The notes beneath the pieces are model-generated. The model was not told the origin of the DNA. It searched no databases and saw only the letters and a list, made by a program, of their open reading frames with translations. The translations under genes and the position numbers were made by a program. From contig CP142454.1 in assembly GCA_038049695.1 (NCBI GenBank), positions 90,542,501 to 90,606,500 of the forward strand: a stretch of 64,000 nt of DNA, written 5' to 3'. The stretch's first letter is position 1. Each line of letters opens with the position of its first letter. Below, piece by piece: positions 1 through 64,000 of the stretch. This stretch comes from Cinnamomum chago (lineage: Eukaryota > Streptophyta > Magnoliopsida > Laurales > Lauraceae).

Positions 1-1
1 T

Positions 2-2865
2 GATTACATCAGACCCGAAACTTTTCTACCTGCTCTCCGGCTCGCAAAAGGAACTAAGTATGCCTTATGCCCCGCCATGGTTACTTGGATGTGTACAGGA
101 CTAGAACATCATATGGAGCTGGTTGGAAAAGGCGTACAGTTCCATGGTTTATATCCTGCCCATTTTTTCTATGCCTGGTTCATAAGTCATTGCGATGGTC
201 TTCATCGGCTCGAAGAAGTAGTTGACGGAAACCCTTTTCTAATGCATTTTCATGGGGCTAAAGCTACTAATCTGACTCTTGGAAATGCTCGCACAATAAT
301 TCGAGACTATAAGAATTACAGGTTTGATATATTCCCGAAACCTGGAGATGGCCCTTCATATTGGTTACGTGATTGTGGTTCAAGTAATATATGATCCTCT
401 GATGAAAAGGCATTAGCATCAACTGAGCGGGAATGGCTTGTATGTATTCGGCCCAGTACTTTTGTTTATAGGAGGGGAATTCATATCAACTTTCAGCCAT
501 ATCTTCCGAGTAGATTTGCTCAACAGTTTGGATATTCACAGGGCTATGTGGGTAATCCAAGTCTGAAGCCATTATTACAAGGGACTAGCATGGATGGCCT
601 CAATGCTTGGCTAGACTTCTCGGCTTTCCACACTGGTTGTTTATTACAAACTCCACACCCGGAAGCAGGTACATCTCATGCCTTTACTACTTGGTTTCAA
701 AATGTCTTCCAGGACTACCTAAAAATTGGTAATATGAGGAGTTTTCGCAAGGGCATTGAGTCGTCAACTTCTTCTCTTAAGGCTGAGAAGAAAAGAAAAG
801 TGTCAACAAAAAATACAAATGAGGACATCAATGACATCAATGGCGCCGAAGCTACTAATTGTGGGAATATTCGAATGGATCAGGCTGATATACAGGTGTC
901 TTTTCCTGATACACAGTTTCCCTCTATACCCAATGTGTCGACAGCTGCAAAGCCTCCACATGGAGGTGGGATTAAAGCTTCTCGATCAAGGAAGAAACCA
1001 GAAGAAGTGGTATCTATTGATGAGCATGGGCCAGCAAAGAGAACTCGTTCAAAGACTAGTGCCAGCAAATCATCGTCAGGAAGTTTAAGTGCAGGAGCAG
1101 TTTCATAAAAGGGGAAAGTATCTATTGGCACTAATATCTTAACATCAAATGTTGCCGTGGTAATTTCTGAGCCTCCAGAGCATGAAGTTTCAGACAAATA
1201 TAATGATAGGGTCGATTATGGTATATATGACTAACCCTTGGCTTTCAAGTTGTCTTCTCCAATAACGTCCTGATCTTATGATCCTTATCTTTTTCTTCTC
1301 CATTTTTTTTAGAAGACTCGCCTTGCCCTGATCTATCTTCTCATGACGATGTTCATCCTGACAGCACTGGATCTCAAGGTAAGTGGATCTCATCTTTTGT
1401 ATCATATTATTTGTAGGAATCATATATATATATATATATATATTCTCTAATCTCTCTGTAGGTGAACAAATAGAATCTTCCTTGCTTTCAAAGAACAAGA
1501 TAAGCACCTTAAGCTAACCCTATCTTTATCATAAATTGCTCTTAATGATATCATTGGCGAGTCTTGACTTAGGTGTCACTTGTGCAGCCATGGCTAAAGA
1601 GAATCGACCTAGTCAAAGCCCTGCTATTCTTGGTTATCTGCATGGTAATAAATTGAACTTTCAATGTTTTATTGGCTCTATATGCTTAACACTAATTTAC
1701 GTGAAAAGTCAATTTATTTTGTTTTGCCCCTTTTCCTTTTTTAGATGAGGATGCTGGCGTCATCACTTCCTTAAATGAAGCCGTGCTCATTTGTCCTCTC
1801 GCCATTGAGAAAGACAGAATAGTGGAGATTTTGTTGAGCCCTAGTCTGGCTTCAAGAGATCCCATGCATGCCACATTTACGGAACCCCCATTTGATGTTG
1901 TACGAGAGAGTGTGAATATCATTCATACCTCACATGGAGTGAAGAAGGGGGACGTACTGTCATTACTAAAGGCGTATGAACCAAATTCCCCTAATGTAAA
2001 GAGAGAAAATGTGGGTTCAATTTTGAAGCCTATGTCAAGTGCAGGATCGACTAGCGAAGCGGCTAAAGGTTTGGGAACTACAGACACGCCTCCTTCCACC
2101 ACAGTTGGTAGTGAGCAGGGTGCTTCTTTTGCATCTATGTCCTTAGAGGGTAAGGGTGCCTTGAATCCTTGGTTGGCAGTTGAGAGCACTTTCCAGAACA
2201 ACACAACTGAAGATGTATATCGGGAGCCAGCCCGCATGTTCGCAAAAAGTATTCTCAACAATGCTGTCAAAACAGTCACGTCGAGCAATTTAGAAGTTGT
2301 TTCGTCATATTTTGGCATAGCGAAAATAGCGCTTCGGAATGCACGGGAGGCTGGCCTTGACACGTCCATGGTTGAGTCTACCTTTGGTGCTATTTTTGAA
2401 ATTGCCACTAAATACTCAGAAGCACTTAAGGTGAATGGCCGCGAGTTATTAGAGAAGAAACTCAGAGCTTCACGTGTTACATACCAGACTCGCTTAGATG
2501 AGGTGTTAACTGCGTATGAAGCAGCCTATATAAAAAAGAAAACTCTTTTCAACAATTTATCTGACTATAAAATGCAGCGGGAGAAGATTTTGTCTGAAGT
2601 TTTGAGTGCAGAAACAATGTTGCGTCGGCTAAAAGAGGATCTTGCACGTGTAGACACTTCTGTGCGAAAGTTGACATATCAGGAAGAGTCAAGCTCTTGT
2701 ACTCTAGCTAGCCTCACCGACGAACAGAAAAGTATTGAACAAAAGATTATTCACATTGATGATGAACTTGCTGCGAATGAAGTCCAGGTGGAGGTAAAGA
2801 CTCTGTCTTTGGAAGATCTTCAAAGTTAATTTGAACATCAGCTAGAAAAGTTGAGAAGTTTACAG
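2..2865 (+). pseudogene. Plant mobile domain (aminotransferase-like) / coiled-coil gene, 5'-truncated by window, broken
   Basis: The frame is open from the left edge. Residues around 77-720 resemble the plant mobile domain family (transposase-derived, also found in MAIL1-like proteins and carried by some transposons): a tryptophan-rich core followed by PYLPSRFAQQFGYSQG. A basic, serine-rich linker follows (about 740-1105), then a long alpha-helical, coiled-coil C-terminus (about 2200-2860). A consistent phase-1 exon chain is visible: 2-1220, 1313-1378 (donor GTAAGTG), 1462-about 1515 (donor unclear), 1588-1644 and 1745-2865. In-frame stops lie at 392-394 (TGA), 1106-1108 (TAA) and 2827-2829 (TAA), and homology-like sequence continues after each. 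At least two could be C-to-T changes. I infer a decayed copy. Whether it was a host gene or transposon cargo cannot be told from this window. Confidence 0.75.
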
Positions 2866-4320
2866 GTTTAAACCTATATATTCTCCTTTTCGCTCATCCT
2901 GCATTATCTTCATCATTTATTTATTTTTTGACATTCATTTGGTGTGAGAACCCGACCCCTAATCTCTTGGATTAGCGTTGTTTTATTTGTGGATTAGTTC
3001 TTTTAGTGGGATTAGTATTTGTTGGGTTGAGTTTGTGAGCTAGAATGGTTTTTCTTCTAGTTTTGGGCTTTTGAGTGCTTTGGTAGCTTGTGGGGCCCTT
3101 TGGGGGTTCCTTTTTCGGCTTTGCATTTTCTTGTGAGATTTTCCCGATTTGTTTCGTATTGTGTTTTTGGCCCGTTGCATTCATCTCGAGGAATCCTACA
3201 ACTTTCATGTTGATCCCATATCCATTTGAGAACCCGAAACCCGATTTCTTGGCCTTGAGGGCAAAACAGTCTTTTCACACCAAATCTGTATCCAAAACTC
3301 GATACTCTCGAAATCCGTGAAACATACACTTTTTGGAAACTAGATATTTCGACGATCATTTCTTCCTTCTTCGTCGAATTCATCCGAGGTCCCGAGTGAG
3401 ATGATTTCAGCCACCCAAGTTCTTTAAGTTGTGGGACCCAACCTTCATTGTTAACAAAAGAGACCCTTCCCCTTCCTCCTCCATTTTCATGTTCCAGCAC
3501 AACCATGGAGTCTAGGGTTTTCCTTGCTCCCTCTTCTTCTTCTTGCTTCCCATCACTCAATCCACTTCCAAGCTTGCACCAAGAAGAGATTGGAGGCCAC
3601 CATCTTCTTCATCTCCTTGAGGACTTTCTTTCCATAGCTTTTGTGGAGCTCACCAACCATTACAAGACTTTCCTTGAGCTTACCTTGTCCATTAGAGGAC
3701 CTTCCAAGTAAGTGATTCTTCCCATCTCCTAGATTAGTGTTCCTCTAGCTCTTGAGAAGCTCCATTTGTATTATTGAAAGCTCTTTCATTTTCATTCTTT
3801 GTGTAACCCATTTTAGGGCTTTTTTGGGGGTTTTTGTAGAGATTGTTGATCTTGAGCTTGAGAGGTGATTAGGAGCTTGTTTTGCTAGATTGGAACCCAA
3901 GGCAAGTGGATGATTGGATTGTTTTTATTATTAACATGCTTTGTGAGAAAAATCTTGTTTCATTAAGGGTTTTGGTGATTTTAGTAGTTGTCTTTACTAT
4001 GATTAATATTGATTTTAGAAATGTGCTTATTGATGAGTTTATTTCCCTCTTGTTTGTGCTTGGAAAATGTATGCATCATATTGTCAAGGTTTCAATGATT
4101 TCACATGAATAAGTTTCCTCCACCTTGAGCCTTGTTGTGAATGGAAAGAATGGAAAGGGAGGAACTTGAAATGAGGAGCTCTTTAGCTCATATTATTGTC
4201 TTGGAAACATGTATTTTAGTCTTCTTGCTTATAGTTCTATGTGATGGTTTAAGTGTTGGAGAGTAGGTTGTAAAAAGGAAGAGAAAGAAGGGAACTGAAC
4301 TGCCCAGAATTCAGTTTCTG

Positions 4321-4473
4321 GACAGTTCGCTCGAGCGACCATGACAGTTCGCTCGATTTGTACAGAAATGGATACGGGCGTTCCAGCAGCCTGGTCGCTC
4401 GAACGCATTTAAATAACCGCTCGAACGATGAGTTCGCTCGAGCGAACTCCCAGATTCGCTCGAGCGATGCGGT
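4321..4473. repeat. Cluster of TTCGCTCGAGCGAA-type palindromes in the solo LTR
   Basis: Five to six full or decayed copies of the 12-mer palindrome TCGCTCGAGCGA occur, separated by 15-40 nt (for example near 4327, 4347, 4400, 4435 and 4456). The same motif forms the cluster in the LTRs of element D at the same relative place in the LTR. It is CpG-rich, unlike the AT-rich surroundings. Confidence 0.85.
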
Positions 4474-4507
4474 CTGCCTGGCCTGATGCGCGGGTACAGA
4501 AATTTCA

Positions 4508-4606
4508 CTCTCACATATGGTCAGTTTGAGTCCAGTGGGTTTTGAGGTTTATTTTCTTCGTGGACCTTGGCTAACCTCCTCGAACTCACTCGACCATATG
4601 TGAGAG
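4508..4606. repeat. 15-bp perfect inverted repeat in the solo LTR
   Basis: CTCTCACATATGGTC at 4508-4522 is the exact reverse complement of GACCATATGTGAGAG at 4592-4606, with a 69-nt loop. It follows directly after the palindrome cluster. Only the right arm is recognisable in the related LTR near 63510. Confidence 0.85.
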
Positions 4607-5299
4607 CGTCTTGAGCCGATGCTCTTCACGGTTGGTTCGGTAGCATCGAAGTTCAATCCATTTCAATCTTGAACGGGATGGAACGACGCGATATCTTCGT
4701 TATATCTAAACACAAGTCTTTCCCTTGGTTATCGCGAATTCTATTCCTTTCGGTGACTGAATAGGTTGCTCGATGTTTCCGAATTAATGTCATACCTAGG
4801 ATGGACCGTTTAAAATCTTGATTTTGCTATTGTAACATCTAGGACTACCCACAAGCTCATGTTAAATTTTGCAAATAGTAAAAGTGCATAAGGAGCCCGG
4901 AATGTCTTCTAACTCAAGGAGTACCAAGTAATTGTCATAATCGACATACGGGACCCCTATTCACTTAAATAGATCTTGAAACCGATATGTTTACCCGAAA
5001 TTGTTATAGTTCATTGTTTCACCTCTTTTCCCGAGATTTGCATTACATGACTTGTTTTCCCGAAAGCATTGAAGTTACACTAGTAACAGTTATTTGTCCC
5101 GACATGTATTGCCCGATATGAAATGTTAGTGTGCCCTTGAGCACCCCCGTCTTGCCCGTATATCTATTGTACTTGATTTACTTGCATTGTCTCGATTGTA
5201 TTTTACCTATGAGTCGGCACCACTAAGCTTGGATAACCTTGTTGGTCTGATCCACCGACTTGGAGATCCCCCCTCTTGTCCCGCCAGCTGCAGCTTGGA

Positions 5300-5558
5300 T
5301 CCCGCTACCCGGTTATTACCGTGGTCCCGTCCCGATACCCGGTTATTACCGTGGTCTTGTCCCGATACCGCAGATTGCTACTGTGGTCCCCGATGCCCGG
5401 CTCGCTACCGTGGTCCCGTATAGTATATGTATATGCATTCATGAGATCCCCTGTTTCTCCTCACCTCGAGTGACTGAGACCAGGGCCTAGTATATGTATA
5501 TGTATTGATATGAGATCCCCTGTTTCTCCTCACCTCGAGTGACTGAGATCAGGGCCTA
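5300..5558. repeat. Two tandem repeat blocks in the solo LTR
   Basis: From about 5300 to 5420 a unit of roughly 30 bp (CCCGGTTATTACCGTGGTC and variants) repeats about four times with decay. It is followed by a near-perfect 67-bp duplication beginning TAGTATATGTATATG at 5421 and again at 5488, which includes CACCTCGAGTGACTGAGA. This looks like LTR length variation. Confidence 0.75.
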
Positions 5559-5864
5559 GTTATTGCTCTGTCGCTTTAGTGATAGAGGACTTAGCTTCGT
5601 GTGGTTGCCATCTTGCCAGTTCCCGATTCCTTGAACACCCGACATGTTTTCTATTGTTTACTTGCTTTCCGATAAATGATTCGTTTCCTTTATGAAAGTT
5701 GTTATTTAAACAAGTGCTAATATTCTCCAATGTAAATTCAGTCATTATTATATTGTTCTCTGTTCTTTGTACCCGCACATGTTTTAAATGAATGCCCGAT
5801 CTGTTGAAGAACCATGCTTTTGCATATATTCCATACGATCAATGATTTTGCTAGATTTATATGA

Positions 5865-6380
5865 TTACACGTGTTTAAGGGAATACCCGAATTGTTAAAT
5901 ACCCGTGCCTTGTTTTAAAGGACATTTGGTTTGTCAGATATCTATATTTATACCTGTTTTTAAATGAATACCCGAATTGTTAAATACCCATGCTTTGAAA
6001 TATGTTTGAAATGACACCTGTTTTGCCAGATCACTATGTTTATACCGGTTTCAAATGAATATCCGATTTGTTAAATATCCCTGCTTTAAGATATGTTTTA
6101 AATGAACACTAGTTTTGACAGATTGCTTTGGTTACACCGGTTTTAAATGAACACCCGGTTTGTTAAATATCCGTCTTTCCACATATGTTTCAAATGGACA
6201 TTGGTTTTGCTAGACTGTTATGGATACCTGATTTGTTGTATACTTGTGTTTTACTTAAGTTTCAAATGAACGTTTGTTTTGTCAAACCACTATATTTATA
6301 CATGTTTTAGACGAATACCCGATTGTCAAATATCTATGATTATAGATGATGTAAATGAATACATGTTTTATTAGATGTTC
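5865..6380. repeat. About 89-bp degenerate tandem repeats in the solo LTR
   Basis: The phrase GAATACCCGAATTGTTAAAT recurs with substitutions near 5881, 5967, 6057 and 6148 and in decayed form near 6312. The spacing is 86-91 nt. About five units contribute much of the LTR's length. Confidence 0.7.
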
Positions 6381-7058
6381 ATGTTTTACCCGTGCTTGAA
6401 ATGAATACAAGTTTTCCCCGAGATTCCCGACTTTGCACCCGTATAATTATATGCAGCATTTTGAGCAAATAGCATGATTTATCATTTGTATTATTATTCG
6501 CTATATTGTGTTCTTTTCATCCACCTGCCAGACCGTCGTGTCTGACCCACTACTTTTGGTACTCAGGTTCAGATTTATTCGCCCCGAGTTGAGTGTTTTG
6601 TTGGCTTTGGAGCCATGCCTTGCAGGTTGTTTTGTCGGCTATGTCATGTAGACATTGAGCTTGACATCGGAGCTACGTCACATTTGGGTAGTGGTTTATA
6701 GCTTCTTGTTGTATGGCTTTTATTAGCCTTTTTCTTGGGATTCTTAATTAATGTACTTTGATAATTGTAACTTGAACATATTTGGGAATGTAATATCCTG
6801 TTACTGTCAGCTCTGTAATTTATTGTGATGTTTACTCCAGTCTGGTATGATTCTTGATATAATAGCTATGGGCTAAAGGTTGAGTGCGACGCGGAATCCG
6901 ATGGCCACGGACTTCGGGTTGCAACGCCACAAATGCTTCCGCAAAATATTCAGATTGTGTTGTCTTCACACACGCGGATCTTGGGAGAAGTAAAAACACA
7001 TTTATTCTTAATCCCATCTCCCGCCCCCGAGGTTCTGGTTCGGGGGCGTGACATTTGG

Positions 7059-7229
7059 ACATCATCATTTTTTTATGTGAATAAATGAAAGGAACATCAC
7101 AATCTAGAGACTAGATTCCTATTGATTTTAAGGCTCAACATTATTCTGTTATATCCCTTCATTTTTATCTTCATAGTAAATTGGACAAATGCATTTCAAC
7201 TTGGAGCCAATAATGTTACTTACACCATG
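7059..7229. other. Unassigned AT-rich stretch between the solo LTR and element A1
   Basis: This is what remains between the downstream TTTGG duplication and the first position where A1 can be matched to its sister copy A2. It could be the rest of the mobile-domain gene intron or degraded A1 3' sequence. No open frame here resembles a known family. Confidence 0.4.
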
Positions 7230-7499
7230 TTTGGGCAACTCCGCTTTGTGTATGTCAAAAACAAAGTATACATGTCATCTCAGTTTTACTCAGAATTTAT
7301 CCACACAAGTTTGAGCTTGGCAGTGGGATTGACTTCCTGACATGGTCTGAGCGATTGTTGTAAAATGTTGACTGAGTAACTCATGCTAGGGAATTTCTTT
7401 TCATACCAATTAGACAGATTGAGACAAGCTAGATTCAGCTTAAAATATGTCTTTTTTTTATTTGGCAGCATATCTTCAAAAGCCACAGTCAAGGCTCAC

Positions 7500-7790
7500 A
7501 TGACATGTTAAATTTGGAGTTTCGATCTCTGAGGCATAGTGTCAAAACTTTTGAGGTTCTGAGACTTAACAACATGTTGCAAACTTTGAGGCTTGGTATC
7601 AAAACATTAAATGTTCTGAGGCTTGATATCAAAGTTTGAAATATCACGAACTTCGAGGCATGATATCGGAACTTTTAAATATTCCGAGGCTTGGTGTCAA
7701 GGTCCAAAACTTTTCGATTTTCGAGGCATTATATCGTGACTTCTATGACTCGAGGCATCATATCGAAAATCGAAGATGATAAGAGGACAT
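7500..7790 (-). repeat. A1 3' noncoding tandem repeat (GGCATGATATC-type)
   Basis: A degenerate unit of about 45 nt, with cores such as GAGGCATGATATCG, GAGGCTTGGTGTCAA and GAGGCATTATATCG, recurs about six times between the integrase end and the lost 3' LTR. The inverted homologue lies at 17950-18210. Tat/Ogre elements are known for tandem repeats in this position. Confidence 0.75.
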
Positions 7791-7794
7791 GTTT

Positions 7795-8328
7795 TCATGG
7801 ATAATACTTCTTAAGAAATTTGCCATTGATGGGCATAAGGCATCGATCACCATCTTGATTTGTTAAACTATAAGAGCCATTAGAGTAGACAGAATCGATA
7901 ACAAATGGTCCCTCCCATTTTTCTGTAAACTTCCCTTTTGATTTATGAGTGATGATCATTGGTCTTTTAACAGCGAGGACCAAATCGCCCCTTTTAAAGA
8001 CCCTTTGATGTACTTTTTTATTAAACGCATTTGCCATTCTAGATTGGTAGATCTCTATGTTTTGACGAGTGATGAGCCTTTCTTCGTCAAGAGAGTCCAA
8101 TTCTTGTAGCCGTAATTTCGCATTCCCTTCTTCATTCATGCCGCTAGCTAATGCAATTCGGAGTGAAGGGATTTGAATTTCAAGTGGTAGAACAACTTCA
8201 CAGCCATATACGAGTGAGAAATGTGTAAATTGAGTTGCTCCTCGAACCGTGGTACGATAGGCCCATAGCGCTTCTGGCAATCGTTCGTGCCAATCTCTTT
8301 TGTTTTTAGAGACCATTTTCTTTAACAT
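7795..8328 (-). pseudogene. Integrase C-terminal remnant (A1)
   Basis: The 177-residue frame matches the last 177 residues of the A2 integrase (ending at 17936) almost throughout, for example KMVSKNKRDWHERLPEALWA. The zinc-binding and DDE parts are missing because of the deletion whose junction lies at 8326-8335. Reading into this frame from RNase H requires crossing that junction. Confidence 0.85.
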
Positions 8329-9764
8329 TTTGCAACTCCTACCCCAGATATCTTTTCTCCGCTTACATCCGTCCTACTAGCACTATCAAAATACATTTCC
8401 CGAGCTTCTTGTTTTGAGGTCTGAAAGGTCTCAATGTAAAAGACTGGTTCATCTGGGAAAGCATCCCTTAGCTCGGAATCAGGTGGTAACGAATGCGCGG
8501 CCAAGAAATCTGCTAATGCTTGACCTTTTACTGCTTTTTGTGGGACATATATGATATCATATTTGGAAAGGAGAATGGGCCATTTTGTTAACCTTGCACT
8601 CAAATATCCCGCCTTTGTTACTAAGTTCTTTAATGGGTTTACACGAGAGACAAGATAAATTGTTTGTGATAGCAGATAGTGCCTTAATTTCTGTATTGCA
8701 AACATTAGCGCGGGGCATTCTTTCTCTATCGGTGGATATCGATGTTCTGCTCCTACCATCACCATACTTAAGTAGTAAAGTACCACCTAATGCCCTTGGT
8801 TATTCTTTTGTGCCAGCATTGCCCCCAAGGAGTGATCAAGGGCTCGCGTATACAAAATGAATGGTCTCCCTTGCACTGGAGCAGCTAAAACAGGAAGCCT
8901 AGTAAGATATTTCTTGATATCTTCAAAGGCTTCATCACATGCCTGATCCCATACAAAATTCACTCCTTTCTTCATTAGACGTGAGAATGGTCGACATCTT
9001 CCAGATAAATTAGAAATGAACCTTCGAATATAGGCCATTTGAAATTGGAGTCCTTTCAGCTCTTTTAGATTTCTTAGAGGTTTCATTTCTAAAATGGCTT
9101 TTATCTTGATCGGATCAAGCTCGATTCCATCTTTGCAAACAATAAGCCCTAGGAATTTTCCCGAAGAAACACCAAAAAAGCATTTCAATGGGTTCATGCG
9201 GAGTTTATACCGTCAAAGTCATTCAAACACTTCCCTGAGGTCTTTGAGACGATCTTCTTTTCTTTTCCTTTTAACAGCAAGATCATCTACATAACACTCC
9301 ACCTTTTTATGTTGCATATCTTTAAAGATTTTCATCATTTCCCTTTGATAAAGAGCCCCTGCAGTTTTTAAACCAAAAGGCATCACGGTGTAACAATAGA
9401 TTCCAAATGGTGTTCGAAATGTAGTGTGCTTCTGGTCATTAGGATGCATTTTGATTTGGTTATATCCTGAGAAACCGTCCATGAAAGACATCCTTTCGTA
9501 ACCAAAAGTATTATCAATCATGATTTCTGTGATGGATAAAGGGAATTCATCCTTAGGACAAGCCTCATTTAAATTTCTAAAATCAATACAGATTCTAATC
9601 TGGCCATTTTTCTTTGTAACTGGAACGATGTTGGCTAACCAATCAGGATGTTGTTCCTCCCTAATGAAGCCAACATTTTTTATATTTTGAACCTCTTTGT
9701 CGATTATATCCATTATGTATTGTCGGAATCTTCTTTGAGCTAGCTTGTTTAATGGGTTTAACAT
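8329..9764 (-). pseudogene. Reverse transcriptase - RNase H - start of second RNase H (A1)
   Basis: RT runs from 9764 leftwards, with KKNGQIRICIDFRNLNEACP, FMDGFSGYNQIKM, MPFGLKTAGA and the catalytic YVDD near 9290. Connection and RNase H continue below 9197 (ILYTRALDHSLGAML near 8835, KECPALMFAIQKLRHYL near 8720). The RNase H carries TRALD where active enzymes have TDAS. The archaeal-type RNase H begins (MYFDSASRTD near 8395) and is cut after ISGVGV. Nonsense codons break the frame between 9219 and 9197 and at 8787-8789. Dead as an enzyme. Confidence 0.85.
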
Positions 9765-10046
9765 CTTTTCTTGAACTTAACCTATGCATTGCAATTCTTG
9801 GATCAAGGCCAGGCATTTCAGAATAAGACCATGCAAAAACATCTTTAAATTCATTCAAAAGACAAGTATACTCCGAAATTTCGTCTTTATTCAATTCTGC
9901 ATTTACAAAGATTGGACGGGGGGTCACTTTCTGTTCCTAGGTTAATTTGTTTAACCTTATCCTCCTTGGGGGGACTTGGTTTTACATCTTCCGTTTCTTT
10001 TTCCGGTTCGAAGTACATTTCTTCATTTTCATCTACGTCCTCACCT
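9661..10046 (-). pseudogene. Linker exon before RT with a likely intron acceptor (A1)
   Basis: On the minus strand, ATTGCATTTCCATTTCAG followed by GTGAGGACG (acceptor AG at 10046-10045) is a good plant 3' splice site. It is followed by an acidic stretch and by NKDEISEYTCLLNEFKDVFAWSY, the usual segment upstream of plant gypsy RT. The frame then runs into an AGCTAGCT at 9738-9745, which shifts it relative to RT. The sister copy A3 has the same acceptor and the same AGCTAGCT. Ogre elements are known to splice out an intron between protease and RT. The donor is not identified. Confidence 0.65.
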
Positions 10047-10796
10047 GAAATGGAAATGCAATTAATTGAAAATACAGCCCAACTTCATGAACTAATTTTG
10101 AAGTTCTAGTCTTTTTCTTCTTGTTCATGGGAGGGTGTTAAGAGCTTGTTGCAGTAACAATGATTGGCTATTGTTGTTGATATCGGACAATATCCTAGAC
10201 CATATGGGATGAATCTAACATGTCCATGATTTTTCCACGATCTTACGTGCATCTCCTATGGAACTGGAATGCCACGACCCTGCTTCAGTCCTTGCCGGCT
10301 GGTAACATCATAACCCATCCTTCACATTATCAATTTAGCCTTATAGCTATACATAGAGAAATCCGGGGTCCCTTCCATAGGAAACTCTCCAACAATCATC
10401 TGTGAAGGGCACGATACTCTATAAAACACGATAGGTGGCCGATGTTTCATGGGCGAAACAAATATTGCTCCTTTTAGTTCTTCTGGAGGCCTCGGAAGAT
10501 ATATCATCGGGATAGGGAGTTTAACAGAGTCGATAAGTGACTTTTTCCCTCTACCTTCATCTTCTCCCACAAATGATATAATGCCGACTGTGACTCTTTT
10601 TGATCTGGAACTTGGAACCTCTACTAGGCTTTTCTTAATGAAAGTTATCTCTTCAACCTTTGGACGAATGCTAATCTTGGAGCATTCAGGTGCTTTTGTG
10701 GCAACGTTAGTAGAGGATTCACCATTTATTATCTCAACACGTTCGAGTAGTTTTGCTGGTAGAGGTATAGATAACTTGAAATTATTCTTTTTGTTT
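10047..10796 (-). other. Protease-to-RT interval of A1
   Basis: About 750 nt with broken frames on the minus strand, including PMIYLPRPPEELKGAIFVSP near 10505. The region corresponds to 58790-59553 of A3. The part nearest RT is probably intron. The part nearest protease was probably coding, because an 82-residue frame is shared with A3 (59091-59342). Confidence 0.55.
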
Positions 10797-11354
10797 TTAG
10801 ATTTTTTTTTTTACAAAAAATGCTTCCGATGTGCTTTCATTTGCATCACCATTAGGTTTTGACGAGTAAAATCTAGGATCCACACAATATGCTTCCATTC
10901 CTTTGAAGGGTTTCTTATCAGCAAAGACTAGAGGTACTTCTGAATTTTTATCAATGTATTTGATACACTGATGTAACGTCGAAGGGACTACATAGTTTTC
11001 ATGAATCCATGGCCTTCCAAGGAGCAAATTGTAGGAAGTTTTGGCAACAATGGCGTAGACCACGACCTGAGATTTCATGTCTCCAATCTTACATGGAATA
11101 ACTATCCTACCAATAGCCTTTTGTGTTTCTCCATTGTATGCCGATATGCTGAATTTTGTATAGATGAGCTTGCTAGTTGGGATTCCCAAATATTTTAAGG
11201 CCCGTAGTGGCACGAGGTTAATTGCTGATCCATGGTCAATTTGTACTCTTGGTAATTCAACTTCACTGATATATCCTGTGAAGTATAATGGCCGATTGTG
11301 CTTTACATCCCCGAGTAACATGTCATCCTTCGTGAAGCTAATTGTAGCAGCCAT
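10797..11354 (-). pseudogene. Aspartic protease region (A1)
   Basis: The frame has VELPRVQIDHGSAINLVPLRALKYLGI, with the D-x-G-S catalytic signature of retropepsins (the A3 copy reads DPGS), and later LLLGRPWIHE, the second conserved retropepsin segment. It would cut the polyprotein into gag and pol proteins in the particle. It is open for 185 residues, but the flanking gag and RT frames are interrupted. Confidence 0.8.
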
Positions 11355-11921
11355 GGCTGCTCTTAAATTGAAACATTCTTTACATTTTGCTTTTTGCTTT
11401 ACTTGTACTTGGTGGACATGAGATGCATATTAGTCTGGGTTGATGAGAGCTGCTGCAGCAGCTTTTCAAATGTCTGGAGACAGCCTCAACATCTCATGCA
11501 TGCTTATACTTGCGGGGATGCGTGCTAGATGTTCAAGCAAATCAAATCTAAAGGGCTCCTGAAGACTAGGCAGACCACCATTCTTGACATTTCTTTCTGT
11601 AGGCTTTGTAGCCTTGTCTTGGTTAATAATTGCATCATAATTTTTATGGTAATCTAGCCTAGAGCGAGTCCCTTTGCCTACCTCCTATACCTCAGGAAAA
11701 CATAAGGAAATCTCTTCGCTATCTACTTTTGCAGTCACCGAAGATTTGGAGGATGTCAAATTGGATGTTGATGAACTCTCTGCTTAGTCTTCATCTTCAT
11801 TTTTCTCTTCATCAGAAGTTTCATGGTCGATCCTAATCATATTACATGGCCAATATAATCCTCCGACATCCTCATTCGCATCCCATGGGGTATCATTATC
11901 CCATGTTAAGGCTTCAATTTC
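11355..11921 (-). other. Decayed coding region between spacer and protease (A1)
   Basis: No long frame. The sequence is collinear with 57818-58246 of A3 (for example the GCTGCTGCAGCAGCT block near 11450 and 58140), so it belongs to the polyprotein and has lost its frame in both copies. Confidence 0.55.
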
Positions 11922-13381
11922 TTAGGGGGTCCTGGGTCCTCCTGCAAAACACCATGGAATTGGGTCTAAAGGATTGAGGGGCCCAACTGGTCTAGGCATG
12001 TGGCTAATTGCTTGAATGATCCTTTTTTCTTTGATTTCTCTTCTAGCCACATCATCATGTGTCCAGATTTCATCTTCCTCCGAGACATATTCGTATGATC
12101 TTATGTTTTCTCTATTGGATGAGTAAAAGATCCACACATCAGAGTCTGAATCTGAACCATCGGCATCATACCCATCAAGTGCGAGAGAATCATCACCTAC
12201 ATCTAAGGACTTGTCCACTTCGTCAATCCTATTAATATCTGGATTTTCACCGGCTACTTCCCCCTTGATGATTGTAGGAAGATCTTTTCTTTGCCATTCT
12301 GGAGTCAAATTCCATATGGATGCAGTATAAACGGCAATTTTCACTATGCCTTCAATCCATCTCCTAATATCATCATCATCAAGCAATTCATTGTCATCAT
12401 TTGGGTCGGTTGACAAACTCGAGGGTTCTGAATGGTCACTATCATTCTATGTCGATGTGGGGTCGGGGATAAAGTATGGCTCATCATGGTTTCTTTGAGT
12501 AAAAATATGTCATCTAGTTGAATCTTGACTTAATTCATCTGAACTTTCGGAAGAACTCACGCCATCTCTATATCCCCATCTAAGGCCATAATTACCATCA
12601 CCTTGATCCAGTTCCTCTTTCAATTCTACCAGTGAGAGACAGTTGCATGAGAATAAATCATCTTTTGACTCACTTAGTTCATCTTTCTGCTTTTGATTTT
12701 CTAAAGACAAAAAGAGATCAAGTGGCAAGAAGTCCTTGACAGTGAATGGAACTCGAGGCTCTTGTGTTAACAAATCTACTGGGTGACAACCTCTTTTGCT
12801 TTACTAGGCTTTTTCTTATTATTCGACCTACGTCTTTTCTTTTGTTTTCTTGCCCCCATAGCATTTCTCATAGGATAGTTGTCATTCCAGAAGGAATTTG
12901 ACGTTCCAACAGAGCGTGATTTGCTTCTTACTGTCTCCCACCCTTCTTCTGACAATATATCTGGATGGACCCACATCATCACACCATTTGGCATTTCTAC
13001 TGAAACTAATCCATCCCTACTTTCCAATGGGTTTACCAATCGAAACGCGACATCTCCCTCTTCTTCTTGCGTAGTGGGAATTCTAACTGGTTGTTTGAAA
13101 CTTCCAAAGTGAACAGACACCATGTTAGTTGTCACCTTCTTGTCTTCTTTAGCCAAGGTGATGATGCCATTGTCAAGTAACTCCTGGACCTTATTCTTAA
13201 AGACCCAGCAGTCTTTTATACCATGACTTATGACCCTATGGTATATGCAATACTTTGGGTCATTTGCTTTGCCTTCTTCTTCTGGTCTTTTACATGGCGG
13301 AAGCTTGATTTTCTCATTTTTTAGAAGAGTATGAAAAATTGACTCAGAATCTTCAATAGCAAAATCATATTCTTGAGACAT
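11922..13381 (-). pseudogene. Gag C-terminus with zinc-knuckle-like motif and acidic spacer (A1)
   Basis: 12776-13381 encodes a 201-residue piece with CIYHRVISHGIKDCWVFKNK, the shortened zinc-binding motif typical of Tat gag proteins, and a lysine/arginine-rich tail. 12510-12773 and 11922-12416 continue as a very acidic spacer (SESSDELSQDSTR, LLDDDDIRRW). A stop and frame breaks separate the three segments, whereas in A3 the spacer is open as one 329-residue frame (56828-57817). Confidence 0.75.
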
Positions 13382-13648
13382 TCTTTCTTAAGTCTGACTT
13401 CTCTTCATCTTGTTTTGATCTTCGTCATCTCTCTTCTGACTATTTATGAGTTTCCTTGAGTCAAGGGGTGAAGCTACTTGAACTGCCATAGTTTATTTCT
13501 TTTTGCCCCCACTTTTGGGTGGTTCAATCTTCCTGGTAGATTTCTTTTCTATTTCTCGATCTCTAATGATTGTTTCAGCTTCTATTGCTGCTTCTAACAA
13601 CTCACCAAGGTCTTTTGCTTTATTTCTGACCAACTTAGCCCTTATTTT

Positions 13649-14311
13649 TTAATGTAAGTTTGTCCTACACATGTCCGTCAAGGACTCGTGTGAAAGGTTT
13701 TCCGGACATTTAAATGACAAAGCTTGCCATCTTTTGATAAAGGCAGTCACTGATTCTTCTTTGCCTTGTTTTTCTTTACATAGGCGAGCTGTAGTCATTG
13801 AACTGTCAGCATCGAAAAAATGATCAGTAAACTTTTGTTCTATATCCTTCCATGGCTTTATGGAACCGCTTGGTAGCCTTTTATACCAATCAAAGGCTGT
13901 TCCTTTCAATGTACTGGTGAACAATCGGATTTTTAATGCTTCATTATTAGATATCTCTCCAGTCAACACCTTGAAGTGGCATTGATGCTGATAAGATGAA
14001 GTGATTCCATTATATGATTACAAATGAGGCTGCTTGAATTTAGGTGGAAATGGCTCATCATCCATCCAGGCTGGTTAAGGTGGGTTTGATCCTTTTTTGG
14101 ATGATGTTACTCCCTCAGTGGCATTTTCAATCATCTTTTGGACTGCTTCAACCGTGACTCGATTTTTGCTCAACTCTTCTTCGTCATTATTATGGTCCAT
14201 ATCATGATCATGACTATCTCTTTGATCACGTCTGTTGTGATCATTGCGAGAATATCGTCCGGACTCCTTTTTGTTAATCTGCGTTTGAAGAGTGACCATC
14301 ATTGTCATCAT
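13649..14311 (-). pseudogene. Gag core (A1)
   Basis: 13649-13969 carries the retrotransposon gag signature (RLFTSTLKGTAFDWYKRLP, IEQKFTDHFF, FIKRWQALSFKCPENL) that forms the capsid. 14075-14311 is the more N-terminal histidine/aspartate-rich part. A frame break separates them. The order and strand fit ORF1 upstream and the zinc motif downstream. Confidence 0.8.
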
Positions 14312-14552
14312 CTCTTCAAATCATTTGTTTGTATCCCGGACATATTGCATGAAACTTGGCTGGGGATTTGACTCTGAGAACTCTGGATTACCCTCTTGGC
14401 CTGTCACATAGACAGGAGCTACACTTGATTCTGACGAGAGAAGACCTGTGAGCTCGCCTAATACTCCCAATGTTCTTGGTGCCTGTTCATTAGATGATCC
14501 TTATGAACTACTTGAATCACAAATGTGATCTTTTTTTGTTACTTTCCTTCCT

Positions 14553-15959
14553 CTAGCAGTCGTGACACTCCTTGTTTGCGGCGCTGGGTGTTGAATAACT
14601 CCACCATTTCCTTAACATAGGCCAATGATTCTTTCTTTTTCTTTCCTTTGCCAACCATATTGACCGCATAACTGATTGTTCAGGCTCTTTGGGGATCCAC
14701 ATGGGTGTGATCTTAAATTCATGGGCCTTGTGGGCCGCTCTTCTTTTCTTTCTAGATGCCCGTTGGCATGCTATTTGCACACTTGTCTCATCAAATGGTG
14801 CCTTTTCTTTAAGCTTTACAATCAGTTGAGTTGCGGCATCATTTGAAGGTCGTTCCATAATTTCGACTTGGGTTGGATCAATTATCCTCTTTGCCTTAGC
14901 CCTTTTGGCATAATGATGAGTTTTGTCTTGCTTGACTTGGTGAAGGGAGTGAGTCTGCATAGGTGGATTCCCACTTGAGTTGACTCGTTTGTTAATTCTT
15001 TTTTTATAGCTCTTGGATAAAACTCGAGGTCGGACCATCTGTTTCTTTGCAATAAAGTCATAATCATCCTTTTTGCTTCGAGGTCTAAATTCTGCTGGCA
15101 TGTTTTTTCTTGTCACCATTCGGGGATCATTTGTGCCTGGTGAAAATTTGACAACTAAAGGACCTCTCATTTTCTTAGGGGGGCGCTGCAGGGCTTTTTC
15201 ATCCATTATCACATTCTTTCCCTTAAGTAAGGTGAGAGGCTCGAAAGCATTTTCAATGGGTACCGACAATCGGTCCCATACTGAAGTCTTCCTAGGCCGT
15301 TGCGTCCAGCCAGGCTTAGCCACTTTGGTGGGGTAAGCACTAGGACGCGACCTGGTAACATCATCCCAAGTTCTAGTCTTTCTTACCACTCTGGTGGGAT
15401 AAGTGCTAGATACAAGGGGCTTTTGTTTCCTTTTTGAGCATCCATGACCCATAAACCGTACCTCTCTGGTGGGGCAAGTGTGGGTGCATGGAACTACAAA
15501 ATTATCTTCATCATTTTTCATTTGACATTTTATATTTGATTGGAATTTAATGGATTGATTAAACTTGGATCCATTCAAACATACCTTATTTTGAAATTGA
15601 TATGTTGATGGAGTTTGGTGAGAGTTAGCTAATTGGCAATCAACTCCATAATTGGACGTCCCTTGCATGTCCATTGGAACTTGGTAGTTTTCTAACCCTT
15701 TGTGAACTTGCTGACCATTAGCTAGCTGATCAACTTGAAAATGAGGAAATTTTCCTTCTTTTGACACTTCATGAGTTTTGTAGAAAGCAAACTTTTGATT
15801 TTCCAAAACTGCATTTTCTCCTTGTAACTCTTCGAACCTTCTCTTTGCAGTCCTTACATGGGTCTTGATCATTTACACGGAGTTTCTTGCTTGGTCTTTG
15901 GCCTTTAGGTAGGCCTTGTACTTGGTATCATCAAAGGTGACGACAAGCTTGGTTGCCAT
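14553..15959 (-). pseudogene. ORF1, Ogre-type extra ORF before gag (A1)
   Basis: The natural start is MATKLVVTFDD at 15959, by comparison with A3. In A1 a TAA replaces CAA just before MIKTH, leaving a 439-residue open frame from 15872. A coiled-coil N-terminus (RRFEELQGENAVLENQKFA) is followed by three related units near 15460, 15400 and 15345 (CPTREVRFMGHG; YPTRVVRKTRTWDDVTR; YPTKVAKPGWTQRPRKTSVW) and a very basic C-terminus. The function of Ogre ORF1 is unknown. The basic repeats suggest nucleic-acid binding, which is inference. Confidence 0.75.
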
Positions 15960-16031
15960 TGATGAAACTTGTTGACAAACTTGAGATACTTTATGTTATG
16001 CAACCTGAAAAGAAGAAATAAACAGTGAGTT

Positions 16032-16092
16032 GTTTAAAATGAGTGGGACAACAGCTGGGATGGTCACAGAAATTATTTCCACCAATGATACA
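16032..16092. other. Junction between A1 (minus) and A2 (plus)
   Basis: These 61 nt match neither sister copy convincingly. The left side leaves A1 in its leader (16031). The right side enters A2 at ATGAACCAGTCTTTTACA (16093), between RNase H and the archaeal-type RNase H. No terminal repeats are visible, so this is a recombination junction and not a transposon end. Confidence 0.7.
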
Positions 16093-16097
16093 ATGAA

Positions 16098-16775
16098 CCA
16101 GTCTTTTACATTGAGACCTTTCAGACCTCAAAACAAGAAGCTTGGGAAATGTATTTTGATGGTGCTAGTAGGACGGATGGAAACGGAGAAAGGATATCTG
16201 GGGTAGGAGTTGTCTTCGTAACCCCTGATGGATATTTGATCCCTTATTCCTTCTCACTAATCAAATCATGTTCTAATAATATTACAGAATATCAGGCCCT
16301 TATTATGGGAATGGAAATAGCTCATGAGGCACAAATTCGACATTTGGAAATACGTGGAGATTCAAAACTCATTGTAAATCAAGTGAATGGTCAATATGAA
16401 GTTAAGAAACCCGACATTCACCCCTACCATAAGATAGCTCAACGATTGATGAACAAGTTCATTTATTGTAATATTGAACATATCCCGCGAAGCCAGAATG
16501 CAAGGGCAGATGCACTAGCAAGTCTAGCAGCCTCGATGGCGCTTCCTGAATGAGAAGTCCTTAAAGTATTGGTTTGTGAAAGAAGGATCTTGCCGCCATT
16601 AGATACACATGAAGCCGTTGCCGAATGCCAATTAGTCAAATCAAGTAGACTTTCTGTATGCGAAATGGCAATCAGAGACTGGCGTGACCCATTTATTGAT
16701 TATGTGCAGTTTGGAATTTTACCAGATGGCCCAAAAGAACGAACAAGCATAAGAAGGAGGGCTCCTAAATTTTAG
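16098..16775 (+). pseudogene. Archaeal-type (second) RNase H and linker (A2)
   Basis: MYFDGASRTDGNGERISGVG, ITEYQALIMGMEIA, RGDSKLIVNQ and ARADALASLA give the D, E, D, D catalytic set of the archaeal-type RNase H that Tat elements gained beside their original RNase H. It removes RNA from the cDNA hybrid. The linker to integrase is in the same frame but is stopped at 16551-16553 (TGA) and 16773-16775 (TAG). Both could come from C-to-T change. Confidence 0.85.
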
Positions 16776-17936
16776 TATGACGTCAATACCAAAACTCTAT
16801 ATAGAAAGTCATATGATGGTATTTTACTTCATTGTTTATCAAATCAGGAGGCAGATAAAGTCATGACCGAAACTCATAGTGGAACATGTGGAGCACATCA
16901 ACCGGGTCCAAAATTATGTGATCGAATTAGAAGGATGGGTTATTATTGGCCAACCATGATTAAAGATACACATGAATTAGCCAAACGATGTAAGGCTTGT
17001 CAACTTCATGCTGATTACATACACAGGGCCCCTGAACCTTTGCACCCTTCAGTGACATCCTGGCCATTTGAAGCATGGGGAATGGATATAGTTGGGCCGA
17101 TTAATCCTTCGTCATCAAAGGGACATCGGTTCATATTTGCCGTGACGGACTACTTTTCTAAATGGGCTGAAGCAGTAGCCTTGAATGAAGTTAAGACCGC
17201 TGTTGTTCATAACTTTCTCAAAACCAACATTATATGTAGGTTTGGGTTCCCGAATAGGTTTGTCCATGATAATGGACCGGAGTTTCGAGACCATCGTTTT
17301 TATAAATTCTGCGAGAAATATCACATCAAAAGTATTTCTTCTACAACTTATTACCCACCAGCCAATGGTTTAGCCGAAGCATTCAATAAGACGATATGCA
17401 AACTGTTAAAGAAAATGGTCTCTAAAAACAAAAGAGATTGGCACGAACGATTGCAAGAAGCGCTATGGGCCGATCGTACCACAGTTCGAGGAGCGACTCA
17501 ATTTACACCTTTCTCACTCGTATATGGCTGTGAAGCCGTTCTACCACTCAAAATTCAAATCCCTTCACTCCGAATTACGTTAGCTAGCGGCATGAATGAA
17601 GAAGGGAATGCGAAATTACGGCTACAAGAATTGGAATCTCTTGACGAAGCAAGGCTCATCACTCGTCAAAACATAGGGATCTACCAATCTAGAATGGCAA
17701 ATGCGTTTAATAGAAAAGTACATCAAAGGGTCTTTAAAAGGGGCGATTTGGTCCTCGCTGTTAAAAGACCAATGATCATCACTCATAAATCAAAAGGGAA
17801 GTTTACAGAAAAATGGGAGGGACCATTTGTTATCGATTCTGTCTACTCTAACGGCTCTTACAGTTTAATTAATCAAGATGGTGATCGATGCCTTATGCCC
17901 ATCAATGGAAAATTTCTTAAGAAGTATTATCCATGA
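16776..17936 (+). CDS. Integrase (A2), open from 16863
   Basis: The open frame has an HHCC zinc motif (THSGTCGAHQPG, CKACQLH), a catalytic core with D in GMDIVGPI, D in VHDNGPEF and E in GLAEAFNK, and a C-terminal region ending KFLKKYYP. It would insert the cDNA with a 5-bp duplication. All catalytic residues are present, but the upstream stop at 16773 separates it from the rest of pol, so it is unlikely to be made from this copy. Confidence 0.85.
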   Translation, partial: YDVNTKTLYRKSYDGILLHCLSNQEADKVMTETHSGTCGAHQPGPKLCDRIRRMGYYWPTMIKDTHELAKRCKACQLHADYIHRAPEPLHPSVTSWPFEAWGMDIVGPINPSSSKGHRFIFAVTDYFSKWAEAVALNEVKTAVVHNFLKTNIICRFGFPNRFVHDNGPEFRDHRFYKFCEKYHIKSISSTTYYPPANGLAEAFNKTICKLLKKMVSKNKRDWHERLQEALWADRTTVRGATQFTPFSLVYGCEAVLPLKIQIPSLRITLASGMNEEGNAKLRLQELESLDEARLITRQNIGIYQSRMANAFNRKVHQRVFKRGDLVLAVKRPMIITHKSKGKFTEKWEGPFVIDSVYSNGSYSLINQDGDRCLMPINGKFLKKYYP

Positions 17937-17949
17937 AAACATGTCCTCT

Positions 17950-18210
17950 TATCATCTTCAATTTTCGATATGATGCCTCGAGTCATAGAAGTCTCGATAT
18001 AATGCCTCGAAAAATGAAAAGTTTGGACCTCGACACCAAGCCTCGGAATATTTAAAAGTTCCGATATCATGCCTCGAAGTTCATGATTTGTCAAACTTTG
18101 ATATCAAGCCTCATAAAATTTAATGTTTTGATACCAAGCCTCAAAGTTTGCAACATGTTGTTAAGTCTCAGAACCTCAAAAGTTTTGATACTATGCCTCG
18201 GAGATCGAAA
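17950..18210 (+). repeat. A2 3' noncoding tandem repeat (ATGCCTCGA-type)
   Basis: About six degenerate units of roughly 45 nt with cores such as GATATGATGCCTCGAG, GACACCAAGCCTCGG, GATATCATGCCTCGAAG and GATACCAAGCCTC. It is the inverted counterpart of 7500-7790 and lies between the integrase stop and the PPT. Confidence 0.8.
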
Positions 18211-18612
18211 CTCCAAAATTAACATTTCAATATGTCATGTGAGCCTTGACTGTGGCTTTTGAAGATATGCTGCCAAACCAAAAAAAAAAAAGTAGAAGAG
18301 GACACACTTTAGGCTGAATCTAGCTTGTCTCAATCTTTCTAATTGGTATGAAAAGAAATTCCCCAGCATGAGTTAGTCAGTCAACATTTTACAATAATCA
18401 CTCAGACCAGGTCAGGAAGTCAGTCCCACTGCCAAGCTCAAACTTGTGTGGATAAATTCTGAGTAAAACTGAGATGACATGTATACTTTGTTTTTGGCAT
18501 ATGCAAAGGGGGATTTTAAATGGACGAGCCCAATCAGAGAGCCCATATGGAAAAATTGTGATGCGATGGGTTCGAGGCATGCCTACTCCGGAAAACTCCT
18601 CATCAGCGATCC

Positions 18613-18626
18613 TCGAAGGGGGCATA
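18613..18626 (+). other. Polypurine tract of A2
   Basis: TCGAAGGGGGCATA lies immediately before the LTR start TGTTGG. It is the expected primer site for plus-strand DNA synthesis. Confidence 0.75.
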
Positions 18627-18879
18627 TGTTGGAAGATAAAAAATATATATTTACATCAACACCAATGCTTAGCATGATCTTGTTCTAGTGGGACTAAATC
18701 AATTTAGCCACCGGACCCATCCCCAAGCCAATGATTGGTGACCACTACATGGCATGGAGTTGTACACTGATGAATTTGGTGGGTCCTATCAAAATCTCTT
18801 GAATTAACGAGGGAGATTAAGAAGATTAATATAGGTTCAAGCCAACTTATATAACCATATCATGTCAAGTCCAATGAAG

Positions 18880-19260
18880 CCCAAGTTAAATTTTTGGGCC
18901 TAAGCAGCATGACCAATTTTGGTTGATTCAGGCACAAGTCAATTTCGGACCCAGGCCATATAACCGATCTTGGTTGATTCAAGTCCAAGCCAATTTTTGG
19001 GCCTAAAAATACATGACCAATTTTGGTTGAATCAGGCTCAAGTCAATTTCTGACCCAGGCCATGTGACCAATCTTTGTTGATGATGGTCCGGGCCTGAGC
19101 CATATGAATTAATCCATGCCAATTTCTGGCCTGAGCCATATGATTTAGTCCATACACCCAATTTTGATTGAATAGAGGAGGGTCATTTCTGGCCTAAGTA
19201 TGTGACCAATCTTGGTCTAAGCCAAAGCTAAATTCTGGCCTAGGCTTGATCCAAGATAAA
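18880..19260. repeat. About 60-bp imperfect tandem repeats in the A LTR
   Basis: Phrases such as TGACCAATTTTGGTTGATTC, GGGCCTAAG and CAAGTCAATTTC recur five to six times with decay, upstream of the probable TATA box near 19955. They may be enhancer-like repeats (inference). Confidence 0.65.
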
Positions 19261-19954
19261 AATGACAATCTATGAGACATAAAATCCATTGTTGCGGGAT
19301 CTATTTTGATGGGCCTAAACCCAGCAATACATTGGGCTCACTTATGTATTGACATAATGCTTAAATCCATTTAGCCATTGGGCTCACTCCCAAATTAATA
19401 ACTGGCCACCTGTTTATGTGAGCCACACCCCATGTTATCCCTATGACTAGTAATGGATCTTTTTCCAATTAATTGCCCATGACCCATCAGACTCTCTCAG
19501 TATGTGGTAGTTTGTTGGGACCAATTAATACAAGACCAAGCTGATTTTTTTTATGACCATGTCATCCAGGTCTAACCGAAGTTTTGGTGACCATGTCATC
19601 AAATCCATGTCACCAAATTTGATAGATTATGGGTAGGCTATTATTTTGGTCACGTTACAAAAATTGTATGAACATCAATCATGTGATGGGGGCCAAAACT
19701 TTTGCAAGCATGTGTTTAAATGACATGTGGAGTCAAGAGGATTACCCACTCCTTAGATGAAAATGCAACATGGGTAATGCAAACACATGAACCGGTAGTC
19801 AACATGAAGAAGTAGTAAATACCCATAGGAAATGGGTAACAAATATGGCAGCAAGAGGACAGGTGGTGCCCATCCATTCCAAGCTACAAAAAACGGGTAG
19901 CAAAGTGGAGAACGTGGGGCAGCAACTGCCTTGTGGATGGCTCCAAGAAGCCTA

Positions 19955-19964
19955 TAAAAGGCAA
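19955..19964 (+). promoter_or_regulatory. Probable TATA box of the A LTR
   Basis: CCTATAAAAGGC is a close match to the plant TATA consensus and is placed within the LTR about 980 nt before its end. Confidence 0.6.
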
Positions 19965-20944
19965 CTACTTGGTGGAAGAAAGACACAGAAGGGAAGAACT
20001 TTGCAGAATTTCATATAAAAAAAAAAAAGAAGAGAGAACTACACTGTCATTTTCCCGACGACGCGCTGCCGGAATTATCAAGCAAAGAGACCACTCCTGA
20101 ATAGAAGATTTGAAGCAGGTTAAGGATTAGGATCATGTCTCCAAGTGATGAAACATGATTTCCTAGTTTTGAGCCAAATCCCTACATTTTTTTATTGTTT
20201 ATTTGCATTTCATGTAGAGTGAAAAAATGGGAATTGCATGTGTAGAATCCCTTTTGAGTCTAAATTTTCTAATTTTTTTTCTCTGAAATTTATTGCTTAC
20301 AGATAATGTGGCATTGTAAATTTCTTTTCATGAAATACAAAAAAAAGAAAAAAAGAAAGAAAGAAGAATGAGTTGATGTCTTTAACAGTGAATATTCATC
20401 TCAAGTCTCTTTTTTTCATTGTTTATGTTTAATCCAAATATCTTCCTACATCTAATGAGTCTACTGGGTTCTACAAACCCAAATGAACTTTTATGGAAAT
20501 TTCTGTGTACAAGGCTTTCTTTGGCATAGTGGTGCCTTTCATGGCTGAATTCAAATGAATTGGTCTTACTGTTGAATTCATGCTAGTTTTTTTTTTCTTT
20601 TTATGGTTCACCATTTATGGCAAACTTATACGATCAGCTCTCTTTGTTATAGTGCTTTTGATGGCCAATTTAAATGGTCATTCATGATCTGAACCATAGC
20701 CTTTCATGGCTGAACTCATGCCATTTTTTGGATTTATGGATCACTGTTTATGGTCCACCTATGTGAGCTCTCTTGGTATAGAGCCCTTAAAGACCAAGTT
20801 CAAGTTAAATGGTCTTCCATAACCTAAAGCATAGACTTTCTGATTAAGCTATGGATTGAAATATAACAATACAATTGGAAGAAACAATCTGTTTGCTATG
20901 AACTACAATTTACATTTTACATCTATTCTGCGTGTACAGAAATT

Positions 20945-20962
20945 TGGCACACCCGGTGGGAC
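20945..20962 (+). other. Primer binding site of A3
   Basis: TGGCACACCCGGTGGGAC begins 6 nt after the LTR. A PBS starting TGG pairs with a tRNA 3' CCA. I do not assign the tRNA species. Confidence 0.7.
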
Positions 20963-21039
20963 ATATAGCTCACTATTTATTTCTTCTTTTCAGGTTGTAT
21001 AACATAAAGTATCTCAAGTTTTGTCATCAATTTTCATCA

Positions 21040-22449
21040 ATGGCAACCAAGCTTGTCGTCACCTTTGACGATACCAAGTACAAGGCCTACCTAGAGGCCA
21101 AAGTCCAAGCAAAAAACTCCGTGCAAATGATCAAGACCCTTGTAAAGACTACAAAGAGAAGGTTTGAAGAGTTGCAAGGAAAAAATGCAGTTTTGGAAAA
21201 TCAGAAGTTTGCTTTCTCCAAAACTCATGAAGTGTCAAAAGAAGGCAAATTTCCCAATTTTCAAGTTGATCAGCTAGCTAATGGTCAACAAGCTGACAAA
21301 GGGTTAGAAAACTACCAAGTTCCAAAGGACATGCAAGGGACGTCCAACCATGGAGCTTATTGTCAGTTAGGTAACTCTCACCAAACTCCATCAACATATC
21401 AATTTCAAAATAAGGTATGTTTGAATGGATCCAAGTTTAATCAATCAATTAAATTCCAGTCAAATATAAAATGTCAAATGAAAAATGATGAAGATAATTT
21501 TGTAGTTCCATGCACCCACACTTGGCCCACCAGAGCGGTACGGTTTATGGGTCATGGACGCTAAAAAATGAAACAAAAGCCCCTTGTATCTAGCACTTAC
21601 CCCACCAGAGTGGTAAGAAAGACTATAACTTGTGATGATATTACCAGGTCGCGTCCTAGTGCTTACCCCACCAAAGTGGCTAAGCCTAGCTGGACGCAAC
21701 GGCCTAGGAAGACTTCAGTGTGGGACCGATTGTCGGTACCCATTGAAAATGCTTTCAAGCCTCTCACCTTGCTTAAGGGAAAGAATGTGATAATGGATGA
21801 AAAGGCCCCACAGCGCCCCCCCTAAGAAAATGAGAGGTCTTTTAGTTGTCAAATTCTCACCGGGCTCAAATGATCCCTGAATGGTGACAAGAAAAAACAT
21901 GCCAGCAGAATTTAAACCTCGAAGCAAAAAGGATGATTATGACTTTGTTGCAAAGAAGCAGATAGTCCAACCTCGAGTTTTATCCAAGAGCTATAAAAAA
22001 AAAGAATTAACAAACGAGTCAACTCAAGTGGGAATCCACCTATACAGACTCAATCCCTTCACCAAGTCAAGCAAGACAAAACTCATCATTATGCCAAAAG
22101 GGCTAAGGCAAAGAGGATAATTGATCCAACCCAAGTTGAAATTAGGGAGCGACCTTCAAATGATGCCGCAACTCAACTGATTGTAAAGCTTAAAGACAAG
22201 GCACCATTTGATGAGACAAGTGTGCAAATAGCATGCCAACGGGCATCTAGAAAGAAAAGAAGAGTGGCCCACAAGGCCCATGAATTTAAGATCGCACACA
22301 TGTGGATCCCCAAAGAGCCCGAACAATCAGTTATGCGGTCAATATGGTTAGCAAAGGTAAGAAAAAGAAAGAATCATCGGCCTATGTTAAGGAAATGGTG
22401 GAGTTATTCAACACACAGGGCGGCAAACAAGGAGTGTCACGACTGCTAG
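21040..22449 (+). pseudogene. ORF1 (A3)
   Basis: It starts at MATKLVVTFDDTKYKAYLEA with the same coiled coil and PTR-type units as A1 ORF1. Defects: TAA at 21562-21564 (TCA in A1), seven C instead of six near 21816 (+1) and nine A instead of seven near 21998 (+2). Together these restore the frame after about 60 codons. It ends ANKECHDC at 22446, as in A1. Confidence 0.8.
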
Positions 22450-22663
22450 AGGAAGGAAAGTGACAAAAAAAGATCACATTTGTGATTCAAGTAGTTCATA
22501 AGGATCATCTAATGAACAGGCACCAAGAACATTGGGAGTATTAGGCGAGCTCACAGGTCTTCTCTCGTCAGAATCAAGTGTAGCTCCTGTCTATGTGACA
22601 TGCCAAGAGGGTAATCCAGAGTTCTTAGAGTCAAATCCCCAACCAAGTTTCATGCAATATGTC
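22450..22663 (+). pseudogene. Start of gag region (A3), cut by element B
   Basis: The sequence is collinear with A1 14340-14552 and stops at CATGCAATATGTC. It resumes at 55261 with ATGTCCGGGATACAAAC. ATGTC (22659-22663 and 55261-55265) is the target-site duplication of B. Confidence 0.8.
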
Positions 22664-24134
22664 TGTTGGGAAATAGGTTGGCCATTCAGATAGGTTTCAA
22701 AAACTTTTGACCCACTTGATGCAGGGATCAACTATCTAGAAGGCAACAAACCCAATCCAGGATGCATTCCCTCAAACTCATAAACCATGTACAACAACAT
22801 ATACTATCTAGAAGATAGAAAACAACACCTAAACATGCAACCACGAAATCTACAGCATACAAGGATGTTGATATACCTTTGGAGCTTTGTAGTGCTCTAA
22901 TGGAGAATTTGAGTTCTTTCTTTGATGATGAACACCTTCACTAACCAAATCAACATCTCCAACACCTTTTGATCTTCCACGCTATGTCCCGTATTAGATC
23001 TCTTTTCTCAAGAAGATGGTGGAATCTTCAAGAGAAAACCCAACTAGTAACTCTTAGGAACTAAAGGAGAAAGAGAGGAGAACTTAGAGAGGAAGAGAAC
23101 TTGTGCAACACTTGCACAAATGGGCTGGAATTGCTCATACTAATATGGACGTCCAAGAAAGGTTCTATCCCCTATTTGTAGTCCTCCATTCCACCTCTTT
23201 TCCTATTTGAAATAGAAGTTTAACTCCCATTACAAAGTAGTAACCCTTTCCCTTGCTAGTTGCCATAGAAGTCTCACTTCCACAACAATTAGTAGCTTTC
23301 TCCTTTCTAATTAAAATAGAAGTCATACTTCCATTAATAATTAGTAACTTACTATTACCACTATTAGAAGTCTCACTTCAAATAGAAATAGTAACCTTCC
23401 TATTAGAGTTCAAGTAGAATTAGTATCTTTCTAATAACTTGGGCTAGCGTGGGGACCACTAGGGATTCCTTAGAAAGCTGGCTCCAACTGGGACACGCGA
23501 CCCCACATCTCTTGTGCAATCCGGGCCCACAGTTAATTGCAAATAACTCCACTATATAAATGCAATTGTACTCCAGTCTTAGGAATATATTACAAAGAAG
23601 ACCCTAAACTTCCTCAGTACCACAAGTAGGCCCCTCCATCTATATCCATGGATCAATTGGACCTGTCCACTAAAATAGATCCATATCTTATTATCCTTGA
23701 GCCCCAATTAATTATAGTGATCATTTGGTACCGATCTAATTAACTCTTAATCGGAATGAATGCGCACTTACCAATGATAAATCCATTAATTGGCACAAGG
23801 GGATATAAAAGTTAGATTCCATCTTGACCATTGAATGTTCCCACAGCTCTATTACCACGTACCCAAATCACCGAGGTGTTGACCTACAATTGGCCTCACT
23901 CATTGGTGACTCAAAGCAAATGAATAGATAGAAACTTGAGTTCATTAATGTCTCAAGATTATGAGCCTATTGCTAGGGAATTATGAGAGCAGACCTTAAA
24001 GTAAAGACAGTGTATATAAGGTGCTTCTCATGGTCCTTCAATACATCCAATGTACCAGCACTATGATTCAGAATCTTACATTTTGATGATCGAGACAAAT
24101 CACACTATCTCATAGTGATTAAAGTGCTGCAACC

Positions 24135-24603
24135 TAAAAGTCCGGGGATCCGAACCCTAGAGGGGGGAGAATAGGGTGTGCTTCAATTATGACCAATTTT
24201 AGCCAATTTTAATTTCTTTAAAATAAACTAGTCATAAGTGATGATTTACCAAACAAGATGCGGAAGCTAACATAAGAAATCATCACAAGCATACACCATT
24301 ACATAAAGGTTTATAGTGGTTCGGCCTCAATGCCTACATCCACTACCGGCTAGTGATCCAATCACCACACCGGATTTCCACTATTTATGCTTTCCAAGAG
24401 GCTAAGCAATAACCTTTACAATGATGTTTTTCAAGGCTTAACATCAACCTATTACACTATGCTTTTCTTAGGCTAAGCAATAACCTCTTCAACCAAAAGG
24501 TTGGTTATCTCTCTAATTAGTGTCTAGAATACACTTGATGGAGATACAATTAATAGCTCATTACAATGACTCTTAATTAGGCGGATATGAAAGTGTAAAT
24601 CTA

Positions 24604-24634
<31 letters not shown>

Positions 24635-26012
24635 ATGGATGCAAAGATGAATGCACAATGTGTATGTATGATGTCCTCAATCAGTTTTTAAATGAAAGCT
24701 CATAAATGTATGCCTAAGGCTATTGAAAGTTTTAGCTGATAAAAACATTTATGATTGAGGAAAGAATGCTAATCACATGTTAAAAATAACTTGTAAAAGA
24801 TATACATAAGTATTCTAAACAAGTTGTGAAATTCTAAGAACAAAACATGTGATGCATAGGGATGTCAATCAAATTAACAATGTAGCTCAATATACGTATG
24901 CTATAAGCATAAAACATAAAAATAGGTTTGATTGAAATTAGGGGACAAATCATATGTAATTATAAAATCAACTTGAAAATGATATACCTATCAAAGCAAG
25001 GCAAGTTGTGAAAATTTAAAACAATAGTACATATGATTTGTAAAGTTGTTGAATCCAAAACATAAGAAATATTTGAAAGAGATTTTCTTATGATGAAAAA
25101 CAACCATAGATTCAACCAAGTATAGGAATCATGTTACATATAATTTCAAAGAGCTTTTCATTCACATGATTTACTTAGATATACCAATTTAAGTACTACT
25201 TGGATTGAATAAAGGTGATGCATCCAAAACAATAAATCAATTCAAAAACATATACATGTTAAGGACATAACAAATCATAGTTTACCATGCTACAAAAGAT
25301 TTACCAAAAATAAAGCAAAGCATGAAAACATATGATTAAGAAAAGTAAAGCTTACTTAGAGATTTAAATTCATTAATCCAAGCTTTAGCTTTCCTAATGA
25401 CCCCTTTCATCCCTTAGCTCATTCCCCTTTGATTCGCCTCAAAACATCTCAAGGATGGCCTAAAAATCTCTAACTTTTGGCAAAGGAATGAACTAATATT
25501 TATAGCCAAAAACAGCCCAACGGCTAGTCCCCGGTCGACCCCATGACCCCCGGGTCGACCTGGCCTTCACAACGGTCATAAAACTGACCGTTTGAAAAAG
25601 GGCCAACGGCTCTTTACCCGGTCGACCCATTGTTTGCGCGGTCGACCAGGCCTGGGACCAAAATTCCCTAAAAATGTATCTTTCAAAGTATTTTCTCTTG
25701 GGAACTTTTGGGCCACTCAATCAAGCTTGGAAACATGATTTAAATCAAACTAAGTGGTTTAAAATCATGAAACATAAAAAACCTAAAATGATTTGAAAGA
25801 TTTAAAACATAGGCTAGCTTGATTTGATAAAACTCCTTTTCAAAATAAAATGCATCCAAGATAAAAATCAAAACATGCATAAATTAAGATTTCTAACAAT
25901 GCATGTGTAAATCAAGATTTCAAGTTTTACTAAAACAATGCATGTGTAAAAATTCAAATGATGCTAGAATGATAATGCATCCATCAAATTGCAATACACA
26001 AAATCCCTAACA
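24135..26012 (-). mobile_element. 3' LTR of element C
   Basis: It runs from TAAAAGTCCGGGG (was TGAAAG) to AAAATCCCTAACA. On the minus strand it starts TGTTAGGGATTTTG like the LTRs of E. It contains a (CA)n tract at 24607-24633, the palindrome cluster at 25528-25650, and a minus-strand TATA box, TATAAATATTAG, at 25494-25505. Confidence 0.9.
25494..25650 (-). promoter_or_regulatory. Promoter block of the C 3' LTR: palindromes upstream of TATA
   Basis: On the minus strand the order is palindromes, then CTATAAATATTAG. CCGGTCGACC or CGGGTCGACC units occur near 25530, 25550, 25618 and 25637. AACGGTCA and TGACCGTT form a hairpin near 25572-25591. The 5' LTR carries a different set of units (54481-54605). 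Confidence 0.7.
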
Positions 26013-26410
26013 ATCTCCCCCTTTGCAATTTGATGGCAACTTACTCAACATTGAATTAACACACTAAGTCTTCAGCTCCCCCTAAGCTAGACAAGTCTTG
26101 AAATCTCTTGGATGCTCCTCTTAGCTTGGGCTCTTGGTCTTCATTCTTCTTGTTGCTTGGAGCTTGATCATTCTTCAAGCTTTCTTTTCATCTTTCTCTC
26201 TATGGCCAAGCATCTTCTTCAACTCCCAAGCTTTCCCTCTTCTATTAACTCTCCCCCTTTGTCCATGCACTCTCTCCCTTTGGCAAGATATGCATTCTCT
26301 CCCCCTGTAGAAGATCCTACAATATCTCCCCTTAGGAAGCTTGGACATTCTCTTCCCCTTTAGAGAACTTGAATGCCCTTTCCCCCTTTGACATTAAATT
26401 GAAAAGGTAC
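26013..26410 (-). repeat. Multiple polypurine tracts, 3' end of element C
   Basis: Complements of GGGGGAG recur at about 26015, 26080, 26246, 26297 and 26386. The tract adjoining the LTR (GCAAAGGGGGAGAT on the minus strand) is the functional PPT. A run of such tracts before the 3' LTR is a known Sirevirus signature. Confidence 0.85.
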
Positions 26411-26799
26411 CTACACACATGAAATACGGAAATTACCTTTTAGAAGCACCTGTTAACAAAAGAAATCGAAAATGAAATACATAACTGGCTATCATGTATG
26501 GAAGTAGTCTCTAAGGGTTCAAAGTCAATCCAAGGGTCAATTTGATCAAAACTAATACTTCCTATGAAGGTTTACACTCCCCCTCAATCCATTCTCTCCT
26601 TTTGTCAACATATTGACAAAGATTTAACTATTTGGCGCAAGAAGAAGATGGTTTTACCAATTGAGGGTAAACTTTCAAAGAAAGGATTAGACACATTTAA
26701 CTATAAAGCACAAAATGATCAAATTACCAAAAGAGCAAGGCCAAATAGAAAAGCAATCATGGATACCAATTGGAAAACAAAGAATACCAATTGAGATTC
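26411..26799 (-). other. Element C noncoding interval next to the polypurine tracts
   Basis: Collinear with 35900-36150 of E, including the reverse complement of TTGAGGGGGAGTGTAAACCT near 26575. The open frames here are short and not shared with E. Confidence 0.5.
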
Positions 26800-29030
26800 A
26801 AGGATAAGACTATAAAATCAATCACTCTAAAATGGAGTTATAAAGGATATAACTATTAAGATAAATCCAAATTAGAGCTATCCATGATATTATGGGGTAT
26901 ACTAAACATAGCATCAATCAATTTAACTATGAAAAACATATGCTATGAAAGTTTTGAAATCATTTCATTCAATCAATAAATATGACTATTAAGTGCAAGA
27001 TGAGTGAAATGAAATTCAAACATGAAGCCAACCTCAACTAATAACCAACCAAGATTATGAATACATAAACATGGTGGTCACGAGATTTACCTATAAGAAC
27101 AAGAGAGGTGGCAAACATGAAAATTATGATGCTAATGGAATGTGACATGGAATGAAAACATATAACTATCAAGTTCAATCTAATGTACACAAGGTCTATC
27201 ACATACACAAGATAAGACATCAATTGGATATGAAATCAATGGAAAATTATACCAAATGAAACCAATTGAATATGACAACATGATTAATAGCAAGGATGTG
27301 ACAAACACAAAATTCCATCAAGCATCATAAATGGATATTCATCACTTATAAAGATATAACTATTGAGCATAGTGATGAACAAGATAAATTGCAATGCAAA
27401 AGGATATAACTTGGTAATTGCATTCAAAGTGTCAAAATCATATGAATTCAACAACTAAGATATCCATCAAACATATAGATATACGAGGAATGGATTTCAA
27501 AGAGTTTCATATGATCAAGAACACTACTATGAAGTTGAAACATGTATAAGGATGACATCACTTAGAGAATTTACATGAATCAACATCATAACCATCCAAA
27601 AAGAAATGACTAGAAGGCATAGAGGATGGATTTGAGTTCTAGTATGGTTTCTACAAATATAATTAAGATCACAACCATACATAGAACAATTTGACATTTG
27701 CATAGAGAGGATCAATCAACACTCAAGATCTAACTCATACCATATCATCAATAAAGAATATAACTATGCAAGCACAAGAAGGTATGGAGTTAGAGGGACA
27801 TCATGGATCGCATATAGATGAAGATGGATCTATTAAGAACAATGGATTAATTCCAATTCATCTAAAATGATCCATTAACCTATCATGCAACATCTCCACT
27901 CTAGCAAATGTACTAAGCTTACAATGCAATGGGAAATGGATATGAGGATTATACCAAATGAGCTTAGCACACTAAATCACATATGTACTTTTTAGGCTCA
28001 AATGATAATAAAACAAAAGATTTTACTATAAAGCACATAAACAATCATCAATTTGCATTAATGAAAATATATACCAAGTTAGGCACAAACATGCAAATCA
28101 ATGAAACCATATCCAACCACGCAACGTAAGACATCAAAATCAATTTGCATAAAAAGAATGTAACTAAATGAGCAAATATGCAAATTGTTTGTAAAAAATA
28201 TTTCCTTCCAAATGATAAAATCATAATTAAGCACAAGGAAATAAATTCAAGGAAACTGCATCTATAAATACAACCAATAAAGCTTAGAACATGTTCCAAA
28301 GTTTTTCAAATCACTTCAATATTTAAAATTCCAACAAAGAATCATTTATAAAATTATGAACAAGCGATTTTGAAAAACATGAAGTATACTACTATAAATT
28401 TTCAATTTGTATTCTAAATATGACAATAGACACTCATACAAATTGACCACATATTTTCCATACCAAGAGATATAACTTGAAAAATCAATGGAAAACTTAA
28501 ATTGCTTCAAATCATTTGATTTACAAAAAAGATCTAATTATGACAATCATTAAATGATTTTCCAACATCAATTGATCATGAAAAATCTAGCTATGAAAGC
28601 TTTTGTAATCACAATCAATTGATCATGAATAGATATGCACTACAAGAGATAGAACTATATGAACAAAATGCAATTCCATCATGAAAATATTGCAATCAAG
28701 GGATTTTGAAAACCATGAGATATAACTTAAAAGTTCATGAAGACAAAATCAAATGATCACAAAGAAACATTGCATTTTAAGAGATGTGACTATAAAGAAA
28801 CAAAATGCAAAAGTAACATGACCAACAATTAGATATAACTAAAAAGAATAGGTTGGTCTAGAGAGGTTCAAGGCCATAAGGTTAGTCTAATAGTCTACCT
28901 TTGAAGATTCACCAAAGGTCTTGATTAGGTTGTCCTTGAGAGTTCAATTTGAGGACTCACCAACTCTTGGAGATATAACTCGAAAAAGTCTTAGAGTGGT
29001 GAAATGATACTTGGGGAAATTTCATTTTCA
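26800..29030 (-). repeat. Hairpin array of element C
   Basis: Short inverted repeats with 23-39 nt loops lie in a row: 26907-26947, 26962-27015, 27338-27379, 27636-27687, 27730-27793, 28141-28187, 28403-28445, 28454-28495 and 28771-28809. The loops carry GATATAACTAT-like sequence (AGTTATATC on the coding strand). Several arms and loop lengths are the same as in E: TTCATCACT with a 24-nt loop, and GTTCTAGTATGGTT with a 23-nt loop. No protein frame is maintained. Confidence 0.8.
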
Positions 29031-30430
29031 ATCATAGTGGAAATTGTCGCGACCCCGGAACGGATCCCGGCCCCGCGACGAGTGTTGATTTGCATTCGGT
29101 GTTGTTAATTGCTTTCCCACAGGTTCCCGCGGTGAGGATTCCCAAAGACACGCGGAATCTGACTCACACGTACACGATTGCGGAAGCGTGTAGCAAAACA
29201 CATCAAGATGAGCCCAACAAAACATTTGGGTGCCATAACAAATGATCACAAGGCATGGTATCATAGAAAGAAGCTAACAAGCATTCCCATTAATATTCAA
29301 GTTATAGAACTAATACAAAAACAAGTTAAGTTTAGTACAACCCATAAGAGACCAATAAAGGTCAATACAATCTCAAAAATAGTCAAAAGAAACCCCAAGA
29401 CTAAGGGTGACGAAACTCGAGAACCAGACCGACATCTAAATGACATCGTCGGGCTGCCACTCTCTCACGGGAGTTGGCTCACAAGCCTCCTCCTGACGCT
29501 CCTCCTCAAAGGCAACGTCTCCTGCACCTGGGCACCAATAAACAAGGGTCAAACACGACGGTTTGGCAGGTAATCAATTTAGGCCTGAACATGAACAATA
29601 ACATTTAGAGAAAACATGTGAGCAAATCTTTGGTATGAAGTACTATCAAAGTTGAGATACATTTTCAAGAGTACGAACAAAGCTGAGATACAAAATAATC
29701 TAGCATGAGTACATAATGTATATCACGAATAGTTACAATCCACAAAGAGCCCATCCTTTCTCTATCATTTATATAATGAAAAGAGCAAGCACGCACGACA
29801 AGCACGATATACATAATATAAGCACGACACGATTTCCCACAAAGACGGGAATTCCGGCCGCGGAACCGGACACGCACGATGTGTAATAAATACACGACCA
29901 GTCTGCAAACAGTCCACATGTTTAAAGACCCCCAGACAGTGGATCAAACCGAAAGGGCAGTCTAAGCTCAGTGGTGTTTACTTAATTCATGAATGCACAA
30001 AACACGCGAAGCACGATCAAACACGTCGAGATAAAAAGGGGGAAATCACTTATCACAACACGACGAGCACGACTAGCACGAGGCATAATATTTATGCAAA
30101 ACACGCTTAGGAAGTGATCCCCTTTTTTCTTGAAACAAAACTTCAAAAAAAACTTATACTTGAAATACAAAACAAGTGCACGTTTGTACTTATAGTACCA
30201 AGACGGAAATTCAAATACGAAATCTGACAAGCATGTGCTAAGGCTACAAATTGACCTTTGTGTAATTGAAACTCCAAATGTCAGAATATACAAGAATTGG
30301 TGTCCTTAGAGGTTGGGTGGCATTTCGAGGTTTCATTTACACAATGTCAAGTCAAAACCCTTAACATAGTCTAGTTTTCGGACCTCAAGAAAAATACACA
30401 AAATGGAGAGAAATCATCTTCCTGAGTCTG

Positions 30431-30651
30431 GCAGGTTCGCTCGAGCGAACCTGTCACGTTGATGACACTTCGCTCGAGCGAGACACTTCGCTCGAGCGGA
30501 CCTTACAAAGCGTAGACAGTTCGCTCGAGCGAATGTTGGCTCGAGCGAATAATAAAATGCGTTCGAACGAACGACTCGCTGCCTCGCTCCGTAGGAGACA
30601 GTGGCATGTTCGCTCGAGCGGACCCAGGGGTCGCTCGAGCGAACAGGCTGC
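30431..30651. repeat. TCGCTCGAGCGA palindrome cluster, D 3' LTR
   Basis: Units lie near 30437, 30470, 30489, 30523, 30538, 30611 and 30632. This LTR has one more unit (ACTTCGCTCGAGCGAGAC, 18 nt) than the 5' LTR of the same element. Confidence 0.9.
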
Positions 30652-30784
30652 TGCCTGAGCTCGCTGAGTGCGGAAATCCCCTTTCCTTGCACATCTTTCA
30701 CTACATTCTTCTCCTTCTTCTCATCCATCAATCACACAAAAACCCTTGAGCCTACATGCTCACCAAGGTGCATCTCCATCATTT

Positions 30785-32667
30785 TGTTAGGGATTTTGTA
30801 ATTTGCAATTTGGTGGATGCATTTGCACTTTAGCATCATTTGAATTCTCACACTTGCATTGTTTTAGAAAACCTTGAAATTTAGTTTCATACATGCATAG
30901 CTTTTAAGATTTGGAAAAGTTCTTGTTTTATGCATGTTTTGGTTTTAAACTTGGATGCATTAGTTTTGAAACCCAAACTCTTTTGAAAACCTATTTCCTT
31001 GTGCAATATATTTGGAAAATCATCTTGACAATTTAGGTTTGAACTTTGCATACATTCATCCCTTCATAATCATTTGTGTATGCATTGTTTTTGAAAAAGG
31101 AGTTTTTAGAAATCAAGCTAGCCTATGGTTTAAAGTTTCAAACCATTTTAGGCTTTGGATGTTTCATATTTTTATACATCTTTGGATGATTTAAAACATG
31201 TGAAAAAGCTTGATTTTAATGGCCCAAAATATCCCCAAAGATAATCTTCAAGAAACCCAAAAAATGGGAATTTCTGGGCAGGCCCGGTCAACCGGCCGTG
31301 TATGGCCGGTCAACCGGCCAAGAGGCCCGGTCAACCGGCCAAACTGGCGGTTAACCGGACTGCTGAGGCTTCAACGGGCATTTTTATGACCGTTGTGCTT
31401 GGCCGGTTAACCTGCCTGTCATGGCCGGTCAACCGGCCAAACTAGCCGTTGGGCAGTTTTTGGTATTTAAATGAGCTCTTTCCTTTGTCTTTGGTTGGAG
31501 ATTTTTAAGCCTTCTTTGAGGAGCTTTGAGACAAGACAAAGGGGAGGAACTAAGAGAGGCTAAAGGGTCATTAAGTAAAGCTTAAGCTTGGATCAACTAA
31601 GTTAAATCTCCAAGTAAGTTTTACTTTGATTTAATCATTTGTTATGTGCTTTGTTTGAAACTTTGGAAATTGATTTCAAGCATGATAACAATGATGTGTT
31701 GAATCCATTCTTCCCTTCATCTTTGATATTCAAGAATTGGATTCATCACTTTGTTTTCAAACCAAGTTTTGTTTTAAACTTTCTTAATCATGTTTAGTCA
31801 TAAATCTTGGATTTCTTGTATTGCATGATTATATCACTTGGTTGAAACATTGCTTGTTGTTTTCATTCATTTAAACATTAGTAAAATTAATTTGGTTTTG
31901 AAAACAACATGCACATGCATCACATGTTCTAAATTAGCCATTTTCATATAACTTGTTAGTCCTTGATTTTCATGTCATAAACAAGTTGAATTTCATACAT
32001 GTGATTTGCATAAGACTTCAATCAATCTTTTATGAGCTTTAAACTTTGAATTGCTTTAAGCAATATATTTGATTAAGCTTTCTTTTTGAACTTGATTGAA
32101 GCCATCACACACACACACACCTCATAAGCATACATCTTTGCATTCATAGAGTGTTTGTGTGAGTTTAGTTTTCACTTTCATATTAGCCTATTCAAGAGGC
32201 AATTCCATTGAGCTTAAATTGTAATCTCTTAGAGTGTTCTTTTGTTAAGACACTTTCTTTGAGAAAACTATATTTGTAAAGGTTATTGCTAAGCCTAAGA
32301 AAAGCAACTTGTAAGGTTATTGCTTAGCCTTTGAAAAGCATCTTGTAAGGTTATTGCTTAGCCTAGAAAAGCACATTGTAAGGGTTATTGCTTAGCCTAG
32401 TAAAAAGCATACTTAGTGGAATCCGGTGGGGTGTTGGAGACACAAGCCGGTAGTGGATGTAGGCACGTTGGCCGAACCACTATAAATATTGTGTTGTGGT
32501 GCATGCTTTTGTGGTGATTGTTTATTTGAGCTTCCGCATTTTTTCTTATAATCACCACTTGTGACTAGTTTAGTTTAAGAAATTAAAATTGGTCATAATT
32601 AGTCATTAGTTGTAGCTCACCCTATTCACCCCCCCCCCTCTAGGGTTAGGATCCTCGTGGACTTTCA
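30785..32667 (+). mobile_element. LTR 1 of element E
   Basis: It runs from TGTTAGGGATTTTG to CTCGTGGACTTTCA, with poly-C (10) near 32629, a CA-rich microsatellite near 32105 and the promoter block at 31281-31471. Near 31023 it has G where LTR2 and LTR3 have A. Confidence 0.93.
31281..31471 (+). promoter_or_regulatory. Palindrome enhancer-like cluster and TATA box, E LTR 1
   Basis: GGCCGGTCAACCGGCC-type units (7-bp arms GGCCGGT/ACCGGCC) occur near 31282, 31302, 31323 and 31418, with GGTTAACCGG variants near 31347 and 31402. CAACGGGCAT and ATGACCGTTG flank the middle. TATTTAAA follows at 31464-31471. The same block recurs at 37078-37268 and 42878-43068. Confidence 0.75.
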
Positions 32668-32669
32668 AT

Positions 32670-32681
32670 TGGTATCAGAGC
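32670..32681 (+). other. Primer binding site, E copy 1 (tRNA-Met type)
   Basis: TGGTATCAGAGC starts 2 nt after the LTR and matches the 3' end of plant initiator tRNA-Met, the usual copia primer. The same site is at 38470-38481 in copy 2. Confidence 0.92.
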
Positions 32682-32782
32682 CAAGTGCTCTATCCCTTAG
32701 GATCAAGTGTTTGGAACTCTTGATTAGGTGTAAAAACCTAGAGTTAAAACCCTAGAGTTGTGCTTATTTGAAAATCATTAGA

Positions 32783-34180
32783 ATGGACTCCACTAGGCTA
32801 GACTTTGTAGATTCTTCTAGACCTCTCACTCTTCCTTCTATTAGAGATTCAAACCATCAATTAAATGAATATCAATTTGACTCAAAAGAGGAAGAAAATG
32901 AGTATGATGAAGATGATCTTCAACAAGCCTACAATGAATTATATACATTATCTACAAAGCTTGATAAAAGAAACAAAAGCTTAAGAGAAGAATCTATGAA
33001 TCTAACCAAAGATCTAGCCTCTTCAAAAGATGAACTTAGAGAGAAAGAAGAAGTAATAAAATGTCTAGACTCTAAGTTCATGATCTCTTTAAATAACCTA
33101 TCCAACATTCAAGATGAACTAAAAGAATTAAAGATGGGTTATGAAAATGTCAATAAGGAAAATTTAATTCTAAGAGATCAAATAAAAAGGCAAGACAAAG
33201 ACTTTAACAATTTAGAAGCCAAGTTGATTAAAAGTAAGTTAAAAACACAAGAGCTTGGATCTAATGTTGTTAATGAACTAAAGCTTGAATTAAAACTTGC
33301 CAATGAAGAGCTAAACAATTATAAGGAAATTGAAAATGAACTTTCAAAAGTTAAAAATGAAAATTCAATCCTTATAACCAAAGTCACTCAACTTGAAAAC
33401 TATAAACAAAAGTATGAGTGCAAGTTTACCCAAAGTGAAGAGAAACTTGAAAAATTATTCAAATTGGGTAAATCTCATGGAGATAGGACGGGTCTTGGAT
33501 TTAAAAGGAATATGACTTATGACCCTAAATTCACCAACACTTTTGTGAAAGGTGAGTCCTCATTCTCTAGCACTCACACTTCTTTGCCCAAAACAAAATG
33601 TAATTATTGTGGCATTGAAGGGCATTTTACATTTGAGTGCAAACTAAGGAAAAGAAGCTATGTGTCTAAACCCATCTTTGAACTCAAGAAAGTAAAATCA
33701 AACTTGAAGGGTAAGACACTAAAAATAAAGGAAGACTCCATAAAGCTTAAACAAGTTAAACCAATTAACAAGGAGTCTCCTAAGATAGATTCTAAAAAGC
33801 TTAAACAAGTTAAACCAAGCTTAAAAGAATCTATGAACAAAAAGCTTCTCAACCTACCTCCCTTAAGTCAAAACATGAAAGAACTTTTGAAGAAAATTAC
33901 TAAGTTAAATCTAAATTTCAAAAGTCAAAGAAAGGGAGAAGAAAAGAAGAAAAGAAAAACAAATCAATCCCCTAAGAAGCAAACCCACCAACATCAAAAG
34001 ACTAATCACCAGTCTAAGCCAAATTTAGTAAAATCTAAATATCATGGTGATAAGTTTAAGTTGAAAATTTATCAAGTAAAATCTCTTTTAGTTGGTGAGG
34101 ATTCCAAAATAGACCTCAAAGTTCAACCCTCCCAAGACCTTAGGTGGATTCCTAAAGTTATCTACTTAGACAAACCTTAG
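32783..34180 (+). CDS. Truncated copia/Sirevirus-type gag, copy 1
   Basis: The 465-residue frame starts at the first ATG (MDSTRLDFVDSS) about 100 nt after the PBS. An acidic start is followed by a long coiled coil (about residues 45-220), then KFTQSEEKLEKLFKLGKSHG and RTGLGFKRNMTYDPKF as found upstream of the zinc knuckle in copia gag, then the CCHC knuckle CNYCGIEGHFTFEC (about residue 273) and a lysine-rich tail. The N-terminal UBN2-like part of normal copia gag is absent. A nucleic-acid-binding structural protein is likely. No pol follows. Confidence 0.85.
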   Translation: MDSTRLDFVDSSRPLTLPSIRDSNHQLNEYQFDSKEEENEYDEDDLQQAYNELYTLSTKLDKRNKSLREESMNLTKDLASSKDELREKEEVIKCLDSKFMISLNNLSNIQDELKELKMGYENVNKENLILRDQIKRQDKDFNNLEAKLIKSKLKTQELGSNVVNELKLELKLANEELNNYKEIENELSKVKNENSILITKVTQLENYKQKYECKFTQSEEKLEKLFKLGKSHGDRTGLGFKRNMTYDPKFTNTFVKGESSFSSTHTSLPKTKCNYCGIEGHFTFECKLRKRSYVSKPIFELKKVKSNLKGKTLKIKEDSIKLKQVKPINKESPKIDSKKLKQVKPSLKESMNKKLLNLPPLSQNMKELLKKITKLNLNFKSQRKGEEKKKRKTNQSPKKQTHQHQKTNHQSKPNLVKSKYHGDKFKLKIYQVKSLLVGEDSKIDLKVQPSQDLRWIPKVIYLDKP

Positions 34181-34240
34181 GGTCTTGAACCTTCATTGAC
34201 CAACCTATTCTTTTTAAGTTAAATCACTTTGTTGGTCATG

Positions 34241-35960
34241 ATTGCATTTGCATTTTGTTTCTTTTAGTTAGATTTCTTAAAATGCATTGCTTCTTTATGA
34301 TCATTTGATTTTGGTTTCATGCACCATTCTAAGTTACATGTCATGGTTTTCAAAATCATTTGATTATAATTTCATCATGTTTGATTTGCTTTTTGCTCTC
34401 ATTTAAGTCATATGTTTTGCATTGCACTTCTACATGATCAATTGATTGTGATGTTAAAAGCTTTCATAGCTAATTTAGTCATGATCAATTGTTGTTAAAT
34501 CATTTGATGGATGTCTTAGTTAAATCCCTTTTGTAAATCAAATGATTTGATTCTATTCAAGTTTTTCCATGGTTTTATAAGTTAAACTTTTATATGGAAA
34601 ATTGTTTTGAAAAATCAACTTGTATGTGCTTCAATTAAGTTATATCTTTTCAAATACAATGTTGAAAATTGATCTTCCAAATCATTCTTTTTATGCTCAT
34701 TGTTGGATTTTGTTTGTCAAAATGATTTGAAGATTGTTTGAATGGAAATGCTCCATAACATCGTTAGTTATAATCTTCTAAGCATGTTCCATGTAATCAT
34801 TTCCTTCTCTTTTGGTTTCATTATATTAGAATTGGAAATGAATGTTGTTTGCATCTTTGCTTATTTAGTTATTCTTTTTATATGCAAATGACAATTGGTT
34901 CTATGTATGGTTGTATTCTTAGTTTTATTTTTGGAAACCATACTAGAACCCAAATCCATCCTCTATGTCTAATAGTCATTTCTTTTTGGATGGTTATGAT
35001 GTTGATTCATGTATACCTTCTTAATGTTGTCATCTTTATACATGTTTCAACTTCATAGTAGTGCTCTTGGTCATATGAACCTCTTTGAAATCCATTCCTT
35101 TTTCATAGTTATATCTCTTGTTTGATGGATATCTTAGTGTTGAATTCATATGATCTAGACACTTTGGAAATTGCATGCATTGCCTAGTAATAGTCTTTTG
35201 CATTGCAATTTACCTTGTTCATCACTATGCTCTATAGTTATATCTATATAAGTGATGAATATGCATTTATGATGTTTGATGGAGTTTGCCACATTCTTGC
35301 TCTTTATCATGTTATCAAATTCAATTGGTTTCTATTGATATAATTTTTGATTGATTTGATTTCTTACGAATGTGATAAACCTTGTGTGCATTGGATTGAA
35401 CTTGATATGTAATATGATTGTTCCATATCACACACCATTAGCATCATAATGTTCATGATTGCCACCTTTTTTGCTCTTATAGGTATATCTCATGACCACC
35501 ATATTTATGTATTCATAATCTTGGTTGGTTATTACTTGAGGTTGGCTTCATGCTTGAAATTCATTTCACTCATTCTTGCACATTAATAGTAACATTTATT
35601 GTTTGAATGAAATGATTTCAAAACTTACATAGCATATGATTTTCATAAGTTATATTGATTGATGCTATGTTTGAGTAAACCCCATTGCATCATGGATAGC
35701 TCTTATTTGGATTTTTCCTAATAGTAATATTCTTAAATCCATTTTAGAGTGATTGTGTTAATAGTCACATCCTTTAATCTCAATTGATATGTTTATTTCA
35801 ATTGGTATCCATGATCGTCTCTCTCATGAGACCTTGCTCTCTTTTGGTAATTTGATCATATGAGCCCTATAGTTATATGAATCTAATCCTTTCCTTGAAG
35901 TTGACCCTCACTTGGTTAAACCATCTACTTCTTGAATCTAATAGTTATATCTTGTCAAAA
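34241..35960 (+). repeat. Hairpin array of element E, copy 1
   Basis: Arms (left/right): 34249-34256/34279-34286; 34497-34508/34537-34548 (12 bp perfect); 34563-34570/34594-34601; 34616-34625/34654-34664; 34678-34686/34721-34729; 34742-34752/34781-34792; 34848-34854/34882-34888; 34897-34912/34936-34950; 35001-35015/35037-35051; 35168-35179/35199-35211; 35218-35226/35251-35259 (9 bp perfect); 35628-35635/35662-35669. Stems differ in sequence, but most loops contain a TTAGTTATATCTT-like core. No conserved protein frame occurs. Confidence 0.85.
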
Positions 35961-36180
35961 GCTTGACAAAAGAAGAGAATGGATTGAGGGGGAGTGTAAA
36001 CCTTCATAGGAAGAATTAGTTTTGATCAAATTCACCCTTGGATTGCTTTTGAGCCCTTAGAGTTAACTTCCATACATGATAGCCTGTTATGTATTTCATT
36101 TTCGATTTCATTTGTTAACAGGTGCTACTAAAGGTATTTTCCTTGTTTCATGTGTGTAGGTACCTTTGCAATTTAATGTC

Positions 36181-36581
36181 AAAGGGGGAGAGAGTTTAAG
36201 TACTCAAAGATCTCCTACTCATCAAAGGGGGAGAGAGTTCGAGAGTTCAAGTACTCAAAGATCTCCTACTCATCAAAGGGGGAGAAAGCTTTCAAGTTCT
36301 CAAGAGGAGAAAGAAGCATGGTCAAAGGGGGAGAGCAAATAGAAGAAAGAAAGCTTGGAGCTAAAGAAGATGCTTGTCTAAAGAGAGGAAGATGGAAAGA
36401 AAGCTTGAAGAATGATCAAGCTCCAAGCATCAAGAAGATTGAAGAAAAGAGCCCAAGAGCCCAAGCTAAGAGAAGAAGCATCCAAGAAGATTTCAAGACT
36501 TGTCCAGCTTAGGGGGAGCTGAAGACTAAGTGTGAAATGTCAATGATGAGTAAGTTGCCATCAAATTGCAAAGGGGGAGAT
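36181..36581 (+). repeat. Multiple polypurine tracts, E copy 1
   Basis: AAAGGGGGAG occurs at 36181, 36224, 36275, 36324 and 36570, the last directly before LTR2. The first three lie in a duplicated unit of about 50 bp (AGTACTCAAAGATCTCC). A 64-residue frame here only reflects purine-rich sequence. Confidence 0.88.
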
Positions 36582-38467
36582 TGTTAGGGATTTTGTAATT
36601 TGCAATTTGGTGGATGCATTTGCACTTTAGCATCATTTGAATTCTCACACTTGCATTGTTTTAGAAAACCTTGAAATTTAGTTTCATACATGCATAGCTT
36701 TTAAGATTTGGAAAAGTTCTTGTTTTATGCATGTTTTGGTTTTAAACTTGGATGCATTAGTTTTGAAACCCAAACTCTTTTGAAAACCTATTTCCTTGTG
36801 CAATATATTTGGAAAATCATCTTAACAATTTAGGTTTGAACTTTGCATACATTCATCCCTTCATAATCATTTGTGTATGCATTGTTTTTGAAAAAGGAGT
36901 TTTTAGAAATCAAGCTAGCCTATGGTTTAAAGTTTCAAACCATTTTAGGCTTTGGATGTTTCATATTTTTATACATCTTTGGATGATTTAAAACATGTGA
37001 AAAAGCTTGATTTTAATGGCCCAAAATATCCCCAAAGATAATCTTCAAGAAACCCAAAAAATGGGAATTTCTGGGCAGGCCCGGTCAACCGGCCGTGTAT
37101 GGCCGGTCAACCGGCCAAGAGGCCCGGTCAACCGGCCAAACTGGCGGTTAACCGGACTGCTGAGGCTTCAACGGGCATTTTTATGACCGTTGTGCTTGGC
37201 CGGTTAACCTGCCTGTCATGGCCGGTCAACCGGCCAAACTAGCCGTTGGGCAGTTTTTGGTATTTAAATGAGCTCTTTCCTTTGTCTTTGGTTGGAGATT
37301 TTTAAGCCTTCTTTGAGGAGCTTTGAGACAAGACAAAGGGGAGGAACTAAGAGAGGCTAAAGGGTCATTAAGTAAAGCTTAAGCTTGGATCAACTAAGTT
37401 AAATCTCCAAGTAAGTTTTACTTTGATTTAATCATTTGTTATGTGCTTTGTTTGAAACTTTGGAAATTGATTTCAAGCATGATAACAATGATGTGTTGAA
37501 TCCATTCTTCCCTTCATCTTTGATATTCAAGAATTGGATTCATCACTTTGTTTTCAAACCAAGTTTTGTTTTAAACTTTCTTAATCATGTTTAGTCATAA
37601 ATCTTGGATTTCTTGTATTGCATGATTATATCACTTGGTTGAAACATTGCTTGTTGTTTTCATTCATTTAAACATTAGTAAAATTAATTTGGTTTTGAAA
37701 ACAACATGCACATGCATCACATGTTCTAAATTAGCCATTTTCATATAACTTGTTAGTCCTTGATTTTCATGTCATAAACAAGTTGAATTTCATACATGTG
37801 ATTTGCATAAGACTTCAATCAATCTTTTATGAGCTTTAAACTTTGAATTGCTTTAAGCAATATATTTGATTAAGCTTTCTTTTTGAACTTGATTGAAGCC
37901 ATCACACACACACACACCTCATAAGCATACATCTTTGCATTCATAGAGTGTTTGTGTGAGTTTAGTTTTCACTTTCATATTAGCCTATTCAAGAGGCAAT
38001 TCCATTGAGCTTAAATTGTAATCTCTTAGAGTGTTCTTTTGTTAAGACACTTTCTTTGAGAAAACTATATTTGTAAAGGTTATTGCTAAGCCTAAGAAAA
38101 GCAACTTGTAAGGTTATTGCTTAGCCTTTGAAAAGCATCTTGTAAGGTTATTGCTTAGCCTAGAAAAGCACATTGTAAGGGTTATTGCTTAGCCTAGTAA
38201 AAAGCATACTTAGTGGAATCCGGTGGGGTGTTGGAGACACAAGCCGGTAGTGGATGTAGGCACGTTGGCCGAACCACTATAAATATTGTGTTGTGGTGCA
38301 TGCTTTTGTGGTGATTGTTTATTTGAGCTTCCGCATTTTTTCTTATAATCACCACTTGTGACTAGTTTAGTTTAAGAAATTAAAATTGGTCATAATTAGT
38401 CATTAGTTGTAGCTCACCCTATTCACCCCCCCCCCCCCTCTAGGGTTAGGATCCTCGTGGACTTTCA
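36582..38467 (+). mobile_element. LTR 2 (shared, central) of element E
   Basis: PPT on the left and PBS on the right, no flanking duplication, 13 C in the poly-C tract. It acts as 3' LTR of copy 1 and 5' LTR of copy 2. Confidence 0.93.
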
Positions 38468-38582
38468 ATTGGTATCAGAGCCAAGTGCTCTATCCCTTAG
38501 GATCAAGTGTTTGGAACTCTTGATTAGGTGTAAAAACCTAGAGTTAAAACCCTAGAGTTGTGCTTATTTGAAAATCATTAGA

Positions 38583-39980
38583 ATGGACTCCACTAGGCTA
38601 GACTTTGTAGATTCTTCTAGACCTCTCACTCTTCCTTCTATTAGAGATTCAAACCATCAATTAAATGAATATCAATTTGACTCAAAAGAGGAAGAAAATG
38701 AGTATGATGAAGATGATCTTCAACAAGCCTACAATGAATTATATACATTATCTACAAAGCTTGATAAAAGAAACAAAAGCTTAAGAGAAGAATCTATGAA
38801 TCTAACCAAAGATCTAGCCTCTTCAAAAGATGAACTTAGAGAGAAAGAAGAAGTAATAAAATGTCTAGACTCTAAGTTCATGATCTCTTTAAATAACCTA
38901 TCCAACATTCAAGATGAACTAAAAGAATTAAAGATGGGTTATGAAAATGTCAATAAGGAAAATTTAATTCTAAGAGATCAAATAAAAAGGCAAGACAAAG
39001 ACTTTAACAATTTAGAAGCCAAGTTGATTAAAAGTAAGTTAAAAACACAAGAGCTTGGATCTAATGTTGTTAATGAACTAAAGCTTGAATTAAAACTTGC
39101 CAATGAAGAGCTAAACAATTATAAGGAAATTGAAAATGAACTTTCAAAAGTTAAAAATGAAAATTCAATCCTTATAACCAAAGTCACTCAACTTGAAAAC
39201 TATAAACAAAAGTATGAGTGCAAGTTTACCCAAAGTGAAGAGAAACTTGAAAAATTATTCAAATTGGGTAAATCTCATGGAGATAGGACGGGTCTTGGAT
39301 TTAAAAGGAATATGACTTATGACCCTAAATTCACCAACACTTTTGTGAAAGGTGAGTCCTCATTCTCTAGCACTCACACTTCTTTGCCCAAAACAAAATG
39401 TAATTATTGTGGCATTGAAGGGCATTTTACATTTGAGTGCAAACTAAGGAAAAGAAGCTATGTGTCTAAACCCATCTTTGAACTCAAGAAAGTAAAATCA
39501 AACTTGAAGGGTAAGACACTAAAAATAAAGGAAGACTCCATAAAGCTTAAACAAGTTAAACCAATTAACAAGGAGTCTCCTAAGATAGATTCTAAAAAGC
39601 TTAAACAAGTTAAACCAAGCTTAAAAGAATCTATGAACAAAAAGCTTCTCAACCTACCTCCCTTAAGTCAAAACATGAAAGAACTTTTGAAGAAAATTAC
39701 TAAGTTAAATCTAAATTTCAAAAGTCAAAGAAAGGGAGAAGAAAAGAAGAAAAGAAAAACAAATCAATCCCCTAAGAAGCAAACCCACCAACATCAAAAG
39801 ACTAATCACCAGTCTAAGCCAAATTTAGTAAAATCTAAATATCATGGTGATAAGTTTAAGTTGAAAATTTATCAAGTAAAATCTCTTTTAGTTGGTGAGG
39901 ATTCCAAAATAGACCTCAAAGTTCAACCCTCCCAAGACCTTAGGTGGATTCCTAAAGTTATCTACTTAGACAAACCTTAG
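38583..39980 (+). CDS. Truncated copia/Sirevirus-type gag, copy 2
   Basis: The same 465-residue protein as copy 1 (32783-34180), identical over its length in translation. Same coiled coil and CCHC knuckle, and no pol downstream. Confidence 0.85.
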   Translation: MDSTRLDFVDSSRPLTLPSIRDSNHQLNEYQFDSKEEENEYDEDDLQQAYNELYTLSTKLDKRNKSLREESMNLTKDLASSKDELREKEEVIKCLDSKFMISLNNLSNIQDELKELKMGYENVNKENLILRDQIKRQDKDFNNLEAKLIKSKLKTQELGSNVVNELKLELKLANEELNNYKEIENELSKVKNENSILITKVTQLENYKQKYECKFTQSEEKLEKLFKLGKSHGDRTGLGFKRNMTYDPKFTNTFVKGESSFSSTHTSLPKTKCNYCGIEGHFTFECKLRKRSYVSKPIFELKKVKSNLKGKTLKIKEDSIKLKQVKPINKESPKIDSKKLKQVKPSLKESMNKKLLNLPPLSQNMKELLKKITKLNLNFKSQRKGEEKKKRKTNQSPKKQTHQHQKTNHQSKPNLVKSKYHGDKFKLKIYQVKSLLVGEDSKIDLKVQPSQDLRWIPKVIYLDKP

Positions 39981-40040
39981 GGTCTTGAACCTTCATTGAC
40001 CAACCTATTCTTTTTAAGTTAAATCACTTTGTTGGTCATG

Positions 40041-41760
40041 ATTGCATTTGCATTTTGTTTCTTTTAGTTAGATTTCTTAAAATGCATTGCTTCTTTATGA
40101 TCATTTGATTTTGGTTTCATGCACCATTCTAAGTTACATGTCATGGTTTTCAAAATCATTTGATTATAATTTCATCATGTTTGATTTGCTTTTTGCTCTC
40201 ATTTAAGTCATATGTTTTGCATTGCACTTCTACATGATCAATTGATTGTGATGTTAAAAGCTTTCATAGCTAATTTAGTCATGATCAATTGTTGTTAAAT
40301 CATTTGATGGATGTCTTAGTTAAATCCCTTTTGTAAATCAAATGATTTGATTCTATTCAAGTTTTTCCATGGTTTTATAAGTTAAACTTTTATATGGAAA
40401 ATTGTTTTGAAAAATCAACTTGTATGTGCTTCAATTAAGTTATATCTTTTCAAATACAATGTTGAAAATTGATCTTCCAAATCATTCTTTTTATGCTCAT
40501 TGTTGGATTTTGTTTGTCAAAATGATTTGAAGATTGTTTGAATGGAAATGCTCCATAACATCGTTAGTTATAATCTTCTAAGCATGTTCCATGTAATCAT
40601 TTCCTTCTCTTTTGGTTTCATTATATTAGAATTGGAAATGAATGTTGTTTGCATCTTTGCTTATTTAGTTATTCTTTTTATATGCAAATGACAATTGGTT
40701 CTATGTATGGTTGTATTCTTAGTTTTATTTTTGGAAACCATACTAGAACCCAAATCCATCCTCTATGTCTAATAGTCATTTCTTTTTGGATGGTTATGAT
40801 GTTGATTCATGTATACCTTCTTAATGTTGTCATCTTTATACATGTTTCAACTTCATAGTAGTGCTCTTGGTCATATGAACCTCTTTGAAATCCATTCCTT
40901 TTTCATAGTTATATCTCTTGTTTGATGGATATCTTAGTGTTGAATTCATATGATCTAGACACTTTGGAAATTGCATGCATTGCCTAGTAATAGTCTTTTG
41001 CATTGCAATTTACCTTGTTCATCACTATGCTCTATAGTTATATCTATATAAGTGATGAATATGCATTTATGATGTTTGATGGAGTTTGCCACATTCTTGC
41101 TCTTTATCATGTTATCAAATTCAATTGGTTTCTATTGATATAATTTTTGATTGATTTGATTTCTTACGAATGTGATAAACCTTGTGTGCATTGGATTGAA
41201 CTTGATATGTAATATGATTGTTCCATATCACACACCATTAGCATCATAATGTTCATGATTGCCACCTTTTTTGCTCTTATAGGTATATCTCATGACCACC
41301 ATATTTATGTATTCATAATCTTGGTTGGTTATTACTTGAGGTTGGCTTCATGCTTGAAATTCATTTCACTCATTCTTGCACATTAATAGTAACATTTATT
41401 GTTTGAATGAAATGATTTCAAAACTTACATAGCATATGATTTTCATAAGTTATATTGATTGATGCTATGTTTGAGTAAACCCCATTGCATCATGGATAGC
41501 TCTTATTTGGATTTTTCCTAATAGTAATATTCTTAAATCCATTTTAGAGTGATTGTGTTAATAGTCACATCCTTTAATCTCAATTGATATGTTTATTTCA
41601 ATTGGTATCCATGATCGTCTCTCTCATGAGACCTTGCTCTCTTTTGGTAATTTGATCATATGAGCCCTATAGTTATATGAATCTAATCCTTTCCTTGAAG
41701 TTGACCCTCACTTGGTTAAACCATCTACTTCTTGAATCTAATAGTTATATCTTGTCAAAA
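40041..41760 (+). repeat. Hairpin array of element E, copy 2
   Basis: Repeats the array of copy 1 shifted by 5800 nt, for example the 12-bp stem at 40297-40308/40337-40348 and the TTCATCACT stem at 41018-41026/41051-41059. Confidence 0.85.
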
Positions 41761-41980
41761 GCTTGACAAAAGAAGAGAATGGATTGAGGGGGAGTGTAAA
41801 CCTTCATAGGAAGAATTAGTTTTGATCAAATTCACCCTTGGATTGCTTTTGAGCCCTTAGAGTTAACTTCCATACATGATAGCCTGTTATGTATTTCATT
41901 TTCGATTTCATTTGTTAACAGGTGCTACTAAAGGTATTTTCCTTGTTTCATGTGTGTAGGTACCTTTGCAATTTAATGTC

Positions 41981-42381
41981 AAAGGGGGAGAGAGTTTAAG
42001 TACTCAAAGATCTCCTACTCATCAAAGGGGGAGAGAGTTCGAGAGTTCAAGTACTCAAAGATCTCCTACTCATCAAAGGGGGAGAAAGCTTTCAAGTTCT
42101 CAAGAGGAGAAAGAAGCATGGTCAAAGGGGGAGAGCAAATAGAAGAAAGAAAGCTTGGAGCTAAAGAAGATGCTTGTCTAAAGAGAGGAAGATGGAAAGA
42201 AAGCTTGAAGAATGATCAAGCTCCAAGCATCAAGAAGATTGAAGAAAAGAGCCCAAGAGCCCAAGCTAAGAGAAGAAGCATCCAAGAAGATTTCAAGACT
42301 TGTCCAGCTTAGGGGGAGCTGAAGACTAAGTGTGAAATGTCAATGATGAGTAAGTTGCCATCAAATTGCAAAGGGGGAGAT
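41981..42381 (+). repeat. Multiple polypurine tracts, E copy 2
   Basis: Same set as copy 1: AAAGGGGGAG at 41981, 42024, 42075, 42124 and 42370, directly before LTR3. Confidence 0.88.
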
Positions 42382-44269
42382 TGTTAGGGATTTTGTAATT
42401 TGCAATTTGGTGGATGCATTTGCACTTTAGCATCATTTGAATTCTCACACTTGCATTGTTTTAGAAAACCTTGAAATTTAGTTTCATACATGCATAGCTT
42501 TTAAGATTTGGAAAAGTTCTTGTTTTATGCATGTTTTGGTTTTAAACTTGGATGCATTAGTTTTGAAACCCAAACTCTTTTGAAAACCTATTTCCTTGTG
42601 CAATATATTTGGAAAATCATCTTAACAATTTAGGTTTGAACTTTGCATACATTCATCCCTTCATAATCATTTGTGTATGCATTGTTTTTGAAAAAGGAGT
42701 TTTTAGAAATCAAGCTAGCCTATGGTTTAAAGTTTCAAACCATTTTAGGCTTTGGATGTTTCATATTTTTATACATCTTTGGATGATTTAAAACATGTGA
42801 AAAAGCTTGATTTTAATGGCCCAAAATATCCCCAAAGATAATCTTCAAGAAACCCAAAAAATGGGAATTTCTGGGCAGGCCCGGTCAACCGGCCGTGTAT
42901 GGCCGGTCAACCGGCCAAGAGGCCCGGTCAACCGGCCAAACTGGCGGTTAACCGGACTGCTGAGGCTTCAACGGGCATTTTTATGACCGTTGTGCTTGGC
43001 CGGTTAACCTGCCTGTCATGGCCGGTCAACCGGCCAAACTAGCCGTTGGGCAGTTTTTGGTATTTAAATGAGCTCTTTCCTTTGTCTTTGGTTGGAGATT
43101 TTTAAGCCTTCTTTGAGGAGCTTTGAGACAAGACAAAGGGGAGGAACTAAGAGAGGCTAAAGGGTCATTAAGTAAAGCTTAAGCTTGGATCAACTAAGTT
43201 AAATCTCCAAGTAAGTTTTACTTTGATTTAATCATTTGTTATGTGCTTTGTTTGAAACTTTGGAAATTGATTTCAAGCATGATAACAATGATGTGTTGAA
43301 TCCATTCTTCCCTTCATCTTTGATATTCAAGAATTGGATTCATCACTTTGTTTTCAAACCAAGTTTTGTTTTAAACTTTCTTAATCATGTTTAGTCATAA
43401 ATCTTGGATTTCTTGTATTGCATGATTATATCACTTGGTTGAAACATTGCTTGTTGTTTTCATTCATTTAAACATTAGTAAAATTAATTTGGTTTTGAAA
43501 ACAACATGCACATGCATCACATGTTCTAAATTAGCCATTTTCATATAACTTGTTAGTCCTTGATTTTCATGTCATAAACAAGTTGAATTTCATACATGTG
43601 ATTTGCATAAGACTTCAATCAATCTTTTATGAGCTTTAAACTTTGAATTGCTTTAAGCAATATATTTGATTAAGCTTTCTTTTTGAACTTGATTGAAGCC
43701 ATCACACACACACACACCTCATAAGCATACATCTTTGCATTCATAGAGTGTTTGTGTGAGTTTAGTTTTCACTTTCATATTAGCCTATTCAAGAGGCAAT
43801 TCCATTGAGCTTAAATTGTAATCTCTTAGAGTGTTCTTTTGTTAAGACACTTTCTTTGAGAAAACTATATTTGTAAAGGTTATTGCTAAGCCTAAGAAAA
43901 GCAACTTGTAAGGTTATTGCTTAGCCTTTGAAAAGCATCTTGTAAGGTTATTGCTTAGCCTAGAAAAGCACATTGTAAGGGTTATTGCTTAGCCTAGTAA
44001 AAAGCATACTTAGTGGAATCCGGTGGGGTGTTGGAGACACAAGCCGGTAGTGGATGTAGGCACGTTGGCCGAACCACTATAAATATTGTGTTGTGGTGCA
44101 TGCTTTTGTGGTGATTGTTTATTTGAGCTTCCGCATTTTTTCTTATAATCACCACTTGTGACTAGTTTAGTTTAAGAAATTAAAATTGGTCATAATTAGT
44201 CATTAGTTGTAGCTCACCCTATTCACCCCCCCCCCCCCCCTCTAGGGTTAGGATCCTCGTGGACTTTCA
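42382..44269 (+). mobile_element. LTR 3 of element E
   Basis: It ends CTCGTGGACTTTCA before the CATTT duplication, with 15 C in the poly-C tract near 44227. Like LTR2 it has A at the position where LTR1 has G. Confidence 0.93.
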
Positions 44270-45346
44270 CATTTCACACATTTAAATCCAATAAAAAACC
44301 AAATCATGAAGGATGTAAACAATGTAAGCACAATTTCTAAAATACAATGGAAACCAAAATACAATGCACATGAAGCCTAAAAAGATCACTTGCCTTGACC
44401 AAAGCTAAACACTCCTCCTCAAGTACTTCCTCAAGCTAATCAACACTACAAGAAAATCCAAGAGAAAACCACACAACTCACTAAATCTTGAAAACAAGAA
44501 ACCCATTTAGAAAAAGGGTTGAAACTAGGAAAATCATGATCTTAAAGGACTAAAAAGACTCCATGAAAGATGTGGGTTGAAGCTCTTACCTAGGAATGGT
44601 CACACAAGAGAGAAGAGAGGAAATGTAGATCTTGTCCCAAAAGAAACTCCAAGAAACTTGTACCAATAGAGAGCTTGCAATGAGATGGAGAAGATGATGA
44701 ACTTGAAACTTTATTTGGAGCTCTCTAACTAGATCATGCAAGAGGAAATGAAGAGAAAGGGAAAGAGGGGTTTTCCTTGCCCTAGCTTCAGAAATTGCAG
44801 AGATTTGGGGGAATGAATGGAAGAGAGGAAGAAAGGGTTTAAGTGAAGGAAAATGGGTCCCAACTAACTTGAACTTGAAATGGCTAAAACATGACCTTGT
44901 GGGCCTCGGATGACTTCGACGAAGAAGGATAAAACGATCGTCGAAATATCTAGTTTCCAAAAAGTATATTTTTGACATAGTTTTGAAGTCTCGAAAATTG
45001 TGTCCAGATTTGTGCAAGAAAGACAATTTTACCCTCTTTGGCCAAAACTTGGGTTTTTGGGCTTCAAACATGAATGGGCTTAATACGAAAGTTGTAACAC
45101 GTCGAAATATCAATCAAATGAAATCAAAATCACAATCACACGGAAATCGATACGATCTTCCCAAGCTCACACGTGCACTCAGGCCATCCTGAGTGTGTCT
45201 AACTAATATTAAACGTTCTCAAAATTACCAAAGCTATATCCAAGACTAAAACTAATCACTTCTAACCCAACAATAACTAAACCCACTTAGGACTAAACAC
45301 ATACTAATCACACACTAATCGGATTGGTCTGGGTCGGGGTCTAACA

Positions 45347-45360
45347 TCCTCAACCCCTTA
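45347..45360 (-). other. Polypurine tract of element D
   Basis: On the minus strand TAAGGGGTTGAGGA directly precedes the LTR start TGTTAGACCCCGACCC. Confidence 0.8.
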
Positions 45361-45383
45361 GGATATTTGGTCCACCAAATAAA

Positions 45384-48300
45384 TCAAATAATTACCTCTG
45401 GTAAAAGCTGTGGATACTTCCTTTGCACTTGCTCTCTCAATTCCCAGGTGGCTTCCTCTGGCTCGTGATTTTCCCAAAGTACCTTGACCCAATGAATAGT
45501 CCGGTTTCTCAATTCTTGCTCTTTGGTGTCAATGATCTTGATCGGTCTTTCCACATACGAGGCATCTTCCCGAATCTCTAAAGGCTCATGTTGTAGAATG
45601 TGTGCAGGACTAGAGACATACTTCTTGAGCATCGAAACGTGAAAAACATTGTGTACCCCGGAGAACTCCGGCGGTAACGCAAGTCTATAAGCTACATCTC
45701 CAATCTTGCTCAAAATCTCATACGGACCAATAAACCTTCTAGACAATTTGCCCTTCTGTCCAAACCTCAAGGTTCCCCTAGTTGGTGAGACTTTCAAAAA
45801 CACCTTGTCACCCACTTGAAACTGCAATTCTCTTCTGCGAGTGTCTGCATAACTCTTCTGCCTACTTCGGGCAATCTTCAACCTTTCCTGAATCAACTTG
45901 ACATTTTCACTTGTCTCTCCAACTATCGTCGGTCCATGGAAACTACGTTCACCGACTTCTTCCCAGCAAACCGGAGTTCTGCATCTTCTACCATAAAGTG
46001 CCTCGAAAGGTGCCATACCGATGCTAGAGTGGTAACTATTGTTATAGGCAAATTCACAAAGAGGTAAGCACTCATCCCACTGAATCTTGAAATCCAATAC
46101 ACATGCACGCAACATGTCTTCGAGAGTCTGTATCGTCCTTTCTGACTGACCATCGGTCTGAGGATGATAAGCTGTGCTGAACTGAAGTTTGGTACCCATC
46201 GACTCATGAAGAGTTTTCCAAAACTTTGAAACAAATCTACTGTCTCTGTCTGAAGTAATGGAGACAGGCTGACCATGCTTACTAACAATCTCATCAACAA
46301 ACAACTTCGCAAGCGGTGCCATATGCATCATGTTCCCTGTCTTCATCGGAATGAAGTGAGCAGACTTTGTCAGACGATCTACAATGATCCAAATTGCATT
46401 ATTTCCTTTCTTAGTGTTAGGCAAACTGGAGACGAAATCCATGGTAATGTGCTCCCATTTCCACTCCGGAATCTCCAAAGGCTGTAACAAACCTGGAGGC
46501 TTCTGATGCTCTGCCTTGATCAACTGACACGTTAGGCAACGAGATACAAAAGCTGCTATCTCTCTCTTCATGTTATTCCACCAAAACCTATTCTTCAAAT
46601 TATGGTACATTTTCGTGCTACCCGGATGCATAGAATATCTCGTACTGTGAGCTTCGTTCATTATCTCATTCTTCAAATCATCCACATTTGGCACACACAA
46701 CCGGTCACGGAAATACAATATCTCATTCACCATCTTGAAATCGGGGCGTTCTGCAATAACTTCTACTATCTTGGCCAAGTCTGGGTCTTGCATCTGATTT
46801 TCCTTAATCTTCTGGATGAAGGTAGGTTCTGATACTGTCATGTTCGCTAACATCGCACCCAATCTCAGGGTTTGTACCTCTACACCCAACTCTTCGAACT
46901 GCTGTAAGACACCGATTCCTCTCAAATTAGCCATAACCACTGATTTCCTGCTCAAGGCATCAGCTACCACATTCACTTTGCCTGGATGATACTTGATCGG
47001 AAAGTCATAATCTTTGATATATTCCATCCACCTCCTCTGCCTCATGTTCAAATCCTTCTGAGAGAACAAATATTGCAAACTTCTGTGATCTGAATGGACC
47101 TCAAACTTCTCTCCGTAGAGGTAGTGTCTCCACATCTTCAATGCGAAAACAACTGCTGCCAACTCCAAGTCGTGAGTCGCATAATTCTTCTCGTGGTCCT
47201 TCAGCTGTCTCGAGCCATAAGCAATCACCTTGCCATCTTGCATCAATACACAACCTAGTCCCACATTCGAAGCATCTGTGTAAACAATAAATCCGCCGTT
47301 GCCCGATGGTAATGTAAGGATTGGGGCTGTGGTTAACCTTCCTTTCAACTCTTGGAAACTGGTTTCACACTGATCAGTCCAAACAAATGGGACATTCTTC
47401 CTAGTCAACTTTGTCAACGGGGCTGCAATGGACGAAAAACCTTGGACAAATCTTCTGTAATAGCCTGCTAAACCCAAAAAGCTTCTAATTTCTGTCACAC
47501 TGCTTGGCCTTGCCCAACTAACAACTGCCTCTATCTTGGCTGGATCAACTGCTAAACCTTCTCTGGAGATGATGTGGCCTAGAAAAGCAACTTGCTCTAA
47601 CCAGAATTCGCACTTACTGAGTTTTGCATATAACTGGTTGTCCCTCAAGAGCTGCAACGCTGTCCTCAAATGTTCTTCATGTTCCTTCTTACTCTTAGAA
47701 TATACAAGGACATCATCAATAAATACTACTGTGGAATGATCCAAATATGGTGCAAAGACCTTGTTCATCAAAGCCATAAAGACTGCTGGTGCATTTGTCA
47801 AACCAAAGGGCATCACTAAGAACTCATAGTGCCCATATCTTGTTCTAAAGGCTGTCTTTTGAACATCTGAGTCTCTAACTCTCAACTGATGGTACCCTGA
47901 CCTCAAGTCTATCTTGGAAAAATAGGCTGCTCCTTGTAATTGGTCAAACAATTCATCTATCCTTGGCAAAGGATACTTGTTCTTCACTGTCACATGGTTC
48001 AACTTCCTGTAGTCTATGCACATTCTCAGGCTTCCATCCTTCTTCTTCACAAATAACACTGGTGCTCCCCACGGTGAAACACTTGGCCTAATAAAACCTT
48101 TGCTCAACAAATCTTGCAATTGGAGCTTTAGCTCACCCATTTCTGCTGGAGCCATCCTATATGGTGCAATCGAGATCGGAGCTGTCCCTGGAAGAAGTTC
48201 AATTGTGAACTCAACTTCTCTAATTGGTGGTAAACCCGGGATTTCTTCTGGAAAAACATCCGGAAATTCACACACAATGGGGATATCCTCCACCCCTTGG

Positions 48301-50039
48301 GACTGTTTATCCTCCGTGATAAACGCAATAAATGCCTGACATCCACTCTGCACTAATCTGCTTGCCTTCAACACTGAAATAAATCCTGCCTGAGACTTTC
48401 TCCCGTTCCCCTGAAATATCAATTCTGCCTGTGGTCCTTGGAATCTGAATGTGATGGTCTTACTAAAACAGTCCATGGTGGCATGATATGCTTCTAACCA
48501 ATCCATGCCTAAAATAACATCAAAATCATGCATGTCTAAAACTATGAGGTTGGCCGGTAAATTAACATCTCCTAATAACACTGTACAACTAGGGTAATGG
48601 TTTCTACACACAACTTGTTTCCCTACTGGAGTGGTCACTACTAAGGTGTAATCCAATTCACTACATGGTGCATCAATCAACTTAGCAAAACTAGGAGATG
48701 AAAATGAATGAGTGGATCCGGGATCAAACAAAATCTGGGCTTCTACCCCACAAACAAGAAGTTTACCTTCTACCACGTCTCCTGTAGCTTCAGCATCTGC
48801 ACGGTTGAGATAGTATAACCTTCCATGCATCTGTAGTCTGTTCGGTACTTGGTTCTGCCTTCCTTGGCCTTGTCTGTTCTGCTGTGGAGGACGAGCATTC
48901 TGATTCTGTGCTGGTGGCCTAGCCTGTTGCTGCTGCTGAGGTGGTCTCATCTGATTCTGAACTGGTGCTTGATTCTGAGGAGCTACTTGTCTCTGCTGCT
49001 GGTTCCTGTTCCCTTGATTCTGAAGTAGTGGGCAATCCTTGATTGAATGGTTCATAGCCCCACACTTGAAACAGGCACCCATGGCCTTACGACATTCGTG
49101 TGTCTCATGATTCTTGCCACAATGTCCACAACCCTGCCTCACATGGCCTTGCTCTTGCCTTGGCTTCTTGCCCTGTTGTTGCCTCTGATTTTGCTGCTGA
49201 TACTGCTGCTTCCTGTCTTGAACAATCATATTATTAATATCTTCAAAGGTGTATGCCCGCTTGACTGCCTCATCATATGTAGCTGGAGGTACTACACCTA
49301 TGACATCTCTCATGATGATCGGATTCAGCCCTTCCAAAAACTTAGTTATCTTCTTCCTTTCCGTATCAATTAGCTCGGTAGCATATCTAGTCAATCTCTC
49401 AAATTTGGTGACATAGTCTAACACGGTCATGCTACCTTGCTTGAGTTGCTGAAACTCAATAGCCTTCTGCCTCTTGACATGAGAGGGAATGTATTTGTCT
49501 TGAAACTGTATCTTGAAAGCTGCCCATGCCTCATCATCAGCCATCACTGCATATGGGTCCTTGACTGTTTGCCACCACCGGTCTGCAAGCCCATAAAATA
49601 AAGAAGCAGTGAGGTTGACTTTCTGTATACCCGTGCACATGAAAACATCAAAGATCTTCTCCGTATTGACTAGCCAGTCATCTGCCACTAGCGGGTCCTC
49701 ATTGCCCGAAAACTCCTTTGGTGCTCTCTTTCTAAACTTCTCAAACAGAGCATTAGGGTCAGGATCCCTATTCTGTATCACAATCTGAGGACCTGCAGGT
49801 GGTGCTACATTCCTGTTCTGAAGTACTTCCAACAACTGCCTTTGGACTTGTGCCATTTCATCATCCTTCTTAGCCAATTGTTCTTGAAATCTTGCTTGAT
49901 TCTCATTAGCCTGTCTTTGCTGTGCTATCATGGCTTGCATCAATTCTTGAAACTGTGTAGCTGTCGGTGTCTCAGATGCATCTGACTCATTCTGATTACT
50001 GCCTGAAGCATGATGATTTGGAGCTTTTCTTGGAGGCAT
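45384..50039 (-). CDS. Tekay chromovirus Gag-Pol polyprotein with C-terminal chromodomain
   Basis: One open frame (ATG at 50075, the likelier start being MPPRKAPNH at 50039). Approximate residues counted from 50075: gag capsid 110-270; zinc knuckles [13 protein letters not shown] and [14 protein letters not shown] (about 315-345); protease DPGSTHSF (about 448); RT with FIDD (about 787); RNase H YTDAS (about 932); integrase HHCC (about 1148-1190); D, D and E in [15 protein letters not shown] and DGQSERT (about 1212, 1275, 1315); chromodomain [16 protein letters not shown] (about 1530). No stop or frameshift is seen. The chromodomain is thought to steer integration to heterochromatin. Confidence 0.95.
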
Positions 50040-50183
50040 ATTGCTGTAAAACAAAGAGTTAGAACACAAAATCATGGTACAAGGGTTTCTAGGATCCTAT
50101 ACGAATGAATCTATCGAACTCACGAATCCTCGCCACGTTCCTAAGACCTTTCTAGTTTCTTTTAAGTGCCTGAAACATGTCTC

Positions 50184-50195
50184 GCTCTGATACCA
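50184..50195 (-). other. Primer binding site of element D (tRNA-Met type)
   Basis: On the minus strand TGACTGGTATCAGAGCGAG: the PBS TGGTATCAGAGC begins four nt after the 5' LTR. Confidence 0.92.
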
Positions 50196-50199
50196 GTCA

Positions 50200-52992
50200 T
50201 GTCGCGACCCCGGAACGGATCCCGGCCCCGCGACGAGTGTTGATTTGCATTCGGTGTTGTTAATTGCTTTCCCACAGGTTCCCGCGGTGAGGATTCCCAA
50301 AGACACACGGAATCTGACTCACACGTACACGATTGCGGAAGCGTGTAGCAAAACACATCAAGATGAGCCCAACAAAACATTTGGGTGCCATAACAAATGA
50401 TCACAAGGCATGGTATCATAGAAAGAAGCTAACAAGCATTCCCATTAATATTCAAGTTATAGAACTAATACAAAAACAAGTTAAGTTTAGTACAACCCAT
50501 AAGAGACCAATAAAGGTCAATACAATCTCAAAATAGTCAAAAGAAACCCCAAGACTAAGGGTGACGAAACTCGAGAACCAGACCGACATCTAAATGACAT
50601 CGTCGGGCTGCCACTCTCTCACGGGAGTTGGCTCACAAGCCTCCTCCTGACGCTCCTCCTCAAAGGCAACGTCTCCTGCACCTGGGCACCAATAAACAAG
50701 GGTCAAACACGACGGTTTGGCAGGTAATCAATTTAGGCCTGAACATGAACAATAACATTTAGAGAAAACATGTGAGCAAATCTTTAGTATGAAGTACTAT
50801 CAAAGTTGAGATACATTTTCAAGAGTACGAACAAAGCTGAGATACAAAATAATCTAGCATGAGTACATAATGTATATCACGAATAGTTACAATCCACAAA
50901 GAGCCCATCCTTTCTCTATCATTTATATAATGAAAAGAGCAAGCACGCACGACAAGCACGATATACATAATATAAGCACGACACGATTTCCCACAAAGAC
51001 GGGAATTCCGGCCGCGGAACCGGACACGCACGATGTGTAATAAATACACGACCAGTCTGCAGACAGTCCACATGTTTAAAGACCCCCAGACAGTGGATCA
51101 AACCGAAAGGGCAGTCTAAGCTCAGTGGTGTTTACTTAATTCATGAATGCACAAAACACGCGAAGCACGATCAAACACGTCGAGATAAAAAGGGGGAAAT
51201 CACTTATCACAACACGTCGAGCACGACTAGCACGAGGCATAATATTTATGCAAAACACGCTTAGGAAGTGATCCCCTTTTTTCTTGAAACAAAACTTCAA
51301 AACAAACTTATACTTGAAATACAAAACAAGTGCACGTTTGTACTTATAGTACCAAGACGGAAATTCAAATACGAAATCTGACAAGCATGTGCTAAGGCTA
51401 CAAATTGACCTTTGTGTAATTGAAACTCCAAATGTCAGAATATACAAGAATTGGTGTCCTTAGAGGTTGGGTGGCATTTCGAGGTTTCATTTACACAATG
51501 TCAAGTCAAAACCCTTAACATAGTCTAGTTTTCGGACCTCAAGAAAAATACACAAAATGGAGAGAAATCATCTTCCTGAGTCTGGCAGGTTCGCTCGAGC
51601 GAACCTGTCACGTTGATGACACTTCGCTCGAGCGGACCTTACAAAGCGTAGACAGTTCGCTCGAGCGAATGTTGGCTCGAGCGAATAATAAAATGCGTTC
51701 GAACGAACGACTTGCTGCCTCGCTCCGTAGGAGACAGTGGCATGTTCGCTCGAGCGGACCCAGGGGTCGCTCGAGCGAACAGGCTGCTGCCTGAGCTCGC
51801 TGAGTGCGGAAATCCCCTTTCCTTGCACATCTTTCACTACATTCTTCTCCTTCTTCTCATCCATCAATCACACAAAAACCCTTGAGCCTACATGCTCACC
51901 AAGGTGTATCTCCATCATTTCACACATTTAAATCCAATAAAAAACCAAATCATGAAGCATGTAAACAATGTAAGCACAATTTCTAAAATACAATGGAAAC
52001 CAAAATAAAATGCACATGAAGCCTAAAAAGATCACTTGCCTTGACCAAAGCTAAACACTCCTCCTCAAGTACTTCCTCAAGCTAATCAACACTACAAGAA
52101 AATCCAAGAGAAAACCACACAACTCACTAAATCTTGAAAACAAGAAACCCATTTAGAAAAAGGGTTGAAACTAGGAAAATCATGATCTTAAAGGACTAAA
52201 AAGACTCCATGAAAGATGTGGGTTGAAGCTCTTACCTAGGAATGGTCACACAAGAGAGAAGAGAGGAAATGTAGATCTTGTCCCAAAAGAAACTCCAAGA
52301 AACTTGTACCAATAGAGAGCTTGCAATGAGATGGAGAAGATGATGAACTTGAAACTTTATTTGGAGCTCTCTAACTAGATCATGCAAGAGGAAATGAAGA
52401 GAAAGGGAAAGAGGGGTTTTCCTTGCCCTAGCTTCAGAAATTGCAGAGATTTGGGGGAATGAATGGAAGAGAGGAAGAAAGGGTTTAAGTGAAGGAAAAT
52501 GGGTCCCAACTAACTTGAACTTGAAATGGCTAAAACATGACCTTGTGGGCCTCGGATGACTTCGACGAAGAAGGATAAAACGATCGTCGAAATATCTAGT
52601 TTCCAAAAAGTATATTTTTGACATAGTTTTGAAGTCTCGAAAATTGTGTCCAGATTTGTGCAAGAAAGACAATTTTACCCTCTTTGGCCAAAACTTGGGT
52701 TTTTGGGCTTCAAACATGAATGGGCTTAATACGAAAGTTGTAACACGTCGAAATATCAATCAAATGAAATCAAAATCACAATCACACGGAAATCGATACG
52801 ATCTTCCCAAGCTCACACGTGCACTCAGGCCATCCTGAGTGTGTCTAACTAATATTAAACGTTCTCAAAATTACCAAAGCTATATCCAAGACTAAAACTA
52901 ATCACTTCTAACCCAACAATAACTAAACCCACTTAGGACTAAACACATACTAATCACACACTAATCGGATTGGTCTGGGTCGGGGTCTAACA
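50200..52992 (-). mobile_element. 5' LTR of element D
   Basis: 2793 bp, from TGTCGCGACC to GGTCTAACA in plus-strand reading. It is nearly identical to the split 3' LTR and is followed by the GAAAT duplication. Confidence 0.93.
51588..51783. repeat. TCGCTCGAGCGA palindrome cluster, D 5' LTR
   Basis: Units near 51592, 51624, 51656, 51674, 51743 and 51765, one fewer than in the 3' LTR (18-nt difference at the second unit). Confidence 0.9.
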
Positions 52993-52997
52993 GAAAT

Positions 52998-53103
52998 CAT
53001 TACAAAGATATGCAATAAAACACAACACTAGGGTTCTAATCTAGAAAGGATCAACTCCGGGTTGTTAAGCCCTAAAATGGAGTAACCTCTCTCTGATACC
53101 AAT
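52998..53103 (-). other. 5' leader and PBS of element C
   Basis: On the minus strand ATTGGTATCAGAG adjoins the LTR (53091-53103), followed by about 90 nt of leader that ends at the insertion site of D. No gag start is present, unlike element E. Confidence 0.8.
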
Positions 53104-54965
53104 TGAAAGTCCGGGGATCCGAACCCTAGAGGGGGGGTGAATAGGGTGAGCCTCAATTATGACCAATTTTAGCCAATTTTAACTTCTTTAAAATAAACTA
53201 GTCATAAGTGATGATTTACCAAACAAAATGCGGAAGCTAACATAAGAAATCATCACAAGCATACACCATTACATAAAGGTTTATAGTGGTTCGGCCTCAA
53301 TGCCTACATCCACTACCGGCTAGTGATCCAATCACCACACCGGATTTCCACTATTTATGCTTTCCAATAGGCTAAGCAATAACCTTTACAATGATGTTTT
53401 TCAAGGCTTAACATCAACCTATTACACTATGCTTTTCTTAGGCTAAGCAATAACCTCTTCAACCAAAAGGTTGGTTATCTCTCTAATTAGTGTCTAGAAT
53501 ACACTTGATGGAGATACAATTAATAGCTCATTACAATGCCTCTTAATTAGGCAGATATGAAAGTGTAAATCTATTTCACACACACACACACACTATGGAT
53601 GCAAAGATGAATGCACAATGTGTATGTATGATGTCCTCAATCAATTTTTAAATGAAAGCTCATAAATGTATGCCTAAGGCTATTGAAAGTTTTAGCTGAT
53701 AAAAACATTTATGATTGAGGAAAGAATGCTAATAACATGTTAAAAAAAACTTGTAAAAGATATACATACGTATTCTAAACAAGTTGTGAAATTATAAGAA
53801 CAAAACATGTGATGCATAGGGATGTCAATCAAATTAACAATGTAGCTCAATATGTGTATGCTATAAGCATAAAACATAAAAATAGATTTGATTGAAATTA
53901 GGGGACAAATCATATGTAATTATAAAGTCAACTTGAAAATGATATACCTATCAAAGCAAGGCAAGTTGTGAAACTTTAAAACAATAGTAAATATGATTTG
54001 TGAAGTTGTTGAATCCAAAACATAAGATATATTTGAAAGAGATTTCCTTATGATGAAAAACAACAACCATAGATTCAACCAAGTATAGGAATCATGTTAC
54101 ATATAATTTCAAAGATGTTTTCATTCACATGATTTACTTAGATATACGAATTTAAGTACTACTTGGATTGAATCAAGGTGATGCATCCAAAACAATAAAT
54201 CAATTCAAAAACATATACATGTTAAGGACATAACAAATCATAGTTTATCATGCTACAAAAGATTTACCAAAAATAAAGCAAAGCATGAAAACATATGATT
54301 AAGAAAAGTAAAGCTTACTTAGAGATTTAACTTCATCAATCCAAGCTTTAGCTTTCCTAATGACCCCTTTCATCCCTTAGCTCGTTCCCCTTTGATTGGC
54401 CTCAAAACATCTCAAGGATGGCCTAAAAATCTCTAACTTTTGGCAAATGAATGAACTAATATTTATAGCCAAAAATAGCCCAACGGGTCGACCTGGCCTT
54501 CACAACGGTCATAAAACTGACCGTTTGAAAAAGGGCCAACGGCTCTTTACCCGGTCGACCCACAGGGGCCCGGTCGACCGCACCCACTGAGGGTTGACCC
54601 AGGCCTGGGACCAAAATTCCCTAAAAATGTATCTTTCAAAGTATTTTCTCTTGTGAACTTTTAGGCCACTCAATCAAGCTTGGAAACATGATTTAAATCA
54701 AACTAAGTGGTTTAAAATCATGAAACATAAAAAACCTAAAATGAATTGAAAGATTTAAAACATAGGCTAGCTTGATTTGATAAAACTCCTTTTCAAAATA
54801 AAATGCATCCAAGATAAAAATCAAAACATGCATAAATTAAGATTTCTAACAATGCATGTGTAAATCAAGATTTCAAGTTTTACTAAAACAATGTATGTGT
54901 AAAAATTCAAATGATGCTAGAATGATAACGCATCCATCAAATTGCAATACACAAAATCCCTTACA
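53104..54965 (-). mobile_element. 5' LTR of element C
   Basis: 1862 bp, from TGAAAGTCCGGGG to AAAATCCCTTACA, followed by CAACC. It differs from the 3' LTR by scattered substitutions and small indels and by rearranged palindromes (54481-54605). A minus-strand TATA box TATAAATATTAG is near 54456-54467. Confidence 0.9.
54481..54605. repeat. Palindrome cluster of the C 5' LTR
   Basis: Units CGGGTCGACC, CCGGTCGACC and CCCGGTCGACCG occur near 54484, 54551 and 54570. Compared with the 3' LTR, one block is missing on the left and a new unit is present on the right. Confidence 0.85.
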
Positions 54966-55260
54966 CAACCTTGTCAGATGAGATGCCCAATCTCATCACT
55001 GGTTGTGAAGATATTTAAGTATAAGATTTGCAATACATGTCTACTGTATGTGGATCTCATCCATTCACATGTATTACATCTAGTATACTTGTGGACTCCA
55101 GTTCATCTCATGAACCATTATGTCATTCGTATTGGTTATGTGCAAGTATATAATTAAACACCATTCATCTCATGAAAGGAAAGCATGATTGTATTGATAA
55201 ATAAAGAAATTAATCAATCTATTACATCATACACTTGGCATTGAGACCATAAAACTAACA

Positions 55261-56070
55261 ATGTCCGGGATACAAACAAATGATTTGAAGAGATGATGAC
55301 AATGATGGTCACTCTTCAAACGCAGATTAACAAATAGGAGTCCGGACGACATTCTCGCAATGATCACAACAGACGTGATCAAAGAGATAGTCATGATCAT
55401 GATATGGACCATAATAATGACAAAGAAGAGTTGAGCAAAACTCGAGTCACGGTTGAAGCAGTCCAAAAGATGATTGAAAATGCCACTGAGGGGTAACATC
55501 ATCCAAAAAAGGATCAAACCCACCTTAACCAGCCTGGATGGATGATGAGCCATTTCCACCTAAATTCAAGCAGCCTCATTTGTAATCATATAATGGAAGC
55601 ACTTCATCTTATCAGCATCTATGCCACTTCAAGGTGTTGATTGGAGAGATATCTAATAATGATGCATTAAAAATCCGATTGTTCACCAGTACATTGAAAG
55701 AACAGCCTTTGATTGGTATAAAAGGCTACCAAGCGGTTCCATAAAGTCATGGAAGGATATAAAACAAAAGTTTACTGATCATTTTTTCGATGCTGACAGT
55801 TCAATGACTACAGGTCGCCTATGTACAGAAAAACAAGGCAAAGAAGAATCAGCGACTACCTTTATCAAAAGATGGCAAGCTTTGTCATTTAAATGTCCGG
55901 AAAACCTTTCACATGAGTCCTTGACGGACATGTGTAGGACAAACTTACATTAAAAAATAAGGGCTAAGTTTGTCAGAAATAAAGAAAAAGACCTTGGTGA
56001 GTTATTAGAAGCAGCAATAGAAGTTGAAACAATCATTAGAGATCGAGATATAGAAAAGAAATCTACCAGG
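55261..56070 (+). pseudogene. Gag core (A3), resumed after element B
   Basis: Collinear with A1 13500-14345 on the opposite strand: the ATGATCACAACAGACGTGAT-like block, then gag capsid sequence (AFDWYKRLP near 55715, FIKRWQALSFKCPENL near 55865). Several frame breaks and a TAA after RTNLH. Confidence 0.8.
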
Positions 56071-56219
56071 AAGATTTAACCACCCAAAAGTGGGGGCAAA
56101 AAGAAATAAGCTAGGCAGTTCAAGTAGCTTCACCCCTTGACTCAAGGAAACTCATAAATAGTCAGAAGAGAGATGACGAAGATCAATACAAGATGAAGAG
56201 AAGTCAGACTTAAGAAAGA

Positions 56220-57817
56220 ATGTCTCGAGAATATGATTTTGCTATTGAAGATTCTGAGTCAATATTTCATACTCTTCTAAAAAATGAGAAAATCAAGCTT
56301 CCGCCATGTAAAATACCAGAAGAAAAAGGCAAAACAAATGACCCAAAGTATTGCATATACCATAGGGTCATAAGTCATGGTATAAAAGACTGCTGGGTCT
56401 TTAAGAATAAGGTCCAGGAGTTACTTGACAATGGCATCATCACCTTGGCTAAAGAAGACAAGAAGGTGACAACTAACATGCTGTCTGTTCACTTTGGAAG
56501 TTTCAAACAACCAGTTAGAATTCCCACTGTGCAAGAAGAAGAGGGAGATGTCGAGTTTCGATTGGTAAACCCATTGGAAAGTAGGGATGGATTAGTTTCA
56601 GTAGAAATGCCAAATGGTGTGATGATATGGGTCCATCCAGATATCTTGTCAGAAGAAGGGTGGGAGACAGTAAGAAGCAAATCACGCTCTGTTGCAACGT
56701 CAAATTCCTTCTGGAATGACAACTATCCTATGAGAAATGCTATGGGGGCAAGAAAACAAAAGAAAAGACATAGGTCGAATAACAAGAAAAAGCCTAGTAA
56801 AGCAAAAGAGGTTGTCACCCAGTAGATTTGTTAACACAAGAGCCTCGAGTTCCATTTACTGTGAAGGACTTCTTGCCACTTGATCTCTTTTTGTCTTTAG
56901 AAAATCAAAAGCAGAAAGATGAATTAAGTGAGTCAAAAGATGATATATTCTCATGCAGCTGTCTCTCACTGGTAGAGTTGAAAGAGGAACTGGATCAAGG
57001 TGATGGTAATTATGGCCTTAGATGGGGATATAGAGATCGCGTGAGTTCTTCCGAAAGTTCAGATGAATTAAGTCAAGATTCAACTAGACGACATATTTTT
57101 ACTCAAAGAAACCATGATGAGCCATACTTTATCCCCGACCCCACATCGACAGAGAATGATAGTGACCCTTCAGAACCCTCGAGTTTGTTAACCGACCCAA
57201 ATGATGACAATGAGTTGCTTGATGATGATGATATTAGGAGATGGATTCAAGGCATAGTGAAAATTGTCGTTTATACTGCATCCATATGGAATTTGACTCC
57301 AGAATGGCAAAGAAAAGATCTTCCTACAATCATCATGGGGGGAGTAGCCGATGAAAATCCAGATATTAATAGGATTGACGAAGTGGACAAGTCCTCAGAT
57401 GTAGGTGATGATTCTCTCGCACTTGATGGGTATGATGCTGATGGTTCAGATTCAAACTCTGATGTGTGGATCTTTTACTCATCCAATAGAGAAAACATAA
57501 GATCATACGAATATGTGTCGGAGGAAGATGAAATCTGGGCACATGATGATGCGGCTAGAAGAGAAATCAAAGAAAAAAGGGTCATTCATGCAATTAGCCA
57601 CATGCCTAGACCAATTGGGCCCCTCAATCCTTTAGACCCAATTCCATGGTGTTTTGCAGGAGGACCCAGGATCCCCCAAGAAATTGAAGCCTTAACATGG
57701 GATAATGATACCCCATGGGATGCGGATGAGGATGTCGGAGGATTATATTGGCCATGTAATATGGTTGGGATCGACCATGAAACTTCTGATGAAGAGAAAA
57801 ATGAAGATGAAGACTAA
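56220..57817 (+). pseudogene. Gag C-terminus with zinc-knuckle-like motif and acidic spacer (A3)
   Basis: 56220-56825 (201 residues) contains CIYHRVISHGIKDCWVFKNK and a basic tail. After a stop at 56823, 56828-57817 is a 329-residue acidic frame that is more complete than in A1. It is rich in D, E and S and has conserved blocks such as TASIWNLTPEWQRKDLP. I know no function for this spacer. Confidence 0.75.
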
Positions 57818-58246
57818 GCAGAGAGTTCATCAACATCCAATTTGACATCCTTCGAATCTTCGGAAACTGCAACAGCAGATAGCGAAGAGATTTCCTTATG
57901 TTTTCCTGAGGTATAGGAGGTAGGCAAAGGGACTCGCTCTGGGCTAGATTACCATAAAAATTATGATGCAATTATTAGCCAAGACAAGGCTACAAAGCCT
58001 ACAGAAAGAAATGTCAAGAATGGTGGTCTGCCTAGTCTTCAAGAGCCCTTTAGATTTGATTTACTTTAACATCTAGCACGCATCCCCGCAAGTATAAGCA
58101 TGCATGAGATGTTGAGGCTGTCTCCAAACATTTGAAAAGCTGCTGCAGCAGCTCTCATCAACCCAGACCAATATGCATCTCATGTCCACCAAGTACAAGT
58201 AAAGCAAAAAGCGAATTGTAAAGAATGTTTCAATTTAAGAGCAGCC
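57818..58246 (+). other. Decayed coding region between spacer and protease (A3)
   Basis: Collinear with 11355-11921 of A1. No long frame. A stop ends the preceding frame at 57815-57817. Confidence 0.55.
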
Positions 58247-58790
58247 ATGGCTGCTACAAATAGCTTCACGAAGGATGACATGTTACTCGGGGATGTAAAG
58301 CACAATCGGCCATTATACTTCACAAGATATATCAGTGAAGTTGAATTACCAAGAGTACAAATTGACCCTGGATCAGCAATTAACCTCGTGCCACTACGGG
58401 CCTTAAAATATTTGGGAATCCCAACTAGCAAGCTCATCTATATAAAATTCAGCATATCGGCATACAATGGAGAAACACAAAAGGCTATTGGTAGGATAGT
58501 TATTCCATGTTAGATTGGAGACATGAAATCTCAGGTCGTGGTCTACGCCATTGATGCCAAAACTTCCTACAATTTGCTCCTTAGAAGGCCATGGATTCAT
58601 GAAAACTAGTAGTCCCTTCGACGTTACATCAGTGTATCAAATACATTGATAAAAATTCAGAAGTATCTCAACTCTTTGCTGATAAGAAACCCTTCAAAGG
58701 AATGGAAGCATATTGTGTGGATCCTAGATTTTACTCGTCAGAACCTAACGGTGATGCAAATGAAAGCACATCGGAAGCATTTTTTGTAAA
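58247..58790 (+). pseudogene. Aspartic protease region (A3)
   Basis: VELPRVQIDPGSAINLVPLR holds the retropepsin signature. The frame is stopped at 58511-58513 (TAG, where A1 has AAG), and a second TAG interrupts the GRPWIHEN-like segment near 58607. Confidence 0.8.
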
Positions 58791-59701
58791 AAAAAATCTA
58801 AAACCAAAAAGAATAATTTCAAGTTATCTATACCTCTACCCGCAAAACTACTCGAAGGTGTTGAGATAATAAATGGTGAATCCTCTACTAACGTTGCCAC
58901 AAAAGCACCTGAATGCTCCAAGATTAGCATTCGTCCAAAGGTTGAAGAGATAACTTTCATTAAGAAAAGACTTGTAGAGGTTCCAAGTTCCAGATCAAAA
59001 AGAGTCTCAGTCGGCGTAATATCATTTGTGGGAGAAGATGAAGGCAGAGGGTAAAAGTCACTTATCGACTCTGTTAAACTCCCTATCCCGATGATATATC
59101 TTCCGAGGCCTCCAGAAGAACTAAAAGGAGCAATATTTGTTGTGCCCATGAAACATCGGCCACCTATCGTGTTTTATCGAGTATCGTACCCTTCACAGAT
59201 GATTGTTGGAGAGTTTCCTATGGAACGGACCCCGGATTTCTCTATGTATAGCTATAAGGCTAAATTGATATTGCGAAGGATGGGTTATGATGTTACCAGC
59301 CGGCAAGGACTGAAGCAGAGTCGTGGCATTCCAGTTCCATAGGAGATGCACGTAAGATCGTGGAAAAATCATGGACATGTTAGATTCATCCCATATGGTC
59401 TAGGATATTGTCCGGTATCAACAACAACAGCCAATCATCGTTACTGCAACAAGCTCTTAACACCCTTCCATGAACAAGAAGAAAAAGACTAGAACTTCAA
59501 AATTAGTTCATCAAGTTGGGCTGTATTTTCAATTAATTGCATTTCCATTTCAGGTGAGGACGTAGATGAAAATGAAGAAAGGTACTTTGAACTAGAAAAA
59601 GAAATGGAGGATGTAAAACCAAGTCCCCCACGGAGGATAAGGTTAAACAAATTAATCTGGGAACAGAAAGTGATCCCCGTCCAATATTTGTAAATGCAAA
59701 A
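58791..59701 (+). other. Protease-to-RT interval of A3 with splice acceptor
   Basis: Short broken frames, shared in part with A1 (PRPPEELKGAIFV near 59095). ATTGCATTTCCATTTCAG ends at 59553 as a good plant 3' splice site, conserved in A1. This supports an Ogre-type intron of uncertain length. Confidence 0.6.
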
Positions 59702-61138
59702 TTGAATAAAGACGAAATTTCAGAGTATACTTGTCTTTTGAATGAATTTAAAGATGTTTTTGCATGGTCTTATTCTAAAATGCCTGGCCTTGATCCAGGA
59801 ATTGCAATGCATAGGTTAAGTTCAAGAAAAGATGTTAAACTCATTAAACAAGCTAGCTCAAAGAAGATTCCGACCATACATAATGGATAAAATCGAAAAA
59901 GTGGTTCAAAAGATAAAAGATGTTGGCTTCATTAGGGAGGAACAACATCCTGATTGGTTAGCCAACATTGTTCCAGTTACAAAGAAAAATGGCCAGATTA
60001 GAATCTGTATTAATTTTAGAAATTTAAATGAGGCTTGTCCTAAGGATGAATTCCCTTTACCCATCGCAGAAATCATGATTGATAATACTTTTGGTTACGA
60101 AAGAATGTCTTTTATGGACGGTTTCTCAAGATATAACCAAATCAAAATGCATCCTAATGACCAGAAGCACACTGCATTTCGAACACCATTTGGAATCTAT
60201 TGTTACACTGTGCTGCCTTTTGGTTTAAAAAGTGCAGGGGCCGCTTATAAAAAGGGCAATGATGAAAATCTTTAAAGATATGCAACATAAAAGGTGGAAT
60301 GTTATGCAGATGATCTTGCTGTTAAAAGCAAAAGAAAGGAAGATCACCTCAAAGACCTCAGGGAAGTGTTTGAAAGACTTCGACGGTATAAACTCCGCAT
60401 GAACCCATTGAAATGCTTTTTTGGTGTTTCTTTGGGAAAGTTCTTAGGGTTTATTGTTCGCAAAGATGGAATCGAGCATGATCCAATCAAAACAAAAGCC
60501 ATTTTAGAAACGAAACCTCCAAGAAATCTAAAAGAGCTAAAAGGACTCCAAGGTCGATTGGCCTATATTCGAAGGTTCATTTCTAATTTATCTGGAAGAT
60601 ACCGGCCATTCTCATGTCTGATGAAGAAAGGAGTGAATTTTGTATGGGATCAGGCATGTGATGAAGCCTTTGAAGATATCAAAAAATATCTTACTAGGCC
60701 TCCTGTTTTAGCTGCTCCAATGCAAGGGAGACCATTCATTTTGTATACGCGAGCTCTTGATCACTCCTTGGGGGCAATGCTGGCACAAAAGAATAACCAA
60801 GGGCATGAGGTGGCACTTTACTACTTAAGTAGGATGATGGTAGGAGTAGAACATAGATATCCACCGATAGAGAAAGAATGCCTCGCGCTAATGTTTGCAA
60901 TACAAAAATTAAGGCACTACCTGCTCTCACAAACAGTTCATCTTGTCTCTCGTGTAAACCCATTAAAGACCTTAGTAACAAAGGCGGGATCTTTGAGTGC
61001 AAGATTAGCAAAATGGTCCATTCTCCTTTCCCAATATGATATCATATATGTCCCACAAAAAGAAGTAAAAGGTCAAGCATTAGCAGATTTCTTGGCCGCG
61101 TATCCATTACCACCTGATTTCGAGCTAAGGGATGCTTT
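59702..61138 (+). pseudogene. Reverse transcriptase - RNase H (A3), cut at 61138
   Basis: Linker NKDEISEYTCLLNEFKDVF, the AGCTAGCT frameshift at 59851-59858, RT motifs (RICINFRNLNEACP, FMDGFSRYNQIKM, LPFGLKSAGA), a frame break near 60280, YADD at about 60305, and connection and RNase H to 61138. The RNase H again has TRALD in place of TDAS. The sequence stops at CTAAGGGATGCTTT, exactly before the part with which A2 begins. Confidence 0.85.
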
Positions 61139-62132
61139 GTTTCATGTGTGTAGGTACCTTTGCAATTTAATGGCAAAGGGGGAGAAAGTATGCAAGTTCT
61201 CAAAAGGGTGAAGAGAATTTCCAAGGTTCCTAAGGGGCGGTTTTGTATGATCTTCTACAAGGGGAGAGAATACATACCTTGCCAAAGGGAGAAAGAGGCA
61301 TGGTCAAAGGGGGAGAGCAAATAGAAGAAAGAAAGCTTGGAAGCTAAAGGAGATGCTTGGCTAAAGAAAGGAAGATTGAAGAATGATCAAGCTCCAAGCA
61401 TCATGAAGAATGAAGAAAAGAAAAGAGCCCAAGCCAAGAGAAGCATCCAAGAAGATTTCAAGACTTGTCCAGCTGAGGGGGAGCTGAAGACTAAGTGTGT
61501 TTATTCAGTGGTGAGTGTGTTGCCATCAAATTGCAAAGGGGGAGATTGTTAGGAATTTTGTAGATTGCAATTTGATGGATGCATTTCATTCTAGCATCAT
61601 TTGATTTACACACATATGCATTGATTTATAAAGACTTGAAATCTTGTTTTATTCATGCATTGTTTTTAAGAGTTGTAAAAGTTTTGATTTATGCATGATT
61701 TTCTTTTAAAACTTGGATGCATTTGTTTTTTGAAAAGAGTTTTAGAAATCAAGCTAGCCTTTGGTTTTAAAGTTTTGAATCATTTTTAGGCTTTGTGTGT
61801 TTCATGTTTTTAAACCCCTTAGAATGATTTAAAACATGTTACCAAGCTTGATTTAGTGGCCCAAAAATCCCCACAAAGAATTACCTTCAATTATGCAAAA
61901 GTGGATTTTTGGTGTCCCGGCAGTGTCGCCGGTCGACCGGCCCAGGGGTCCCGGTCGACCGGGAACACTGCAGGTAGAAAGTTGCCCTGGAGCCCCAACG
62001 GTCATTTTTCTGACCGTTGTGCTTTCCCAGTCGACCTAGACCTGTTTGCAGGTCGACCGAGGACTAGCCGTTGGGCACTTTTTGCTATAACTATGAGTTC
62101 TTTCCTTTGCCAAAAGTTGGGAATTTTAAGGC
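61137..62132 (+). mobile_element. Sirevirus-like 3' fragment fused to A3
   Basis: From 61137 the sequence follows the E 3' region (TTGTTTCATGTGTGTAGGTA) with GGGGGAG tracts near 61179, 61260, 61308, 61477 and 61537, then an LTR from 61547 (TGTTAGGAATTTTG). The LTR is closest in style to that of C and is interrupted at 62132 by a Tekay LTR. The junction with A3 has about 2 bp of microhomology and no LTR end. Confidence 0.85.
61917..62093 (+). promoter_or_regulatory. Palindromes, MSA-like site and TATA box in the Sirevirus LTR fragment
   Basis: GCCGGTCGACCGGC, CCCGGTCGACCGGG and weaker GGTCGACC units lie near 61929, 61952, 62031 and 62051. CCCAACGGTCA at 61994-62004 matches the plant mitotic MSA consensus YCYAACGGYYA and pairs with TGACCGTTG as a hairpin. 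A TATAACTA lies near 62086. Confidence 0.65.
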
Positions 62133-64000
62133 TGTAAGACCCCGACCCGAGTGAACCCGATTAGTGCTAATTAAGTTGCGTGTTAGTGCTAAGCTTGATT
62201 AGTGTTTTTGGCTAAGTTGGGTTTGGAATAACTTTTGATATAGTTTTGGGGATTTTGATTTGCTTTGTGTTAGTAGGGCCCTTTGGGGGTTTCCTTTCAT
62301 GACATTGCATATGTTTGAGGATTTATCGGAGACTTTTACATTCATGATTTTAATCCCGTTTTACTCGTTTTGATGATCCCTACAACTTTCATGTTGATCC
62401 CGTCCCCGTTTGAGATCCCGAAACCCGATTTCATAGCCTTGAGGGCAAAACAGTCATTTCACACCAAATCTGTACCCAAAACTTGATATTCTCGAAACCC
62501 GCAAAACATATATTTTTTGGAAACTAGATATTTCGACGAACATTTCTTCCTTCTTCGTCGAATTCATCCGAGGACCCGAGAGAGATGATTTTAGCCAAAC
62601 TAGTTCCTTAAGTTGTGGGACCCAACCCTCAATTGTTAACAAAGGAGACTCTTCCCTTCTTTCTCCATTTTCATGTTCCAGCACAACTATTGAGCCTAGG
62701 GTTTTTCTTGCAACTTCTCTTCTTCTTCTTGCTTCTCCATCACAAATCCTCACCAATCTTGCACCAAACTCGAAATGGAGATCACCAATCTCTTCCTCAT
62801 CTCGCAAGCTTCACTTTGATACCTTTTGTAGAAGAATCCATCAACTTTCAGACTCCCTTTGAGATAGCTCTCTTCATTTGAAGGTCATCCAAGTAAGTGT
62901 TCTTCTTCATCTTCTAGATTTGTGTTCCTATAGCCTTAGAGAAGCTCCACCTTTATTATTGAAAGGTTTCCTTGTCATTTCATTGTTTAACCCATTTTAG
63001 GGTTTGTTTTGGGGGTTTTTGATTGTAGCTTGGCTTTGAGCAATAGAAGTGAATAGAGGCTTGATTTCAGCTAGCTTGGACTTGAGGCAAGTGAATGTTT
63101 GGATGTTTTTAAGTTTCAAATGGTTTGGTGTAGCATTTATGGATTTCCATGCTTTTATTGATTTTTCATGGTTGGAATAAATGATCTTAATGCATCTTGT
63201 TAGCCTCATTTAATGTCTTGGAAACATGTGTTTAAGTCATCTTGATTATAGTTCTATGTGGTTGTTGATGTGTTGGAAGGAAAGGAAAAAGGGAAGAAAA
63301 ATCAACTGTCCCGGACCTGCTGCACGCCCAGGCCCGATCGATCGGACGTGCAGGCCAATCGATCGGTCTGTCTTTAACTGAGAGGCTTTCTGAGCCGATC
63401 GATCGGACTCTGTTCATAACTGAGACAGAAATTTCGGCCGATCGATCGGACCGAAAGTGGGTTTTGATTTTTTATTTTTTTTTTAACCTTGGCTACCCTC
63501 CTTGGACTCACTTGACCATATGTGAGAGCGTCTTGAGCCGATGCCCTTCACGGTTGGTTCGGATGCATCGAAGTTCAATCTATTTCAATCTTGAACGGGA
63601 TGGAACGACATGATATCTTCTTCATACCTAAATGCAAAGTCTATTTCCTTGGGTATCGCGAATTCTATTCCTTTCGGTGACTAAGTAGGTTGCTCGATGG
63701 TTCCGGGTTGACATCATACGTAGGATGGACCGTTTATAGTCTTGATCTTCTATGGTAATACCTAGTTCTAACCATAAGCTCATGTTAAGTCTTAAAAATT
63801 GTAAAAGTGCATAAGGAGCCCGGAATGTCTTCAAACTCAAGGAGTACCAAATCATTTCAATAATTGACATACGGGACCCCTATTCACTTAAATAGATCTT
63901 GAAATCAATATTTTCTCGGAATTGTAATAGTTCATTTTATTTCTTCATTTCCAAGTTTTACTTTACATGATCTGTTTTCCCGAAAGCTTGATTGTTACAC
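62133..64000 (+). mobile_element. Tekay-type LTR, left end only
   Basis: TGTAAGACCCCGACCCGAG is a typical LTR start. The body is collinear with the solo LTR at 2943, for example ACCCGATTTCATAGCCTTG near 62424, ATATTTCGACGAACATTTC near 62528 and TCTTGAGCCGATGCCCTTCA near 63530. It runs off the window, so full element versus solo LTR is unknown. Confidence 0.85.
63331..63451. repeat. CGATCGATCGG palindrome cluster
   Basis: Four units based on CCGATCGATCGG lie near 63334, 63356, 63396 and 63438, at the position where the related LTRs carry TCGCTCGAGCGA units. The flanking ACAGAAATTTC is conserved. Confidence 0.88.

Follow-up and report, generated by a model that had tools for sequence, protein, structure and literature searches.

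Introduction

Sireviruses, of the Ty1/copia group (Pseudoviridae), display a characteristic set of features, as laid out in PMC2829016: multiple polypurine tracts (PPTs), an inverted repeat around the PPT/3′ LTR junction, an AT/TG attachment, CGG-CCG palindromic boxes in the LTR, and a C-rich integrase signal. TR-GAG elements, such as AT5TE33540, have two LTRs and a single gag ORF without pol, and are thought to be mobilized by a partner (PMC8704663). Cassandra forms tandem LTR-int arrays (PMC7215508). In a different setting, many stem-loops of ssRNA viruses (MS2, HBV, enterovirus-E, and others) present a common loop motif to the capsid protein, e.g., -RGAG- in HBV.

The window, i.e., the whole stretch of DNA analyzed, is 64,000 nt of Cinnamomum chago (GCA_038049695.1, CP142454.1:90,542,501–90,606,500, forward strand). 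It contains two elements, called E and D, in which a row of hairpins with a recurring loop motif occupies non-coding internal sequence. The evidence for the array, and a proposal for its role, are analyzed below.

Element E and Its Sirevirus-Type Ends

E has an LTR-int-LTR-int-LTR tandem layout, extends from 30785 to 44269, and has CATTT at both flanks. Its units are 99.9% identical (30784–38470 vs 36581–44273). Because the LTR copies are near-identical, at 1883 of 1884 aligned sites in the first pair and 1887 of 1887 in the second, the insertion is considered recent. The 5′ LTR (30785–32667, + strand, as are all parts of E) reads TGTTAGGG...CTTTCA and includes palindromic CGG-CCG boxes and, near its end, a C-rich integrase-signal-like run. 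The second LTR, placed by pairwise comparison of LTRs, extends from 36582 to 38467, and the third, placed with the CATTT flanks, from 42382 to 44269.

Each internal part consists of a primer site, one gag-like ORF, a T-rich non-coding region, and a purine-rich GGGGGAG stretch. In the first unit, the order is as follows. The segment TGGTATCAGAGCC at 32670–32682 is the putative primer-binding site. The gag-like ORF, 465 aa from its ATG, extends from 32783 to 34180. The non-coding array of 22 hairpins lies at 34181–35975, where 44% of the bases are T. A purine-rich region with repeated GGGGGAG tracts follows at 35976–36581. The second unit has another copy of the gag-like ORF with an identical translation (38583–39980) and a second copy of the array (39981–41775).

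The ends of E match the published Sirevirus features against which they were compared. Several GGGGGAG-type PPT copies precede the 3′ LTR, together with an AT/TG attachment; an inverted repeat, CATCAAATTGCAAA/TTTGCAATTTGGTG (36560–36620), flanks the last PPT and has its right arm within the 3′ LTR; and the LTR includes the CGG-CCG boxes and the C-rich signal. Four to six GGGGGAG copies are also found in each of the eight array-bearing pieces fetched downstream of other gag-bearing copies. Ty1/copia pol is absent from E, there being a single ORF of at least 120 aa between 32668 and 36581; E is therefore called Sirevirus-derived rather than autonomous.

The surroundings are nested: E sits inside another LTR element, and that element inside D (24137–54965). 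The LTR element hosting E has a 1563-aa gag-pol ORF at 45384–50075, presumably Ty3-type, judging by its motifs. Further related fragments, about 75–86% identical to E or to each other, are present at 61138–63111 and 3058–5080.

The Gag-Like Protein and Its Relatives

The 465-aa product has a CCHC zinc knuckle at residues 270–297 (24.2 bits against a cut-off of 27, E 3.2e-05) and a basic tail. Long helices are predicted at residues 43–151 and 158–228, in a structure model that is poor overall (mean pLDDT 51.7). No capsid-domain or UBN2 match to the ORF was found in Pfam, and a PDB profile search with the protein gave no match. NCBIfam SMC coiled-coil matches were weak, far under cut-off, and were rejected. 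The ORF may correspond to the C-terminal half of Sirevirus Gag.

A protein search for relatives outside the host genome, with 7995 candidates scored, returned five gag relatives at 56–83% identity and with E of at most 0.001. When a diverged relative, P0002, served as the query, each of the 130 matches listed lay in a gag-length frame of 451–534 aa (8306 candidates, 85 of them scored); stops interrupt some of the matched stretches. These frames, together with the termini, PPTs, and LTR boxes, fit the earlier note's description of E as a gag-only Sirevirus derivative. Among the 130 matches listed, the gag search gave gag-length frames only, and no autonomous partner was identified. By gag alignment, no locus encoding gag relatives was found outside the host genome in viral_contigs or genome_contigs; a search of viral_contigs for the PPT-region pattern likewise found nothing. 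An RVT_2 search of the host genome gave 150 scored matches of 16771 candidates.

Tandem layouts may be seen elsewhere in the genome. Longer runs of gag matches at constant spacing occur at C9:32407325 (four), C10:54489377, C9:35800878, and C4:95372707 (three each), and RVT_2 matches run at constant spacing from C5:21564560 onward, about every 5455 bp, and from C7:25056752 onward.

The Hairpin Array

An independent stem search of 34181–35975 finds 22 non-overlapping, collinear hairpins. The earlier note had reported at least 12 inverted repeats in the non-coding half of E, starting at 34241. Its count is borne out, as 15 of the 22 lie inside 34241–35960 with arms of at least 7 nt and loops of 19–34 nt; its start is not, as the hairpins begin at 34197. 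The total hairpin score of the array, 469.5, exceeds all of 40 dinucleotide shuffles (mean 311.6, sd 34.2, maximum 377). Twelve array hairpins score at least 20, against a mean of 5.0 and a maximum of 10 in the shuffles.

An excess of this kind is not peculiar to the array. The gag ORF scores 323.5 and the LTR 596, above shuffle maxima of 263.5 and 419, respectively; the 3′ PPT region, at 110 against a shuffle mean of 113.7, shows no excess. Span-limited folding gives sense z values of −8.2 for the E array and −8.9 for the D array, and antisense values, −10.9 and −7.7, that are as extreme. The gag ORF (−7.2) and the LTR (−9.3) are similar, and the 3′ region is at +0.65. Inverted-repeat counts and folding energy were accordingly rejected as proof of the array, the antisense strand, gag, and LTR being equally unusual. 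What singles out the array is its loop sequence, not its inverted-repeat content or folding alone.

In genome copies, the hairpins are mostly retained. Candidates, unverified as copies, numbered 4419 (E array) and 3919 (D array) at first look in the host assembly (1.06 Gb); 40 of each were scored. Thirty-six E-like copies were fetched and 33 were aligned to E, with L003, L025, and L036 left out for short coverage. Most of the 22 hairpins, 18 in all, persist in 27–33 of the 33 copies. Two hairpins are poorly kept (34735–34799 in 6 of 33 copies, 35403–35430 in 7) and two are intermediate (35450–35498 in 16, 35851–35920 in 19).

Hairpin 1 (34197–34238), with the stem GACCAAC/GTTGGTC and AAGTTAAATC in its loop, is found in 32 of 33 copies and is kept in E, in D, and in the short-array group described below. 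The hairpin at 34494–34551, loop AGTTAAATC, is kept by all 33, as is the one at 35216–35261, in which TGTTCATCACT/AGTGATGAATA encloses AGTTATATC. The same loop, AGTTATATC, occurs at 35087–35133, where the stem is present in 28 of 33 copies and the motif is deleted in 8 of the 22 sequences compared, D included. Three hairpins near the 3′ end are each kept by 32 of 33 copies, as follows: 35558–35618, with AGTAACATT in E and AGTCATATT or AGTCACATT in others; 35627–35670, loop AGTTATATT, the outer pair of which is A-T in 29 of 55 sequences and T-A in 6 of 55; and 35695–35754, loop AGTAATATT in E and AGTTATATC in D.

Conserved structure extends over more of the sense RNA and is densest in the array. 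In 20 copies, the RNA of the gag ORF also has conserved hairpins; exceptions are 33547–33582, kept by none of the 20, and 34133–34187, kept by one and cut by the alignment edge. In the LTR leader, a hairpin at 31565–31632 (+ strand) has AAGTTAAATC in its loop, and the motif is present in all 14 aligned sequences, i.e., E and the 13 of 20 LTR copies taken into the alignment. In D, the motif is present in the 5′ LTR; the 3′ LTR reads ATTTAAATC. The leader stem has different letters in L051, L053, and D, and in single-sequence folds the hairpin still forms, with part of the motif paired. The gag ORF hairpins, the LTR leader hairpin, and the gag-less subfamily bearing an array all go beyond what the earlier note had claimed.

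The Loop Motif

The most enriched 7-mer common to the E and D arrays is AGTTATA. Extended to AGT[ACT]A[ACGT]AT[CT], i.e., AGTNANATY, the motif occurs 11 times in E and 14 times in D in the sense orientation and never in antisense; in 500 shuffles, the average count is 0.28 for E and 0.47 for D, and the highest is 4 and 3, respectively. The gag ORF has four strict motifs in sense and two in antisense. The strict motif is present in 9 of the 22 E loops, a sequence within two mismatches of AGTTATATC in 12, and one or the other in 13. The earlier note had described a constant loop shared by most hairpins; "most" is just reached, but the loop is degenerate rather than constant. The motif also goes with structure, in that flanking stems are stronger at motif sites than elsewhere (circular-shift fraction 0.0006 in E and 0.002 in D, with sites taken as those within two mismatches, 18 in E and 25 in D).

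The strand preference holds copy by copy. The 34 sequences of the E family have 8–13 sense motifs each, with no antisense motif in 32 of them and one in 2. The 12 D copies have 12–17 sense motifs each and no antisense motif. The motif is, in essence, confined to the sense strand.

Within the E family, variation at 11 orthologous sites is unevenly distributed over the motif, with the proviso that sites were picked by their match to the motif on E and D, which builds in some bias toward conservation. Mean pi is 0.054, 0.031, 0.083, 0.065, and 0.016 at positions 1, 2, 3, 5, and 7; it is 0.189 and 0.174 at positions 4 and 6, 0.140 and 0.150 at positions 8 and 9, and 0.073–0.325 over 12 flanking positions. 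A occupies position 7 in 99% of motif instances from the E family and in 100% of those from the D family. In E, variation within a site thus mirrors the differences between hairpins, as would be expected of a recognition site. In D (15 sites), pi is 0–0.079 at all motif positions and 0.021–0.134 in the flanks; the loop contrast is weaker there because position 4 is invariable (pi 0.010).

These results bear on whether the hairpins mainly shape the RNA, through compaction, protection from nucleases or small RNAs, or loop-loop dimerization, and bind no specific protein. Hairpins are indeed not confined to the array but extend into gag and LTR, with folding z of about −7 to −9 in each, and 9 of the 22 loops lack the motif. 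On the other hand, a role of that sort leaves the position-specific conservation of the loop motif in the E family unexplained, and on inspection the motif is hardly self-complementary, so that we judge RNA shaping an unlikely main function.

Conservation of the Stems

Stem conservation was measured as shared variants per site, where "shared" means present in at least four copies for the E family and the pooled set, at least three for gag, and at least two or three for D. Because stems were chosen on E and D themselves, changes private to E or D are under-counted in stems, and because the copies are related, mask shifts and Fisher tests overstate independence; the values that follow are to be read accordingly. 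In E, the rate of shared variants per site is 0.071 for stems, 0.133 for spacers, and 0.205 for loops; of 1727 mask shifts, 1 gives a stem value as low as that observed. Singletons follow the same order (0.173, 0.228, and 0.297), and the shared-to-singleton contrast is not significant for stems vs spacers (p 0.22), with p 0.036 for stems vs loops. In D, shared variants in at least two copies amount to 0.039 per site in stems, 0.099 in spacers, and 0.080 in loops, with 3 of 2434 mask shifts as low. Singletons in D are near even (0.161, 0.188, and 0.178), and the shared-to-singleton contrast of stem vs spacer gives a Fisher p of 0.003. For the 55 pooled array sequences, the same contrast is not significant (p 0.14). 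In the gag ORF, shared variants are reduced in stems (0.090 vs 0.177 outside) and singletons equally so (0.072 vs 0.154). Given the non-significant E and pooled contrasts and the equally reduced gag singletons, part of the stem signal may reflect lower mutability or the fact that stems were picked on E itself.

The same figures bear on a neutral origin, in which template switching by the reverse transcriptase creates and repairs functionless inverted repeats in AU-rich sequence. Template correction can keep inverted-repeat arms matched without selection; the composition is AT-rich, and the E shared-to-singleton contrast is non-significant. Correction of arms should not, however, lower the per-site rate, and in D, shared variants are less than half as frequent in stems as in spacers, with singletons near even. 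The loop motif is also conserved in the E family. A neutral origin therefore seems to us very improbable.

The kinds of change within stems are informative about the molecule under selection. A transition in a Watson-Crick pair yields either an A-C mismatch or a G-U pair, the latter tolerated by RNA. In the E family, stem transitions are G-U:A-C 20:1 when shared and 25:20 when rare (p 0.0013); for the hairpins of the gag ORF, where shared means at least three of 20 copies, they are 17:5 when shared and 3:11 when rare. The 55 pooled sequences give 28:8 for shared changes vs 35:26 for singletons (p 0.049), with a control ratio of 162:105 when partners are slid by 1–3 columns. In D, shared changes stand at 10:5 in at least three copies and 12:12 in at least two, with rare changes at 29:37 and 27:30. 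Mutational bias does not explain the G-U excess, since shared changes at unpaired sites, scored against the commonest base, lean the opposite way (T>C plus G>A 60, C>T plus A>G 37). The direction of the asymmetry is mostly consistent, and we give it moderate weight. The G-U and A-C counts of E and D taken as single sequences were set aside as uninformative (17:8 together, where composition predicts about 1.6–1.8:1). Shared double Watson-Crick changes number five, against 0–3 with slid partners. True compensatory changes are few, and sequence conservation makes up most of the signal.

Selection might instead act on DNA, either as cruciforms or as palindromes recognized by a DNA-binding protein. 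Antisense folding is equally extreme, and palindromic DNA boxes are a feature of Sirevirus LTRs (PMC2829016). Such selection accords poorly with a motif essentially confined to one strand and with the shared stem transitions of the E array and gag, and loops of 20–35 nt are probably ill-suited to cruciform extrusion; we assign it only a slight chance. The strand specificity of the motif and the G-U over A-C asymmetry together favor RNA. The selection on structure put forward in the earlier note is supported across copies, along with the loop motif, and RNA is favored over cruciform DNA; the G-U part of the case is weaker in the pooled set and absent in D at the two-copy threshold.

Arrays Without Gag and Gag Without the Array

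Element D lies on the − strand. Its 5′ LTR is at 53091–54965 and its 3′ LTR, placed by LTR comparison, at 24137–26012; D is split by an LTR element inserted at about 29020–52992, and ATTTC is seen by eye at both edges. Its hairpin array (26586–28960) is longer than that of E, and there is no gag. D has LTRs, a PBS, a PPT, and between the latter two a long internal region with no ORF of at least 120 aa, which places it among LARDs. All 40 scored D matches (of 3919 candidates) are 95–100% identical, D itself among them. No gag match is present in the 12 fetched D pieces, and the 5′ UTR piece of D ends about 20 nt before the array in 11 of the 12. Since subfamily D, gag-less in the sampled copies, has the longer array, a cis role for the array is likely.

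The reverse arrangement also occurs. Among 16 regions fetched downstream of further gag copies, an E/D array is present in eight and absent from eight. In the latter, the short-array group, hairpin 1 is kept and a few more hairpins, built on different stems, are spread across about 430 nt. In this group, 119 alifold pairs include 6 compensatory and 9 one-sided changes, with 23 of 951 cells broken, as computed without control. Because half of these gag-bearing copies have a short hairpin run instead, the array is not essential in one fixed form.

Segments of a second, related ORF follow the short array in five of the eight copies. In L069, the second ORF past gag begins at about 1257, beyond palindromic CGG-CCG-like boxes, i.e., in the env position; it is at similar places in L073, L070, and L084. 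It starts with MARTKQTARRPPKKSK in L069 and L073, with MAGNKQTARR in L070, and with LARTKQTSRR in L084; to our eye, MARTKQTARRPPKKSK resembles a histone H3 tail. In L083, LTR-like boxes and an integrase-signal-like run, CACCCCCCTCTAGGG, are found at about 530–1030, between gag and the first PPT.

An array without an ORF, as in D, would suit binding by a host RNA-binding protein acting in export, stability, localization, or translation, rather than by a Gag-derived protein. Many host RNA-binding proteins recognize short, AU-rich, degenerate motifs, and the loop motif is of this type. Against this, the accompanying zinc-knuckle ORF keeps a constant length and the LTR leader has a motif hairpin, both of which fit self-recognition at least equally well. 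We regard a host binder as a minority prospect, and an unlikely one.

The hairpins might also be small-RNA precursors or RNA-processing signals (miRNA-like hairpins, splicing, 3′ end formation). Plant miRNA precursors are hairpins, and there is a weak Rfam MIR395 match in the D array (24 bits vs a cut-off of 56). Splice-site-like sequences, TTTGTTAACAG/GTGC and TGTGTGTAG/GTACC, occur 3′ of the array (36080–36170) and are kept in D; given these, the T-rich array could be intronic. The pattern of differing stems and a shared loop is, however, the reverse of that in miRNA families. The three Rfam matches in 24000–44300 (E 0.42–0.67) are all far below gathering scores, which gives no described family with a conserved stem. 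We consider such precursors or signals highly improbable.

Proposed Role of the Array

Several points are established: the array exists; copies have conserved its stems and, within the E family, its loop motif; this motif is found almost exclusively on the sense strand; and the array is also present in a large gag-less subfamily. To account for these facts, we tentatively propose, at somewhat less than even confidence, that selection has maintained on the sense RNA a row of short hairpins, more than half of them with a variant of AGTNANATY in the loop, and that it serves as a multivalent array for protein recognition or packaging. Such an array would act in cis to direct the RNA into virus-like particles or RNPs. 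The helical, zinc-knuckle, gag-derived protein of the E subfamily would be the most likely binder; it may bind its own RNA and, in trans, the gag-less RNA of D. Capsid and pol would be supplied by an autonomous Sirevirus partner. Dimerization, packaging, and binding of the element's own protein, the roles suggested in the earlier note, likewise remain conjectural.

A more elaborate form of the proposal, which we offer as a doubtful one, is a parasitic RNA-recognition system of three levels, in which an adapter from E reads the loops and D parasitizes E. That is, E, a pol-less Sirevirus derivative, would encode a capsid-less adapter, the coiled coil of which could dock on the partner's Gag while the zinc knuckle reads AGTNANATY loops. 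The array of such loops in E would then be a dedicated packaging tag, and D would have lost all of its internal region but the primer site, the tag array, and the polypurine tracts.

To our knowledge, how the RNAs of pol-less or gene-less plant retrotransposons get chosen for reverse transcription is an open question. The non-coding region described here makes it testable, as it offers countable loops, a short motif, conserved stems, an adjoining candidate protein, and a natural gene-less subfamily.

Comparison with Known Systems

The earlier note knew of no described Sirevirus feature of this kind. In agreement, no description of such a hairpin array in LTR retrotransposons was found in the open-licence PMC full text searched, including PMC2829016, PMC8704663, PMC5738225, PMC11963269, and PMC7215508.

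With LTRs, one gag-like ORF, and no pol, E may be akin to TR-GAG elements. It differs in that a hairpin array occupies the place of pol and in that its ORF lacks a capsid-domain Pfam match. D resembles LARDs and TRIMs in having no ORF of at least 120 aa between PBS and PPT, and the tandem LTR-int arrays of Cassandra (PMC7215508) recall the layout seen here. The structure described for Cassandra is a super-loop with the two LTRs as its stem; a row of hairpins with a common loop motif is not mentioned in the passages of PMC7215508 consulted. E shares with Sireviruses the PPTs, junction inverted repeat, AT/TG attachment, LTR boxes, and C-rich signal (PMC2829016), but lacks pol, and the word "hairpin" occurs 0 times in the main text of PMC2829016. 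Retand (Ty3) likewise has a long 3′ internal region with repeat arrays; these are tandem repeats of sequence, accompanied by antisense ORFs, and "hairpin" and "inverted repeat" each occur 0 times in PMC11963269.

The dispersed packaging signals of ssRNA viruses are alike in design, in that the E array consists of many stem-loops with a common loop motif, in 13 of 22 loops. The viral signals were found by SELEX, cross-linking, and assembly assays, whereas the E array was found by sequence analysis; moreover, E is an LTR retrotransposon, and its hairpins are densest in a dedicated region. If packaging is indeed what the array tags the RNA for, LTR retrotransposons would join ssRNA viruses as carriers of dispersed packaging signals.
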